DNA of 64,000 nucleotides from Zygnema cylindricum (taxonomy: Eukaryota; Streptophyta; Zygnematophyceae; Zygnematales; Zygnemataceae), in assembly GCA_037447655.1 (NCBI GenBank), contig JBBHKE010001925.1:126001-190000 (forward strand), in the 5' to 3' direction. Below, piece after piece: positions 1 through 64,000 of this stretch. Both the position numbers and the translations under genes were made by a program. Position 1 is the first letter of the stretch. Every line of letters begins with the position of its first letter. The notes beneath the pieces were generated by a model. The model was not told the DNA's origin and ran no database searches. It worked only from the letters and a program-made list of their open reading frames with translations.

Positions 1-207
1 TGAAACTCCTTAGACTCTGTTTAACCGTCTCTCTAACCTCTGTCAGAAGACCAAATTGTCCACCATGTTAAGGGTAATTTCCGGTCGTTTTTCGTACGTT
101 CAACCTTAGTCTAGTTTCGTCTTAGGTCAAACGAGACCGTACTCCACTTATTCAAGTACGGTCTCGTCCACTTAGTCTTTTGTCCTACGAGAACAAAGAC
201 CGTACTC
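1..207. other. unassigned flank with short repeats
   Basis: No coding signal seen. The motif agaccgtactccactta occurs near 134-150 and again at 197-213, and a partial inverted copy lies near 154-168. The second copy abuts the point where recognisable copia sequence begins, so this is probably a rearrangement breakpoint. Confidence 0.4.
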
Positions 208-1198
208 CACTTATATAGCGGTGTATGTAGATGATTTACTATTAATTAGCAAATCAATAACTGAAATTAACAAAATCAAAATTGCTCTAAACTCACGGTT
301 CGAGATGAAAGACCTCGGTGAGGCAAAGTATATTTTGGGTATTCAGGTAAAGAGGGATAGAAATAAGAAAGTAATAAAATTGACTCAAAAAGAGGATATT
401 GGAAAAATGTTAGATGAGTATGGAATGCGGGGGGCAAAAGGATGTCTAACTCTAATGGAGTTTCGGCAGAAGTTAGAGGGAGATGAGACAGAACCGGGTG
501 TCATTGTTAGCGAGTATTTAGAGCCAGGGGAGAATGATCCTCTATCACTAATAGATAGTGGGAAGCTTAATATATTTCATGAACTGTACCCGTCCTGATA
601 TTGCTGCAGTAGTTGGGATACTGAGCAGAAGTCTAGAGAATCCGAGAAAATTTGATTTTGATGCAGCAAGGAGAGTCTTAAGATATTTGACAAGAACCAA
701 AGACCTCAAACTCACACTAGGCGGAGGCGAAGTAAAACTCCAAACGTGGAGTGATGCAAGCTATGGTGACATGCCAAGCTAGAAGTCCACCACGGGATTT
801 GTTCTACAAAATGGGAACGGGGCTTGCTGCTGGAGCAGAAAACTTCAAAAGGTTACAACACAGTCGACAATGGAGTCAAAATATATGGCAGCAAGCTCGG
901 CCCTCAAATAACTCTTATGGGTAAAATCCATGTTACAAAAAGTAGGATACATGCAAATGGTCCACAGGTGATCTGGTGTGATAACCAGGCTGCCATTGCC
1001 ATTGCGTCTAACCCGAGTCATCACTTCAAAAGCAAACACATGGATGTAAGATTACACTTTGTAAGAGAAAAAGTGTTCTCTAGAGTGATTAAATTATGTT
1101 ATTTGCCAGATGCAAAAATGATTGCTGATATGCTCACTAAAGCTCTTCCCGCTCCTAAACTAAAGTATTGCAGAGACGCAGTGGGACTAAGGGAATAG
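208..1198 (+). pseudogene. Ty1/copia pol remnant (RT end and RNase H)
   Basis: This is the 3' part of a copia polyprotein that once encoded reverse transcriptase and RNase H. The sequence enters directly at the RT active-site box (AVYVDDLLL, from about 212), so everything upstream is missing. RNase H landmarks follow: SDASYGD, an ESKYMA-like segment, VIWCDNQAA and KSKHMDVRLHFV, ending with a stop at 1196-1198. The frame is broken near 545-600, where the reading switches to the frame containing IYFMNCTRPDI, by a stop after DMPS at 779, and again near 880-930. The related minus-strand copy at 10.96-12.1 kb has an arginine where this copy has that stop, so these are lesions rather than biology. 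A polypurine tract and LTR follow it. Confidence 0.85.
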
Positions 1199-1360
1199 TT
1201 GAGTTGTTATACCACTATACTGCTATGCTGCGATACTGCGCTAAGTCCAACATTGAGATAGAGTGGGACTGGGTGACTTGCTAATTGCTATACAACTATG
1301 GAGCGATGCTGCGCTAGTTTGTCATCGCAGCTGCGCCGATATACTGAGTCTAAAGCTTTA

Positions 1361-1987
1361 GGGGAGTGTTAATTTTGGAAAGCTTTCAGTCTCAGCAGAC
1401 AGATTAGCGCAACAGATTAGCGCAACAGCACAGCAGCGCAGCAGCAGAGCAATGCAGCAGCGCAGCTGCTATGCAGACAGAGCAGCGCAGCAGCTAAGCT
1501 GCGACACATACAGGACAACGCAGCTGCGGTCACTTTGGATATGATTCGGTACGGACAACGCAGCTGCGATTGATACGAATCAAGTCAACGGACCTCAACT
1601 TAGTGGGTAGCTCAGTGGTAGCTCAATGGTAGCTTAGTGGTAGCTCACTGGTAGCTCAGTGGTAGCTTAGTATTAGCTTGGCAGCTTGACGTACCTCTCA
1701 GGTACACTAGTATTGTCGGTACAACACTAGTATATGACTTAGGACTCAGATCACATGATGTATCTAGAATTCTAAGCAGTAAAACTGCAAACAGTTTTTG
1801 GGAAACTTCTGAGTATTATATCTTGAGTGTTGTCGGGTCAATTGTACTGAAACTTTGGGAGTTGTCAGTGTTTATGCTGCTCTATACTTTGATAGAGCTT
1901 TGTGAAGTTTGGATGCGTGTATAAGATTTGGTGAGCACTTGTAAACAACTGTTTGGTAGGATTCTTGATAGCTTCTGAGAGTGTATC
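1361..1987 (+). mobile_element. copia LTR and leader with CAGCTGCG repeats
   Basis: A purine tract at 1361-1366 is followed by TGTTAATTTTGGAAAGC at 1367, the usual polypurine-tract/LTR junction. The LTR body to about 1600 is full of cagcagcgcagc and the near-palindrome gcagctgcg. The leader ends at a gag start at 1988 that is shared with copies near 9010 (minus) and 10500 (plus). The exact 3' end of the LTR and a primer-binding site could not be placed. Confidence 0.65.
1608..1684. repeat. 11-bp minisatellite resembling Pol III box A
   Basis: Seven tandem 11-mers: TAGCTCAGTGG, TAGCTCAATGG, TAGCTTAGTGG, TAGCTCACTGG, TAGCTCAGTGG, then two decayed units. The unit fits the tRNA box A consensus TRGCNNAGYNGG. 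It lies inside the copia LTR/leader. Confidence 0.85.
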
Positions 1988-2050
1988 ATGTCTACTTCTA
2001 CTACTACTGCTGCTCCTCCACCTGCACCGGTGGTTGTAGAACAACACAAG
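1988..2050 (+). pseudogene. copia gag N-terminal stub
   Basis: Short Ser/Thr- then Pro/Val-rich reading frame beginning MSTSTTTAAPPP and closed by a stop after about 20 codons. The same start recurs at 10500 (+) and, reverse-complemented, at 9010. It marks the beginning of the internal region of this copia family; the rest of gag is absent. Confidence 0.6.
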
Positions 2051-3539
2051 TGATATGAAAAACCATCTTGAAAAAAGAGGGGGGCGTTTGCTCTCAGCTA
2101 AAACCTTCCAAAGAGCTTGGTAAAGCGTGCACAAAATAAGCAACTCCTAGTTTAATCCTGATAATTGTTCGTCAAGGGAGAAATAACTACAATTCACATT
2201 CCACAAGAGTATAGATTGGTGAATACTTATTTGGTTTTATGTAACAACGTGGCACCTCACCCATATCCACAAGCATCAACCTTACACTCACACACTTTTT
2301 AGAAGGCATATTCAACAAATCTTCAAAGCGTAGGCATAATCAACAAATCTTAAAGCATCAGCAGTAATCCATTTAGCTGTTTGAAAATGTCATTTCATCT
2401 ATTTGCAAACCTCGTTAAGTTTATCATAATTTGAAAAAGATTTTTGTAAACATTTACCAAAATAAATTAACCAAGAAACAGAGTTTAACAAAATCATAAA
2501 TTTCGGTACACTCTAGGGCATCTACTAATTCATTAGTAGCAAAATTCTCTTATATTGCGGGCGAACAACATCCCTACCCATATTGTGTTAGAAAGGTAAT
2601 AACTTTTTCCTACGTGAATGCACATTTATAACGTATTTAAAGTAACTCGATCCATCGCCAACATGTAAATTTCGTGTCAAACATAATTTGAATTTTATTT
2701 TCATATGGAATGAGACTAAGAATAAGAATGTTGTCAAGATTCTTAAAAACGAACAAATTAAAAAACAATATAATTATATTGTTCATGGCATATTGTAGAA
2801 AGAACGAGTAATTGTCCAATGTAAAAAATCATCAGGCTTCAATTGTGTAATAAAAGGTGTAACCCGCAAAGTTTCGTAGTCATAAGCATATTCTTTCTTT
2901 TTAATTTTAACTGACAAAATTGAGCATGTTTACGCTCTGGCCTTTAAATTTACATGACAAATAAAAACGAGAGGGGTTTGCATATAAAAATCATAGTTTG
3001 TACCCAAATGTGTATAGAAACGGACTACTTTAGTTGTTTATTGGATGTGAAAGCTCATTTACCAGAATATTGCTCCACTTTATCGAGTTTCAAAAAACCA
3101 TGTCCTACAAAAATTGTTATATTCGTGACTTACTTCGTTAAAAAAAAACAAATTTTTTGTTCGGTTACAAATTTTGAAGTGTACACTGTTAAGTTCATTG
3201 TGAAACAACGTCTCAGTTTTGTTGAGCGTGGTATTATAAAATATATAGTTTACTTGTGGCTTTGTTTGGCGCGGCGTGATTAGTTTAGTTTTATATAGTT
3301 TTGTTTGGTTTTGCGTGCGTAGTACTTTAGGTATGTACGGTAGTCGTGTACTTTCGTATAGTACGTCATACGGTATGCTGTTTTGTTGGTACTTTGTTTT
3401 GATTGGTTTGCGCGGTGTACTTTTGTACGACGTCGCTTGAGTAGTAATTTGTTTGCTTGATATGAGAATATTTAGGACTTAATCGTTTGGGAAAGAATCT
3501 ATCTTTTGTAAGAGGAGAAATATTTAGGTGAAATATATT
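2051..3539. other. AT-rich intergenic, nothing recognised
   Basis: Both strands hold only short frames without recognisable motifs. No RNA gene, repeat array or element terminus was found. Confidence 0.5.
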
Positions 3540-3629
3540 ATCTTTTAGTGGAGTGATCTCTTCTTGCTATCTCTTGCTTCCGCATTACATCTTGTCTTCC
3601 TTCTATCCTTGTGTGTATCGATCCTTACA

Positions 3630-3900
3630 CGTCTTACCTCTCATTTCCCTCTCCCCCCTCTCTCCTCGCTCTTCCCCCATTTGTCTCTCTCCTCTTGCTC
3701 TTTTCCTCCACTCTCTCCTCTTTTTCTATACTATCCGCTCTCTCTGCTTTCTTCCCTGCCCCTTATATCCTCTTCCTCCACTCACTCCTTTATTCCCCAC
3801 TCTCTTCGATTTCCGTCCTCTTCCTCCTCTCCCTCTCTCTCTCCCTCTCTCCTAAACCTCTTTCTATTCCTCTCCCTTTCTTCCTCTCTCCCAAACTCAC
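3630..3900. repeat. CT-rich low-complexity tract
   Basis: Almost uninterrupted pyrimidines on the plus strand (ctctcc, cctctt). The Leu/Ser/Pro frames that cross it are composition artefacts. Confidence 0.85.
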
Positions 3901-4865
3901 TGATGGCTCTGAAGGCGGTGGGAGCCGCCAGAAAAGTCATTATTGCTGACACCACAATCCCAAAAATCGTCATTTGAAAACGTTTTTTTTTGCCCTAGAA
4001 TTATAAAAAATCTAAATATTGACTGGTAACAAAAGTTGAATCAACTTCTAATCTACCTCGACTTCGTAGATTTCAAACAACGATGGTGTATTTGAGAAAT
4101 TTCCTTCTTGTTTTTGAGAATTTTGAGCCTTGAGTTGCCCAATAATCCCTCTTGTTGTTTTCTTTCCTTTTCTAAGATGCCTATGTTTCTCAAATCTAGA
4201 TTTGCTAATTTTTTGAACTTCACAAGTTGTACATGTTTAAGTCTAAAAAGGTCTGTAGAAATGAGAACGTACCATCTGGAGCGTCCGTTTTATTTGAACT
4301 ATACATCTGTGCCTACGGTTCAGATTTTATCTAAGCGTTTGTTGGGTTGAATTTGGAGATTGACGGTTGAAATTATGTAGTACGGTCCGCTTACAGAACG
4401 GCAGGCCACTGATGAGGTCATGCTACTCAAGTACTACCACCGTACTGCACCGACATCTTTGCGCTAATGAAATTTTAGCGAGAGGATAATCGGCCAAGGT
4501 CGGAATTAACGGTTTTGTCGGTCGAATTCAACACTAATATTTTAAATCGGAATTTGCAAAAGTGAAAGGCGAATCCACCCGCCTGCGATCTTCGACCACA
4601 CTGATGGCCTATTTATTAATGTTAAAGCGACAAACATCTTAAATACAATATTTCAATATACATTTCAATATTTCCAGTTATCCAATGCGGGTGAGTATTT
4701 TTGGATAAAAAATGGTAAAATACAATGGAAGTAATGAAAAAAAATCACACTGAACCGAAGAAAAAAAGTTGTTTTGTATTACCATGTACCCTTATATATC
4801 GAAGCATACATACGTACGGCCACTTCAGCGTACTTATAGATTATAAGGGGCAATATCGAGTGAGA
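3901..4865. other. intergenic, nothing recognised
   Basis: A short Ala/Gly-rich run follows the CT tract at 3903-3975, but no gene could be supported here. Confidence 0.4.
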
Positions 4866-4929
4866 CTAAAAAATTTGACTATACATTTTAATGCTGTTTC
4901 GTGCGTATTTTTCACGAGATTTTTTTACT

Positions 4930-5340
4930 AATGCTAAAAGGAAATCTTTATTGCAAAAATTGCGATGGTAAAACCATCTGAGTAAAAAGGGGTAAAACTG
5001 AAAAAACATTTGGAGACTACAAGAGTCACAAGAAAGTAAGCTACGCCTAAAAACTGAAACAAAACAGAACAACACTAACAAGAACAAAAAACTAGAACAA
5101 AACAATACCAGAGTCAGACTGCCTACAAAAGGTAAAAACTTAAACTAGTATAACCATAAACAAGCTAAGGTACACAACCACGGAGATCATGGATGTGAAC
5201 CGGGTCCCTTTGTGGAAGGTCGGGAAGACCCGCCTGTCATCAGCTAGTGTGTTACGACGAAAGAGAGCCCCAGCTTGCGCCCACTAAAGTACAATTGAGA
5301 CATGTTGACGATAAAACGCAACCATAAGACTCACAGGAGG
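4930..5340 (-). mobile_element. LINE 3' tail
   Basis: Continuation of the minus-strand LINE remnant. On the minus strand it ends with ctcagatggttttaccat followed by an A/T-rich end. The same word, ctcagatggtttaccat, occurs in the minus-strand tails near 43.85 and 48.60 kb, which suggests a shared 3' UTR. Confidence 0.45.
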
Positions 5341-5997
5341 ACACCCCCGGACCTCGAGATTTAAACGCTTTTCGCACACACTGACGAAGGAAGTCATCGA
5401 AGAACTTGTCCAAAGTTCCAAAAATCTCCACTACACATGGAACAAACTGGTCCGACGGGTCTTGGTGAACATGTCTCTTTCCTTTGTAGCCGCTGCGTCC
5501 CGAGCCGCCTCACTTGTATGCAAAGCTGCGCGAGATAGAATGTGTGCCCCACTCGGATCCGTGAGGACCACATTGCCAAGTGTCCTCCAGTACCATGAAG
5601 AAAAGCCAAGTCAACCCGAGGGCTCTGACAACCCTTTGATTGGGGCCCGTTTGACATTGTAGCCCGCCTCGGCCCTAATGGCACCAATGGCATCTCGTAA
5701 CAAATCATGCGCGACAGTTTGTTCCCCCCCATGCGAGAAACAAAGCAAATCGATTCCCTCAGCATTAATGGGTTGGTTGCAAATGCACATAGTCCCCCCT
5801 AAAAGTACAGGGTGAGGCAAACCCAGCCGCAAACGTAGAGCAGGAGTAAATTTGTCACATGATAGACGGATTGTCGAAAAGGCTAGTGTCGTTTGTAGCC
5901 ACGCACTAGCCCCAAGCCCAAAACACGAACGTAAACGAACACGCGCTTGAGCAAGAGGTAGTGCCTCTAAGAGGTTTGCAAAATGAGCGACGGCCAC
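5341..5997 (-). pseudogene. LINE-type reverse transcriptase C-terminal remnant
   Basis: This decayed piece corresponds to the region after the polymerase domain of a non-LTR retrotransposon protein. Visible landmarks, in order, are an ARVRLRSC..GASAWL segment, a LRLRLGLP segment, a zinc-finger-like CICN...LLCF...HGG cluster in which the expected histidine is Asp, and a HDLLRDAI helix. In shifted frames a DVVLTDPSG strand and a FVPCVVEIFG strand follow, as in the terminal domain of such proteins. At least two frameshifts separate these blocks. The reverse-transcriptase core itself is absent. The assignment rests on remembered family features, not on a search. Confidence 0.6.
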
Positions 5998-6531
5998 TTG
6001 CTCAGATATGCGGTGTACTTACAACTATGCTATGAGTCACTTTCGAAAACAAAGAAGTGAATTTTAATTGTTATTTTTTTTCTAGTCGTCACGTCACATT
6101 GAAATGGTATTTGTATAATTGTTTGTACAGATATTCTAACGACAGTACTAATGATAACCCCTCCTACTAAAAAGTGAAAGTAGAAACATAGAAAATTGTA
6201 TTGCAAAAAGTGTGATGGAAACAGAGAAAGAAGTAACACAGAGATCTGAGGGGAAGTTACGGGGGAAAAAAATAAAATATGAGAACAGAGAACTTGAAAA
6301 AAAAAATTGCTCCTTTTCGGCCCACGTGCCAGTCTTTTTTTCAACTCCGCACTAAAAAAAAAATGTCGCTAAGAAAACTTCTTTCCAGTTTCCACTAAAA
6401 GATAAAAATTGTCGCACGCTATGTCACGCTTTGTAAGTGCGTAACAATGTGTTTTAATATTTTGTAGAGAGAGGGTTGTGATTTATCTGTCCACGTGGCA
6501 ACACATCTGTATGTTCCATAATTCAAAAGTA
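5998..6531. other. intergenic, nothing recognised
   Basis: AT-rich sequence between the LINE remnant and the inverted-repeat elements, with no supported feature. Confidence 0.4.
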
Positions 6532-6943
6532 GGTGAAAGTAGGCCCATACAATATGACCTTAAGACCCGTATTGTATTGGTCACAAAATGAAATAAAATA
6601 CTAACAGGGTTGAGTTGCACATTGATCGATAGAGAATTAAACTTCATGTCTAAATTTTGAAAGACATTCAGACAATTAGATTTTTTTATTTCTGTGAGTT
6701 TTGAGTTACTTTTTTTGTAAACCTTCAGATTTGGACCATCGAATGGTAGCTAATCAAAGTAGCGATGGAGAACATCACATGAAAAGCCCATAAGACAACT
6801 TACGATAGGACTATCGTCAGATTTAGACAATCGAACGGTCGCTTATCAATGTAGCGATCTAAAAAGATCACATGAAAAGCCCATAACACAACTTACGATA
6901 AAGGCGCCTACGAAAGGCCTACCATAAAACGCCTACTTTTGAA
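6532..6943. mobile_element. inverted-repeat element, copy A
   Basis: It begins ttcaaaagtaggtgaaagta and ends with the inverted counterpart cgcctacttttgaa. The interior carries gcccatacaatatgacctt and repeated catgaaaagcccataa words and has no coding capacity. CCATA flanks both ends (ccataa left, ccatag right), a possible target duplication. It is probably a MITE. Confidence 0.6.
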
Positions 6944-6944
6944 C

Positions 6945-7231
6945 CATAGTTCAAAGTAGGCGAAAGTAGGCCCATACAATATGCCCATTGTACGCAAAAC
7001 ATACAATATGACCTTAAGACCTATATTGTATTGGTCGCAAAATGAAAAAAAAAATTAGGGTTGAGTTGCACATCGTTCGATTGAGAATTAAACGTCATTG
7101 GACGGTCGGTGATCAAAGTAGTTATCAAAGTAGCGATCTAAGAAGTTCACATGAAAAGCCCATAACACAACTTGCGCATACCAAAGGCCTACCATAAAAC
7201 GTCTACTTTTGAACTACCTTTTGAACTATGG
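6945..7231. mobile_element. inverted-repeat element, copy B
   Basis: A second, shorter and diverged copy abuts copy A. It opens with catagttcaaagtaggcg and closes with ttttgaactatg, sharing the internal gcccatacaatatg and catgaaaagcccataacac words. Confidence 0.55.
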
Positions 7232-8944
7232 TTTGCGCGTCAATAGATTTGTAAAATAAATGAAGTCATCACGGAAAAACGTCGGAGAGATTCTCATTTT
7301 TTTTCGCATACCAGCTGACGTAACGCGTACAGACTGCCACTTGTGACATATTCACGGGTCTTCGCCACCTGGCAATCTGTACGGTAGCGCTGACAAATTG
7401 CTGTACTGTATCTCGAGGTACGTTAATAGCCACCTTTTGTCGCATAGTGCATAAATAAGAGTCTCCGGGTGAGGTCCGAGATAGCAGGTGGGTGGATACG
7501 GAATCCCCCTTGAAAGATATGTAATGATTTTTTAAATTATATTTATAATGTACATAACGAAAATTTACCGGCAGCCAACATAAAGGCAAAATCCGCTATA
7601 CTTTTTGCAGTCAATATAACGTTTTTGTCCCTATCGCGAACAATGGCATACGATTTTGGCGCTTTAAGGACCTAATTTGGTCGTACAGATGGAGTCGTCG
7701 GTCGACCTTTGATTTTTGCGAGTTACTTTTCCGAAAGGTGGACAAAAATGTTAGGGTCAAAATTAGTCAACAAAGACTAAAATGTTCTCAGAAAGCGCGA
7801 AAGAAAATAAGTGATATTTTACATAGTTTTGGTTTCGCGCATAGTTGTTCAAACCGCATTTTAAGCACGATTCAAACGAGCGAATTATAAGTAGAAATCG
7901 GCGAAAACGATTTGAAAAAATAGTTAAAATCGTTCATGATTTTGTATCTGTACTATTCCGTACATGTTAAAAAACGAATTCTACGTGTACCGCAGTTTGT
8001 ACATTTCTTGTTTAATGAGCGCTAAACAATTGTTTGTTTTTTAATTGTTATCACACTCAATGTGAGTATCTAAATTTCTACATCAACTGGTTACGGACGA
8101 TTCTCAGCACAGTTGTTCACACCGTTTAGTGCGAACGATTCAACCGCGACGAATTATTCGTAACAACCGCATTAAACCTTTTGAAAAATCGTAAAAATCG
8201 TCAATAAAATTTCGTCCGTATTATTCCGTACAGGTAAACAAAAATGAATTTTACATATATCACAATTTGTGCATTTTCCGTACAGTTCCCGTCTCTTTTC
8301 GTCATAGTCCGTATATTTTCGGTACAATTCTGTACGTTTCTTGTAAAATTTATGTTCAGTTTACAAGACAAAAAGTACTACTAAGTGCAACGTATCTTTT
8401 CGTCAAAGTCCGTACTTTTTCGTAAAGAATCGTACATTTAGTGTAAAATACCATACAGTTTCCGTAAATTGTCCGTTCAGTTTACCAAACATAAAGTACA
8501 TCGCAATTTTTTGCGATATTTTCAATAGTCACTAATTATACGTAGCAATAAAAAAAAGGAACAAATTCCCACGATTTGAACAACATCGATTGTCAAACAG
8601 TCACTAACGACAACCTATAGGGCCAGGCTCAAATCATAGCTAACGACACCATTTTGTGACAGTCATTTATTCTTCTCTCCTCGATTTTTAGAAATGGTTC
8701 CTTCTGTCGAGGTTTGTAACTGCTTCGACAACGACTTCAACGGCAGTTTCACTAACCACTTCTTAACCGCCAATAATGGCGGTTTCCTTGAAAATTCATT
8801 TTCATGGCAGCTTCTGTGAAAAAAATTTGAAGAGGACGATCGTACAGAATTCAAACTTACCGCGCAGAAAATGGTGCAATGCTACAATGACTCTTTTCAT
8901 AAAAGTTTCTAGATTATCAGTATAAAATTCCGTACATATCTTGT
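7232..8944. other. intergenic with a dispersed repeat at 8318-8510
   Basis: No gene is supported. The part at about 8318-8510 (ggtacaattctgtacgtttc, then gttcagtttac, then aaaaagta...aagtgcaac) is the same module as the interior of the hAT-like element at about 28946-29115. The rest may therefore be an unrecognised element of that family. Confidence 0.45.
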
Positions 8945-9660
8945 AAAATTTGTTCTTCTACGACCACCGGTGCAAGTGGAGGAGCAACAGTAGTAGTAGA
9001 AGTAGACATGATACACTCTCAGAAGCTATCAAGAATCCTACCAAACAGTTGTTTTCAAGTGCTCACCAAATCTTCAAAAACCATCCAAACCTCACAAAAC
9101 TATATCAAAATATAGAGTAGCATAAACACTAACAACTCACAAGTTTAAACACAATTGACTTGACAACACTCAAGATATAATGCTTAGAGGTTTCCCAAAA
9201 ATTGTCTGTAGTTTTACTACTTGGAGGTCTGGATACAGAAAGAGCTCTAAGTCCTAAGTCTTATACTTTCGGTGTTTTATCGCCGATACAAGTGTACCTG
9301 AGAGGTACGTCCAAAATCAACCCACATACTCAAAACTACATGTTCGTAATCGTGCCAACCCAATCTATCATCGTACAGTCAATATTACTCATAATCTATA
9401 TTAAGTGATTGTACAAATACTTGTAGGCTAAGTCACTTGTGATTCTCTTATAAATCTTGTCCGTTGACATGATTCATATCAATCGCAGCTGTGTTGTCCC
9501 GTATTGGATCACAATCACATCAACCGGGGTGCGGTGTCCCGCACCCAATCATATCCAAGATAGCAGCAGCTGCGTTGTCTGTGTGGATCATATCCAAAGT
9601 AACCGCAGCTTCGTTTGTTTTGTCTGTGTCGCAGCTTCGCTGCTGCGCTGCTCTGTCTGC
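8945..9660 (-). mobile_element. copia LTR/leader/gag start, minus strand
   Basis: The reverse complement reads gag start (ATG at 9010), leader and LTR, matching the plus-strand copy at 1.4-2.05 kb. Toward 9480-9660 it holds the same cagctgcg-type repeats. It meets a plus-strand LTR head to head at about 9660. Confidence 0.6.
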
Positions 9661-9663
9661 TGC

Positions 9664-10556
9664 TGTTTTTGGAAAGCTTTAAGTCTCAACAAATTTATAG
9701 GACCGCGGAAAAAATATATCTATAAGGACACGCGTCGTCACTAGAATCACAATGCAGGTTTTTGAATGGTGCCGACAACGCAGCTGCGATGCAGATGGAA
9801 CAAGCGCAACTGCGGTTTTTTTTGATATGGTTAGTACGGACAAACGCAGCCTGTGACGCAACGGGTCAAACGCAACTGCCGATATTTTGGTACATGACAA
9901 CGCAATTGCTACGCAACAGGACAAATGCAACTGCGGCTAACTTTTGTATGTGATAACGCAGCTGCTACGAAGTTGCGGATATTTGAATATAATCAGGAAT
10001 TGGACTGCGCTACTACGGTTGATCTGAATCAAGTCAATTGACGAGATTCACTTAGCCACGCGACAAGAATTTGATCAAATCACCTGTATAGGATTCTATG
10101 TCATATTGAGTGTACAATGATAGATTAGTTCTTAGCGTAAGTAGGTGCACTTAGACCTTAGAGGCAGTTTAGTTCTTTTGGATGTATCGTTTTGGAACAC
10201 TTGTATCGGCGGTACAGCACTATGTAGTTGGACAACTGAGTGAAGAGTATAAGACTTAGGACGTAGAACATTTTAAGTATCCAGACTGTGTAATCTGCAA
10301 ACTGTTTTTGGGTAACTTCTGAGTTGCATATGTTGGTGTATGTTGGATCAATTGAGCTGAAACTTTGGGAGTTGTCAGTCTTTGTGATATTCTATACTAT
10401 GGTATAGTTTGAAACAGTTTGGTTCATTGTATCAGATTTGGTGAGCTGTAGAAAACAGTTGCTTAAAAGGATTCTTGATTAGTTTTTGTAAGTGAGATCA
10501 TGTCTACTTCCACTACTACTGCTAATGCTCCACCTGCTCCAGTGGTTGTAGAACAA
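9664..10556 (+). mobile_element. copia LTR/leader/gag start, plus strand
   Basis: It starts tgtttttggaaagcttta, the counterpart of the LTR start at 1367. Repeated caacgcagctgcgat-like units run to about 9980. The leader ends in a gag start at 10500 with the same Ser/Thr-Pro opening. The copy is cut at about 10556, where minus-strand LTR sequence begins. Confidence 0.6.
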
Positions 10557-10739
10557 CAGCTGCAAGGCTGCTTTGCTGCTCTGTTAGCATAGCAGCTGCT
10601 GCTCTGAGTGCATAGCAGCTGCGTTGTCCTATACTGCACTCAAGTGATGACGCATATCCTTATGATACTTACGCTACAAATTACTACCTTTCAGCTGTCA
10701 CACTAATGTACCGAGACTTAAAGCTTTCGGAAATCAACA
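10557..10739 (-). mobile_element. copia 3' LTR fragment, minus strand
   Basis: On the minus strand the purine tract aagggag is followed by TGTTGATTTCCGAAAGC, starting at 10739. It is the 3' LTR start of the copia element to its right, truncated after about 180 bp. Confidence 0.6.
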
Positions 10740-10962
10740 CTCCCTTAAAGCTTTAGACTCAGTGTATCAGCGCAGCTGCGATGTCGCACTTAGTGCATCA
10801 TGGCAGCATAGCAACGCAGCCATAAAAGCGAAACATAGTTGCGCAGCCATAGCAGCGCAACATGGCAACATAGCAGTGCAGCAAACAAACTAATCACGTG
10901 GGTCCACTACATCCTAATTTTTGGCTATTGCTTCATGGTAGTATCGTAGTTGAGCTACTCAC

Positions 10963-13171
10963 CTATTCACTCAATCCTATTGCATTTCTAGAATAATTCA
11001 ATTTGGGTGCAGGAACAGTCTCAGTAAGCATATCACGAACCATTCTTGCATCTAGCAGACAGCACAATTTGATCACCCTAGAGAACACTTTTTCTCTTAC
11101 AAAGTATAATCGTACATCTATGTGCTTACTCTTGAAGTGGTGACTCGGGTTAGAGGCAATGGCAATGGAAGGATGGTTATCACACCAGATCACCTGTGGC
11201 CCAACTTGCATTTATCGTAGTTCTTGCAACATGGATTTTACCCATAAGAGTTCTTTGAGGGCCGAGCATGCTGCCATATATTCTGACTCCATTGTCGACT
11301 GCGCTGTAACCTTTTGAAGTTTATTGCTCCAACAACATGTTTTGTTCCCAATCTACAAAACGAATCCCGTGGTGGATTTCCTGCTTGGCATGTCGCCATA
11401 GCTTGCATCACTCCACGTTTGCAGCTTCACTTCTCCTCCGCCTAGCGTGAGTTTGAGGTCTTTTGTTCTTGCTAAATATCTTAAGACTCTCCTTGCTGGA
11501 TCAAAATCAGATTTTCTTGGATTCTCTAGATTTTTGCTTAGTACCCCAACTGCTGCAGCAATGTCAGTGCGCGTACAATTCATGAAATATATTAAGCTTC
11601 CCACTATCTGTCTATAAGGTATTAGTTTCATGTGATCATTCTCCCCTGACTGTAAATACTCGCTAAGAATTACACATGGTTCTGTCTCTTCACCCTATAA
11701 TTTTGCCGAAACTCCATTGGAGTTAGACATCCTTTTGAACCCCGCATTCCATACTCATCTAACATGTTTCCAATAGCCTTTTTTTGAGTTAATTTTATTA
11801 CTTTCTTATTTCTGTCCCTCTCTACCTGGATTCCCAGAATATACTTTGCCTCGTCAAGATCTTTCATCTCAAACCATGAGTTTAGAGCAGTTTTGATTTT
11901 GTTAATTTCAACCATTGATTTGCAAATAAATAGTAAATCATCTACATACACCGCTATATATACTATCCTATTTTCACCCTTTAGAACGTAGACAAAGTGA
12001 TCAGAACTTATCCTTTGAAATCCTAAACTGGTCAAGAATTCATCAAGCTTCAGTTTCCATTGCCTATCAGTCGGGTTGCAGGACACGGGTCCGGCTCGTT
12101 AGTGCGAACCGGAGAAATTTTTTCTTCAAAATCAATTCATTCCATTTGATTATAACCCTTTGCCACAAGTTTGGCCTTATATAGTTCAATGGTGTTATCG
12201 GGATTTAACTTCACCTTGAATACCCATTTGCTGTCGATCGCCTTTCGGTATGGAGGAAGTTCCACAAGCTCCCATGTTTGGGCCTCTATGATGGACTTGA
12301 TTTCGTGGTTTGCAGCCTCGATCTAGTGATTCCGCTGTGGTGATGAGAAGGCCTCTTGGATGGTCAAGGGCTCCCTTGAGGCTGTCGAGTAGGCAAAGTG
12401 AGAGGTTGCTTGCAGGCGGCTGGTGGATCTTCTTCCCCTCGGAAATCGTGAGGTTGAGATCGTCGGATGCCGCGCATTGCGCTGATTGCGCTGGTTGCGA
12501 TCCGTGTGTATTGACTGCTCGTTGTCTGGTTGGTACTGAACTGGATGAAGAATTCGGAGAGAGTCTGACTCTGGAGTCATTACGGAGAATGTTGCACTTG
12601 CGGGACAATTTCTTACATGCAATCTAAGATGCATACTCGTGTACTTTTTGCTGCTTTTGTTGTTCTGTCATTTGAAATAAATCTATCGAGTTTAGTTCAT
12701 CTTTGACAATGATGTTTCTTGCTACAACTATTTTTTGCCTCTCAAATACAAAGACTGTGTAACCTTTAGAGTGATCATTATATCCTAACAAAATACGTGG
12801 TAATCCCTTCGGTTCCATTTTCCATCTATCCGTAGATGTATCCAAAATAAAGCATTAACTACCAAAGACTTTGAAATGGCTAACATCTGGTTTGCTACCT
12901 GTCTAGATCTCGTAAGGAGTAGTGTTTACCGATCTTGATGCTATCCTATTTTTAATATAAACTGCACAATTTAGAGCCTCATCCTATAATTTCGGATAAA
13001 CATTTTTATTTGCGAGCATCAACCTAGAGCTCTCCGTGAGAGTTCTTTTTAGTCTTTCCGACACCCCATTTTTTCCCGGTGAATATGGAACAGTCAACAG
13101 ATGACTAATACCTTCCTCGAGTAAAAAGGCTTCAAATTCTTTCGAAGTATATTCACCACCATTGTTCGATC
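10963..13171 (-). pseudogene. Ty1/copia pol remnant (integrase, RT, RNase H)
   Basis: From high to low coordinates the minus strand encodes part of a copia polyprotein. An integrase piece comes first (about 12984-13171; NNGGEYTSKEF, then SPGKNGVSERL containing the last catalytic Glu), followed by the IN C-terminal segment (12624-12845; ILLGYNDHSKGY). A Ser-rich linker follows, then the RT entry (KAIDSKWVFKVK, about 12130-12240), RT from KLDEFLTSLG with an intact YVDD box (about 11945), and RNase H (WSDASYGDMPS, VIWCDNHPSI). Near 12090 the frame jumps from the ISPVR region to the QWKLKLD region, so the central RT domain has been deleted. Stops and frameshifts occur near 11650 and 12850-12980. 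Its 5' side is cut at 13171 by a repeat. It is not functional. Confidence 0.8.
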
Positions 13172-13437
13172 TGTCGAGCGTGCCCGAGAAACACAAGGGA
13201 AGGGCCCGCTGCCCGGAATGGCCAGTCTCGGCATCCTGCAAAGAACCCACCAATGCTAATGCTTCCCATAGTAATGATTATGCCCACTGCTGTCCCCATA
13301 CCGCCAAATAGGCATGCATGCACGGGTAGGGAATAGGGATGAGTGCATGGGAAGGCGAAAAGATCTCCCCTCCCCCTTACCTTCCCCATTAAGCCGGGGA
13401 AAGGGGTTGGGTTCTCGGTAATCGGGTCGGTGCTCCA
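13172..13437. repeat. short TG...CA repeat, copy A
   Basis: It begins TGTCGAGCGTG and ends GGTCGGTGCTCCA. It matches a diverged copy at 16043-16325, with shared blocks aagggaagggccc, gcatgcatgca, gggaaggcgaaaagatctcc and ggttctcggtaatcgggtcg. Copia sequence lies to its left and the 1.18-kb repeat to its right. It may be a short LTR; no target duplication is visible. Confidence 0.6.
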
Positions 13438-13441
13438 ATTT

Positions 13442-14621
13442 TGTGCTTAATCCACAGGAAGTCTATAACATTCGTTCCCTCAAAACCCACTGTTTTGATG
13501 CCAGGAAATTGCAATTTTACTCCGGGAAGTCCCCGTCAAAGCAAAAGAGACTACAAGTGAAGACACAAATGCACTACCTTGTGGACATATAAAAATAAAT
13601 AGGAATGGCTGTTTCAGATTTAACAATATCACCTTGACCGCAGAAATTAAAATATAAGATGGAAGATATAAAAGATGGCGAAGCAAGCTTAACATACCCC
13701 GACAATTTACGATGTCAATGGGAGAAAGGCGAAATCTCTCCTGATGACAGCGTAAATATGTATGGTGCTCCTTCAACCCTCGGTGTCCGCAGCTCAGAAC
13801 CGACTACACTCTTCTTAGTTTCAAGCAGCGAAAAATCCAAAAGTCACCCAAAGGGAAGGCAGTGCCAACCGCCAACCCGAACTATGATTCCCAAAATGGA
13901 CAAATCCAAAACAGAGATGGCAACAGAGTCAAACAACACAAAGATTCTCCAAAAGAAGGTTTGTTGGAATTTCTGAGGGTTTTCACAGGAGACAGTACTG
14001 AAAAGCAACTTGTCTCCTTCGGCCCCAAGTGCCTTATACAGCAAAAGCTTGTCCAGTTTAGGTCCTAAAAGTCAAACCTACGCTATTAGCCAATGAGCGG
14101 CCAGCAACGGCAATCAAACTGACATAAGACAAAATAATGTGTACTACGCTTGGGGCAAAAAGTTGGACCTCTGACTACGGCTAGATCCGCGGCCGGAAGT
14201 TATTATTTGTTCCATAGTTTTTAAGACAAAGTATTAAAAGGACACGGAAGTGCCAAACGTTGACTTAATGTTATAAATTAACCACTGGTCAGCTGAATCT
14301 GAACTGAATTGCTACAGACAGCTGACAGCAAAATCTAGATTACAGTCCGGAAGTCTACGTGGCAATCCACAATGTACCCTCCACTAGGGCTGGTGGAAGC
14401 TAGTACTAGGTGACAGAACTGCGATCTTTCAGACGGCAGAACTTGGTCGTCCAGCCTCCGTTAGGCACGAAACAAAGTGCGTCTTGTTCAGTAGAAGAAA
14501 TACTTCAATCCTTCCGGCGGGTTGCGCTGGCTTCTCCGTAATCTGAGAATAGTACGGGTCGGAAGGGTACGGAAATCCTCGGTAAGATAGAAGTGTGCCT
14601 GAAAAGCACTCGAGCTTGACA
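13442..14621 (-). repeat. 1.18-kb terminal-type repeat, low-coordinate copy
   Basis: It starts TGTGCTTAATCC and ends CTTGACA, giving TG...CA ends, and matches 23479-24645 in the same orientation throughout, with moderate divergence. The two copies bracket the Ty3/gypsy coding region and are best read as its LTRs; this one would be the 3' LTR. A TATAAAAG word lies near 13668. No convincing polypurine tract is visible beside it, so the LTR reading is tentative. Confidence 0.55.
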
Positions 14622-16042
14622 TAAATACGTTAGCAATGTGTAGGTACACGAAAGGAGGCTACAGGTTGCCAAATCCATCAATGCGAAATCACTTAAGAAA
14701 TTGTCCGAAGGCGAGTCTAAGGTTGCAATTATTTCCAAAGCAAACGGTACAACATTTTCGGGTCATGGTACACGAGGCCATACTCTTGGTGCACTTATAT
14801 ACCATGCCGCAAGGTCAGTAATGTTATGCTATACGTTGAAGATACATGGGATTACGTAATTTTTATGATATCCACATTGTGAAACGTTCTTTTCACTCCG
14901 TGGAAACACACAATGTCGACTCGAGAGCCGCTTCAAATACCTCTTTATAGAGAATATGGCAGGCATACATGGAACACTTTGTCGGTGACCACTTGCTTTC
15001 TTACACCTTTCGTTGTAATTACATTGTTAACGATTCCATATTTTGTTGTTTCATCCCCAACATGCGGACAAGAGAACAAATGCACGCCATATGCATAGAT
15101 ACGCTAACCAAAATTCGTACAATGTTTGTATGAGGGCGACGGGTGTTGTTGGTCAAGGCGTTAGTGAATTACGAGATAAAGCAAAAAAAGTAAATAAAGC
15201 GCGACAACATTTAGTATTGTAATAAGCCACACCCTAATCTTTATCCTCAAACAAGAGCAAATATTACTAAATGTCTCACTGAAAGGAGTCACAATAAGGT
15301 TATAGGAATCAACGATAGCTAAATTATCATCAATATGTTGCACCTCGCGTGACTTTCGACAAGAAGGGAAAGGAGTGGTGAAACTTTACATGGTGACGAT
15401 AGTAATCTGGTACTAAACCTCAATAGACTTTCTAAACCTCATCAGCCAATATAGTAGGGGAGTTGTCTACCAATAGCGTGAGGAATGATCCATGAAGTCA
15501 GTGCCCAACTCCCTAAGTAAGGTGTTGGTGTTCATATACAGGAAGGAATCAAACGAAGATCCTCGAAAGGACTATGAATGTAACTTTTCTATGAGCGACT
15601 TGTCCTTTTGGGCGATAAAGCACATTAGGTCAAACCCAGTTTACAAGTCAATCGGACTCCTTCGCTTGGAAGGCTCAAAATAGAGGTATAGTAAAAACGG
15701 GCCCTGAGGGACTAGATTGCTAAAAGAGGTGGCATTGTGGGCCCACAATCAGCAATAAAAGCCTTAGGGAAAGATTACAAACAAGGGAAGTAAAGTACAC
15801 CGTGTACAAAGACCCAGGGGACGAGACGTAGTGTAGTGTTGGTGTTTTACGCCCCTTTGCACCCAAATGGTTTTTCTATCGCAAGTTTTGCAATAATGTT
15901 TCATCATTCTTCATGTAGCCGTTTGGCCAGCACAAACGGAATGAAACTCATAAATTGGATGAACCTATTTATTTTTATGGCAATAAACGTTTCAAAAAAT
16001 TTTCACGGACAATTCGGTGTATTATGTTTCTTTTCTAAAATG
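14622..16042. other. non-coding stretch inside the Ty3-like interval
   Basis: Only short frames and no recognised domain on either strand. It lies between the putative 3' LTR and the second short TG...CA repeat and may be retrotransposon 3' UTR or older inserted sequence. Confidence 0.35.
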
Positions 16043-16325
16043 TGTCGAGCGTGTCTGAGTAACGTAAGGGAAGGGCCCAAAACCCGGAGCAGCCGAAATC
16101 GGAGTCCTGCAAATAGCCCCCAAATGCGAATGCTTCCCAAAATAATAATCATGCCCACTGTTGAACCACATCCCTCCTATAGACATGCATGCAAAGATAG
16201 GAGAGACTCACAGACCAAAAGTACGAATGATTGCACTGGGAAGGCGAAAAGATCTCCCCTCACCCTTCCTTTCCCATTTGGCCGAGAAAGGGATTTGGGT
16301 TCTCGGTAATCGGGTCGGTGCACCA
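16043..16325. repeat. short TG...CA repeat, copy B
   Basis: Diverged copy of 13172-13437, ending GGTCGGTGCACCA. On the minus strand the purine tract aagaggaggggaaa stands directly before it, as a polypurine tract would before an LTR. This competes with the view that the 1.18-kb repeats are the LTRs of the neighbouring element. Confidence 0.55.
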
Positions 16326-16378
16326 ATTTCCCCTCCTCTTAGTCAGCCGTGACTAAGAAAAAGAAATAATTACCCACC

Positions 16379-16780
16379 TCATTCACAATTCCCGCAAAAC
16401 CATGGACTAGGGGATAGAGAGCGTGAGTCACATGAGGAGGGGAGACAAGCTGGGCGCCAATACTGACCATACTGATTGCAAACCAAGATGTCATGCGGCG
16501 GGGAGGACGGGTTGCATGATGAAGAACAGGAAGGAGGATCGGCAAAGTAAGTCAAGTGGAAAGTGGGTTCGTCTTCCAATCCTCGGAGATGGCAAGGGGC
16601 CACATTGATCTTGTTCTCTTTAATTTTTCGACCATCTTTCCCCTCCAAAGTTAGAACTCCCTTGTTTGAGACTTCCACCACTTTCAAAATCACCCGCCCG
16701 GCAGAAATGTCAAGCGTGTCCTTTTTTTGTTGCATTTGATATACAAAGTCTCCTGGCATAAATTGGCGCTGTCTGGGCAC
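16379..16780 (-). CDS. integrase C-terminal region with degenerate PHD finger
   Basis: A 133-codon minus-strand frame carries the end of the Ty3 integrase. Residues 8-60 form the SH3-like tail typical after the integrase core (GDFVYQMQQKKDTLD, then LKVVEVSNKGVLTLEG). Residues 85-132 look like a C4HC3 PHD zinc finger: C85, C89, C101, then the block QYGQYWRPACL with C112, and a closing WFCGNC with C129 and C132. Two expected ligands are replaced, a Cys by Tyr104 and a His by Arg109, each explainable by one base change. PHD fingers commonly bind histone H3 tails, so an intact version could have guided integration; that role is inference. The frame opens at the first Met and is preceded by integrase sequence in other frames. 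Confidence 0.6.
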   Translation of the reverse strand: MPRQRQFMPGDFVYQMQQKKDTLDISAGRVILKVVEVSNKGVLTLEGKDGRKIKENKINVAPCHLRGLEDEPTFHLTYFADPPSCSSSCNPSSPPHDILVCNQYGQYWRPACLPSSCDSRSLSPSPWFCGNCE

Positions 16781-16889
16781 ATAATCTCCGTTTCGGCGCT
16801 AAGAATACCATAATTGATCCCGGTGTGGTGCCGCTTGTAAATTCCACATGGCGAGAGGTATCTCCCGGTGGGAAATTTTGGCATGATCA

Positions 16890-17720
16890 GCGATCATTTT
16901 CTCTACAGTCCCCATGTCATCCATTTATGGTAGGACCACTGCTTGGGCCGAGGCAGGCCCGGGCAGAATGGGATGTCGTCCGAATAAAATGAAGTAAGGG
17001 CTATACGAGTGGAGAGAAGCCTGTCTGCTGAATCGGTATCCCATGGCAATCCAATGCACACTTTTGTCCCACTCTCCCAAGTCCTCTTCAACTGCATATT
17101 TCCGTAGTGACCGCTTCACTGTCTGTACGCACCTCTCGGCCAAACAGTCGACTTGAGGGTGGTCGCAACTGGTAAGTCGATGGTTGATGAGGCATTTCTC
17201 CTACAGATTGGTAAACTCTCCGGCGAATTCTGATCCCTGGTCTGTGAGAACCTCTGCAGGCGCTCCAAATTGTGACAGGACCCTCTGCAAGAAGGCGTCG
17301 GCAATGGACTTGGACTCCTTTCGGGGCAGAACCACAAGCTCTATCCATTTTGAGAAATGTTCAATTAGGGCTAGGACAAAACGATTCCCACGTCTGCTAG
17401 TCGGAAGAGGTCCCAAAAGATCCAAAGACCACCGATAAAACATCCCCGGATGGGAAGAGAATGTAGCTCAGTCCCGCCTTTTTTGTCAAAGAAGGCCTTA
17501 ACTCAATCACATGAAAACCAAATCTATACAATTCGGTTAACTTGGGCCCGCAACCCGTGCCACCAATAGGAACCTGTAACTAGGGAAGTGGTCCGCTTCT
17601 GTCGGAAGTGTCCACATTGCTTATGGAGATTAGTAATCAGAGTTTCTCGATCTGATGGAGGAGGAACCACTTTTCTTGTACCGTCTGACCATTTCCGGAG
17701 GAGAACACCTCGGTCCTATT
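16890..17720 (-). pseudogene. Ty3/gypsy integrase
   Basis: The minus strand shows a zinc-binding segment with LHKQCGHF (about 17610-17640) and, downstream, a YWWHGL segment. The catalytic core lies at about 17200-17443, with the first Asp in SLDLLGPLPTSRRG and the second in VLTDQGSEF. The third acidic residue is in the AERCVQTVKRSLRKY helix (about 17100-17140), and GRHPILPG follows. The spacing fits a D,D-35-E integrase of the chromovirus/gypsy type. Frame changes near 17200 and 17450 and a stop in the linker disrupt it. The PHD-bearing C-terminus follows directly. Confidence 0.8.
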
Positions 17721-17843
17721 CATACGCCGCCATCCGTGTCTGAACTCGGGACAATTGAACTCCAACCAAGTGGGGAAGAGGCGATCCCTGCTGGATGGAT
17801 TGGAGAGCCTCGGAGTCGTTCCAGATGTCTTTCTGTCCGGCTC

Positions 17844-18534
17844 CTATGGGTGTCCTCCCTCAACATCTGCTGCAAAAGTGGACAATGCCCTTCCAGATGG
17901 AGGAAGCCAAATTAAGGCGGAGGATGCTTGAATGGGTCCCAAACTGATTTTCGGGTCTTTGAAATACCGAGCCTCGGTGGAATCCAGTGTAGAAGGATCA
18001 GGGTTTCGGCTAAATCCGTCGGGATTCCCATGGATTTCCCCTGCCCGGTGAAAAATGCGGAAATCATATTCCTGTAGGATAAGCACCCATCTGGCGAGTT
18101 TGCCCGTCAACTTACTATTCTCCATAATCCATTTCAGGAGTTTGGTGGTCGGTGATCAGTGTGAAATGGACCCCGTAGAAATAAGGCCTGAAATGTTGGA
18201 TGGCCCAAACAACTACCAAAACCTCCTAATGGTAACTGCTATAATTTCCCTCAGCTCGGTTGTTGCTCCGGCTGGCGTAAGCCACCACATACTCGGCTCC
18301 AGCGTCGTCAATTTGAGCCAAAACCGCTCCCAATCCAAACATGCTCTAATCAATGTAAAGAAGGAAAGGTCTCTCGTGATCAGGCATCCGGAGCATTAGG
18401 TGCTGCTTCAGGGCATCTTTCAAGAATTGGAAAGCGATCTGATGTTCCTCGACCCACAACCATTCTTGATCTTTCCGCAATAGCTTATTTAGGGGCTGGG
18501 CATGACTACTGAACTCAGGAATAAACCGACGATA
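17844..18534 (-). pseudogene. Ty3/gypsy RNase H
   Basis: After the RT connection segment (RRFIPEFSSHAQPLNKLL), RNase H motifs are readable on the minus strand: FLLYID then GLGAVLAQ, the NRAEGNYSSYH segment, and LITDH. The segment ENSKLTGKLARWVLILQEY and a FRIFHRAGEIHGN-like motif (17844-18125) close the domain. In-frame stops sit after FLLYID, after SSYH and before YRRF, and the frame shifts near 18130. Confidence 0.75.
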
Positions 18535-19507
18535 TTAGTTGGCCAGGCCGAGAAAGGTGCGCAAAGCAAAAATGTCCTGCGGGGGAGGAAGAGCGTCAAG
18601 GGCTGCGACCTTAACCATTTGGGGGCCCACTGTCCCGCGAGTCACCTCATGTCCGAGGTAAATAAGTTTTTGCACCCCAAAAATACCCTTGCCCGGGTGA
18701 CATTTCAAGTCCGCTGCTTGAAGGGCCCGGAGAACGATCTGGATATGCTCCAGGTGTTCTTCAAAAGTCTTAGAGAATATGATCACATTGTCGATGTAGC
18801 ACCTGGCAGAATCGATTACTCGGAACGCTTCATCCATGGCCCATTGGAACTTGGCTGGTGCATTCTTGAGTCCGAAGGGCATATAAATCCACTTATAAAG
18901 TATAAATCCGGCTCAGAATGTCGTTCTCTCCCAGTGTTTTGGTTCCATGGCAATTTGGTTGAATCCATTCTTCATATCTAGTGTGGAGAAGATGGTGGCT
19001 CCGACAAGAGAGTCGATAATCTCTTCCGCGGTTGGCATCGGATAACGGTCAAGAATGGTGGTCGTGTTCAGCATGCGGTAATCCCCACACATTCGAAAAT
19101 CTACAGATTTCCCAGATGAATCCTTCTTACGAGGAAGAACTGTGGGGGAAGCAAACCCGGTAATCCCCACACATTTGAAAATCTACAGTTTTCCCAGATG
19201 AATCCTTCTTACGAGGGAGAACTGTGGGGGAAGCAAACCCATGGAGTCCTGTGCTTTCCTGAACCAACCCGGCGTCTACCAAAGTTTGGACCTTTGTGGT
19301 GATAAACTCTTTCTCCTTGAAGCTGAGAGGATACTGTTTTTGCCAAATTGTTGCGGTTTCGTTGATCAAGTCAATACGAAAAGGGGTTCCTTTGTATATT
19401 CTGACATCTGTTTCTGACCAGGAGAAAACATGATTGTTCTTGGCCAAGAGTTCCGTTAGCTGTTCTTTCTGTTGAGGGTCCAGCTGCTCCCCCATAGTCC
19501 AGTCCAT
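18535..19507 (-). pseudogene. Ty3/gypsy reverse transcriptase
   Basis: Minus-strand RT blocks in order: ETDVRIYKGTPFRIDL, a LVDAGLVQEST segment, FASPTVLPRKKDSSG with CGDYR, STLDMKNGFNQIAM, MPFGLKNAPAKFQ, the active-site box CYIDNVIIFSK, and YLGHEV. Two defects are notable. The box reads YIDN where YIDD is expected, which would abolish polymerase activity. An 82-bp tandem duplication (19076-19157 and 19158-19239) repeats the FASPTVLPRK-to-CGDYR block and shifts the frame. A stop follows ERTTF near 18913. Confidence 0.85.
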
Positions 19508-19799
19508 CTTTCCCTGTTGAACTGCGGCCCAGGCTTTCGGTGGTCTTCTTAGAGATTGATGTCGAATTCTAGCCCACCCTCTGGATCCGCCTCTACTCCT
19601 CCGGATAATACTTTACTGCTGACAACTTTCGCTAAGCTGCCCTTTTTTGAACTATAGTTCCCCCCCACTGAAGAAACTCCTGGGTGTAGAATTTTTCTCC
19701 TCTGTCTCCCCCCCTCTAGCTGCAAAGTGGCTTGCATGGACAACAATTTTGGAGCTTCAAGGTAACTTCTGCGCAATCTGGAGAATGGAGAGTGGAATA

Positions 19800-20944
19800 T
19801 GCAAGAGCGTGTTTTGTAACCCATGTAATGGCATTCAATTCCATGCTCTTCCCGATTAAGCTGCATTTTTCCAGGTCTGATATACCTGGTGCGGCCGTGG
19901 TTCCCAGATGGAATCCCATGGCTTGTTCTCGTTCCGAAATTGTTGGTGTCGTCCAAATTCCTGCCTTGCTATCAAAAATCATCCCTGCTGCTCCTTTTTT
20001 GTAGGCGTGACTGTGAGGAAAAGAAACCAACGTGGAGAGGGCTCGGCGAGGAGATCCGGGTGTGTTACATCGCAAGAAAGGAGGACGATCCGGTTTGGTT
20101 ACAGGTGTGGTTATTCTCCCTTCCACGAGTATTTGCTGTACTGATGTCTGAGGTTCAGGGGTTTGTTTCTCGAACAATTGCCGGAGGACTGGAAGCGGGA
20201 TCATATTGGTCCAATATGGTCGGAGTCTGTGTGCTCGAGATCCCATCTGAGCAGCGTCGAAAACCAAAGGAGCTCCCAAAGTCCGGGTTACTTGTTTCCA
20301 ACTGTCAGCAACATGTTTTCGTTTATCATCCCCGAATGGACGTTCTCCAGGATGTACCCCACTACTATGTCCTGGAGCTTCTGCATCCACGATATTGATT
20401 TAATCATTTGGTAGAAGGTGCGACTACTGCGGTCTTGATGCCCTTTTCCTTGTCCTGCGAGGGAGTATCCCTGACAAGGCCATCCCGCCACAACCAGATC
20501 TATTCTTCCCAGACTTGCTAAATAAGGTGCTATGATGCTATCAACGTACTGGGGAAGACTCCGGTGAGGTTTGGAAATGGAAGACACTGGAAGCAGCTGA
20601 GGATATAGGCGGTGCATTTCATGAAGGCAATGTTCGCTGACAGCTCGAGCTTCTAGTGAAATCTCCACTGCTGTATATGATTCTACCCGATATCTTGCTT
20701 TCAGAACTGCTTCCAGATATCCTGCTTTCAGAACTGCTTTCAGATCGAAACTGATTCCTGAAAATAAAGATAAAATCTGAAGTCCGGTGTCGGTCACTGT
20801 CAATGACACCACTTGTCTATTGAAGTCCTCGTTACCAGTTTTGGTTGGGAAAACATCTAACCAGGTCGTAGAATCTGTTTTCGGTAATAGTAACAAGGCC
20901 GAGAATGTCTGATCTACTCCCCGCCGGAGTTCTGCTACCTGCAA
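19800..20944 (-). pseudogene. DNA (cytosine-5)-methyltransferase carried by the retrotransposon
   Basis: A C5-methyltransferase catalytic domain lies in two overlapping minus-strand frames. First frame (20288-20944): motif I LSLFSGI (residues 58-64, cofactor binding), motif IV AGWPCQGYS with the catalytic Cys at residue 157 (20474-20476), and motif VI ILENV (199-202). Second frame (19716-20390): motif VIII GSRAHRLR (20220-20243), a motif IX block SEREQAMGF (about 19911-19937) and a motif X block LIGKSMELNAITW (about 19821-19859). One frameshift near 20290-20310 separates the halves. A 27-bp in-frame tandem duplication (20689-20742) adds nine residues after motif I. All landmark residues survive, so the domain decayed recently or lay intact in the parent. 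It follows the protease and precedes RT, so it was probably part of the polyprotein. Its proposed role is methylating the element's own DNA. Confidence 0.85.
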
Positions 20945-21057
20945 TAATCTATTTGTCTATTCCCCTTCCCATTGCTTGGAAATCGGGAATTGCTAGATGT
21001 CCTCTGCGATATCTGTAGAACTATCAAACAGTTCCGCCGGAGAGGATGTAGAATACA

Positions 21058-21837
21058 CTAGGTAACAACCAGAAACAGGAACATTTGTTTTCCCCTGGTT
21101 CCATAAATCCAAAGGAACCACCACTTTGGTTCCTTCGGGATTTCAAGGGTCTCGTACGGTGCATTCATCCGGGTCCATGTAACCATTCCCAACAAGATTT
21201 CAAACTGATTCCCTTCCACCACTAAGAAAGGAAGCGCAATTTTCACCTTCTGTTTAGCATCATCGGAGAATTCAATGTCCATGGCTTTGATGTTTCCATG
21301 GACTGGCTGGCTGCCGCTACTTAGCGTGCTTAAGCACATGTTACTTGGGCAGATTTGAGGTCTGAGTTCCTCCGGCATTTTCTGCAATGCTGAAGTGGTG
21401 ATAAGGTTTGGAAGTGCTCCGGTGTCGACCACAGCGTCTTGGTACCCGCCGTACCCATTAAGTTTGAAGTTGCCCGTCCGGTTCAGAATGAGCGCTACGG
21501 ACAAGGTTTTGTAGTCCCTATCCACCATAGGGGTTTTAGGCTCTGCAGACAAATATACCGCCGTGGGTGGTGTCGCCCGGTCGACTTTGTCTTTTCCAGA
21601 ATGAATTTCTTCTCCCAAGGCCTGAATGATGATTTCTTCGGGCAGATTATGGGAGGAGGCGAGGGTCTTGACATGAAATACATATGGCATATGCTGACTA
21701 GTATGACAGAGGCTTGCAGGGAGTACGCCTTGGGGATGGGACGAATCTGTTCCTGATCCTGTTCGTTCTCCTTTCATCCTTCTAAATCGGAACGGGCGGT
21801 GAGTTTTGGGTGCCTCCTCGTCCGGACGTTCCGCCAT
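21058..21837 (-). CDS. Ty3/gypsy aspartic protease region
   Basis: A 259-codon minus-strand frame contains a retropepsin-like domain: AVVDTGALPNLI with the active-site DTGA at residues 138-141, and a second hydrophobic block FEILLGMVTW near residue 210. In family members this domain cuts the polyprotein. The first 100 residues are charged and may be the end of gag. The next frame toward lower coordinates is the methyltransferase. Confidence 0.75.
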   Translation of the reverse strand: MAERPDEEAPKTHRPFRFRRMKGERTGSGTDSSHPQGVLPASLCHTSQHMPYVFHVKTLASSHNLPEEIIIQALGEEIHSGKDKVDRATPPTAVYLSAEPKTPMVDRDYKTLSVALILNRTGNFKLNGYGGYQDAVVDTGALPNLITTSALQKMPEELRPQICPSNMCLSTLSSGSQPVHGNIKAMDIEFSDDAKQKVKIALPFLVVEGNQFEILLGMVTWTRMNAPYETLEIPKEPKWWFLWIYGTRGKQMFLFLVVT

Positions 21838-21849
21838 GAACCGCTCAAA

Positions 21850-23198
21850 CTAATCCTGAGTGCTCTGTTTGTCCTCTTCTAGTGATTTCTTCTCCCGTGG
21901 TGGTTTCTCGCTCTTGTAATTTTTGAAACCGGGAGGCAATTTAGGCTTAGGAGGAAAAAGAGGAGGTTGAGTGGGCTTGATCCCAAGGCATGTGTCACTG
22001 TTCAGCACTACTACCCGGGGCGTGAAAGATATAGGCCCGATGGCCTTCCGCTTGTGGTCTTTTTGGCTCATTTTATGCTTGTCTCTCCTCTGATCAGAGG
22101 TTGAGGAGCGGAGTTGTCTACGACCATTTCCCACTCCCACATTCCAAGCTCCGTGAAGAAAACTGCTTGCATGGTGGGCATTTGGGGGTTCCAAATCCCA
22201 GCCCATCAAATCATCGTCGTTAGCACCCGCTGTGCTTTGAAGCTCCAGCTCCGCTAGCTTCTGTAGTAATTCCTGTTTTTGTCGTTGGAGTCGTTGCGCT
22301 GCTGTAAGAGGAGCATGCCGAGAAGACGATCCCAACCGAAGTGCCGCCAGTTCTGAAGCCATGGCAGCCATCTGTTGACTCTACTGTTTGATTATTACCT
22401 CCGGTGTGAATCTTGCTGGAGCAACCGTTGCTCGTTTCTTGGTTTCTGGTGTAGGCAGCACTGGGCGCCCCCAAGGGTAAAGGAGTTGTAGGGGAAGAAA
22501 CGGGACTGGAAGAAATTTCTTCTTTGGGGAGAGGAAAATCTCCCTTGTTGTCCCTGGTCAAACTTCCCCCTAGAGACTCTCGACTCTCCTCTCCCTTCCC
22601 GCTTCTCCTTACGAGACCGAAGTAGTGCGCCCTCGCGAAGGCCTGCTGGCTGCAGTGTCCTGAGAGGACGATAGAGGAGGGCGAGAGTAGGGAACCCTCC
22701 GGGACCGGTCCTGCACCAAAGGAGAAGAGCTGCTTTCAGAGGAACTGCTCAAGATCTCCACCACTCCCCCCACAGGTCTAACCGGCCTGGCCCGATCTGT
22801 CCGAGCTACTCTCTGCACTAACTCCTTCTTAACCTTCAGCTCATGGAGATCGTGAAGGGAAAGGAGTTCCTTGCGACCAAGGCGGCTGGGATCCTGTAGA
22901 ACTACAGGGTTAACTGAATTTCGGCCATGGGAATTTTCGATTGGGTATGAAACCCGACCTCCGAAAGAGGACCGACTTGGGGCTCCCGATGAGCTTGCCT
23001 CTTGGGCCGAGCCTTTGGTGAGACTCGGTTTCTTTCCTGGGTTTGTGTCTTGGTCTCCCTTCTTTCCTCGGCAAAGGTCCTGGCTGCCTCTGCCAAGGAA
23101 GGGAAATGCTCAGGAGTGAGACTAAGAGGGGGTGTTGACGAAGGTTGTGGTTCCGGCTGTTTTGGAAGAGTCTCAACTCTAACATGCTCAGGCATCAT
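21850..23198 (-). pseudogene. Ty3/gypsy gag-like region
   Basis: Three overlapping minus-strand frames (22902-23198, 22220-22561, 21850-22371) precede the protease. They are rich in Pro, Ser, Arg and Gln; one has a leucine/glutamine helix (AAQRLQRQKQELLQKLAELE). No CCHC zinc knuckle or clear capsid motif is visible, so gag identity rests on position. Several frame changes break it. Confidence 0.5.
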
Positions 23199-23478
23199 TC
23201 CCTTGAGAAACTGCTCTATATTTCAAGCTGAGGTGAAAGAAACTGCTTCCTCGGGAACCTACGACTCTTCCTTTTGTGCCAGCGCTTCTTGCCTCTCCCG
23301 TCCTTCCTGACTGGCACCGGAAAGATTCTTATCCTGAGCTTCTCCCCCCCCACGATGACAAAGGTATCGAAAGGAGAGGGAAGGAAAGTAACCAAAACTC
23401 ACTTCCACCAAGAGAGCTTCTAAAGTCAAAAGCTCATATCCCCTCTAATCCGAGCAGACAGGTGGGCTTTTCAGTACT

Positions 23479-24645
23479 GTACTTATCCACGGGAAGTCTA
23501 TAGCATTTGTTCCCTCAAAACCCACTGTTTCGATTACAAGGAAGTTGCAGTTTTACTCCGGGAAGCTCACGCCAAAGCAAAAGAAACTACAAGCGAATGC
23601 ACAAATGCACTACCACGTTGACATATAGAAATAAATAGGGATGGCTGTTTCAGATTTATCAATATCACCTTGACCACAGAAATAAACATAAGATGGAAGA
23701 TATAAAAGATGGCGAAGCAAGCTTAACATACCCCGGCAATTTATGATGACAAAGAGAAAGAGGCGAACTCTCTCCCAATGGTAGTGTTAATAGGTATGGT
23801 ACTCCTTCAACCCTCGGTGTCCGCAGCTCGGAACCAACCAGACTCTTCTCAGTTTCAAGCAGCGAAAAATCCAAAAATCACCCAAAGGGACGATAGTGCC
23901 AACTACCCATCCGAACTATGATTCCCACAATGGACAGATCCAAAACAAACATGGCAATAGAGTCAAACAAAACAAATATTCTTCCCAAAGAAAGTTTGTT
24001 TGATTTTCTGAGGGTTTTCACAGGAGACAGTACGGAAAAGCAACCTGTCTCCTTCGATCCCAAGTGCCTTATACATCAAAGTTTGTCAAATTGCAGGTCC
24101 AAAAGTCAAAGCTACACTATTAACCAATGAGTGGCAAGCAAGTGTAAGGGAATTGACACAAGAAAAACTAATCCGTACTACACTCGGGGCAAAAAGTTCT
24201 GCTCCGAACTGCGGCTGGAATTGCGGCCGGAAGTTATTATTTGATCCACTATTATAAGACAAAGTACTAAAAAAGGAACAGACTTGCCAGACTTTGACCT
24301 AATGTAATTAATGGACCAAAAGCCAGTTGTACCTGAACTAAATTGCTACAGACAGGTAAGAGCACAATCTAAACTGCAATCCGAAAGTTTACGTGGCAAT
24401 CCCCAATGTACCCCCCACTAGGGCTAGCGGAAGATGATACTATGTTACTGAACTGCAATATTTGAGACGGTAGAACTTTGTCTTCCGGCCTCCGTTAGGC
24501 GCGAAATAAAGTGCGTTCCGCTCAGTTTATGGAATACAAGGATCTGGTCCAGCTCGGTGCGCTCATTCTTCCGTACTGTGAGGACCGTACAAGGGAAAGA
24601 GCCGGAAATCTTATAAAGAACCTTTCAGAAAGCACGAGCTTGACA
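23479..24645 (-). repeat. 1.18-kb terminal-type repeat, high-coordinate copy
   Basis: It starts TGTACTTATCC and ends CTTGACA; the same sequence and orientation occur at 13442-14621. It would be the 5' LTR of the minus-strand Ty3-like element. No standard tRNA primer-binding site could be identified beside it. Confidence 0.55.
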
Positions 24646-25490
24646 AATGACACGCGTAAGAATTCCACTAATTTCCTGGGCTATTCCCTTTATTTGGGCT
24701 TTCGCTGGTTTTTGGTTTTTTGAGAATGAGCGTTCTTTTACCAAATATTGATCCAATCGACCTAAGTTGGTATTTTGATGAACTTTCGACCCGCGAACCT
24801 TGGCCGTCCATATCATTTGTTTCAATATGGACGGTCAGGGTTCTTTCTTCGTCCATTTTGCCCCAATTACCGAATATTAAGTCCTATAAGGAAAACGGTT
24901 ATGTACGTGTATCAGGATAAAATACACCGTGAATTAACACGTAAAACACCTCCGCCGACTTTTATTTCAAAAGCAGACCAGTGTAGCTGAAACATAGAAA
25001 CTACTGTAAAGTATAGTTCACCGAAGAGCTGCTCCGCTAACCAAGGGACTAAAATTTGAACAGATATAAATTGCAGCGCAAGAGCGACTTCAACTCCCAC
25101 CTAGAAACGACATAGCTCAATGAAAGATCAGCTTTTGCTACATGGAGAATACAGCTGAAGTATTTTCAGTAAAGTATTACACTGTTATACGGAGCAAGAC
25201 CGCTTTGGAATGAAAAGGCGACTTTAGTGCGATCCGCATCCAATACTGTACCGTCAAAATGATTAGCGAATCTGTGTCAAGATTACAGTAAATTACAAGT
25301 GTGCTGAAATGTACGGGATTACTACACTGTTATGTATTGCAATGTTCTGTACTGTACTGTAGCGTGACGAAAGAGGACTTTACAACACAGGTGGAGAAAT
25401 TCTTCAACTAAATTTATCAAAACCAACATTTGCGTTGTTCTATGTCTTTTATGTCGGTCCTCATGTTAACACGAATGTTCGATAATATAA
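24646..25490. other. intergenic, nothing recognised
   Basis: A short local inverted repeat (ggccgtccatatcatttgtt against caatatggacggtc, 24801-24836) is the only structure noted. Confidence 0.35.
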
Positions 25491-25635
25491 GGGTGTGTCC
25501 CCATGTGTTTAAGTAAGGGTTTTTTTTCATACGTTTTTACAAAAAAGAGGACTTTTATCGAGAAAATATACGCTGTACGAAAAATGGGCAAAAACATAAG
25601 TACATTTTGCGTCATCTTGGAACTTAGAAGGTATG
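25491..25635. mobile_element. Harbinger-type MITE end fragment
   Basis: It begins GGGTGTGTCCCCATGTG after a TAA and continues with aagtaagggttttttt and agtacattttgcgtcatc. This matches the inverted right end of the MITEs at 39.2-40.8 kb. The opposite end was not found. Confidence 0.55.
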
Positions 25636-28339
25636 GCAAGTTGGCGTTATTATCATCGCGACCCACTTCCAGCTCATCTTCACACATGCACTGGAATAAA
25701 ATCGCGACCTGATTTTACTAAAAATACTACCCTATTGACAAATAGAAAACCTGGATTGCACGCGTGAAACGTCTTCGAAAAATTTTGAACGATGAAGAGT
25801 ACATTTTATTTGTTTCCCTGCTCGTCACGCGCATGTACGTACAAAAATGACTAGCGTGTACGAAAAAAAAATCGTTGGGGTCTCGGACCTTCACTTTCAT
25901 TCATGGGTCCTTTGCAAAAGTTTACGTCATCCTCGTCTCTCCCCCTCTTTCTCACTCGACCGCTCCTCTTTTACTATTATTTACACGAGATGTAACAATA
26001 AAAGTATCTAAAGAAAAAAAAAATTATATATATATATAATGAGTTTGATGGCATATCGAATGATAAAATATAAAAAAACGAATTTGGGAAGCCATGGCGG
26101 AAAATCTACATACTGATGACGTCACATGGTAGCATGACTTCGCTATATCACAAAACCCTAAACATCTACAACGTCACAAAAACCTCAACGTCTACAACCG
26201 TCATCGTATTTTTAGACGTCACTAATTTGAAGGAAGTTTCGTAGTTTTGTAGTCGTCTGCATTTTGTTTCGTACTCTGTCGCACATTTTGTAGACGTCTA
26301 AAATTGTCACATATTTGAAGTAATAAAGCCGCAAGTAACGATTAACAAAGGGTACGTCCCCATGTGTTAAAGTATCGACTTTATTTCGTCGTTTTCACCA
26401 AAAACGCAGTTCCGTACGAGATAAACTTTAGCCGTACAAAAAAATAAAGTCTTCAAAAGTACAGCAAACGTCAAGTCGCTACTTTAAATGTGCTTCATGT
26501 TTGTCGTCATATTAACAAATTTTGGCGTTTTTCTTTTTTCGACCCCCGCGTAAGATAATCCAGCCAGCCAATTTTTTTTATCAAAAATCACCTTGCGAGG
26601 TGATTTCAGAGAAAGTACCGCCCAAACAACGAATGCAAAACGACCCACGGACGCGCCACACGCGTGGAAATTTTTTAGGTGGATAAAAAATAAAACAATT
26701 TGTCGCTTTGCGAACTGTACGTTTTTTTTTTCCATGGGTCTTTCGCAACCAGCGTCATTTCGCCCAAGGTGAATTCCGCCGAGTAGCTTCCCTCCTTCTA
26801 CCTTACACACTCCACCTACCGCACACTCTCTCCCACTTCCACTATCACGCTCCTTCACACTCCATGTGTCCCGTTCTCTCACATTCAATGTAAGGAGTCA
26901 ACAGAACGCTAGCTGGCCAAGAACTCCAAATAATAGAACGATAGCCATTTTCAACAACGTAAAAGGTATTTTTTCCTTATTTATATTATATGTCATATTT
27001 TTTTTTCTTTTTTTATATTTATTTATTATTATCTCTTGATTTTTTTTGTTTTTTTTTTCTATCTTTTAGGCATCCCCTTTGATTATTTGCGTCGTTTTTT
27101 TGCATTTTTTTCCCAAAAGTATTTTTTAGGGTTCTTCCGCAAAATCTGATCTGATTCTTTTATTAGTGTCCAATTACTCTTTTTGTTTCTCGTCTTATCA
27201 TTTTTTTGTAAAGATGTTTTCTAGACTAAGCAATTCCACCCTATTTCCTAAAGTAAATTGTCGTAAATGTTGTTATTTTACATTATGAGTTCTTTTTTTC
27301 TTCTTTTTCTATTATGTTTTACCTTTTTTTGTTCCTTTTTTTTGTTTTTCTTTATTCTTTCTTCTTTTTTCCTTTGATTATTTTCCTCCTCATATTTATT
27401 GGTATGAATCCCCTAAATAAATTCTCCCTTTGCCCGCAAAATCTGATTTTTTTATTTTATTAGTGTCAAATTTCTTTCTTTTTTTCCTTGTTTAATCATT
27501 TGTTTGTAAACCTACTCTATAAACTGAGCAATTTAACCCTAAATCCTAAAGTAAATTCCAAATGTTTAATCCCTAAAAGTCGTTATTCACATTCCGCGTC
27601 AAGTTTTGTCTTCTTTTTTCTTCATGTTTTATCTTCTTAAGGTTTGTTTGATTTTTTATTTTTTTATGCTTACTTATTCCATTGGTTATTACCCTCAATT
27701 TTTTGCCTTTTTTTTCCTCTTAGAATTTCTTCCTTTTTTCAGTACCTTCTTATTACATTCTTCTATGAGTGCCTAGCTTCCTTCTTCTTTCCCTTGTTTT
27801 GCTGTTGGCGGCCCTGCTGCTCAGCAGCTGCGTGTTTTGACCTTTTTTTGACTTTTTCTATTGTGTCGTAGGTTGGTGTTTTGGATATGTTTTGGAAATT
27901 TGAAAAGTGGATGGTACACTACACTTCGCAAACGCAAAATGTCTGTGCTACTTTGTTTTTTGCGCCTGAAACATTAGGCACCTAAACATGTCCATATGCT
28001 TCACTTCTTTGATAATTTTAGGGTATTTACAGTTTTTGTGAAGTTTGTCTACACTCTTGCATAATTTTCTTGTTATGTTATCCGGTAGAAAATGGGTCGT
28101 CACTTCTTTCTTAAGTTGATGGGGAACCCTATGTATACCTCTAATTGGCCGTAAGAATGTCCCTATTCATTTTTTGTTAATAATATTTAATTCTCTTTAT
28201 TGATATCAATAACGACCTTTTTCAAGCCAGACATTAGCAATCTATAGTTGAGGTAGCTTTTGCTGCTCCTGCTGCTCACCAGTTTGCTCACCAGGTTCTG
28301 CTGCGCTCGCTATGGGTTGTAAAATTGGGGCCTAATTAC

Positions 28340-29223
28340 TAGTGTTGTGTATCGATAAAGATTTGTCGATAACCGATATGGGCCTTTTTTCGGAGACCCG
28401 ATAATCGATATATTGGTACGATAAATCGCTATCGGTCTTATCGCCGATAAGTAGCCGATAATATCGGCTTCTTTTCGGCGATAATGCCGATAACGATAAC
28501 TATCGGCGATAACTGTACGAGCTGTACAAATAAATGTACGGCATGTACACTCAATTGTACGTCTTATTCCCTCGACGCGCCCTACTCACAACCCCTGAGG
28601 TACCTACCAATCAGATCATTTGTACAAGCCGAAAATACAGTAGCCAGCAAAAGATGTGTACGGCTTTAGTACGGCTCTGGTTAAAACTATGTACCTTTCA
28701 CATCCGACGCCGTGGCTTTGTCCTTTTACTTTTGTGATCCATTGGAAACCTGCCACGTGTCAATCCATCGGTTTTTTTGGCAAAAGACGCCAAAAAAGCC
28801 ATCTAAGATGTCGGCGCTCACGTTGACCGTCCGCTCGTATTTTGTCATTGGATGTCGTTCATTCGATTCCAGCGGCGCGCATAATGTTATTTTGCATCCG
28901 TTGTACTATGTGTCCGCCGTCTTTTTACCGTTCCATGATAATCAGTTTATCGGTACAATTCCGTACATTCCCGTAAAATTTATGTTCAGTTAACCGCCCA
29001 AAAAGTATTACAAAGTGCAACATATTTTTTCGTCAAATTCCGTACATTTCCCGTAAAAACCCGTACATTTCTCGTAAATTTACCGTTCAGTTTACTGGAC
29101 GGAAAGCACTTCGGACTGAAAGTACAGAAATTGCAATTTTATCGGGACCGCTGACTCTTCGATAACCGATATATATCGGTATCGGTGTTATCGCGATAAT
29201 TTTTTTACCGATACACAACACTA
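28340..29223. mobile_element. hAT-like non-autonomous element 1
   Basis: The terminal inverted repeats TAGTGTTGTGTATCG and CGATACACAACACTA are exact. They are flanked by a perfect 8-bp target duplication, ctaattac, at 28332-28339 and 29224-29231. The subterminal zones are full of atcggcgataa and cgataa palindromes, and no transposase is encoded. The 8-bp duplication and TAGTG ends are standard for hAT. Confidence 0.9.
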
Positions 29224-29566
29224 CTAATTACAACATTTTGAAAAAATCTGGTTGTAGATTGCTCACAAATTTGTCTCATTCTGTGTGTTGCAAAGTATTT
29301 TTGAATTGCGGTATAAAATGAACAAAAAAACGTAAAAAATCAATTGAAGAAGATTAAATAATAACTTACACCTTTTATCTCACCCTATCGTTATGACACC
29401 CTGCACAGGTAAAATGTCAGGATACAAAATGCGCAATTTTTGGTTTTTTGGTCTCCATACACTAATAAGAGAAGTGAGCAATTCAACAACACACATTACA
29501 ATGCGACACCACCTTCTTTTATGAATACTCCTCAATTTTTGCCCATAGTTCCTCCTTCTATCCCTG

Positions 29567-30226
29567 TTGGAACCACACCAAGGGGTACCTCTCACGGTTT
29601 TGGATTACGGAACTAGAACTCGCATGGGTTTGCCTCCCTCCTTTTCGAATAAACTATTCGAGGAAATGACATGGCTCTTCATGAGGGAGTCGGTGCACCC
29701 AAAAGTCACATGGAACACTGGGGACGATCCGCCGTTCGCGAACAATAATGTGGAAGAATAAGAAGATACGGTGATGTTGAAAAAGAATCCAATGAGCCAA
29801 AATGGTAATGTAAAAGAACCAAATGCGAATGGCGATTATAAGGACGAGAATGGATTTAAAAAAGGTGTAGGTGAGGAGAGCATTAGGGTTGAGGGAGAAG
29901 ATGAAGGGGGTGAAGTGAAAGGTGCAAGTGAAAAGAAAAGTGTAGGACTTCATTCGCCTCAGCATGAAGATAAGTTCACAACGTCAAGGAAAAGGAAACG
30001 AGATGTACGCAAGGTTAAGTAAGAGAACTCCTCACATATGTCGCAAAATTTCGGTGAAATGTTGGAAAATAGTATCGGAAAAGTAAACAAAGAACAATTT
30101 GAGCGACAAGAAAAACTATCCGACAAGCAATTCGATCGGCTTGAAATTGTTCTTGATAAAGTCGTGGATAAAATGGTGTCGGCATTGGATAGAAACACGG
30201 ATAAAATATTCAGTGGTAAATTTTAG
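29567..30226 (+). pseudogene. possible Harbinger companion ORF
   Basis: Three plus-strand segments (29567-29761, 29771-30022, 30038-30226) lie in one frame and are separated only by two TAA codons. The product would be acidic in the middle, then have a basic patch SRKRKRDVRK and a C-terminal helical region (FGEMLENSIGKVNKEQF, then KQFDRLEIVLDKVVDKM). Such a tail fits the Myb/SANT-type second protein of PIF/Harbinger elements, but the DNA-binding repeat itself is not visible, so the identity is tentative. Confidence 0.35.
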
Positions 30227-31243
30227 TGAGTTTTTTTTTGCTAGTTTTTTTGACAGGCAAGGAATGGTTAGTATTCATTTCGATATGTATCATATGTGGT
30301 TGAACACTTGATGAGAAACTAAGTTTTCCAAGTTTCTTCTATATAACTTTCAAACACTTTTAGTTTGTTTATTTTGATGTCAAGCATGAAGTTGACCAGT
30401 TTAAAGGTCTTGGTATAGTGATCAATACAAAAACAAATCGTGAAGCAAACAAGTTTATTTATTGTGTTCTTTTTCACATAATTGATGTATATTTCATGTT
30501 TTTCGTTTGTTGATTTTGATATATGACATGTTTTTCATGTTATGTTTGTTGTACTTCTATAAAAAAAATGTGAATATTTTATGTTTGTGTTATGAAAATA
30601 TTCGCATCATTTTTGCTATTTTGAGTTGTGAAACCATTAACGACTTCATCCAAGATACTAGGAAGTGTATTTTGAATTTGGATTGGATGCGTAAGTTTAA
30701 ACATTCATTTTTATGGATGCGTTGTGTTTTTTGTTGTAGTCATATTACGCAAAACCATGAATGAAAAACAACACGCGTCACTGAATTTACAAATTCAAAA
30801 CAAAAGTATACGTGGAGGGAATAGGTTAAAGAATTTTAAAAAGCAACTATAAAAAAAGTTCAAAATGCAACAAACTACGAATGAGGGAGAGTGGGAGGGG
30901 GAGGGAGAGAGAGAGGGAGAGGGAGAGAGAGAATAAGACTACAAAAACACTTTGAAAGAATAGGAAAGAATTTAAAAATAATCATGTAATCAAAAACCAA
31001 CAACAAACATCAACACGTTGATTAAAGATAAATTTCGTCATGGAGAAAGAAACATAGTGTACATTGAAATGAAAACCCTAAAATTGAATTTTACAAAGAA
31101 GTCTTATTTTGAACTTTAATGCTAAACCTTCTGGAGGATTGTTACCCAAAAGACCTTGCGCCATAAAGTAGAAACAACTACTTTTAAGTGGAAACAACTA
31201 CTTTAACATCACCTGAAATAATTAACACTCTATCAACACTCTA

Positions 31244-32760
31244 TCAGTCATCGATGTCCATTTCATCTATAGTGTCCTCGTTACTTCCATCATCATGAGT
31301 TTGTTCGCTTTCTTCATCTTTATCAATGAGAATATCTATGTCATCCTCTATTTCCGCATGTGAAACGTAAACACTAGTATCATCATCCTCATTTGTCTTT
31401 TCCCTCATGACATAATCACATAAAATGTCTCGTATTTGAGATCCTCGAATTCTATTGGTTTGATAACCACCCAAACGTTTTTGGACATCTCCACTTTGTC
31501 GTGCTCGCCGTTCTCGAGCTTCGGACATACGTGTGGATCTTTCTCGAATGCCATTTTCATTTTTTGATTGCTCGACTTGAAACTCTTTCTCCCAATTAAT
31601 GTTCGTCTCGTTCCTTGCAATAGAAATGTTATGAATGATACAAGCAGCAATAATAGATGTAAGCATTGATTTCGTTTTTGGATTGTATATCTTTAAAAGG
31701 TACCTCCATTGGCCTTTGAGCTTTCCAAACGCTCTTTCCACCACCATCCTCAACGATGCATCTTGGAGGTTAAATCTTGTTTGAGATGCATTAAGATTCA
31801 AACCAGGGTAAGGAACAAATAGGTTTGGATGGAGGGCAAAACCGGCATCTCCTACGAGGTAAGGTTGCACATTTAAATTATTCCATCGGAAAATGTCCCC
31901 GCTTTCTTGCATACGTCTTTGAAAGTCTTGCCCCAATTTTGACCTTCTAAAAACTCTCGAGTCGTGCATTGCTCCAGGAGAGCCTAAACTTAGGTTAATA
32001 AATCGCATCTTATGATCAACGACTGCTTGAATTACAGTAGAATAATTATGTTTTGCATCGAAGTAATCATTTGCTGACATTTCATCCCCAAGTGTAATCT
32101 CTATACGTGTGCAATCTATAGCGCCAACACAATTCGGCAACCCTTTGTCCTCCTAGAAAAAAAAAATGGTATCTTGAATTTCTTCTTCTGTCGGCCATCT
32201 AACTCAATGCTCAAGCCTTTTGACAATCGCCTCATGACTTTAAGGAATATCCTCACCACAGTTGAGGGTCCAACACCAAACTGTACGGAAGTACGTGTGA
32301 TCTCCCCTTGATGTCCCAATCGCATCAATGCTATCAAAACTTGTTTCACTGCGCTTAATTCTCTATTAGGAAGGTTACGAAGTCCCCGAGGGGGTTTGGT
32401 TTCCAAGTCTTCTTTTAATTCGTTTACCAAAAATTGGACCGTGTCTTTTTGTAGTCGAAACAATTGTTGAAATTGTTTTTCGCTGTAGCGTGGTAACTCT
32501 TCGTCCACCCAATGCATACTCCTTAGGTTAATGTAGTAGTTTTCATCGGGATCACCTTCGAAATTGGTATTTTGTTGGATACATTTTGTTAAAATTCGAG
32601 GCATAACCTTAGCAATAGCATTTTGAACCATTTGGTGGCCGTGGTGGTCAAAAAGTAACGGTGGCAACAAGGTTCTCAAAACCATTTGCAAGACGGTCAT
32701 TAATGCAAGTGTTACATTTTGAATTATCAATGTCACATTTTTTTTTTGTTCTGGTGTCAT
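31244..32760 (-). pseudogene. PIF/Harbinger transposase (DDE superfamily)
   Basis: The minus strand first encodes an N-terminal helical region with a PPRGLRNLPNREL-type block and an RTSVQFGVGPSTVVRIF helix-turn-helix-like block (32116-32760). It then encodes the DDE_Tnp_4-like nuclease (31244-32140): first Asp in VGAIDCTRIEI (residue 9), GSPGAMHDSRVFRRS, second Asp in LVGDAGFALHP (residue 98), Glu in VVERAFGKLKGQWR (residue 135). All three catalytic residues are present. The halves are separated by a frame change near 32195 and a TAG after a ten-T run at about 32152; the ttttttttttctag could instead be a splice acceptor. The C-terminal 100 residues are acidic (DDDTS, EDDIDILIDKDEESE). It lies inside matching terminal repeats. 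Confidence 0.85.
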
Positions 32761-33457
32761 TTTGCAAAATAATGTCCACTAATCAATGTTTTATGTCAAT
32801 CACCATTTGTTTTCCAAATCACCAATTTCACCTTTGGATACCTAGTTCCATCCTCTTTTCCAATAGTATTCTGAAATTTAAGTGTAATCTCAATATACAA
32901 TTCCAAAGTTGATTTCTAAATTTTATAATTAACTTCAGTAAGTTGCTTATTTTTACAAATGTTACCCTTTGTTGCATTTTTCAATTTTCAAGGAACGTTA
33001 CGATTACAACACCAACTTCAATTGGAGGTTCTCATGATTTTTATTCAAATTTACCAATCAATTTTTTTATTTTTTAATCTTTATATTACTTTTGATTTTT
33101 TCCCTTTTTTTTTGTGGTTTATTGCCTCACCATTTGATGTGAAAGACAAAGATGGTCGGCTTTAATGTTTGCCTAATTTCATTTCGATGCTTTAATTCCC
33201 CCTAATTGGTATATAATAGATTCCACACCATATGTAAGTTGGTTATGTCTCTCTCAACTTACTTGCTATTAAGAAGTTTGTTAATTGGTAGTGGCCACCC
33301 TTGCGATCCAAGCTTACTAGATATAGCTGGTCGTGACACTTACAGAACCCTCACACAATGCACAGCTTTTGAAGTAGTTTTTTTTTTTTTCTTGAGAAAA
33401 TTGCGATAAATCACTCGTAAAAAGCTCTCAGTAAAAAGGTTTTCTGACAGTTTTTCT

Positions 33458-33581
33458 GCAACAGATTACCTTTTCTCCGCAACAGATTAAGTTTTTGTAG
33501 CAGGTGTGGAAGTACAATTGCAACAGATTACCTTTTCTCCGCAACAGATTAAGTTTTTGTAGCAGGTGTTGAAGTACAATT
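33458..33581. repeat. 62-bp tandem duplication
   Basis: gcaacagattaccttttctc...ggtgt(g/t)gaagtacaat is repeated once with two or three differences, near the right end of the Harbinger-like element. Confidence 0.85.
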
Positions 33582-34160
33582 TCAGTTGTGTAATTAGCGA
33601 ATTGTACTTTAACAGATGTACTTTTGTGCTTATTCTATTTTCAATGTAGTAATGCCGTTTCACGTCCCTTTAGGTCGGTTCATGTACTTTTATTGTTAAT
33701 GTACGGATACCTTTAGTATTTTCCATTGGCAACTTGTAATCATTGTATTTATTTGTCGCCTTGTTTAGCGAAGCGTCATTTAGCCGTCTCGTCGTTTCAC
33801 AAACTACAAACGACAAAGTGTAAGTTCACCACATTTATTGTCTATCAAATGAATCTTTCATCCTAGATTCCTTGTACTAAATATTCCTTTTGTCCTTAAC
33901 TTTGCCGTCCACCGACTTTGTCTTTGGCCGTCACTAGTTATACCCACATCTACACCCGTCACATTTTAAAGTTCCGATTTCATTTTCGCACATAGGGACG
34001 CTTTTCAAAGTAGTACGGAATACTCCACTACACCTTGAATCGTTATTAGCGTATAGAAATTATTAGTGTAAAGAAAAAAATAGCGTCATTAATTCTAATT
34101 TAGTGCCAGGAGACGTGGCAGATTATGGTCCACTTTCTTAAATAGTGTAATTTATTATAT

Positions 34161-34240
34161 TTAAGGTATCAATGTCAAAATTTTGGGGTGCCGACATAGC
34201 GTACATAAGGCTAATAACGATTCACGGTGTACAGTCCAAT
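34161..34240. repeat. dispersed repeat, copy 1
   Basis: tcaatgtcaaaattttgggg through taataacgattcacggtgta is present in inverted orientation at about 47518-47605. Here it forms the subterminal part of the Harbinger-like right end. Confidence 0.7.
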
Positions 34241-34685
34241 TTGTTTTTTCAAAGTATCGCTTACATGGGGACGTACCCTAAGTGGCGAAAATAACATCAA
34301 CACTAATAGCGATACACGGTTTACGGTATTCTAGGACCCTGATTTCCGGTCTCCGACTATAATTTCCGTACCAATATTCATGCTGTCAGAAATTTGTCGC
34401 GAGGCCGCCGATCTTAGGTTTGTAATTTTTCATAATTTGTCATTTTTTGTTACTTTTACTATTGATTCTTTTTCTTTTAATATTCGAATTTATTTGCATA
34501 ATGTTTTAATTTTCTATTTTCATCTCTTTTTCCTCCATCGTCATCATCGTTTTTTTTTTTTTTTTTTTTTTTTTAAACGTGTTTTTTTGTTCTCGAATTG
34601 CAATTCTCGGTGTCCTTTTTTGTCTTATTCTAATTTGTTTTTTGCGGCCACCAATCTTTCAATTCTTAAACTGATTAACCTTAAT

Positions 34686-34912
34686 TCAGAAATCTAAGAA
34701 ACCCTAATAAAGGCTATAACACTCTGAAAAACCCTAAAAACTCTAAAAATCTGAAAAACCTACAAACCCTAAAAAAGCGTTGAAAAACCCTAAAAACGCT
34801 AAAAAAAACCATATAAAAACCCTAAAAACCTAAAAAATTCCCTCCAAAATAAAAAATGTTAGTTAGTAATTTTAAGATGTTTAGAAACCCTAACAGCCCT
34901 AAAAAAAACCAA
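34686..34912. repeat. degenerate telomere-like CCCTAAA tract
   Basis: More than ten aaaaccctaaaa words in about 230 bp, interrupted and uneven. The motif is that of plant-type telomeres, but the array is too degenerate to be a chromosome end. Confidence 0.65.
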
Positions 34913-35094
34913 TCTAAATGTAAAATAATATAAACATAAAAATAATAATAATAAAATTAATATAAAATAATATGTATATATAATATATATTATAAAATAA
35001 TAATAATATAAAAATGTCTAAATAATATTTAATAGAAAATCTAAAAAGACCTAAAAAAAAAATTAATGCAACAATTTTTTTTTGTATACTTCAA

Positions 35095-35365
35095 AAAACG
35101 GGCAGCTGGGGAGGGGAGGGAGAGAGAGGGAGACAGAGGGAGAGGGGAGGGAGAGAGGGGGAGGGGAGGGAAGAGAGGGAGACAGAGGGAGAAGGGAGGA
35201 AGAGGGGAGGGAGAGGGGAGGGGGAGGGGGAGAGGAGGGGGAGGGGAGCGAGAGGGGGGAGAGGGGGAGAGAGGGGGAGAGGGGGGGAGAGAGGTGGAGA
35301 AAGGGGGAAAGGGGGAGAAGGGGGGAGAGAGGGGGGGAGGGGGAGAGAGGGGGAGAGAGGGGGAT
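35095..35365. repeat. homopurine (GGGGAGAGA)n tract
   Basis: About 270 bp of nearly pure purine on the plus strand. Such tracts can form triplex DNA. The glycine/arginine-rich frames across it are artefacts. Confidence 0.9.
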
Positions 35366-35912
35366 GTTACTTTTGGACAACCATCTGAGCGATCAGAGGA
35401 ATCCCTTGCAGCCACAAACAGATTTGACTTAACTTAGCGCAGGCAATCACTAGATGTTAGTGTTGGGTATCGGGTAAATTCATATCGCGATAATTTCGAT
35501 ATTCGATATATCGAATATCGATCGAGCAGAATCCTCGATATATCGTACCAAGACCAACATAAATTATCGCGATATATATCGCGATATATAGTATTTTTCA
35601 AATTTAAAATTTTATATTTTAATATAATATGTTATTTTAGGGAAAAAAATAAATTGTCTGATACGTACGACGTGATTTTCGTTCCGTGACTTAAAGGTAG
35701 TCGCCGCAAAATGTAACCAACAAAAAGTACAAATTTTGTAATTCATATATTTACTTATTTGGGGTATGGTTACATGAGGACGTCTTTATAATAGTACGGA
35801 CAACAAAATTTATGTACGGACATCAAAATTTATATATTACAAAGACCTCGGTTAGCATCGCGTATCTTCTGTAAACAAGTTTTTACATACGTATTTTGAT
35901 TTGAGTGGTTGT

Positions 35913-36165
35913 TGGAGGAATGTCCACTTCGGACTCCACACGTGTGTATCGCAGTAAATGTTGGCGTGTTGGTTACGCCAGTGCGGCGTTCATTGCCGTA
36001 AATTCGGTTTCAGGCGCTTGTATGCACAATCGGCCGAGTAGCTCAGTTGGTAGAGCTACTGTTCGGCTAACACAAGGTCCCAGGTTTGATCCCCAGCTTT
36101 GCCATTTTCCAAAGTTTTCACTTTGGCGCCCATGCAATATGTTGAATATTGCCGATCCTCAATAT
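35913..36165 (+). repeat. tRNA-derived SINE-like unit, copy 1
   Basis: A leader (ggaggaatgtccacttcgga, then cgttcattgccgtaaattcg) is followed by a 72-nt tRNA-like region at 36032-36103 with box A TAGCTCAGTTGG and a decayed box B. A tail (ccattttccaaagttttcac, then gccgatcctcaa) follows. The acceptor, D and part of the anticodon stems can pair. The anticodon cannot be assigned safely. Confidence 0.7.
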
Positions 36166-36224
36166 GGCATCGGAGCAAGGGGGCGTTGGCAAGCCACACG
36201 AGATGGAGTACATCGTGAAGGGGC

Positions 36225-36335
36225 ATGTTGGAGGAATGTCACCTTCGGACTCCACACATGTGTATCGCAATAAATGTTGGTTACGCCAGTGCGCCATTCA
36301 TTGCCGTAAATTCGGTTTCAGGCGCTTTTCAACCT
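36225..36335 (+). repeat. SINE-like unit, copy 2 (truncated)
   Basis: Leader half only (ggaggaatgtcaccttcgga to ttcggtttcaggcgctt); it stops before the tRNA-like part. Confidence 0.65.
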
Positions 36336-36509
36336 CACAAGATCTCCCTCTTGCAGTATAAGATTTTGCATCATCCAGTAAAGCATGTAAATGATTCCTA
36401 TGTCTGCAATAAACTCAAGAACTCCACAATGTGACTTTCGATTCCCCGCCGGATTCTCCACTTCAAAAAGCATCGGATAATTGATATGAAGAGAAGTTAG
36501 TCGATCGAG

Positions 36510-36762
36510 GGATGTTGGAGGAATGTCCACTTCGGACTCCACACGTGTGTATCGCATTAAATGTTGGTTACGCTAGTGCGCCGTTCATTGCCGTAAATTC
36601 GATTTCAGGCGCTTGCATGCACAATCTGCCGGGTAGCTCGGTTGGTAGAGCTAGTGTACGGCTAACACAAGGTCCCGGGTTCGATCCCCGGCTTGGCCAT
36701 TTTCCAAAGTTTTCACTTTGGCGCCCATGCGATATGTTGAATATCGCCGATCCTCAACAGTG
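36510..36762 (+). repeat. tRNA-derived SINE-like unit, copy 3
   Basis: Same layout as copy 1, with the best-preserved tRNA-like region at 36627-36698: box A TAGCTCGGTTGG, box B GGTTCGATCCCCGG, and T stem CCGGG/CCCGG. The anticodon stem GTGT/ACAC is perfect, but position 33 would be C, so a functional tRNA is unlikely. Confidence 0.7.
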
Positions 36763-37161
36763 GTTCGTTGTAAGTTGACGATCAAATCTCTGAAATTGTC
36801 AAAGATTTGAGAACCGACAATTTTCGTATGGAAATCCGTACTTGCGTAGTATGTACGTGTACTTCGCAAGTGTACAGCGTCAATGTACCTCAGAGATCTC
36901 TTTCAATTTGCTGACTTTCAAGAAAAAACCGTATTTCTTTTCATCAAAAATTTTACGGTCACCTTGTCTGAAGGCACATGACTTTAGAGACCTGTGAAAT
37001 TTACATTTTTTTTTAATGCCTCAATATTCGGCCATACAATATATCGGCGATATTTCCCGATATTTTGATTTTCGATATATTGAAGCGATATATCGATTAT
37101 CTGGTACCTCAAATTCAATATATATCGAATATCGACAAAAGGTCCTCGATACCCAACACTA

Positions 37162-39208
37162 CTAGATGGACACTGAAATAGATCACATAGGTATAAAAAG
37201 GAGATTGAGAAAGGAATAGATTGTTGTAATCCAGCTTATAATAGAAAAACTAGTCAAGGGGTCACTTAGCGAAAGCTAAGGTGAGCCCCCAAAGAGATTA
37301 CAATGAAGTTCAGACACTTGTAATCCCTAATCTCAACTGAGACTAAAGCTAAGTTCTTAACTACTCTCTAATCTAATGAATGTAATGATGTGAAATGTCT
37401 ATGAAGTCTACACTCTTGTAATCTCACTAAATGATGTGTAACAAAGCGTTCTCTTCTGAAAGCTTCTGTTGTGCATCATAAGCCGTATGCTTTGATTCCT
37501 TAAGCTTTAATGAAATGCTTGTCTTACATGCCCATTTATCCCTTTTTGAATGCATCTGTGGTGATGTGCTTAATGCAGTGGTGGATTGTGGTCCAATGGA
37601 TGAATGGCATGTGTCTTTGTGTCCTCCATAAGTGTGTCCAATGAGGACACTCGGTTTTGTCATCTGTCACATGATTTCCCGGTGAAAATTGTCACAGATC
37701 GGTACTACTGTAGTCTCAATTTCGGTATATACTTGGTAAAATATCGGTTCGCTGAAAATATCGCCAAAGCCGATATATCGCTGATGGTGCTGTCGTCCCA
37801 AATCGCCTTGAATCATGCGTCTCGGCGTAAATTGGTATTGCGTGAAGTCGTACTTTTCAACAAGGGAGAGAGGGAGAGAGGGGGAGAGAGGGGGTGAGGA
37901 GAGAGAGAGAAACATAACTTTGTCCGCTTAGTCAATTCTCTAGGGTTTGGTCAAGATTTTTTAGGGCTTTTTTTTTAAGGTTCTTTTTTATTTTGTTTTT
38001 GTAATGTTTTTTCTTTTTTTAAGTTTTTAAAAGGATTTTTTTTTGGGTTTCGAAGAGTTTCATTTTTAACCTTAAGTTTACTGTGTATGTGGCATTTTGC
38101 TATGTTTTTTTTTTGGTTGATTATTTTTTTCGATTAAAATGATTTTATTACCTAATTTGTACTTAACAAAACAAATCTTACCCAAAAAACATTAAAAAAA
38201 AAAAAAATTGCTGTGAAACATAGATAATTATCTCGGGTTTGACTCATTTCCTTGTCATTTATTTTCTTGCAGAATTTTACTTGTTTAGAGATTTTTCCTT
38301 TTTTTTATTTCCTTTTTTGCTGGATTTTTCTGGTGCCAATTGATGGTCGGGCCATTATTTTTAACCACGTTTTTTTGCTCCTCTCCCCCCTCCTCCCTTT
38401 CCCTCCCTTTCCCTCCCTTTCCCCCCCTTTCCCTCCCTTGTCCCTCTAGGATTTTCCAACATTTTAACCTTTTCCCTCCTCTCTTTTTACTGTCTCATTG
38501 GTTTTCCACAACTTGTACTTTTTAGGGTTGCAGTTTGGGTTTGAACCTTTTTAAGACAGTCTGTCCGTACGGTTTCACAACTGTTCGTACTTTCTATTCC
38601 TTCCTTTTTTTTGTCTTTTATATCTTTGAGGGCTCCATACGTTTTCGACCTTTTTGTCCCTTTTTTTTTTTTTTTTGGTATTTTCATTTAAGGTTCCTAA
38701 CAGCTATTGCGTTTAGGGTTAAGGTTTTCGTACTGCTTGTTAAATTCCGTACCTCTTCCGTACCTTTTCCGTTTCCTAATGTGTTCCGTACCTATTCGTT
38801 CTTCTTTTCTTTTCTTTGGCCACGCCTAAAAATTCGAGTCATCTCTACTAAATCTTCCCGTCGCCGTCCTAGATTTGATTCTTAGCATAGTTGTCCCGTG
38901 CGCACAATACGCACGAAACGAACGCGCGAATACTTCGCACGATAAGCATTTAACGATGATGAAAATGTTATAAAATGCGTACCTGACTATGCACCAATAC
39001 ATTTCCGTACATTATTTGATTTTAGGGTTCAAAACAAATTCAAACTTCGGCCGCGCAAATGGTGCAACGTCTCTTTTTTTTAAATTCCGTACATTTTTAC
39101 GTACAGCGAAAACTAAACGAATTTTACGAAAAATATAAAAGTCGCGAATACTACGTAAAAATAGGAAAAAAGTCCAAATCCGTACGAATTGGACAACTAG
39201 GATTCTTA
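37162..39208. other. intergenic; possible LTR-like start, then T-rich DNA
   Basis: A TATAAAAAG word at 37192 and a composition unlike the surroundings down to about 37620 suggest a piece of an LTR, interrupted by hAT element 2. From 37.9 to 38.9 kb the sequence is T-rich with a CCCTTT tract at 38380-38430. No gene is supported. Confidence 0.3.
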
Positions 39209-39987
39209 GGGTGCGTCTCAGTGTAATTGAAACTTAGAGAAAAAACTTTGTTTTTTAGCGCAGATCCGGCGGACCCGGATTTCGGGTGTCCCTATGTGTA
39301 ACAACGACATTGTTACTTAAGCGTGTGACGATTGTATACGCTGACAATGCCCGTGACGGCTGTCAACGTCTACAATCTGTAATGACGCACGTTATTTTTT
39401 GTAGCAGGTTGTGACGTCGCATGAGTTTTCGTGACATTGTAGATGTACCGCCATCCAGCCTGTGCCGTTTCACGGTTGAAGAAGATGCACTTTGCCTTTG
39501 CGTCTCTTGTCCGCGCGACGTGAAATGGCATCGGATCTTGAGACCCCTGGCGAAATAAAATCCGTACCAGGCGCAAACGGACAAAACCAAACATATTGTG
39601 TACTTTGTTTTGTCTTACCTGAACGGAAACGGACAAAACATAGCGGATCGTGCACTTTTCGTCGTCGTCTGAATTCTTTTGAAATTTCCTGGAAATTTCA
39701 AACACGTGCGATTACGTGTTCCTATTTGTTTATAGAAAATCCCTAATTTTAAAACACATCGGCCCTGTATTTTAAAGATAAGGTTGAAGATGACGTTTTT
39801 TGTCGTCGAAGTGGGTCGAAGAACACAAGACGACAAGATGTAGTACATTTTAAATTCGATGATGACGCAAAATGTACTTCTCATTTTTTCTATATTTTTG
39901 TACGGTTGAAACTTACGCGGTACGGCTCTAAGTTTTATAAGAAAACGACAGAAAAAAACCCTTACTTAGGCACATGGAGACGCACCC
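39209..39987. mobile_element. Harbinger-type MITE 1
   Basis: Left end GGGTGCGTCTCAGTGTAA, right end cacatggagacgcaccc, flanked by TTA at 39206-39208 and 39988-39990. The TWA duplication and GGG...CCC ends fit PIF/Harbinger. No coding capacity. Confidence 0.8.
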
Positions 39988-39994
39988 TTAGTAA

Positions 39995-40763
39995 GGGTGA
40001 GTCTCTATGTACTTCAAACTTAGAGATTTTTTTTTGTTTTTTAGCGCAGATCCGGCGGACCCGGATTTCGGGTGTCCCTATGTGTACCAAACGAAATTGT
40101 CACTTAGGGCGTGACGATTGTATACGTCGACAATGCCCGTGACGGTTGTCAACGTCTACAATCTGTGATGACCCCCGTCATTTTTCGTAACTGCTTGTGA
40201 CGTCGCGTGACTTTTCGTGACATTGTAGACCTACCGCCCTCCAGCCTGTGCCGTTTCACGGTTGAAGAAGATGCGTTTTGACTTTGCGTCTATTGTCAGC
40301 TCGACGTGAAATGGCTTGAGACCCCTGCAAAAAAAAAAATCGTACCGAATGGAAACGGACAAAACAAAACAAACTGTGTACTTCTCTTTGTCGTATTAGA
40401 CAAAAACAGACAAAACATAGCGAATCTTGTACACTTCCACGTCGCTTGAATTCGTTTGAAGTTTTTGAACAAAACATTACACGTGCGAATACGTGTTCCT
40501 ATTTGTTTATAGAAAATCCCTAATTTTAAAACACATCGGCTCTGTTTTTTAAAGATAAGGTTGAAGATGACGTTTTTTATTATCGAAGTGGGTCGAAAAC
40601 CACAAGACGACAACATGTAGAACATTTTAAATTTGATGATGACGCAAAATGTACTTCTCTTTTTTTCTATTTTATTGTACGGTTGAAACTTATGCGGTAC
40701 GGCTCTAAGTTTTACAAGAAAACGACAGAAAAAAACCCTACTTAAGCACACAGAGACGAACCC
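39995..40763. mobile_element. Harbinger-type MITE 2
   Basis: A second copy of the same family in the same orientation. It starts GGGTGAGTCTCTATGT and ends cacagagacgaaccc, flanked by TAA at 39992-39994 and 40764-40766. One extra base separates the two flanking duplications, so the copies sit back to back. Confidence 0.8.
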
Positions 40764-40974
40764 TAAGGCTTCATCTGGCGAGGCTCAAAAACTCGTTCTC
40801 TTGGCCTCCGTCCGCAAAACGGAGCTCCGTTTCCGTTTTATTTATCAATAATAGTGTTGAAAACAAAACTGATGACGTCGACACTCACTTGCGTTTGGCG
40901 CGTCTTATCCATCTGGTACCAACTGTGACAAAAGTCACATCAAGTGTTTTAGTTTCGCCTTCTACTCTCTTTCA

Positions 40975-41841
40975 TTGGTCGACGATTGTTGGAAAAAAAA
41001 TTATCCTGAACTGGAATTGAATCATGTGGAAACATTGCACAAGTTTCCAATTTTGGAAGACTTGAAAGTGACCGCGTCTCTCGATCTTCTCAAGAATGAT
41101 AAATGGACAGTTTTTCAAAAGTTCCCGAACATTAAGAAACTTAATATGGAAGTTTATAAAGGTGACAATGATATAATTGAAGAGAATGACTTGGTTTCTT
41201 TCTTGCAACCCTTTCCCAACATCGTCTCTTTGACGTTGAATTTTATCCCCGAAGGTTCAATTTGTAACATTGTTCATCCAAACATTAGTTTTCTCGAAAT
41301 AGAACAAGTAAGAACCTATAGGCTTATAATCGATTGTCCTAACCTTACAAGTTTGATAATGACAATAACATGTAATGAATTTCAAATGAAGGAAGTCGAG
41401 ATTTTGGGCTATTTGGGCTCAGAAAAAGAAGAAAACCTCGACCTCAATATTATGAAATTTGAGGTTTGAAAAGAGGAGCATTCGCTAATTTTTCTCTCTC
41501 GATCTGTAGTTTTTTGTTTTTTTATGACGTGCAAAAGTGTGAAAAGCATGTCGATTCTCGCTCGCGAACTTGTTTTTTTACATGAGCGTGATGGAAAATT
41601 TCTATTTCCATTTATTCAGTATGAAGACGAGGACTTTTTAGAGGACGATTATAATCTTAGTCTCGGCTTACCCGTCGAGTTGGTGAAATGGATAGCAAAT
41701 TGTCCAACATTCAAAGAACTTCGTTTCACTTTGGGAGAAAGATTCTTTACTGGAAACGAAATGATTGTCTTCCAAGACCGTTACGAAACGTTGAAGAACT
41801 CATATCCAAATATTGAGTTCAAAAGCCCTTGGGATATGTAG
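40975..41841 (+). CDS. possible leucine-rich-repeat gene fragment
   Basis: Two plus-strand frames, 40975-41469 and 41524-41841, may be exons of one gene. The first has irregular leucine-rich repeats built on the phrase (F/C/H)PN(I/L)xxLxM/F: FPILEDLKV, FPNIKKLNM, FPNIVSLTL, HPNISFLEI, CPNLTSLIM. The second ends in another such unit (CPTFKELRF, YPNIEF). A donor at GAG|GTTTGA near 41463 and an acceptor near 41537 are conceivable but not proven. The start is uncertain: the first frame is open to a non-ATG codon and an upstream exon may exist. Codon use is not repeat-like, so I think it is, or was, a real host gene of F-box/LRR type. Confidence 0.45.
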
Positions 41842-42933
41842 AGTATTTGTTGTTGTCACTCTTTCAAGGTTTAACCGTTTTTTAAAAGATGGAAACGATT
41901 ATTTATAAGTACACAATTATTGCTCAAATGTTGATTTAGTTCATTTGGAATTTTTTTTCACGTGATATGTAGAGAATGGGATATGTTTGTTGCCCTTTTA
42001 GGGTTTAAATATTTTTTTTCAGGATGTAGACGATTCGTTTTGTTAATTTAGACACTTTGGATTTTTTTTTTCTTGGGACATGTAGAAAATTCCCTAGTCG
42101 TCTTTTTTTGAGGGTTTAACCGTTTTTTCAAGATACCTGATCAGGTACACGATTAAAATAGACAAATCTTAACATAGACAATTTGCGGGATTTGGTTTTT
42201 GTTTTGAAAGGGAAAGACATCCATTGACCGGGGGAAGAGGGAAGAGGGAGAGTGAGAGGGAGAGGGAGAGGGAGAGAGATTTGGGGGATGTGATGTGATA
42301 GATGGGAAATGGGGAGAAGGGGAGAGGGGAAGAAGAGAGGAGTATAACAGTTGTTGTTAGGGCGAACAGTTGGTTGTATATGGTTTGTTGGAATTGTTGA
42401 TATAGGGAACTTGTTTTATGTTTTTAGGAGTTTAACCGTTTTTAGGGAGAATGGAGAGGGAGAGAGGAGAGGGGGAGAGGGGAGAAGGATAGGGGAGTCG
42501 GAGAGAGGGAGAGGGAGAAGGAGAGGGTGGAGGAGAAGGGAGAGGGAGAGAGGTATTTTGTAGGGAAGATAGTCCTGACTTTTTTTTTTGAAAGTACTTT
42601 TTTTGTTTTTTTATACTTTCTTTTACTTCCTTAAAAAGTAAAAAAATATTGTTGTCCTTTTAAAAAAATTGTGTTGAAGATTGCGTACTAAAAAACAGGT
42701 CATATTAAAATACTCTCATGTTAAATAAATGAGATATATACGAAAGTAAAATAATTTATTTATGTAAAAAGATTTAGTTTTGTTGTGGCACATCACATGA
42801 TTTTTCCAATCAAATTGAAAAAGAAAAAGAGAACATCCACCAAAATCATCAGTAAATATTAAATTAATAAATAAGATAATAAAAAGATAAAATATTTAAT
42901 TAATATTTAAAATAATAATAAGATATAATATAA
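41842..42933. repeat. T-rich and purine-rich low complexity
   Basis: Three approximate repeats of a 'ttgttg...agggttta...accgtttttt' phrase at about 41848, 41980 and 42095 follow the LRR frame. GGGAGA-rich tracts then lie at 42230-42340 and 42450-42555. No gene. Confidence 0.4.
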
Positions 42934-43916
42934 TGACAATGAGATCAACAGTAAATAAGATCGTACTTTAAAAAAAATACTAAAACACACAAAAAAAACA
43001 AAAAAGTTCAAAATTTCCACAAGAGAGTAAGAGGGAGGGAGGGAAGGAGGGAAAGTGAGGGACGGGAAAGGAGTGGGTGAAAGGGGGGGAAAGGAAGGGG
43101 AGGGAAAGGGAGGCAAAAGGAGGGAAAAGGAGAGAAAGGGAGGGAACAGAAAGGAAAGGGAGAGAAAGGGACGGTCTAGTGTATGGTTAGTGTCCTCCTT
43201 GAAAAACAATTGAGAACAGTAGCATAAAAAAATTAGCATAAAAGAATAACACAATTGGACATTGGATAGAATGAGCGTTTGCTTCGAAAATACAAATTCG
43301 GACAGAAGTAGTCGTCGCCCAAAAGTTTGGGGATTTTTAGGGTTTTCAAGGGTTTCTAAGGGTTTTTTAGGGTTTTTCTGGGTTTTTTATTTAGTGAACT
43401 TTCTGACCTTATCACGTATTCAACATAATTTTGCGGTCGAAGGAAGTTGAAGAGAATTCTTAAGAGTATTTTAATAGGAGAAAGAAACGGTGAGCTCCTT
43501 TAGAATAAATAATGCATATTTATAAATGTAGATAGTTATATAAACATATAAATATATAACCATGTACATTGATGCATTGGATTCGGGCTCTGAACCGGAT
43601 TCGACCATCAATGGTAAGAGGAGCGCAAAGTGTGTAAATATATATATATTTTTTACACTGTTTTTATTTTGAGTGTGTATTTCTTAAACACTTTTTTTTT
43701 ATGTTTTTTGTTTTGTTATGAATGTTAGTTTTTTCTTTTTTAATGTTAATTTTCTTTTTTAAACGTTTTTCTTTTTAATCTTTTTTTTTTATGCATGAGA
43801 GTTTAGTTAGAGATGTAGGGCCAGATAAATTAAAAAGCACTATGGTAAACCATCTGAGTCCAGGGTACAAAAGGGGTGGCATGGCCAAAACCGAAAAACT
43901 ACCAGCAGGGGAATAA
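42934..43916. repeat. 0.98-kb dispersed duplication, copy 1
   Basis: Near-identical to 47682-48670 in the same orientation, differing by a few bases and homopolymer lengths. It contains a purine tract, a degenerate TTTAGGG-like stretch at 43330-43392 and, at its end, the reverse complement of a LINE-like 3' tail. A clean start at tgacaatgagatcaacag and a clean end at aggggaataa point to a transposed unit with its 3' end on the low-coordinate side or a recent segmental copy. Confidence 0.9.
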
Positions 43917-45465
43917 TGAAAGGAGTTTTCACGTTTTTCTGTAGCAGTTATTTATTAAGCAGAAAGTATTGGTTTTTTATCTGTGTCTCTTACAGCAATG
44001 GCGATATCTAAACATGCCAATGATCGGAAATTTGACTTCTGGGCCTCAGGAGGACAGTCGTCTTGCAAAACAAGTGGACATCAACGTATGTGATAGAATG
44101 GTGGTGGTGTACTGTGTATATTTTGGACTTTTGGCAGTCATGCAAAACTTCAAAACAAGGAACAAAAGTGAAAGTTGGTGTCTTTTCTCATGGATTCTGA
44201 TATGTTGTTCCAAGCTTCAAGTATATATTGGCTTTAGGCGGTTTTTCAGCAATGTAAACAGATGGTAAGGCATGAACCAGAGACCGAGGAATATTCTGCA
44301 ACGAAGTGTTTTTAACGTCATCTCCTCGTAAGTATGCCATGTGTGAGAGATTAAGGATATGTCTCCTTCAGGAGAAAAAGGAATGTTGATTTAAAAACAA
44401 ACGTAGGCCCCAAAAACATTTGTTTGTCTAACATGATGACAACCATTTTCCAATGCAAGGATAAGATACACATGAAAGCTGCAACAGTCTTCAGAATTTT
44501 CACCTGTGCATATCCTCTTTTAATGATTTGTCTGTTTTTCTATCTACCTTCCGATTGTTCAAATACGATGAGAACACTATGTTTCCAATCGATTTTTTCA
44601 GTGTACAATGGTCTTGCATGTACGACTATATACTCTATTTCCATTTTTACCCCACGTTAAAAAGTGATTGATAGGCCTACCTTCGATATCTATTGCTTGT
44701 CTCGAATATGTTATTATTTTCACAGTAGTTGGAAGATCATTTATCTTCATAATTTTGTCAGTGACTCGTTCTCTTCTAAAACAAGGATTTTTCTGAAGCC
44801 TTTAATAAAGTCGGAAATTATTTTCCTGACACAGTGTCTGACTTTTTTTCTGCATTTCACTGAATTGGCTGCCATTATCATGAAAGATACATCATTTTTG
44901 AAGCCAAAACGGGCTTATGAAGGTATGTGTTACTTTCATTTCAGCTTGTTCTACCTACAAGCCTAGTTTCATTTATTATCTGAATATGACCGTCCACTAA
45001 GTTCGTCCATATGATTCATAGATCATAACTAGTATCCTAAACTATATCAAAAGCATTGTTGCAAAAACAAAAAAGACAAAAAAGTAACCGGCATATACAA
45101 ACAAACAAATGTGCCTGGAATTTCCACATGCCATTTGTTGCATAACCACTGCGGTTACAAAGATTTTTTAGAATGAGAACAAACAAAAGGTAAACTGCTG
45201 CTTCTGCAGAAATTTTAGAATTTGTACAAAACTTACAATAATGACATAAGGATTAAGGCAAAATTGCCATGCTAAAAATATTTACAAAGACAAATGTGGA
45301 ATCTTAAAAAACATTGAAGTAATAAAACCCTGAATTCTCAAGATCTAGGTTAGCACAAGTCTGTCATTATTCTTAATGTGGCAGGTTGGATGAAACCTTG
45401 ACCTTGCCATTAAATTTGGAGATTATTACTGTTTACACTGCTCCCTTCCCAGCAAGATACGTCGT
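43917..45465. other. intergenic, no supported gene
   Basis: Less repetitive sequence downstream (3') of the plastid-type gene. Several 60-100-codon frames exist on the plus strand, but none shows a recognisable domain or consistent splicing. Confidence 0.35.
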
Positions 45466-46185
45466 CTAGCAAGAGCAAACGTCTGGTTCATCCATATCAC
45501 AAACCGTGAAGTCACCTTGAAGGCTAGGAGCGTCTGCCAAAGAGATTCTTGCAACAAGGCTTTCGAATCTAGGTTTTTGTACGGAAACTCTGACAGTCTC
45601 TTGTCTTAGCAATGGCGGTGAGTTCAAAATGATTGTCACATCAGATGTTGGAGTTGGCTCCCTTATAACCATGGAGGCAATGTAAGCAAGCATGGCCACT
45701 CTCTTCACATTTGTGAGGGGCTTCTTCATCTTTGCAGATTGACCAGCCTTCGATGAACCATATTGATCTTCCTTTCCAGTGTAGAGCTTATCCTGGAAAC
45801 AGTGGAGAGATGCATTCAGTAAAGTTATCAGCTTGAGAGTGAGGCACATGCGAGAGGTAGAGGTTATCCTCAAATTTTGACTGAAAATTATATCAATCAA
45901 TGGAAAGAGTGTTTAAATACTTTTAGATATGCAATAAAATTCAGTAACATAGAAAGAGCATTTTTGGCAAATAGTGACTCTCCCGACACAGTAAAGGTTC
46001 CAAACAGCTACCTGCTCACTTCCACGCGCCTGGCAAAGTATTGTCAAATCGTTTGCAGAAATTTTCAGATTGCCAGTTCTGCTTGAGAGAGAAACTCGTT
46101 TCTGAGGAGAACTTCCACTAGAGAGCAAATTCTCTTTGCCAAAGCAGGCAACAGAACTATTTCCACAGACAAAGGATGACGCCAT
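45466..46185 (-). CDS. two-exon gene with plastid-transit-like N-terminus
   Basis: Exon 1 is 46012-46185 and exon 2 is 45466-45792; both borders are GT-AG (GAGCAG|GTAGCT and TTTCCAG|GATAAG) and phase 0, giving a 166-residue protein. I started at the second Met of the open frame, MASSFVCGNSSVACFG, because from there the first 55 residues are Ser-rich, basic and almost free of acid, as in chloroplast transit peptides. The mature part has a hydrophobic stretch (RVAMLAYIASMV) and a Cys-containing end (MDEPDVCSC). I do not recognise the family. The 219-bp intron and ordinary codon use contrast with the repeat-filled genes to the right. A plastid location is inference. Confidence 0.5.
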
Positions 46186-46579
46186 TTCAGTAGCGAGAAT
46201 GACAGGCTGAAGGTACAAAGGTTCAATCAAAGTTCTAGCTTTACTCTGTAATCAGCTTCAAGAGATTTCGACTTTTTAGGTGCGACTGTAACTCAAGAGG
46301 ACAAATGGATATGAGAGAAGTAAAATATGTAAATCAAAAAAATGCTGATGCTGTATTTATACTGAAGTCAGCCTTTTGTAGCCAGTACATCAGGCGCTTG
46401 ACCGACGCTTCTGGTGTCATGCCACGTAGCAACGGAAAGAGACACTGTGCAGGAAATGTGTTCTTGTGCCACACGGCAAATAGCCATGAGAGCCAGGTGG
46501 AAAGAGTTGACAACTGCTTGGCAGACACTAATTGGCTTCTGCTTATCAGCCCTATTTGGAATATGGAACGTGGCAAATG

Positions 46580-47144
46580 CTGCATTCACACCGGAAATGG
46601 ATGATGAGTGAGATGAGGAAATGAATGATCCCGTACCATTCATTTCGCAAAAAAACTAAAACAGAGGCGCCAAACTGACCAACTGCTCGGCTGTCAACCT
46701 TTTTGGAGCGTAGCGACGGATAAAATATACGATTTGGAGCGTAGCGACTGACAAAACGTACGGTCAAGTGCGTCAAAACTTGACAACTGTGGTAAGTCAT
46801 CTTCTTTTCCGGGAACCCTTTTCGGAATGCAGAAATCCGACTTTGAAAAACATGAAGTCGCATCTCGAATGATTCATTCGTACTGTACGAAATTTTCTAA
46901 AATGGTCACCCATTAACGAATAACCAATCAAAATCATCTAAAATATAACGTAAAAAAATGTCAAAAACGATGGCTTGGTACGGACGGATTTGAGTCATTC
47001 GACGCTTAATCGTACGGCAGCATGAGCCAAATCGCGACGTTTTAGTTGACGTGAGATGACGTCAAAGGCGATTCACGTCCAAACAAAACAAAAGGACATT
47101 CGTTTCCTCATCTCATTCATCATCCATTTCCGGTGTGAATGCAG
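46580..47144. repeat. 48-bp inverted repeat with 469-bp spacer
   Basis: Left arm 46580-46627 (ctgcattcacaccggaaatg...) and right arm 47097-47144 are reverse complements with about two mismatches. No target duplication is seen outside. The spacer contains ttggagcgtagcgac twice (46698 and 46735). It could be a foldback element or an inverted duplication. Confidence 0.7.
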
Positions 47145-47681
47145 AAGACAGCGTTGTACATGTACATTTTCTTTCTACATGAGTTTCTAGACTTCTAGGC
47201 TTCCAAGGAACAGTACAGTAATGTACAGTACGGAACTATAATACTCTGTATCGGTAGCCTTTTATCGCTGATCGATATGTACCTTTTTTTAACATACTAA
47301 TAATGAATATATTGCTTCGATATAATAAAAAATATATTGATTCGAAACCCCAAAAGTTAAAGGTACAAACTGACGAATCTGATGATCGGTGACACACGTC
47401 CGTAGCGACAGATTTGATTCGAAAACAAAATTGCAATCAGTTACGCCGTCAGGACAAAAAAGTTAAGCGTCCCTCTGGAAAAGTCAACCGTTTTTTGTGA
47501 CGGGCTGTCGTAGATACTGTACACCGTGTATCGCTACACCGTGAATCGTTATTAGCGTACTGTACGCTATATCGGCACCCCGAAATTTTGACATTGATAC
47601 ACGAAATACAGTGAATGAATCTAATTTTTCTTTGACGTTAATTACGGTTCTAGCAAATTAGCGACAATGGTATTATCGTAC
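47145..47681. other. intergenic with inverted dispersed repeat
   Basis: The part at about 47518-47605 is the reverse-complement relative of 34161-34240 (accgtgaatcgttattagcg, then cggcaccccgaaattttgac). It probably represents a Harbinger-like end. Confidence 0.5.
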
Positions 47682-48670
47682 TGACAATGAGATCAACAGT
47701 AAATAAGATCGTACTTTAAAAAAAAATACTAAACACACAAAAAAAACAAAAAAGTTCAAAATTTCCACAAGAGAGTAAGAGGGAGGGAGGGAAGGAGGGA
47801 AAGTGAGGGACGGGAAAGGAGTGGGTGAAAGGGGGGGGGAAAGGAAGGGGAGGGAAAGGGAGGCAAAAGGAGGGAAAAGGAGAGAAAGGGAGGGAACAGA
47901 AAGGAAAGGGAGGGGAAAGGGCGGTCTAGTGTATGGTTAGTGTCCTCCTTGAAAAACAATTGAGAACAGTAGCATAAAAAAATTAGCATAAAAGAATAAC
48001 ACAATTGGACATTGGATAGAATGAGCGTTTGCTTCGAAAATACAAATTCGGACAGAAGTAGTCGTCGCCCAAAAGTTTGGGGATTTTTAGGGTTTTCAAG
48101 GGTTTCTAAGGGTTTTTTTAGGGTTTTTCTGGGTTTTTTATTTAGTGAACTTTCTGACCTTATCACGTATTCAACATAATTTTGCGGTCGAAGGAAGTTG
48201 AAGAGAATTCTTAAGAGTATTTTAATAGGAGAAAGAAACGGTGAGCTCCTTTAGAATAAATAATGCATATTTATAAATGTAGATAGTTATATAAACATAT
48301 AAATATATAACCATGTACATTGATGCATTGGATTCGGGCTCTGAACCGGATTCGACCATCAATGGTAAGAGGAGCGCAAAGTGTGTAAATATATATATAT
48401 TTTTTACACTGTTTTTATTTTGAGTGTGTATTTCTTAAACACTTTTTTTTTATGTTTTTTGTTTTGTTATGAATGTTAGTTTTTTCTTTTTTAATGTTAA
48501 TTTTCTTTTTTTAAACGTTTTTCTTTTTAAATGCTTTTTTTTTTATGCATGAGAGTTTAGTTAGAGATGTAGGGCCAGATAAATTAAAAAGCACTATGGT
48601 AAACCATCTGAGTCCAGGGTACAAAAGGGGTGGCATGGCCAAAACCGAAAAACTACCAGCAGGGGAATAA
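47682..48670. repeat. 0.98-kb dispersed duplication, copy 2
   Basis: Second copy of the segment at 42934-43916, in the same orientation. It is followed directly by an A-rich region, whereas copy 1 is followed by unrelated sequence. Confidence 0.9.
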
Positions 48671-49123
48671 AAAAAACAGGAAACACAAAAACAAAAAGAA
48701 AACAACAACAAGGAAAATAAAAGCACCCTAACCCAAAATGAAAAGCACGGCAACTGGAAAAACCCAAATCTACAACCCCAATCCCAACTCAATTAAATAT
48801 GGATAGAGATCAACTATTCCATGCATTCCACAAAAAAAAAAAAAAAAAAAAACAAAAAAAAACAAAAAAAAAAAGCTAAACAAAACATAAGAAGAAAAAA
48901 AAAACCTTTTGGGAAAGATCTAAACCAAGAAAAATTTCCAAAATTCGAATTTTGAAAAAAAAAAAAGAAATTGTATTCCGGTCAATTTTTTTTAGGATCT
49001 GAAAAAGGTTAAAAAGAAAAGTCAATAAAACCCAAAAGTGTCAAAAAAAAAGGAGAAAAAGAAAAAGAAAAGAAAAGAAAAGTGAAAAATTACAACATAA
49101 TACCCTTTCTAATTTTTATTTTC
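48671..49123. other. A-rich 3' flank of the PUS7 gene
   Basis: Long A runs (48830-48870) and gaaaagaaaa repeats on the plus strand. It is the downstream side of the minus-strand gene. No element recognised. Confidence 0.4.
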
Positions 49124-49433
49124 TCATCCATCTTTTACTTCAATTTCTCGGGTTAAAATCATATTTTTTTCGTCTTTTTCGTCTTTTTCTTCAGATTTTA
49201 TCCCGGGTTCATTTAAACTTTTGTGAAACGAAGTCTGCGAAAAAAATGACATCAAAAATAGATAAATAAAATAATTAATAATAAAAATCAGTTCCCTTTC
49301 TCCTGTTCTCGCTCCATCCCTCCCTTGTTTTTCTTCCTCCCTCCCTCTCTCCCTCCCTCCTCCCTCCCTCCCTCCCTTCCTTCACCTCCTTCTCCCTCCT
49401 CCCTCTCATTCTTACGCTCCTTTTTTGTGAAGA

Positions 49434-49469
<36 letters not shown>

Positions 49470-49990
49470 AAGAAAATATATACCAAAAAAACATAAAAAA
49501 TAAACAAAGTAAGATAACAAACTTACCGAAGAAGAAGTTTTTAATAATTCTCGAATGGCCATTGTCGCGTAACATGAGGACGGTAAAATAAATTCGATTT
49601 GAAGGGCGGTATATACCCCATTTTCGCATTTTCCAATAAAAATATCGCTTTTTTCATCTCCATTTTTGTCCCTTTCTTTGTCTTTTTCTGATTTCTCCAT
49701 TTTTTCCCGATCCTCAGCATTTTTTTCTCGGTCAGATTCATCATTTTCCGAAAAAAAATCAGTTTTTTTATCACCTACCCCGAAAATTTCCTCGACTTCG
49801 TTATTTTTTTCTGAAACTTTTTCCGAAACTTCCATTTTTCCGGTTTTCGAAAGGTTTCCGTTGTTATCCGAAAAAGACAAAATTTCTGATTCAATTTTGT
49901 CATTTTCTTCGTCTTTTTGTCTTTTTAGTATTCGATCCAGATCCGTTTCCACCAACGGAATCGTGGGATCTTCGTATTTTAAAATTTTCC

Positions 49991-50036
<46 letters not shown>

Positions 50037-51135
50037 AAGAGAGAGAGAGAGAAAAAGTTGACAAAAAAAATGTTTAAAGGAAAAAAAAATATAAAAGGAA
50101 AAAAGAAATCATAAAAAGAAAGTGAGAAAAAAAATAGAAAGGCAACCACTCTAAAATTTTATAAAATCTAAAAATTTACAACGAGCAGCTATTAAATTTT
50201 TGCTTTTAACTTTTTTTTTCTCCTTAATTTTTTACATTATCTTTTTTATTTCTTTATTACTTTATTTTTTATTTTATTTATTTATTTGTTGTTTACTTGG
50301 ATTTTTTATTTCTTTTTACCAGGAGCAGTTTTTGGGGCGGACGAGAATTTTTCGATACGCTCCCCCGAGACGCTCCACCGAATACTCCCTAAAAAAAAAA
50401 GGGAACAAAAAAAGGGAGGAGAGAAAGAAAGAGAGGAATAGCAAAGTTAATAACTAACCAAAAAAAAAAAGAAATAGGGGAGAAAACACGTGAAGGAAAA
50501 AGGTACTACCAAGACACTCCACGAAATAATAAATAGTAATAAATAATAATAAAAAAAAAACATTTGAATAAATGAATAAAAATATGATTGAATTCTTTTT
50601 TTTTCTTTATTTTTCCAAATGTCAATAGAGAGAATTTCAAAAGAATTTGTGTGAAAAAATAAATTCTAAAAGAAGAAATTTTTTCATTTACACATAAACA
50701 CATTTACATATTATTTAATAAGTTGTTTTCTATTTTATTTTATTTTACATTTCATTTATTAATATTATTTTTTTTTGGTTGGGGGGGGGGAGAGAGAGGG
50801 AGTGAGGGATATTCTCACTTGACATTATGTTTGGATTTGAAAAGATTGATGCCATCCTGAAAAAAGAAAAAATGGAAAAATAAAAGAAAATCAAAAAGGA
50901 CAAAAGAAAAAAATGGAAAAAAAGGAAAAATAATAAAAAAAAAAGTAAATAAATAAAGGTTAAAAAAAAGGATAAAAGGAAAAATGGAAAAATATATAAA
51001 AGATAAAAAAAAAATAAAGGAAAAATTGAAAAAAAATAATAATAATAAATAAATAAAAGATAAAAGGAAAAGGAAAAAAGGAAAAATGGAAAAAATAAAT
51101 AAAGGATAAAAAAAAGGAAAAAAGGAAAAATGAAC

Positions 51136-51172
<37 letters not shown>

Positions 51173-53282
51173 TAAGATATAAGGAAAAACGGAAAAAAGG
51201 AAAAATGGAAAAAAAAAATAGATAAAAAAAAGGAAAAAATGGAAAAAAAAAAAAAAAAAAAAAAAAATAGAAGATAAAGAAAAGCAAAAAAGCAAAAATG
51301 GAAAAATAAAATAAAAATAAAAAATTAATGAAGGATAAAAAAAAGGAAAAAAAGGAAAAATGGAAAATTGAAAACATGAAAAAAAAATAATAATAATAAT
51401 AAAAAATTGAAAAAGTGGAAAATGAAAAAATAAAAGAACAAAAAGAAAAATGAGATAAAAAAAAGGAAAAAAAGGGAAAATGGAAAAATTAAACGTAAGA
51501 CAAGGAGTTTGGGGGGGGGGGGGGAGGAGGGGAGGGGAGGGGGGGAGACGGGAGACCAGGGGAGGGTGAGGGAAGGGAGGGGGGGGGGGGGAAGAGGGAG
51601 GGGAGAAAAAAAAACCAAGATAAACAATAAAAGAGAGAGAGACGAAAGGAGGGCAAGGGGGGGGGAAGGGAGTGAGAGAGAGAGTAAGGGAAGGCGGAAA
51701 AAGACACAAAGGGAGGGAGAGAGGGACAGAGAGAGGGCGAGAGAAAGATATAGAGAGAGGGGGGGGGGGAAGAGAGCATAAGAAAGAGCCAGAGGGAGAA
51801 GAGAGGGAGAGGGAGGGAGAAAGAGGGAGTGAGAGAGGGAGGGAAATGAGAGAGAAATAGGGGGGAGGGAGGGAGAGAGAGAGAGAGAGGCACCTTTGCC
51901 GGCGAGAGAGAGATAAACTTCTTTTGTATCATTTTCGGGTACAAAATTGATCCACTGGATACCACATTTTCCCAAAAAAAAAAAAGCCACATAATTTAGA
52001 ATAATAATTATTAAATCAATAAATAAAATAATTATAATATAAATAAATTAATAGATAAATAAATAAACTAACAAATAAATAAATAAACCAATAAAGAAGT
52101 AAATTAATAAGTTAATAAATAAAACAATCAATAAATAAATAAATCAATTAGTAAAAAAAATAAACAAATAAATAAATTGACATATACAATTAATAAATTC
52201 ACAGATAAATAAATAAAGGGGGTACATACCCGGGGAGGGGTAGGAGGACATCCACTATCGAATATTTTTTCGCCGCCACGTCATCTTTTGTCACGTGCTG
52301 CCCGAAAAAAAAAAAGAGAAATAAATTAATTAATTAATTAATTAATATAAAAATAAAAAAATAAAATAAATACGAACATAATTAAACAGGTGAATGAATT
52401 TATACATCCAAAAAAAAAAAAAAAAAAAAACAATGACTTCAGATTCTATTTCGACGATCCTGATTTCGATTATGTTTGCTTCGCCGCCGGACTTTGATCC
52501 CTGATCCTTTTCCCAACTGACCCAACTCCTGACCCTTCCGAACCAAAGTGGCGGAAAAAGGAAAAAAAAGATGAGAGCTAAACCGAACTTTAAATACCAA
52601 AAAAATAAAAAAGTGTGAGAGTCATCAGATACGGACAAAAAAAGTATAAAAAAAAGGTCTGAAAAAAAATAGTAGAAAAAAAAAAGATAAAAAAAAAAGT
52701 CAAGGGAAAAACAAAATAAAAAAAAAGTACACAAAGGTACAAAAAGTACAACCGGTACTAAAAGTATAGAAAGTACAAAACTGAACAAAAGGTACAAAAA
52801 GTACCAAAGGTACATACAAGCACAAAAAGTGCATACAAAAGGTACAAAATAATACAAAAAGGACAAAAAAGAACAAAAAATAAAAATGTATAAAAAAAAT
52901 ACTAAAAGGTACAAAAAAATACAAAAAAGGACAAAAAGGTACAAAAAGAGAGTCTTCTCCTTGTAGCTGTTGATTTAAGAACTCTGAAAAGAACTAGAAG
53001 GGAAGGGGGAGGAGGAGGGGAGGGGGGGGAGGAGAGGGAGAGAGGGAGGGAGGGAAGAGGGAGGAAGGGAAGACGGCGGCAAGACGATGACATGAAGGAG
53101 TGGGAAGGGGAAAGGGGGAAGGATGTAACAGATATCTTCGGAGGAGAGTCGGCAAACCAAATCCACCGCTTCCTGGCACCTCAAAAAAAAAAAAAAAAAC
53201 GATATGAACGACAAAAAACCAGAATAATTAAACGAAGAAAGCAAAAAAATGTAAATATACATAAATATATATATATAAATAA

Positions 53283-53325
<43 letters not shown>

Positions 53326-54555
53326 CTTCGCTTTTGGGGCTGTCGAAATTCGATATGATCCCTATGATTTTGAGCTTAATATTTGCCACTTTTCACTTTT
53401 TACTGTTTTCTAATCTTTATACGCATGATTCCGTATCGTTTTACAGTAACAACGGTAACTAGTCATTTTATCATTACACATTTTAATAACAAGAAAAGTG
53501 AAAAAGAAGAAATGAAGCCAGTAAGTTTGAAATACGACGATGGTGACTCCTATAAATAAATAAAAAGCAATCCGTCGTGAAAGAGACACACTGTACATTA
53601 TTATTAACATTATAACATGGCAATCCCTTTTATCAAAAGGGCGGAGCTATAGAGAAAGTGTAGCCTATGTTTGACAGTATCTCCTTTTTTCTCATTTTTT
53701 AAACAACAACACAAATAAGAAGCGTCCATAACGTCAAATGGTTAATTAATAATGTTAATTCGATTCTTGCCCAAATCGTACGATTCTAAGTAAGAGAATG
53801 ATGAGATCGCTCGAGTAAAAAACTCTAATCTAATTTAGTTTTGAGAAGTGCAAAAAACTTTCTTGCACTTCTTCTTAAAGCCGAAGCTAGACGACGAAAA
53901 GCAGCCCAATCCGTACAAATCAAATCCGTACAAAGCCGTACAAAGCCGTACAAAAACTGACCCCACCCTTTTTCCCCCATTTTCACCGTAACCAAACACC
54001 TTTTGTTCAACCAGATCCAAAACGACCCAATTCATACCGACTCGTACCGACTCGAACCCAATTTGGGAGTTTATCACAAAAGATGAAGTTGAGACGCTTT
54101 AACACAATCGGGAAAAGATATTTTTTTTTCTAGTGTTGTGTACCGAGAGCCTTTTGCCAATATTCAACATGTGCCTTTTTTTGACTTGCCGATATCGATA
54201 TATCGTGCCGGTATATCGAGAAGGCTAATGTCGCAATAAAATTACGATATATCACAATAAGTTATCTGTTTTCGATAACTATCGCGATACCTCCGTACGT
54301 TGGCTTGCCTAACCATTTTCAAAAGCCCACCACCCGAATTTTTCGTATGATTTTCTGTACATTATTTCCATACGACGGACCCCCACCTCCCACCAAATAT
54401 GTCGCAATAATTTTTGTTGGTTCCGGAGAAATATATCGAGCCCCATTTATCGCGATAAGATTTTCCCCATACACAACATCACCAATACCAATCCAATCTG
54501 ATCCGACCCAATCCGAATTTTACTCATATGATATATACATATATATATATATATG

Positions 54556-54600
<45 letters not shown>

Positions 54601-56580
54601 CGGTATATATACTCGTACATATACATAACCATATACTCATACCGACCCGGACCAACTGAAACTGACCAAAACCGATCTTTATTCTTTATGATCCCAACCG
54701 ATCCGTTCCAAACCTAACCGAGCCAATCCAAACCAATCAGAGCCGACCAAAATCGATCTGATTCAATTCAATTCAATTTGATTCGATTCGATTTGATTTG
54801 ATTTGATTTGATCCGAGTCGACCTGAATTTAAAGGGACCGTGTTTTTGAATCCGAGCCAGGTTCAAAGAAACTCTGGAGCTGGACGTACGGTCTCGCTCT
54901 CTCCCCCCCCCACAAAAAGACAAAACAGTACAAAGAAGACAGTGAAAGGGGGAGCGAGAGGGAGTGCTATGGCCAAATTCCGAAAGGGACGGATGGCATC
55001 CCTCTCTACCTTCCCAGCCCCCCCGTCACATCATCCTCATATCGCCCTCTCCCCCTCCCCCCCCCCACAAAAAGACAAAACAGTACAAAGAAGACAGTGA
55101 AAGGGGGAGCGAGAGGGAGTGCTATGGCCAAATTCCGAAAGGGACGGATGGCATCCCTCTCTACCTTCCCAGCCCCCCCGTCACATCATCCTCATATTCC
55201 TCTCCCTCCAACCCTGGCAAAATCCTTATATAACTCTCCCTCCCCCCCCCACCCCCCCCCCATCATCCTCGTATTCCTCTCCCTCCACCCCTCCTGTCGT
55301 CCTCATATTCCCCCCCCTATATTCCTCTCCCTCCCTCCCTTCCCCCCCCCCCCCCCCCTATTCCTCTCCCTCCCCTCACCCCCATCCCTCTCCCCCCGCC
55401 CTATCCCTCTCCCTCCCCCCCCCCCCTCACATCATCCGCATGGTCCTGGGAATGCATCCCAGCGCCTGGAGACAGTTGGTGACGTCACGCTTCAGGCCCT
55501 CCAGCTGCCACATGCACCCCCCATCCCTCCCTCTACCTCCCTCCCCCTCCATCAAAAAACTCTTTTTTTGTCGTTTTTTTTTTTTTTTTGGCTTTTTTTT
55601 TGGTTTGTTATTTATTTATTTGCTTGCAAAAAAACTGTTTTTTTTTTTGCGAAAACATGTGGCACTTTTCCCCACCCCCAATCAAATCCATTTATTTTTA
55701 TTTTTTTTACTGCCCGAAAAACCCAAAAAATCAGAAATATCTCAAAACACATCCCAAAAATCCAAGAAAAAATCAAAAAAACTCCAAAAAAAATCCAAAA
55801 AAAAATAAAAAAAATCTAAAAAGAATAAAAAAAAAAAAGGTATACCACTCCACATTCGGCCGACATTTGCCTCGGCATTATATTTAGAGTGGCTTCCGGG
55901 TCTCCGGTTTCCGCCCAAACTTTTCGCGCTTCCGCTGCGTCTTCGCGCTGATGTGGCGCCGAAAAAAAGACGAAAAAAAAGTCAAAGCCAACCGGCACAA
56001 AAAGAAAAAGTCAACGAGAGAGTGCAACAGATAGAGAGGGGGAGAGAGAGATAGAAAAAGGAGGGGGGGAGAGAAAAAGTGCGAGAGAAAGGGAGAGAGA
56101 GAGAGAAAGAGAGAGAGAGACAGGGAGAAAGAGAGAGAGAGAGAAAGAGAGAAAGAGAGAGAGAGAGAGAGGGAGAAAAAAGGATATCTCCTTCTCTCGG
56201 ATTTAAAATAAGGTCGACGGCTTCCCTCCACTCCCCCCTCAAAAGAGCTCCTCCAATAGCGTGAGTCGGAATCGACCCCGACCCAAACCTCTTTTTATAC
56301 CCCATTTATATCCCCCAAAAAAAACACATATATATATATAAAAAAAATCACAATAATAATCGTTAGTTACAAAAAAACAAATAAATCGTCGATTAAAATA
56401 TATTTTTTTTCATTTTCATAGGTTATAATTTTTTCATTTACTACGATAAAATTTCTCGCTGATTTAAACCTCTTTTTATACCCCATTTACACCCAAAAAA
56501 AAGTTATTTTTTTGTTAATTACAATAATTTTTTCGTTAATTGCAAATATTTCAATAATCGCATAGTTTGTAAAAAAAACA

Positions 56581-56679
<99 letters not shown>

Positions 56680-57135
56680 TTTACAATTCTTTGACTAACA
56701 ATGTTACAAATTTAATATTAGTTTTTTATTTAATGGTTTTGGATTTTTTTTTGTTTTGTTTCTCTCTAGAGTGGTGTTGAAGTTTTGAAATTTAAAAATA
56801 TTTTGAATGGGTTTTAAAGTAAAGTATCTCACTTTTTTTCCTTTCTTTCCACCCCTCCCTCTCCCTCTACCCTCCCCCTCTCCGCCCTCTCCCTCCCCTT
56901 CCTTCCCTCCCTCTGCCCCTCCTTTTCCCCCGCCCTTCTCCCTTCCCTTCTCTCACTCCCCATTTTCTCTCTCCCCCACCTTTCTCTCCATCTCCCCCTC
57001 TTCTCCCACTCCCTCTCCCCTCCCCTGCCCTTCTCTCTCTTCACCCCCCTTCTTTCACTCCACAGCCCCCCCTTTCCTCCCTCCCTCCCGCCCCCAATAC
57101 TACTAATAGCTCATACTAATTATTATGTAGTACGT

Positions 57136-57212
<77 letters not shown>

Positions 57213-58173
57213 TATAGTACCCCTAATACAAATACTAATTAGTATATAGTATATATATATTATATATATTATACAGATAATACTATCGCATTCTTTTTTT
57301 ATTTATTTTTTATTATTTTTTGATGCAATGGAATCAATTGATGACAATATAATATATGGGAGCAGCTCCAACCATCTGACCCATTATTGGTGAGCCCCTC
57401 CCTCTCCCTCCCCTCCATCTCTCCCTCTCCCTCCTCCCCCCCCCCCCCTACCTGCAGTCCAAAGTAGTTGATAAATCCACTCTCTCTCAAACTCTCTGCT
57501 GCTGACGTCAGCACTCCCTCCCTCTCCGCCTCCACGCCCCTGGGGGGGGGAGGGAGAGGGAGGGTGAGGGAGGGAGGGGAAAGGAGAGGGAGGGGAAAGG
57601 AGAGGGAGGGGGAGGGGGAGGGGGAGGGGAAGAGGGAGAGAGGGCGAGGAAGGGAAAGAGAGAGGAAAGGACGAGGGGAGGAAGAGAAGAGCAGAGAGGT
57701 GTCAAAAATAGGAGAAAAACAAGGAGAGAGAGGGAGACGAGAGAGAGGAGGGAGAAGAGAGAAAGAGGAGAAAGAGGAAAGGGAGAGGGACAGGAGACAA
57801 AGAGGTTGGAGAGGAGAGAGGAGAGAGGGGAGAGGGAGATGAAGGTAAAGAGTGAGAGAGAACAGAGAGGGAGAGGGAGGAGAGAAGTGAGAGAGGAAAG
57901 GAAGATGACAGTTAAGAGATAAAAGCGGGGAAGCGAAGGGAAGAGAAAGAGAGAGTGGGTATGAGAGAGAGCGGGGGAGGAGAGAGAGGAGAGAGAGGGA
58001 AGAGAGAAAAAAAAACACGGGGGAGAAAGAGGGGGAGGAGACAGAGGGGGAGAAGAGAGAGGGAAGAGACTGGGAGAGAGGGAGAGAGGTGGGGGGGTAG
58101 AGGGAAGCACCTGAGGGTGACGACAAAACTGTTGCCACTCAGCTGACCCAAAACTAGGGGCTCCTCCACGTAC
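49124..58173 (-). CDS. PUS7: PUS7/TruD-type tRNA pseudouridine synthase, C-terminal half
   Basis: Pus7 enzymes isomerise uridine to pseudouridine in tRNA and other RNAs. Exons on the minus strand, 5' to 3': 58111-58173 (EEPLVLGQLSGNSFVVTL), 57452-57539 (SGFINYFGLQ), 56188-56290 (RFGSGSIPTHAIGGALLRG, EAVDLILNPREG), 55846-55952 (ARKVWAETGDPEATL, MPRQM), 55431-55504 (LQALGCIPRTMRMM), 52230-52297 (KKYSIVDVLLPLPG), 51894-51954 (SILYPKMIQKKF), 50819-50856 (DGINLFKSKHNVK), 50320-50388 (GGAYRKILVRPKNCSW), 49527-49989 (YEDPTIPLVETDLDRI ... LPSSCYATMAIRELLKTSSS), 49124-49234 (TSFHKSLNEPG to stop). Apart from the gap below, every junction is phase-compatible and the order follows the family. Missing are the N-terminal part with the catalytic Asp, presumably upstream, and the exon between IPRTMRMM and KKYSIV. 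Exon 49527-49989 holds a ~95-residue Lys/Glu/Asp/Ser-rich insert absent from typical relatives. The exons contain no stops, so the gene is probably live. Confidence 0.88.
49300..49475. repeat. (CCCT)n and (TA)n tracts in PUS7 intron
   Basis: cctccctc repeats at 49315-49410 and an alternating TA run at 49440-49467, inside the last intron of the minus-strand gene. Confidence 0.85.
49990..50055. repeat. (GA)n microsatellite at a splice acceptor
   Basis: A GA run that reads (CT)n on the coding strand and ends flush with the acceptor of the 49527-49989 exon, acting as its polypyrimidine tract. Confidence 0.9.
50857..51893. repeat. 1-kb homopurine intron of PUS7
   Basis: The whole intron between exons 51894-51954 and 50819-50856 is purine-rich on the plus strand. 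It has ggaaaaatggaaaaa-type units at 50860-51490 and ggggagg/gagaga units at 51505-51890, with a short (TA)n at 51150-51172. On the coding strand it is an almost pure pyrimidine intron. Confidence 0.9.
52432..52540 (-). CDS. PUS7: possible extra PUS7 exon
   Basis: Between the IPRTMRMM and KKYSIV exons the minus strand has a coding-like stretch of higher GC, in one frame reading GGEANIIEIRIVEIESEV and closing at GT donors (52437 or 52431) in the phase the next exon needs. It would encode the variable segment that precedes the VT-DD motif. Its 5' border is unclear (several AG options at 52490-52550), and the expected preceding tyrosine-rich motif was not found anywhere between 52.5 and 55.4 kb. 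Confidence 0.35.
53003..53330. repeat. purine tract and (TA)n in PUS7 intron
   Basis: ggggagg/gagggag at 53003-53065 and an alternating AT run at 53264-53323. The GC-richer island at 53128-53177 reads like coding on the minus strand (QEAVDLVCRLSSED) but could not be tied into the gene. Confidence 0.6.
53331..54130. other. intronic/intergenic, cgtacaaa-type repeats
   Basis: ccgtacaaa is repeated four to five times at 53910-53955 and ccgactcgtaccgactcg at 54038-54056. No exon recognised. Confidence 0.4.
54131..54483. mobile_element. hAT-like non-autonomous element 3 (degenerate)
   Basis: The left end TAGTGTTGTGTACCG and right end ccatacacaacatca are imperfect inverted repeats of the same type as elements 1 and 2. 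The interior has atatcg palindromes. No target duplication could be seen. Confidence 0.55.
54535..54615. repeat. (TA)n with palindromic interruptions
   Basis: atatatacat-type dinucleotide array inside the PUS7 intron. Confidence 0.85.
54759..54815. repeat. pentanucleotide (ATTYR)n array
   Basis: attcaattcaattca passing into attcgattcgatttgatttg: a 5-bp microsatellite that drifts in sequence along its length. Confidence 0.8.
54911..55202. repeat. 155-bp tandem duplication in PUS7 intron
   Basis: Two near-identical units start at cacaaaaagacaaaacag (54911 and 55066) and include gctatggccaaattccgaaa and tctctaccttcccagccc. C-rich sequence follows to 55430. Confidence 0.9.
55953..56187 (-). other. 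U12-type AT-AC intron candidate
   Basis: Coordinates are written 5' to 3' on the minus strand. The donor reads GGAG|ATATCCTTT, the U12 AT-AC consensus, and the intron ends gcgccAC|ATCAG. Only this AC end keeps the downstream exon in frame; the nearby cag end would shift it. No GT donor is available near the exon end. The 235-bp intron is mostly CT repeats. A weak branch-site-like ggctttgact lies about 30 nt before the end. Confidence 0.6.
56580..56680. repeat. poly-A and (TA)n tract
   Basis: An A run at 56580-56610 followed by TA dinucleotides to 56678, in a PUS7 intron. Confidence 0.9.
56840..57100. repeat. CT-rich tract in PUS7 intron
   Basis: ccctccc and ctctcc repeats, purine-rich on the coding strand, downstream of exon 57452-57539. 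It is followed by a (TA)n array at 57138-57212. Confidence 0.85.
57541..58110. repeat. polypyrimidine intron of PUS7
   Basis: gggagagagg repeats fill the 570-bp intron between the first two exons seen, giving pyrimidines on the coding strand that end directly at the acceptor at 57540-57541. Confidence 0.85.
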
Positions 58174-58600
58174 CTGGGGGGGGGGGAGAGGGGGGGGAGA
58201 GGGAGAGATAGGCGAGGAGAGAAGAGGGAGAGAGACGAGGAAAGAAGAGGGGGAGAGAGAGAGAGAGAAGAGAGAGAAGGAGAGAAGAGTGGGGAGGGAA
58301 AAAAGAGTGAGAGAGGCAATGAGAAAAGGGGGGAGAGGGGAGTGGAGAGAAGAGAGAGAGGAAGAATGGAGGAGGGGGGGGTGGAAGGGAGAAAGGGGGA
58401 AGGGGGAAAGACACAAGAGTGAGAGAGAGAAAGGGCAGAGAGGGGGAGAGGAAGAGAGGAAAATAGAGGGAGAGGGGAGTGGAAGGAGAAAGCGGGGAGG
58501 GAGGGAGAGAGGGAGGGAGAGGAGAGAAAGAGGGGAGAGAGTGGAAGGAGAGAGCGGTCGAGCGGTCGAGGGAGAGAGAAGGGTTGGAGAGAGAGGGAAT
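58174..58600. repeat. homopurine tract upstream of PUS7 exon
   Basis: gagagagg/ggggaga repeats for more than 400 bp, pyrimidine on the PUS7 strand, ending at the acceptor of exon 58111-58173. Confidence 0.85.
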
Positions 58601-58777
58601 TTTTTTGTCTTTAAATTTTTCCTGTATTTATATTGTTGAAAAAAAGTAAACATTAATAATTATATTAATATAATGAGGCATTAAAAATGATAAATAGTAT
58701 TTGATGTATGTTTTTTGTGGCTTTGGGTTTTTCCTTTGTATTGAGAAGAGATTAAAAAAGAAAGAAAAAACTTGTAT

Positions 58778-58935
58778 AAAATAAATGGCATTTATTGCCA
58801 TTTTATTTTAATACGATTTTTTCCTTTATTCATTATTTTATATTGGAAAAAAATGAAAAAAAATATGTACTGAAGGAATAGGATTCATTGCCATTTTATT
58901 TTAATATAATTTTTTCCTTTATTTACATTTTATAC

Positions 58936-58937
<2 letters not shown>
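58778..58937 (+). repeat. two echoes of the first amylase exon edge
   Basis: Units at 58778-58846 and 58869-58937 repeat the start of the exon at 58972: ggattcattgccatttta against gggtttaatgccatttta. Spacing is 93 and 105 bp. Confidence 0.65.
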
Positions 58938-58966
<29 letters not shown>

Positions 58967-58971
58967 AACAG

Positions 58972-61900
58972 ATATTAAAGAAATGGGGTTTAATGCCATT
59001 TTAATTAGTCCTATTTTTACAACTTCTCCATATGGGTATCACGGATATTGGCCTCGAAATTTTTTCGAAGTAAATCCCCATTTTGGAAATGAAAAAGATT
59101 TACAAAATTTGGTCGAAGAAGCACACAAACAAGATATTCATGTGATGGTTGACGGTACGTTTTTTTTTTATTATTATTTTATTTATTTATTTATTTTTGC
59201 TGGGTTTTTGATTTTTTTTAACCTGTATTTTTTTTCAGTTTTTTTGGTGGGCTGGCTTTATTTTTTTCCCTTTTTTCCGTTGGCCTTTGTTTTTTTTTTT
59301 TTTTAATCGTCAATTCTATGATTTCAATTTCTAGTCACAAAAAGGACGTCAATTTTATTTTTAATGTTAAACTTTACAAATTACTTCACTTTGAAAATAC
59401 TAATTACTTGAAATAATTGGCAAATTTATGTTGGCATTCAATTTTCGATTTTAAATTTTATTGTTTAATTTTTATTCTTTTTTATTTTTTTGATTGTTGA
59501 TTCTCAATTTTAATCTCAACAGAAATTTGTGATTTCCATACTAACTTTATACTAACTTTTTACATTGATACCAAAAGTTTTAACCTGATTTTAATTTCAG
59601 TTTCGATTTCGATCTTTCAATATTTTTGTTGAATTCAACAATTTTTATGTTCTGACATCGTTCTATGGATTGAAAAACAACCCCATGAAAAAATGACTGC
59701 TTACAAAGATCCAGGAAAGAAAAAAAAAAAAAAAAAAAAAAAAGTATCCATTCCAATTCTTAAATGCCATAATCTGCGTCAACTGACACAATCTGCCATA
59801 AATGTGACATAATGTGACATAACGTGACGTCAGATGACAATGTGACATAACTTGACGTCAGATGACAACAATGTGACATAATGTGACGTCATCTGACATA
59901 AACGTGACATAATGTGACTCCTGTGACAGTTGTCACAAATCACGTGGGGTGTCCCGATGGAGGGGGACCCTGCGGCCAATGGGAGGGCAGGGATTCCGAG
60001 CCATGGAAAACCGTAACTCCATTTAACGAGGTGAAAAAAAAGAAAAACAAAAACATAAACAAAAACAAAAATAAATAAAACATATTTTGTTTTTTTGATT
60101 TGAAAGCTTCAATTATCTTCTTACTGTGCAGTCGATCTGAACGTACAACACTTAATTTTTTTCCTTTCTATTTATCATTCCATTTCAAAACTTCAATAGT
60201 GTTTTTCTCTCTCTCTCCCTCCCCCTTCCCCCCTCTTCTTCATCCTCCATATGTTTTCTGTAGCTCCCGACTACCGCCCCATTGTACCGTCGATTTTATA
60301 TACAATGTTTTGCCTCAATTTTACCATTTTTTCTTGTTGTTTTTTTTTTTTTTCATCTTTTTGTCTTATCCTCCCCTCTGTGTTTTTTTTTTTGTTCTTT
60401 TTTTTTTTTTTTTTTCTAGAGCTCTGATTACCACCCCTATTGTGCGGTCGACTTCGGCCATTACGAGGCCGCCAGCTGGCAAAACTGTTGGCTGGCGGGA
60501 CTTCCGGATCTCGACCAATCGGAGCCCAGAGTTCGATCCACGTTAAAAATGGTTATCGGTACGGTAAATTTGCTAAATTTACATAATGAATGAGGGTTTT
60601 TTTTTTGTTTTTGTTATGAAACTGAACAATGTTTTTACATGAATTGTTGCAACCGGAGCACAGGGTTCGATCCACATTTAAAATGGTTATCGGTACAGTA
60701 AATTTTACTAAATTTTACATAATGACTTAAGGTTTTTTTCTATGTTTCCGAATTTTATTTTTTGGATAATTGGATAATGTTTTTTACAAGAATTGTCAGT
60801 TAGCGCCGGATCTCAACCAATTGGAGCCCAGAATTCCATCCACACTGAAAATGGTTATCGGTACGGTAAATTTACTGAATTTTGCTAAATTTACATAAGG
60901 AGATAAGTTTTTTTTTTTTTTTTTTTATGTTTCCGAATAGTATTTTTTCAATACTTCAAATAATGGTTTTTAAATGAATTAGTTAGTGCCGAATCTCGAC
61001 TAATCAGAGCTCAGAGTTCGATCCACATTTAAGATGGTTATAGGTATGGTAAATTTACTAAATTTTACATAATGTGATAAGGATTTTTTTACGTTTTCGA
61101 ATAGTATTTTTAGTTAAGTAATATTTTTTAAATGAATTTTTGGTTAGAGCCAGATCTCCACCAATCAGAGCTCAGATTTTTCGACCCACACTAAAAATGG
61201 TTACCGGTACAGTAATTAATAAAAGTGTGCAATGAAATAAGGATTTGTTTTTTACGTCAGCGAATAGTTTTTGTTAGATAATGAATAGTGTTCTTCAAGA
61301 TAATTGAACAATATTTTTTGATATGATTAATTCCACACTAACAGCCTTTATTGGTACAGTAAATTGTACATCTTTATATGGTTGAACAGTATTTTATTTC
61401 GATTTGTGAATAATTTTTAGATGTTTGATATTTTTTTAATGTAGTTGAACCCTACACTAGAATCTTCATTGGTACAGTGAATAATAAATTTACATAAAAA
61501 AATTGGAGCTTTGTTTATGTTAATGAAAAGCATTTTATTAGATAAATGAATAGTACATCAATTCTACACTAAAACTTTTCATTGGCACCGTAAAATTTTC
61601 CTAATCAAATATTATTTTCTACACGATCGAATAGTATTTGTATATTTAATATTTAGATAATTGAAATTTTATTTACGTTGATGTATTTGCCTCTTCAATA
61701 TTATACATAATAAAAGATAAGAGTACGGCTTACAATAATTAATTTGGATTATCTAATCAAACCTTGTTTTTTAAATTCACAACAAACTATTTGTATATAT
61801 CAACAGCATTAAACTCCATTATTTTTTATTTTACATGATTTAGTGTGGTAAATACCAATTATTAACTCCGACTCCTAACTTGTTCAATTTACAAATTGAA

Positions 61901-63663
61901 TGGTTGATATTGACGATGACTAATACATTTTTTTGTTTTCTTGTTTATTTTTTTTGCCATTTTCCATTTTTTTTTCTTGTTTTGTTCTTTTTCCTTTTTT
62001 TTTTTTGTTGTCTTTCCCCTTTTACTCGTTTATAATTTTTTGTACGAAAACAAAAAATAGAAACTTTAGTGAAAAAATATAATTTCGACGGGATTCGAAT
62101 CGACGCGGGACATTTGATGAATCCTTCTTTTGTTTTGGAATTCTGAATCATTTTCGGGTGTGAATTTTGGTTGAAAGCAGCAGTTCAGCGATAGTGACTT
62201 CTCAGTTATTGGTGGGTAAAAATATTACTTGATACATGGATGCATGATGTATTATATATTCGATTATAACATACATATATATAGGGAGAGATATAGAGAT
62301 ATATTCTTTTTTAAATTATTTTTCTTATATAAAGGGGATCTTTTTGGTTTTTTTAGTTTTCTGCCTGCGGGCGTCTTTCAGCATGACGGATTTTTGTTCA
62401 ATCCGTTTTTTTTTTTTCCATTTTTTAATACTTTCCTTCCCCCTTTTTTTTCCTTCCTTTTTTTTCCTTTAAATTTCCTTTTTTTTTTTTTTTTTTCGAA
62501 GGACCACGCCACGGGAGTTTTCGTCCAATCGCTTCTCCTCGCGATCGACAAAGCTTTCCTTCACCGCTCCTCTATGCTCAATTTTGCCGACAATGTGGAT
62601 TCAGTCCACACTAATTTGCAACATCCAGATCTAAACGCCATTTATCTCGACAACCACGACTTAGAACGCTTTTACGGACGAGCCAATGGTAAAAAAAAGA
62701 AAGAAACAAAAAAAAAATGAAACAAAAAAAAATCATCAGAAAACAGAAAGACAAAAGAAAGGAAAAGAAAAACTAAACGAAAAACGTGGAGAGTATCATC
62801 GAAATTTGGAGTTTAATTGTAATAATAAGTGCAAAATGAAAAACAAAAACAGAGGAAAACCAAAGAAATCTCTCAAAAAAGGATGCGAGCATTAAAAAAA
62901 AAAAAAAAACAAATGAATTTTAATCCACACTAATTTGCAATCAAAGTTGAGCCAATGGAAAAAAATAAATATATATAAAAAGAGAAAACACAGAAAACTC
63001 CAACATCATTATTAATATCAAAAATTAACATTTTTTGGGATCGCAGATACTGCGGTACTACAAAATGCGTTGACTTTTGTCTTATTATCTCGCGGAATTC
63101 CGTTTATTTATTACGGAACGGAACAGAAATACCAAGGACAAAGAGATCCTCAAAATCGAGAATCGCTATGGCCCCATTATGACCGAAAATCGTACATTTA
63201 CAAATTTATTCAAAAAGTGATATCTTTTCGACAATCTGTAAGTTATTCAAATAAACACGAAGAAAGAAAATGAAAGAAATAAAATTACTTGTGCTTTTTT
63301 TTTACTTGTTTTGCAACTAATTGACATGGTTTTTCCACATTTTTTTTGTTTTTTTATATATTTATGAAAACTCCTATTTTTTCTAGTTAAAAATAAAAAA
63401 AATACTAAAGATATTTTTAAGAATTACATTTTAGCAACAAGCAGGTCTTTGAAAATGTTTTTTCTTTCCCCTTTTTTTTTATGACAGGTGGCAGTCTACA
63501 ATTGGCCGGAACAAATTTGTCGTCACGTCGATTTAAATAGTTATGTTTTCACACGTGGGAAAACATTAATTTTAGTCACAAATGTCGGAAATAAAAATGT
63601 TTCGAAACAAATGTGGAGGATAAACAATCTTGGTTATTCGAGTGGGTCCATTTTATGCAACAT
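58972..63663 (+). CDS. GH13 alpha-amylase (partial, nine exons)
   Basis: Alpha-amylases hydrolyse internal alpha-1,4 bonds of starch or glycogen. Exons: 58972-59154 (KEMGFNAILISPI, GYHGYWPRNFFEVNPHFG), 59930-60030 (conserved region I as DVVTNHVG across the junction), 60420-60558 (YHPYCAVDF, CWLAGLPDLD), 62061-62131 (YNFDGIRIDAGHLM, region II with the nucleophile Asp), 62178-62215 (FSVIGG, region III), 62357-62404 (FQHDGFLFN), 62502-62688 (YLDNHDLERFYGRAN, region IV with the transition-state Asp), 63047-63237 (RGIPFIYYGTEQKYQGQRDP), 63488-63663 (VYNWPEQI and a beta-strand tail). Splice phases fit at every junction except 62404/62502. The order resembles fungal TAKA-type amylases rather than plant ones. 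Odd points: region III reads IGG where IGE with the acid/base Glu is expected, and one intron is only 46-49 bp. The N-terminus (signal peptide, first strand) and C-terminus lie outside or were not found. Confidence 0.88.
59155..59762. other. amylase intron 1, T-rich
   Basis: Starts at the donor G|GTACGT. T-rich with no exon. A poly-A run lies at 59719-59742. Confidence 0.6.
59765..59929 (+). repeat. TGACATAA/TGACGTCA array before amylase exon 2
   Basis: About a dozen tgtgacataa, tgtgacgtca and tgacgtcagatgaca units end at the acceptor ctgtgacag|TTGTCAC. Three TGACGTCA palindromes are included, a sequence bound by bZIP proteins in many eukaryotes. The unit resembles the splice-site sequence itself. 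Confidence 0.75.
60105..60302 (+). repeat. two echoes of the amylase exon 3 start
   Basis: 60105-60142 (cttactgtgcagtcgatctg) and 60255-60302 (gtagctcccgactaccgccc, then attgtaccgtcgattt) are decayed copies of the acceptor and first 35 bases of the exon at 60420 (tagagctctgattaccaccc, then attgtgcggtcgactt). Confidence 0.75.
60559..61605 (+). repeat. array of seven decayed exon-end/splice-donor copies
   Basis: Inside the 1502-bp intron (60559-62060) the end of exon 3, its donor and about 30 intron bases recur at about 60651, 60804, 60988, 61149, 61331, 61449 and 61562. Each copy keeps a ttcgatccac- or ccacact-like word and a ggtacagtaaat-like donor. Similarity to the exon is highest in the first copies and lowest in the last. 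Confidence 0.85.
62913..62967 (+). repeat. echo of amylase exon 7
   Basis: tccacactaatttgcaa and gagccaatgg, two separated words from the exon at 62502-62688, reappear 300 bp downstream with the middle removed and followed by the same A run. Confidence 0.75.
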
Positions 63664-64000
63664 GTAAGTTTCTTTTTTTGTTTGTTTCCTTTTTATTTTT
63701 CCAGGTGGTTTTTTTAGTTGAATCGACATTCGATCAACCTACACAGTTTAAATTTTTTAATGTTTTAATGTTTTTAAGTTATGATCCTCCTATGTTTTTT
63801 GACTGTTGTATGCATTATTCATTACACAATTTATAAAAGAGTTTATGATTCGCCTGCGTTTATCCATTGTTTATATTATTCATTGTTTTCTTTAGTATTT
63901 TTTTTCAATTTTCTTCGTGTTTATTTTCCTCCATTAACACCGCTTTCAAAATAAGAAATATGTTCTAAACCGGTTTGTGATTCTACTATGTTTATCTTTT
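63664..64000. other. amylase intron start with ~90-bp degenerate repeats
   Basis: After the donor at 63664, the phrase tatgat(c/t)c(t/g)cct(a/g)...gttta...ttattcatt occurs near 63779 and 63844, with a shorter form near 63977. Confidence 0.45.

Follow-up and report, generated by a model that had tools for sequence, protein, structure and literature searches.

A first-pass annotation of a 64,000-nucleotide stretch of the Zygnema cylindricum genome (here called the window) placed a DNA cytosine-5 methyltransferase between the protease and the reverse transcriptase (RT) of a Ty3/gypsy retrotransposon. Does this enzyme belong to the element, how would such an element insert, and what could it do with a methyltransferase? 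We compared the window, which is part of contig C1444, with the rest of the same genome (352.8 Mb in 2689 contigs) and with related proteins from other organisms. The explanation that we consider probable, though by no means settled, is that the element in the window is dead and belongs to a self-primed Ty3/gypsy family. In the Pol of this family, a DNMT3-class, presumably de novo methyltransferase separates protease from RT, and a PHD finger follows the integrase; the family may insert through a circle, methylate its own cDNA and be steered by the PHD finger.

The decayed element in the window

The element (16043..24645, minus strand) is a decayed copy of Ty3/gypsy type with the form repeat A, coding region, repeat B (A-coding-B) and the ends TGTC...GACA. 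It is flanked by CATT on both sides, as the left (24646..24649) and right (16039..16042) target-site duplication. Repeat A (23478..24645, minus strand) starts with TGTCAAGC and would hold R-U5; repeat B1 (16043..16329, minus strand) ends with GCTCGACA. A purine-rich tract (16325..16340, minus strand) lies directly ahead of repeat B, and a putative self-primer site, ACAGTACTGAAAAGC, lies at the boundary between A and the internal region (23466..23480, minus strand), with its complement at 24027-24041 (one mismatch).

Both repeats have a counterpart nearby: A is 83.4% identical to 13442-14503 over 23478-24537, and B1 is 74.7% identical to 13169-13441. We ruled out that 13169-14503 supplies the 3' repeat of the element, because the element terminates at GACA and has CATT at either side, and the A of this second unit opens with its own TGTC after TTTA, not after GACAGC. 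It is a separate A-B unit (13172..14621, minus strand), a solo repeat from a related element of the methyltransferase type, with unmatched flanks (TTTA and GATC) and a K2P distance of 0.23 to the A of the window element.

Copies in this genome were assigned to family I (the window copy, L012, L013 and L018) or family II (L009-L011 and L014-L017). On the minus strand, the window element encodes protease, methyltransferase, RT, RNase H, integrase and a decayed PHD finger, in this order. Upstream lies a gag-like region with broken frames (21850..23222, minus strand), which gave no family match in a Pfam profile search. The aspartyl protease frame (21058..21849, minus strand) matched Asp_protease_2 at 0.0047, below the cut-off, and is 62-82% identical to the protease of seven family I loci, which represent five copies, and 51% identical to that of L003.

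The methyltransferase (19716..20956, minus strand) is of the DNMT3 class, an assignment made on intact relatives (below). It is spread over two overlapping frames with one frame change, namely frame a (20288-20956) and frame b (19716-20399). Frame a matched Pfam DNA_methylase at 2.5e-7 (30.9 bits; cut-off 22), frame b by itself had no Pfam match, and the two frames joined matched at 1e-8. The sequence reads LSLFSG (20756-20773), GWPCQGYS (20462-20485) and ENV (in 20330-20347), followed in frame b by GSRAHRLR (20220-20243), REQAMGF (19911-19931) and SLIGKSME (19839-19862), which we take to be motifs I, IV, VI, VIII, IX and X, respectively. A 27-bp tandem duplication (20683..20736, minus strand) adds nine residues that are absent from the other 19 alignment rows. 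With RVT_1 matched downstream at 4.9e-14, the position and the readable motifs claimed in the first-pass annotation were borne out.

The remaining domains are degraded. The RT (18535..19612, minus strand) is broken, contains an 82-bp tandem duplication (19076-19239), and its YxDD motif reads YIDN (18787-18798). Only a piece of RNase H is left (17844..18155, minus strand; RT_RNaseH 0.0074, below the cut-off), the integrase core has broken frames (16925..17467, minus strand; rve 6.6e-11 in 17201-17467), and the C-terminal PHD finger of pol (16385..16534, minus strand) reaches just 0.15-0.77 in Pfam and has two altered zinc ligands. The window copy is dead, because of the frame change in the methyltransferase, the in-frame stops in pol, the RT duplication and the YIDN motif. 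No CpG-decay signal was seen in this copy (C>T of 0.157 at CG, 0.196 at CHG and 0.160 at CHH); the observed/expected ratio of CpG was 0.67 in the element versus 0.95 in window positions 26001-64000.

The window contains other mobile sequences as well. Two Ty1/copia remnants (176-2046 and 8951-13168) lie in opposite orientation and are 85% alike over 1036 bp. The second, with an RVT_2 match of 8.5e-23 at 11670-12098, adjoins the solo A-B unit, and the break lies within the apparent copia integrase. On the minus strand at 31244-32778, matches to DDE_Tnp_4 (1.1e-29) and, in an overlapping frame, HTH_Tnp_4 (0.00032, below the cut-off) presumably represent a Harbinger/PIF-like transposase. From about 48000 to 58700, extended tracts of purine/pyrimidine and simple repeats, strongly skewed between the strands, give rise to large low-complexity frames.

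Intact copies and relatives

A Pfam search of the same genome yielded at least 123 methyltransferase loci (123 of the 782 candidates scored, all above the cut-off), and frame a as query gave at least 151 matches including itself, the next best with 84% identity. The uninterrupted copy for which the first-pass annotation had proposed a search was found at L009, where a single open frame of 2395 amino acids (aa) encodes protease, methyltransferase, RT, RNase H, integrase and PHD finger. Its Pfam matches comprise DNA_methylase (2e-11), RVT_1 (1.4e-29), PHD (1.5e-9), RNase H and integrase, besides two weak matches below the cut-off (zinc knuckle, 0.0086; protease, 0.012). In L010, a 1757-aa open frame holds the methyltransferase together with protease and RT. 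L012 (1525 aa) and L013 (1520 aa) have uninterrupted frames without the protease: the frame shared in family I runs from methyltransferase through RT, RNase H and integrase to PHD, and the protease has a separate frame just upstream (3808-4470 in L012; 3477-4313 in L013). In L013 the protease frame, which scored 0.00021 in Pfam (below the cut-off), is in the same reading frame as pol (4317), with one stop between them. Hence, the methyltransferase is fused into a gypsy Pol, as established by single open frames in other copies of the same genome. Neither condition that the annotation had named as refuting came true: a profile search does find DNA_methylase, and in the uninterrupted L009 and L010 the domain shares one frame with protease and RT. 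In family I, the protease alone has a frame apart.

The PHD partner proposed in the annotation is real in family II, where four copies scored 1.5e-9 to 2.2e-10, but has decayed in the window copy; the scores of two family I copies (2.4e-4 and 0.0044) fall short of the cut-off. In Pfam, L009, L010, L012 and L013 matched rve and H2C2 integrase and no tyrosine recombinase. At C1374:31633-35348 (L013 and L020, a family I copy), about 3.7 kb of other sequence with frames on the opposite strand separates B1 from a second B, apparently through an insertion that is nested or rearranged.

A profile of the methyltransferase family was compared with PDB. The first 29 of the 56 rows were DNMT3A, DNMT3B or DNMT3C (3.2e-24 to 6.3e-19), followed by 4onj, labelled "DNA methyltransferase" and presumably a DRM (2.6e-12), DRM2 (3.2e-9) and HhaI (9.4e-9); no row among the 56 was labelled DNMT1. 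The structure predicted for the L013 domain (pLDDT 88, pTM 0.87) was used in a fold search, in which the best 50 of 220 PDB folds at E <= 0.001 were all DNMT3. By profile and predicted fold of these intact relatives, the enzyme is of the DNMT3 class. A recent viral source of the methyltransferase was unsupported: the phage enzymes are distant, with every one of 389 matching phage records below 60% identity, and nine IMG/VR loci match over just 26-76 residues.

In other organisms, frame a alone retrieved none of 1221 candidates, the read-through window query yielded 19 related proteins among 3302 candidates, and the methyltransferase part of the long family I Pol yielded 41 among 7992 scored. 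Relatives were found in Calypogeia fissa (P0004, P0019), Closterium NIES-53 and NIES-54 (P0006, P0015, P0041, P0058), Marchantia polymorpha (P0022, P0030, P0034) and Klebsormidium nitens (P0053), with further ones from metagenomes. Domain mapping of 60 proteins revealed 24 with both RT and methyltransferase; the methyltransferase precedes RT in 10 of these and lies behind RT and RNase H in 14. This second order, in which the domain sits between RNase H and integrase and a PHD finger is also present, corresponds to a single clade of the methyltransferase tree (25 rows, comprising 17 with this order, six compatible pieces and two fragments; SH-aLRT 99), and likewise of the RT tree (13 rows; support 98/92). 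The methyltransferase tree was built by a quick method and rooted on a phage enzyme, its outgroup consisting of a DNMT3A fragment plus two phage enzymes; pieces shorter than 240 residues and loci repeating another locus were left out. A PHD match was present in 23 of the 28 integrase-bearing proteins among the 41 relatives. The other five were P0046, which is cut within the integrase, P0053, which ends shortly past it, P0059, whose precomputed Pfam list includes PHD, and the complete-looking P0040 and Closterium P0041, in neither of which domain mapping gave a PHD match.

Methyltransferase-carrying retrotransposons are already a published class, as the first-pass annotation had stated (PMC5890265). 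The text of that paper describes KnitGypsy-Dnmt3 from K. nitens, which resembles the present elements in its gypsy domains, its DNMT3-class enzyme in Pol before RT, its A-coding-B-A-B repeats and its purifying selection. P0053 falls within the methyltransferase tree of our elements and is, we infer, a copy of KnitGypsy-Dnmt3. It has the same order of methyltransferase, RT, RNase H and integrase; hence, this domain order, put forward as new in the annotation, is not new. The elements described here differ in the PHD finger behind the integrase, where P0053 stops too soon for comparison, and in the target duplications, palindromic joint and self-primer, which we did not find described in the text of PMC5890265. 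More widely, in the open-licence literature, with PMC5890265 represented by its text without figures or supplements, we found no report of the PHD partner, the second order, the target duplications, the palindrome or the self-primer. Passages of PMC12344493 mention DNMT3 members embedded in retrotransposons and name LTR Copia and DIRS families.

Repeats, joint and putative self-primer

The sister copies have A-coding-B-A-B repeats, which the window copy lacks. In C1344, A (931 bp), coding region, B (242 bp), the dinucleotide GC, a 100% identical A and B follow each other between two TTGG flanks. C829 and C2602 have the same layout, flanked by AAGG and CCCC, so that a target duplication surrounds each of the three family II copies in which both ends are present and the A repeats share at least 96% identity. 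The older C449 shares the layout A-coding-B.GC.A-B and matches in three of four flanking bases (TCAT/GCAT). Among the other copies, C1407 is without the first A, rearrangement or interruption affects C1042 and C1374, and in C1915 the sequence stops short of the far end. A plain LTR at both ends occurs neither in C1344, C829, C2602 and C449 nor in the window copy. TG..CA ends go together with 4-bp duplications in the TTGG, AAGG and CCCC copies, and with CATT in the window copy.

The B.GC.A joint reads GACAGCTGTC, a perfect palindrome, in L009-L011, L014, L016-L018 and L020. It occurs nowhere else in the 273,746 bases of loci examined, and L012 and L015 are without it. Genome-wide, the 18-bp joint has 276 exact places and its reversed control none. 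Of 112 methyltransferase places, 103 lie on the contigs up to C1084, a range covered by 100 of the 276 joints. In 19 of these 103, a joint lies 2.4-4.8 kb downstream on the same strand, versus 0 of 103 in each of three control placements; four more places have one at 6-12 kb. A variant, GCTCGACAGCTGTCATGC, consists of a family I half and a family II half in contigs C182, C311 and C895, which suggests a third family.

At the boundary between A and the internal region, a word recurs as its reverse complement in mid-A. Exact matches of 15-21 nt were found in six of eight loci tested: 18 nt in C1344, 15 in C449, 21 in C829, 16 in C2602, 21 in C1915 and 15 in C1374. C544 has a 93% match over 29 nt, and the rearranged C1042 has none. 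The C1915 word sits 44 nt past the boundary; at the boundary itself, C1915, C1042 and the window copy give 7. Shuffled A sequences gave a match of at most 11, with the first 20 nt behind the boundary as query and letters rather than dinucleotides preserved. The words vary among subfamilies while the pairing stays. A tRNA-Met primer site was rejected, with 34 matches at up to three mismatches versus 32.9 expected. Sequence reading further shows a poly-G tract before B in all seven loci with B1 listed, and A|B joints that vary by a few bases among loci, the pattern that end joining would give.

We propose that the RNA starts in mid-A and that its 5' end anneals to the site directly behind A, priming minus-strand DNA. 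Plus-strand DNA would begin at the poly-G tract ahead of B, giving [B.GC.A]-coding-[B.GC.A], the ends of which may be joined into a circle with an A|B joint. The integrase would then cut the GACA.GC.TGTC palindrome inside a repeat, so that the insertion reads A-coding-B.GC.A-B and is flanked by a 4-bp duplication. The integrases of a spumavirus and of HIV-1 have been described as cleaving palindromic 2-LTR joints (PMC1180852, PMC1905944). A circle with one repeat could yield A-coding-B, the form of the window copy. The case for this origin is weak, since C1374 and C544 end exactly at GACA after B1 with no target duplication and the window copy alone of the three has one, whose four matching bases could be chance.

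Tf1-type gypsy elements are self-primed, and their primer site is complementary to their own sequence, as is the putative one here; the methyltransferase, PHD finger and split repeats are found only here. Self-priming is predicted for 12% of plant LTR elements (PMC6317226).

We regard as tentative, but worth entertaining, the fuller reading of a streptophyte gypsy lineage that inserts via a circle, in which the palindromic joint within the repeat serves as substrate for a DDE integrase and each provirus is circularly permuted. In one particle, its Pol would combine a writer of methylation with a histone reader, and the circle may be both methylated and directed to chromatin. A less likely account sees an ordinary element of the KnitGypsy-Dnmt3 type with inherited split repeats and DIRS-like reverse transcription, without a circle cut by integrase. 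It draws on the Klebsormidium element, which combines A-coding-B-A-B repeats with gypsy domains according to the text of PMC5890265, and on the homologous P0053 with its identical domain order. However, target duplications of 4 bp together with TG..CA ends indicate a DDE integrase, and the putative self-primer site and poly-G tract at LTR-type positions point to copying of the retroviral type. SymbioDIRS-Dnmt3 from dinoflagellates likewise has a DNMT3 domain in Pol, split repeats and more than one domain order, but it has a tyrosine recombinase instead of a DDE integrase, and the same text calls it unrelated to the gypsy element.

Possible roles of the methyltransferase and PHD finger

A DNMT3-class enzyme that sits inside Pol is placed to meet new cDNA, and it may methylate the cDNA or circle prior to insertion. 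Methylation of new cDNA has been proposed for DIRS elements, and the Klebsormidium enzyme tested negative in yeast, a result that was rated inconclusive (both from the text of PMC5890265). The first-pass annotation conjectured that such elements could mark their own copies and thereby do less harm or evade surveillance. The PHD finger of L009 is nearest in sequence to those of PHF12, BAZ2B, WSTF, KDM5 (Lid, 5B) and PHF21A. Several of these read unmodified H3K4. By analogy with chromodomains in chromoviruses, the PHD finger might read the histone H3 tail and steer insertion. Chromoviruses also carry a chromatin-reader module behind the integrase in Pol, which is a chromodomain there and a PHD finger here (PMC6317226 and PMC3605345). 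Orchid Ty3/gypsy elements are another case of gypsy elements that gained an epigenetic enzyme, but theirs, an m6A RNA demethylase, is encoded by an extra open reading frame (PMC9289625).

Alternatively, the methyltransferase could act on host chromatin near the insertion, guided by the PHD finger, or silence the element after insertion, rather than methylate cDNA. We consider this improbable, though a serious contender: the DNMT3 class and a PHD finger in the same polyprotein, with best matches among host chromatin proteins (PHF12, BAZ2B, WSTF, KDM5B, PHF21A), speak for it, whereas two domain orders within Pol fit an enzyme packed alongside RT.

More doubtful still is a domain that has lost DNA methyltransferase function and now has an RNA substrate or a structural role. 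Across 80 methyltransferase rows, motif IV read PCQ in 51, ECQ in 21 and PCE or PCX in two, and six were missed by the pattern. The alignment has PCQ here versus PCN in DNMT3A; ECQ occurs in family II and in several of the relatives, and it is spread over more than one clade. Selection was estimated as dN/dS (NG86) from open copies only, a choice that favours low values, after exclusion of copies with stops or less than 85% coverage and of pairs with saturated or very low dS. The family I methyltransferase (eight open copies, 28 pairs, 13 usable) had a median dN/dS of 0.255 (0.094-0.595), and 11 listed between-subfamily pairs of the 28 had a dN of 0.16-0.21 with a dS of 2.3-3.2 or saturated. 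In family II, dN was 0.13-0.18 with saturated dS in eight of ten pairs, and none of the ten was usable; in three pairs measured for both domains, this dN of 0.13-0.18 compares with 0.036-0.045 for RT. Likewise, comparison of the window copy with five family I copies gives 53-58% identity for frame a and 73-89% for the RT pieces. Judged from these sequences, open methyltransferase copies look to be kept by selection, yet the domain changes faster than RT. The ECQ rows and the faster change favour loss of function, but conserved motifs, fold and selection argue against it, as do SymbioDIRS enzymes that methylate CG in yeast (text of PMC5890265). A host methyltransferase gene beside unrelated retrotransposon debris, as a broken copy amid other mobile-element remains might suggest, is practically negligible, being refuted by the single open frames in L009, L012 and L013 and by the many relatives.

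We return to the preferred explanation of a self-primed family with writer and reader in one Pol. Among the points that count against it are the negative yeast result, the lack of CG-biased C>T in the window copy, ECQ in 21 of 80 rows, family I PHD scores below the cut-off and the lack of a PHD match in P0040 and P0041. Elements of this kind were known from one streptophyte alga before, and now form a lineage with members in Klebsormidium, Closterium and two liverworts. Its copies include very young ones, such as C1344 with identical repeats, and one genome holds 276 exact joints. The 2-LTR circle as a substrate for insertion is an idea now mostly set aside; if the circle model is true, it would be revived, in a natural element. 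The pairing of writer and reader within a single Pol makes it testable why a transposon would methylate DNA.
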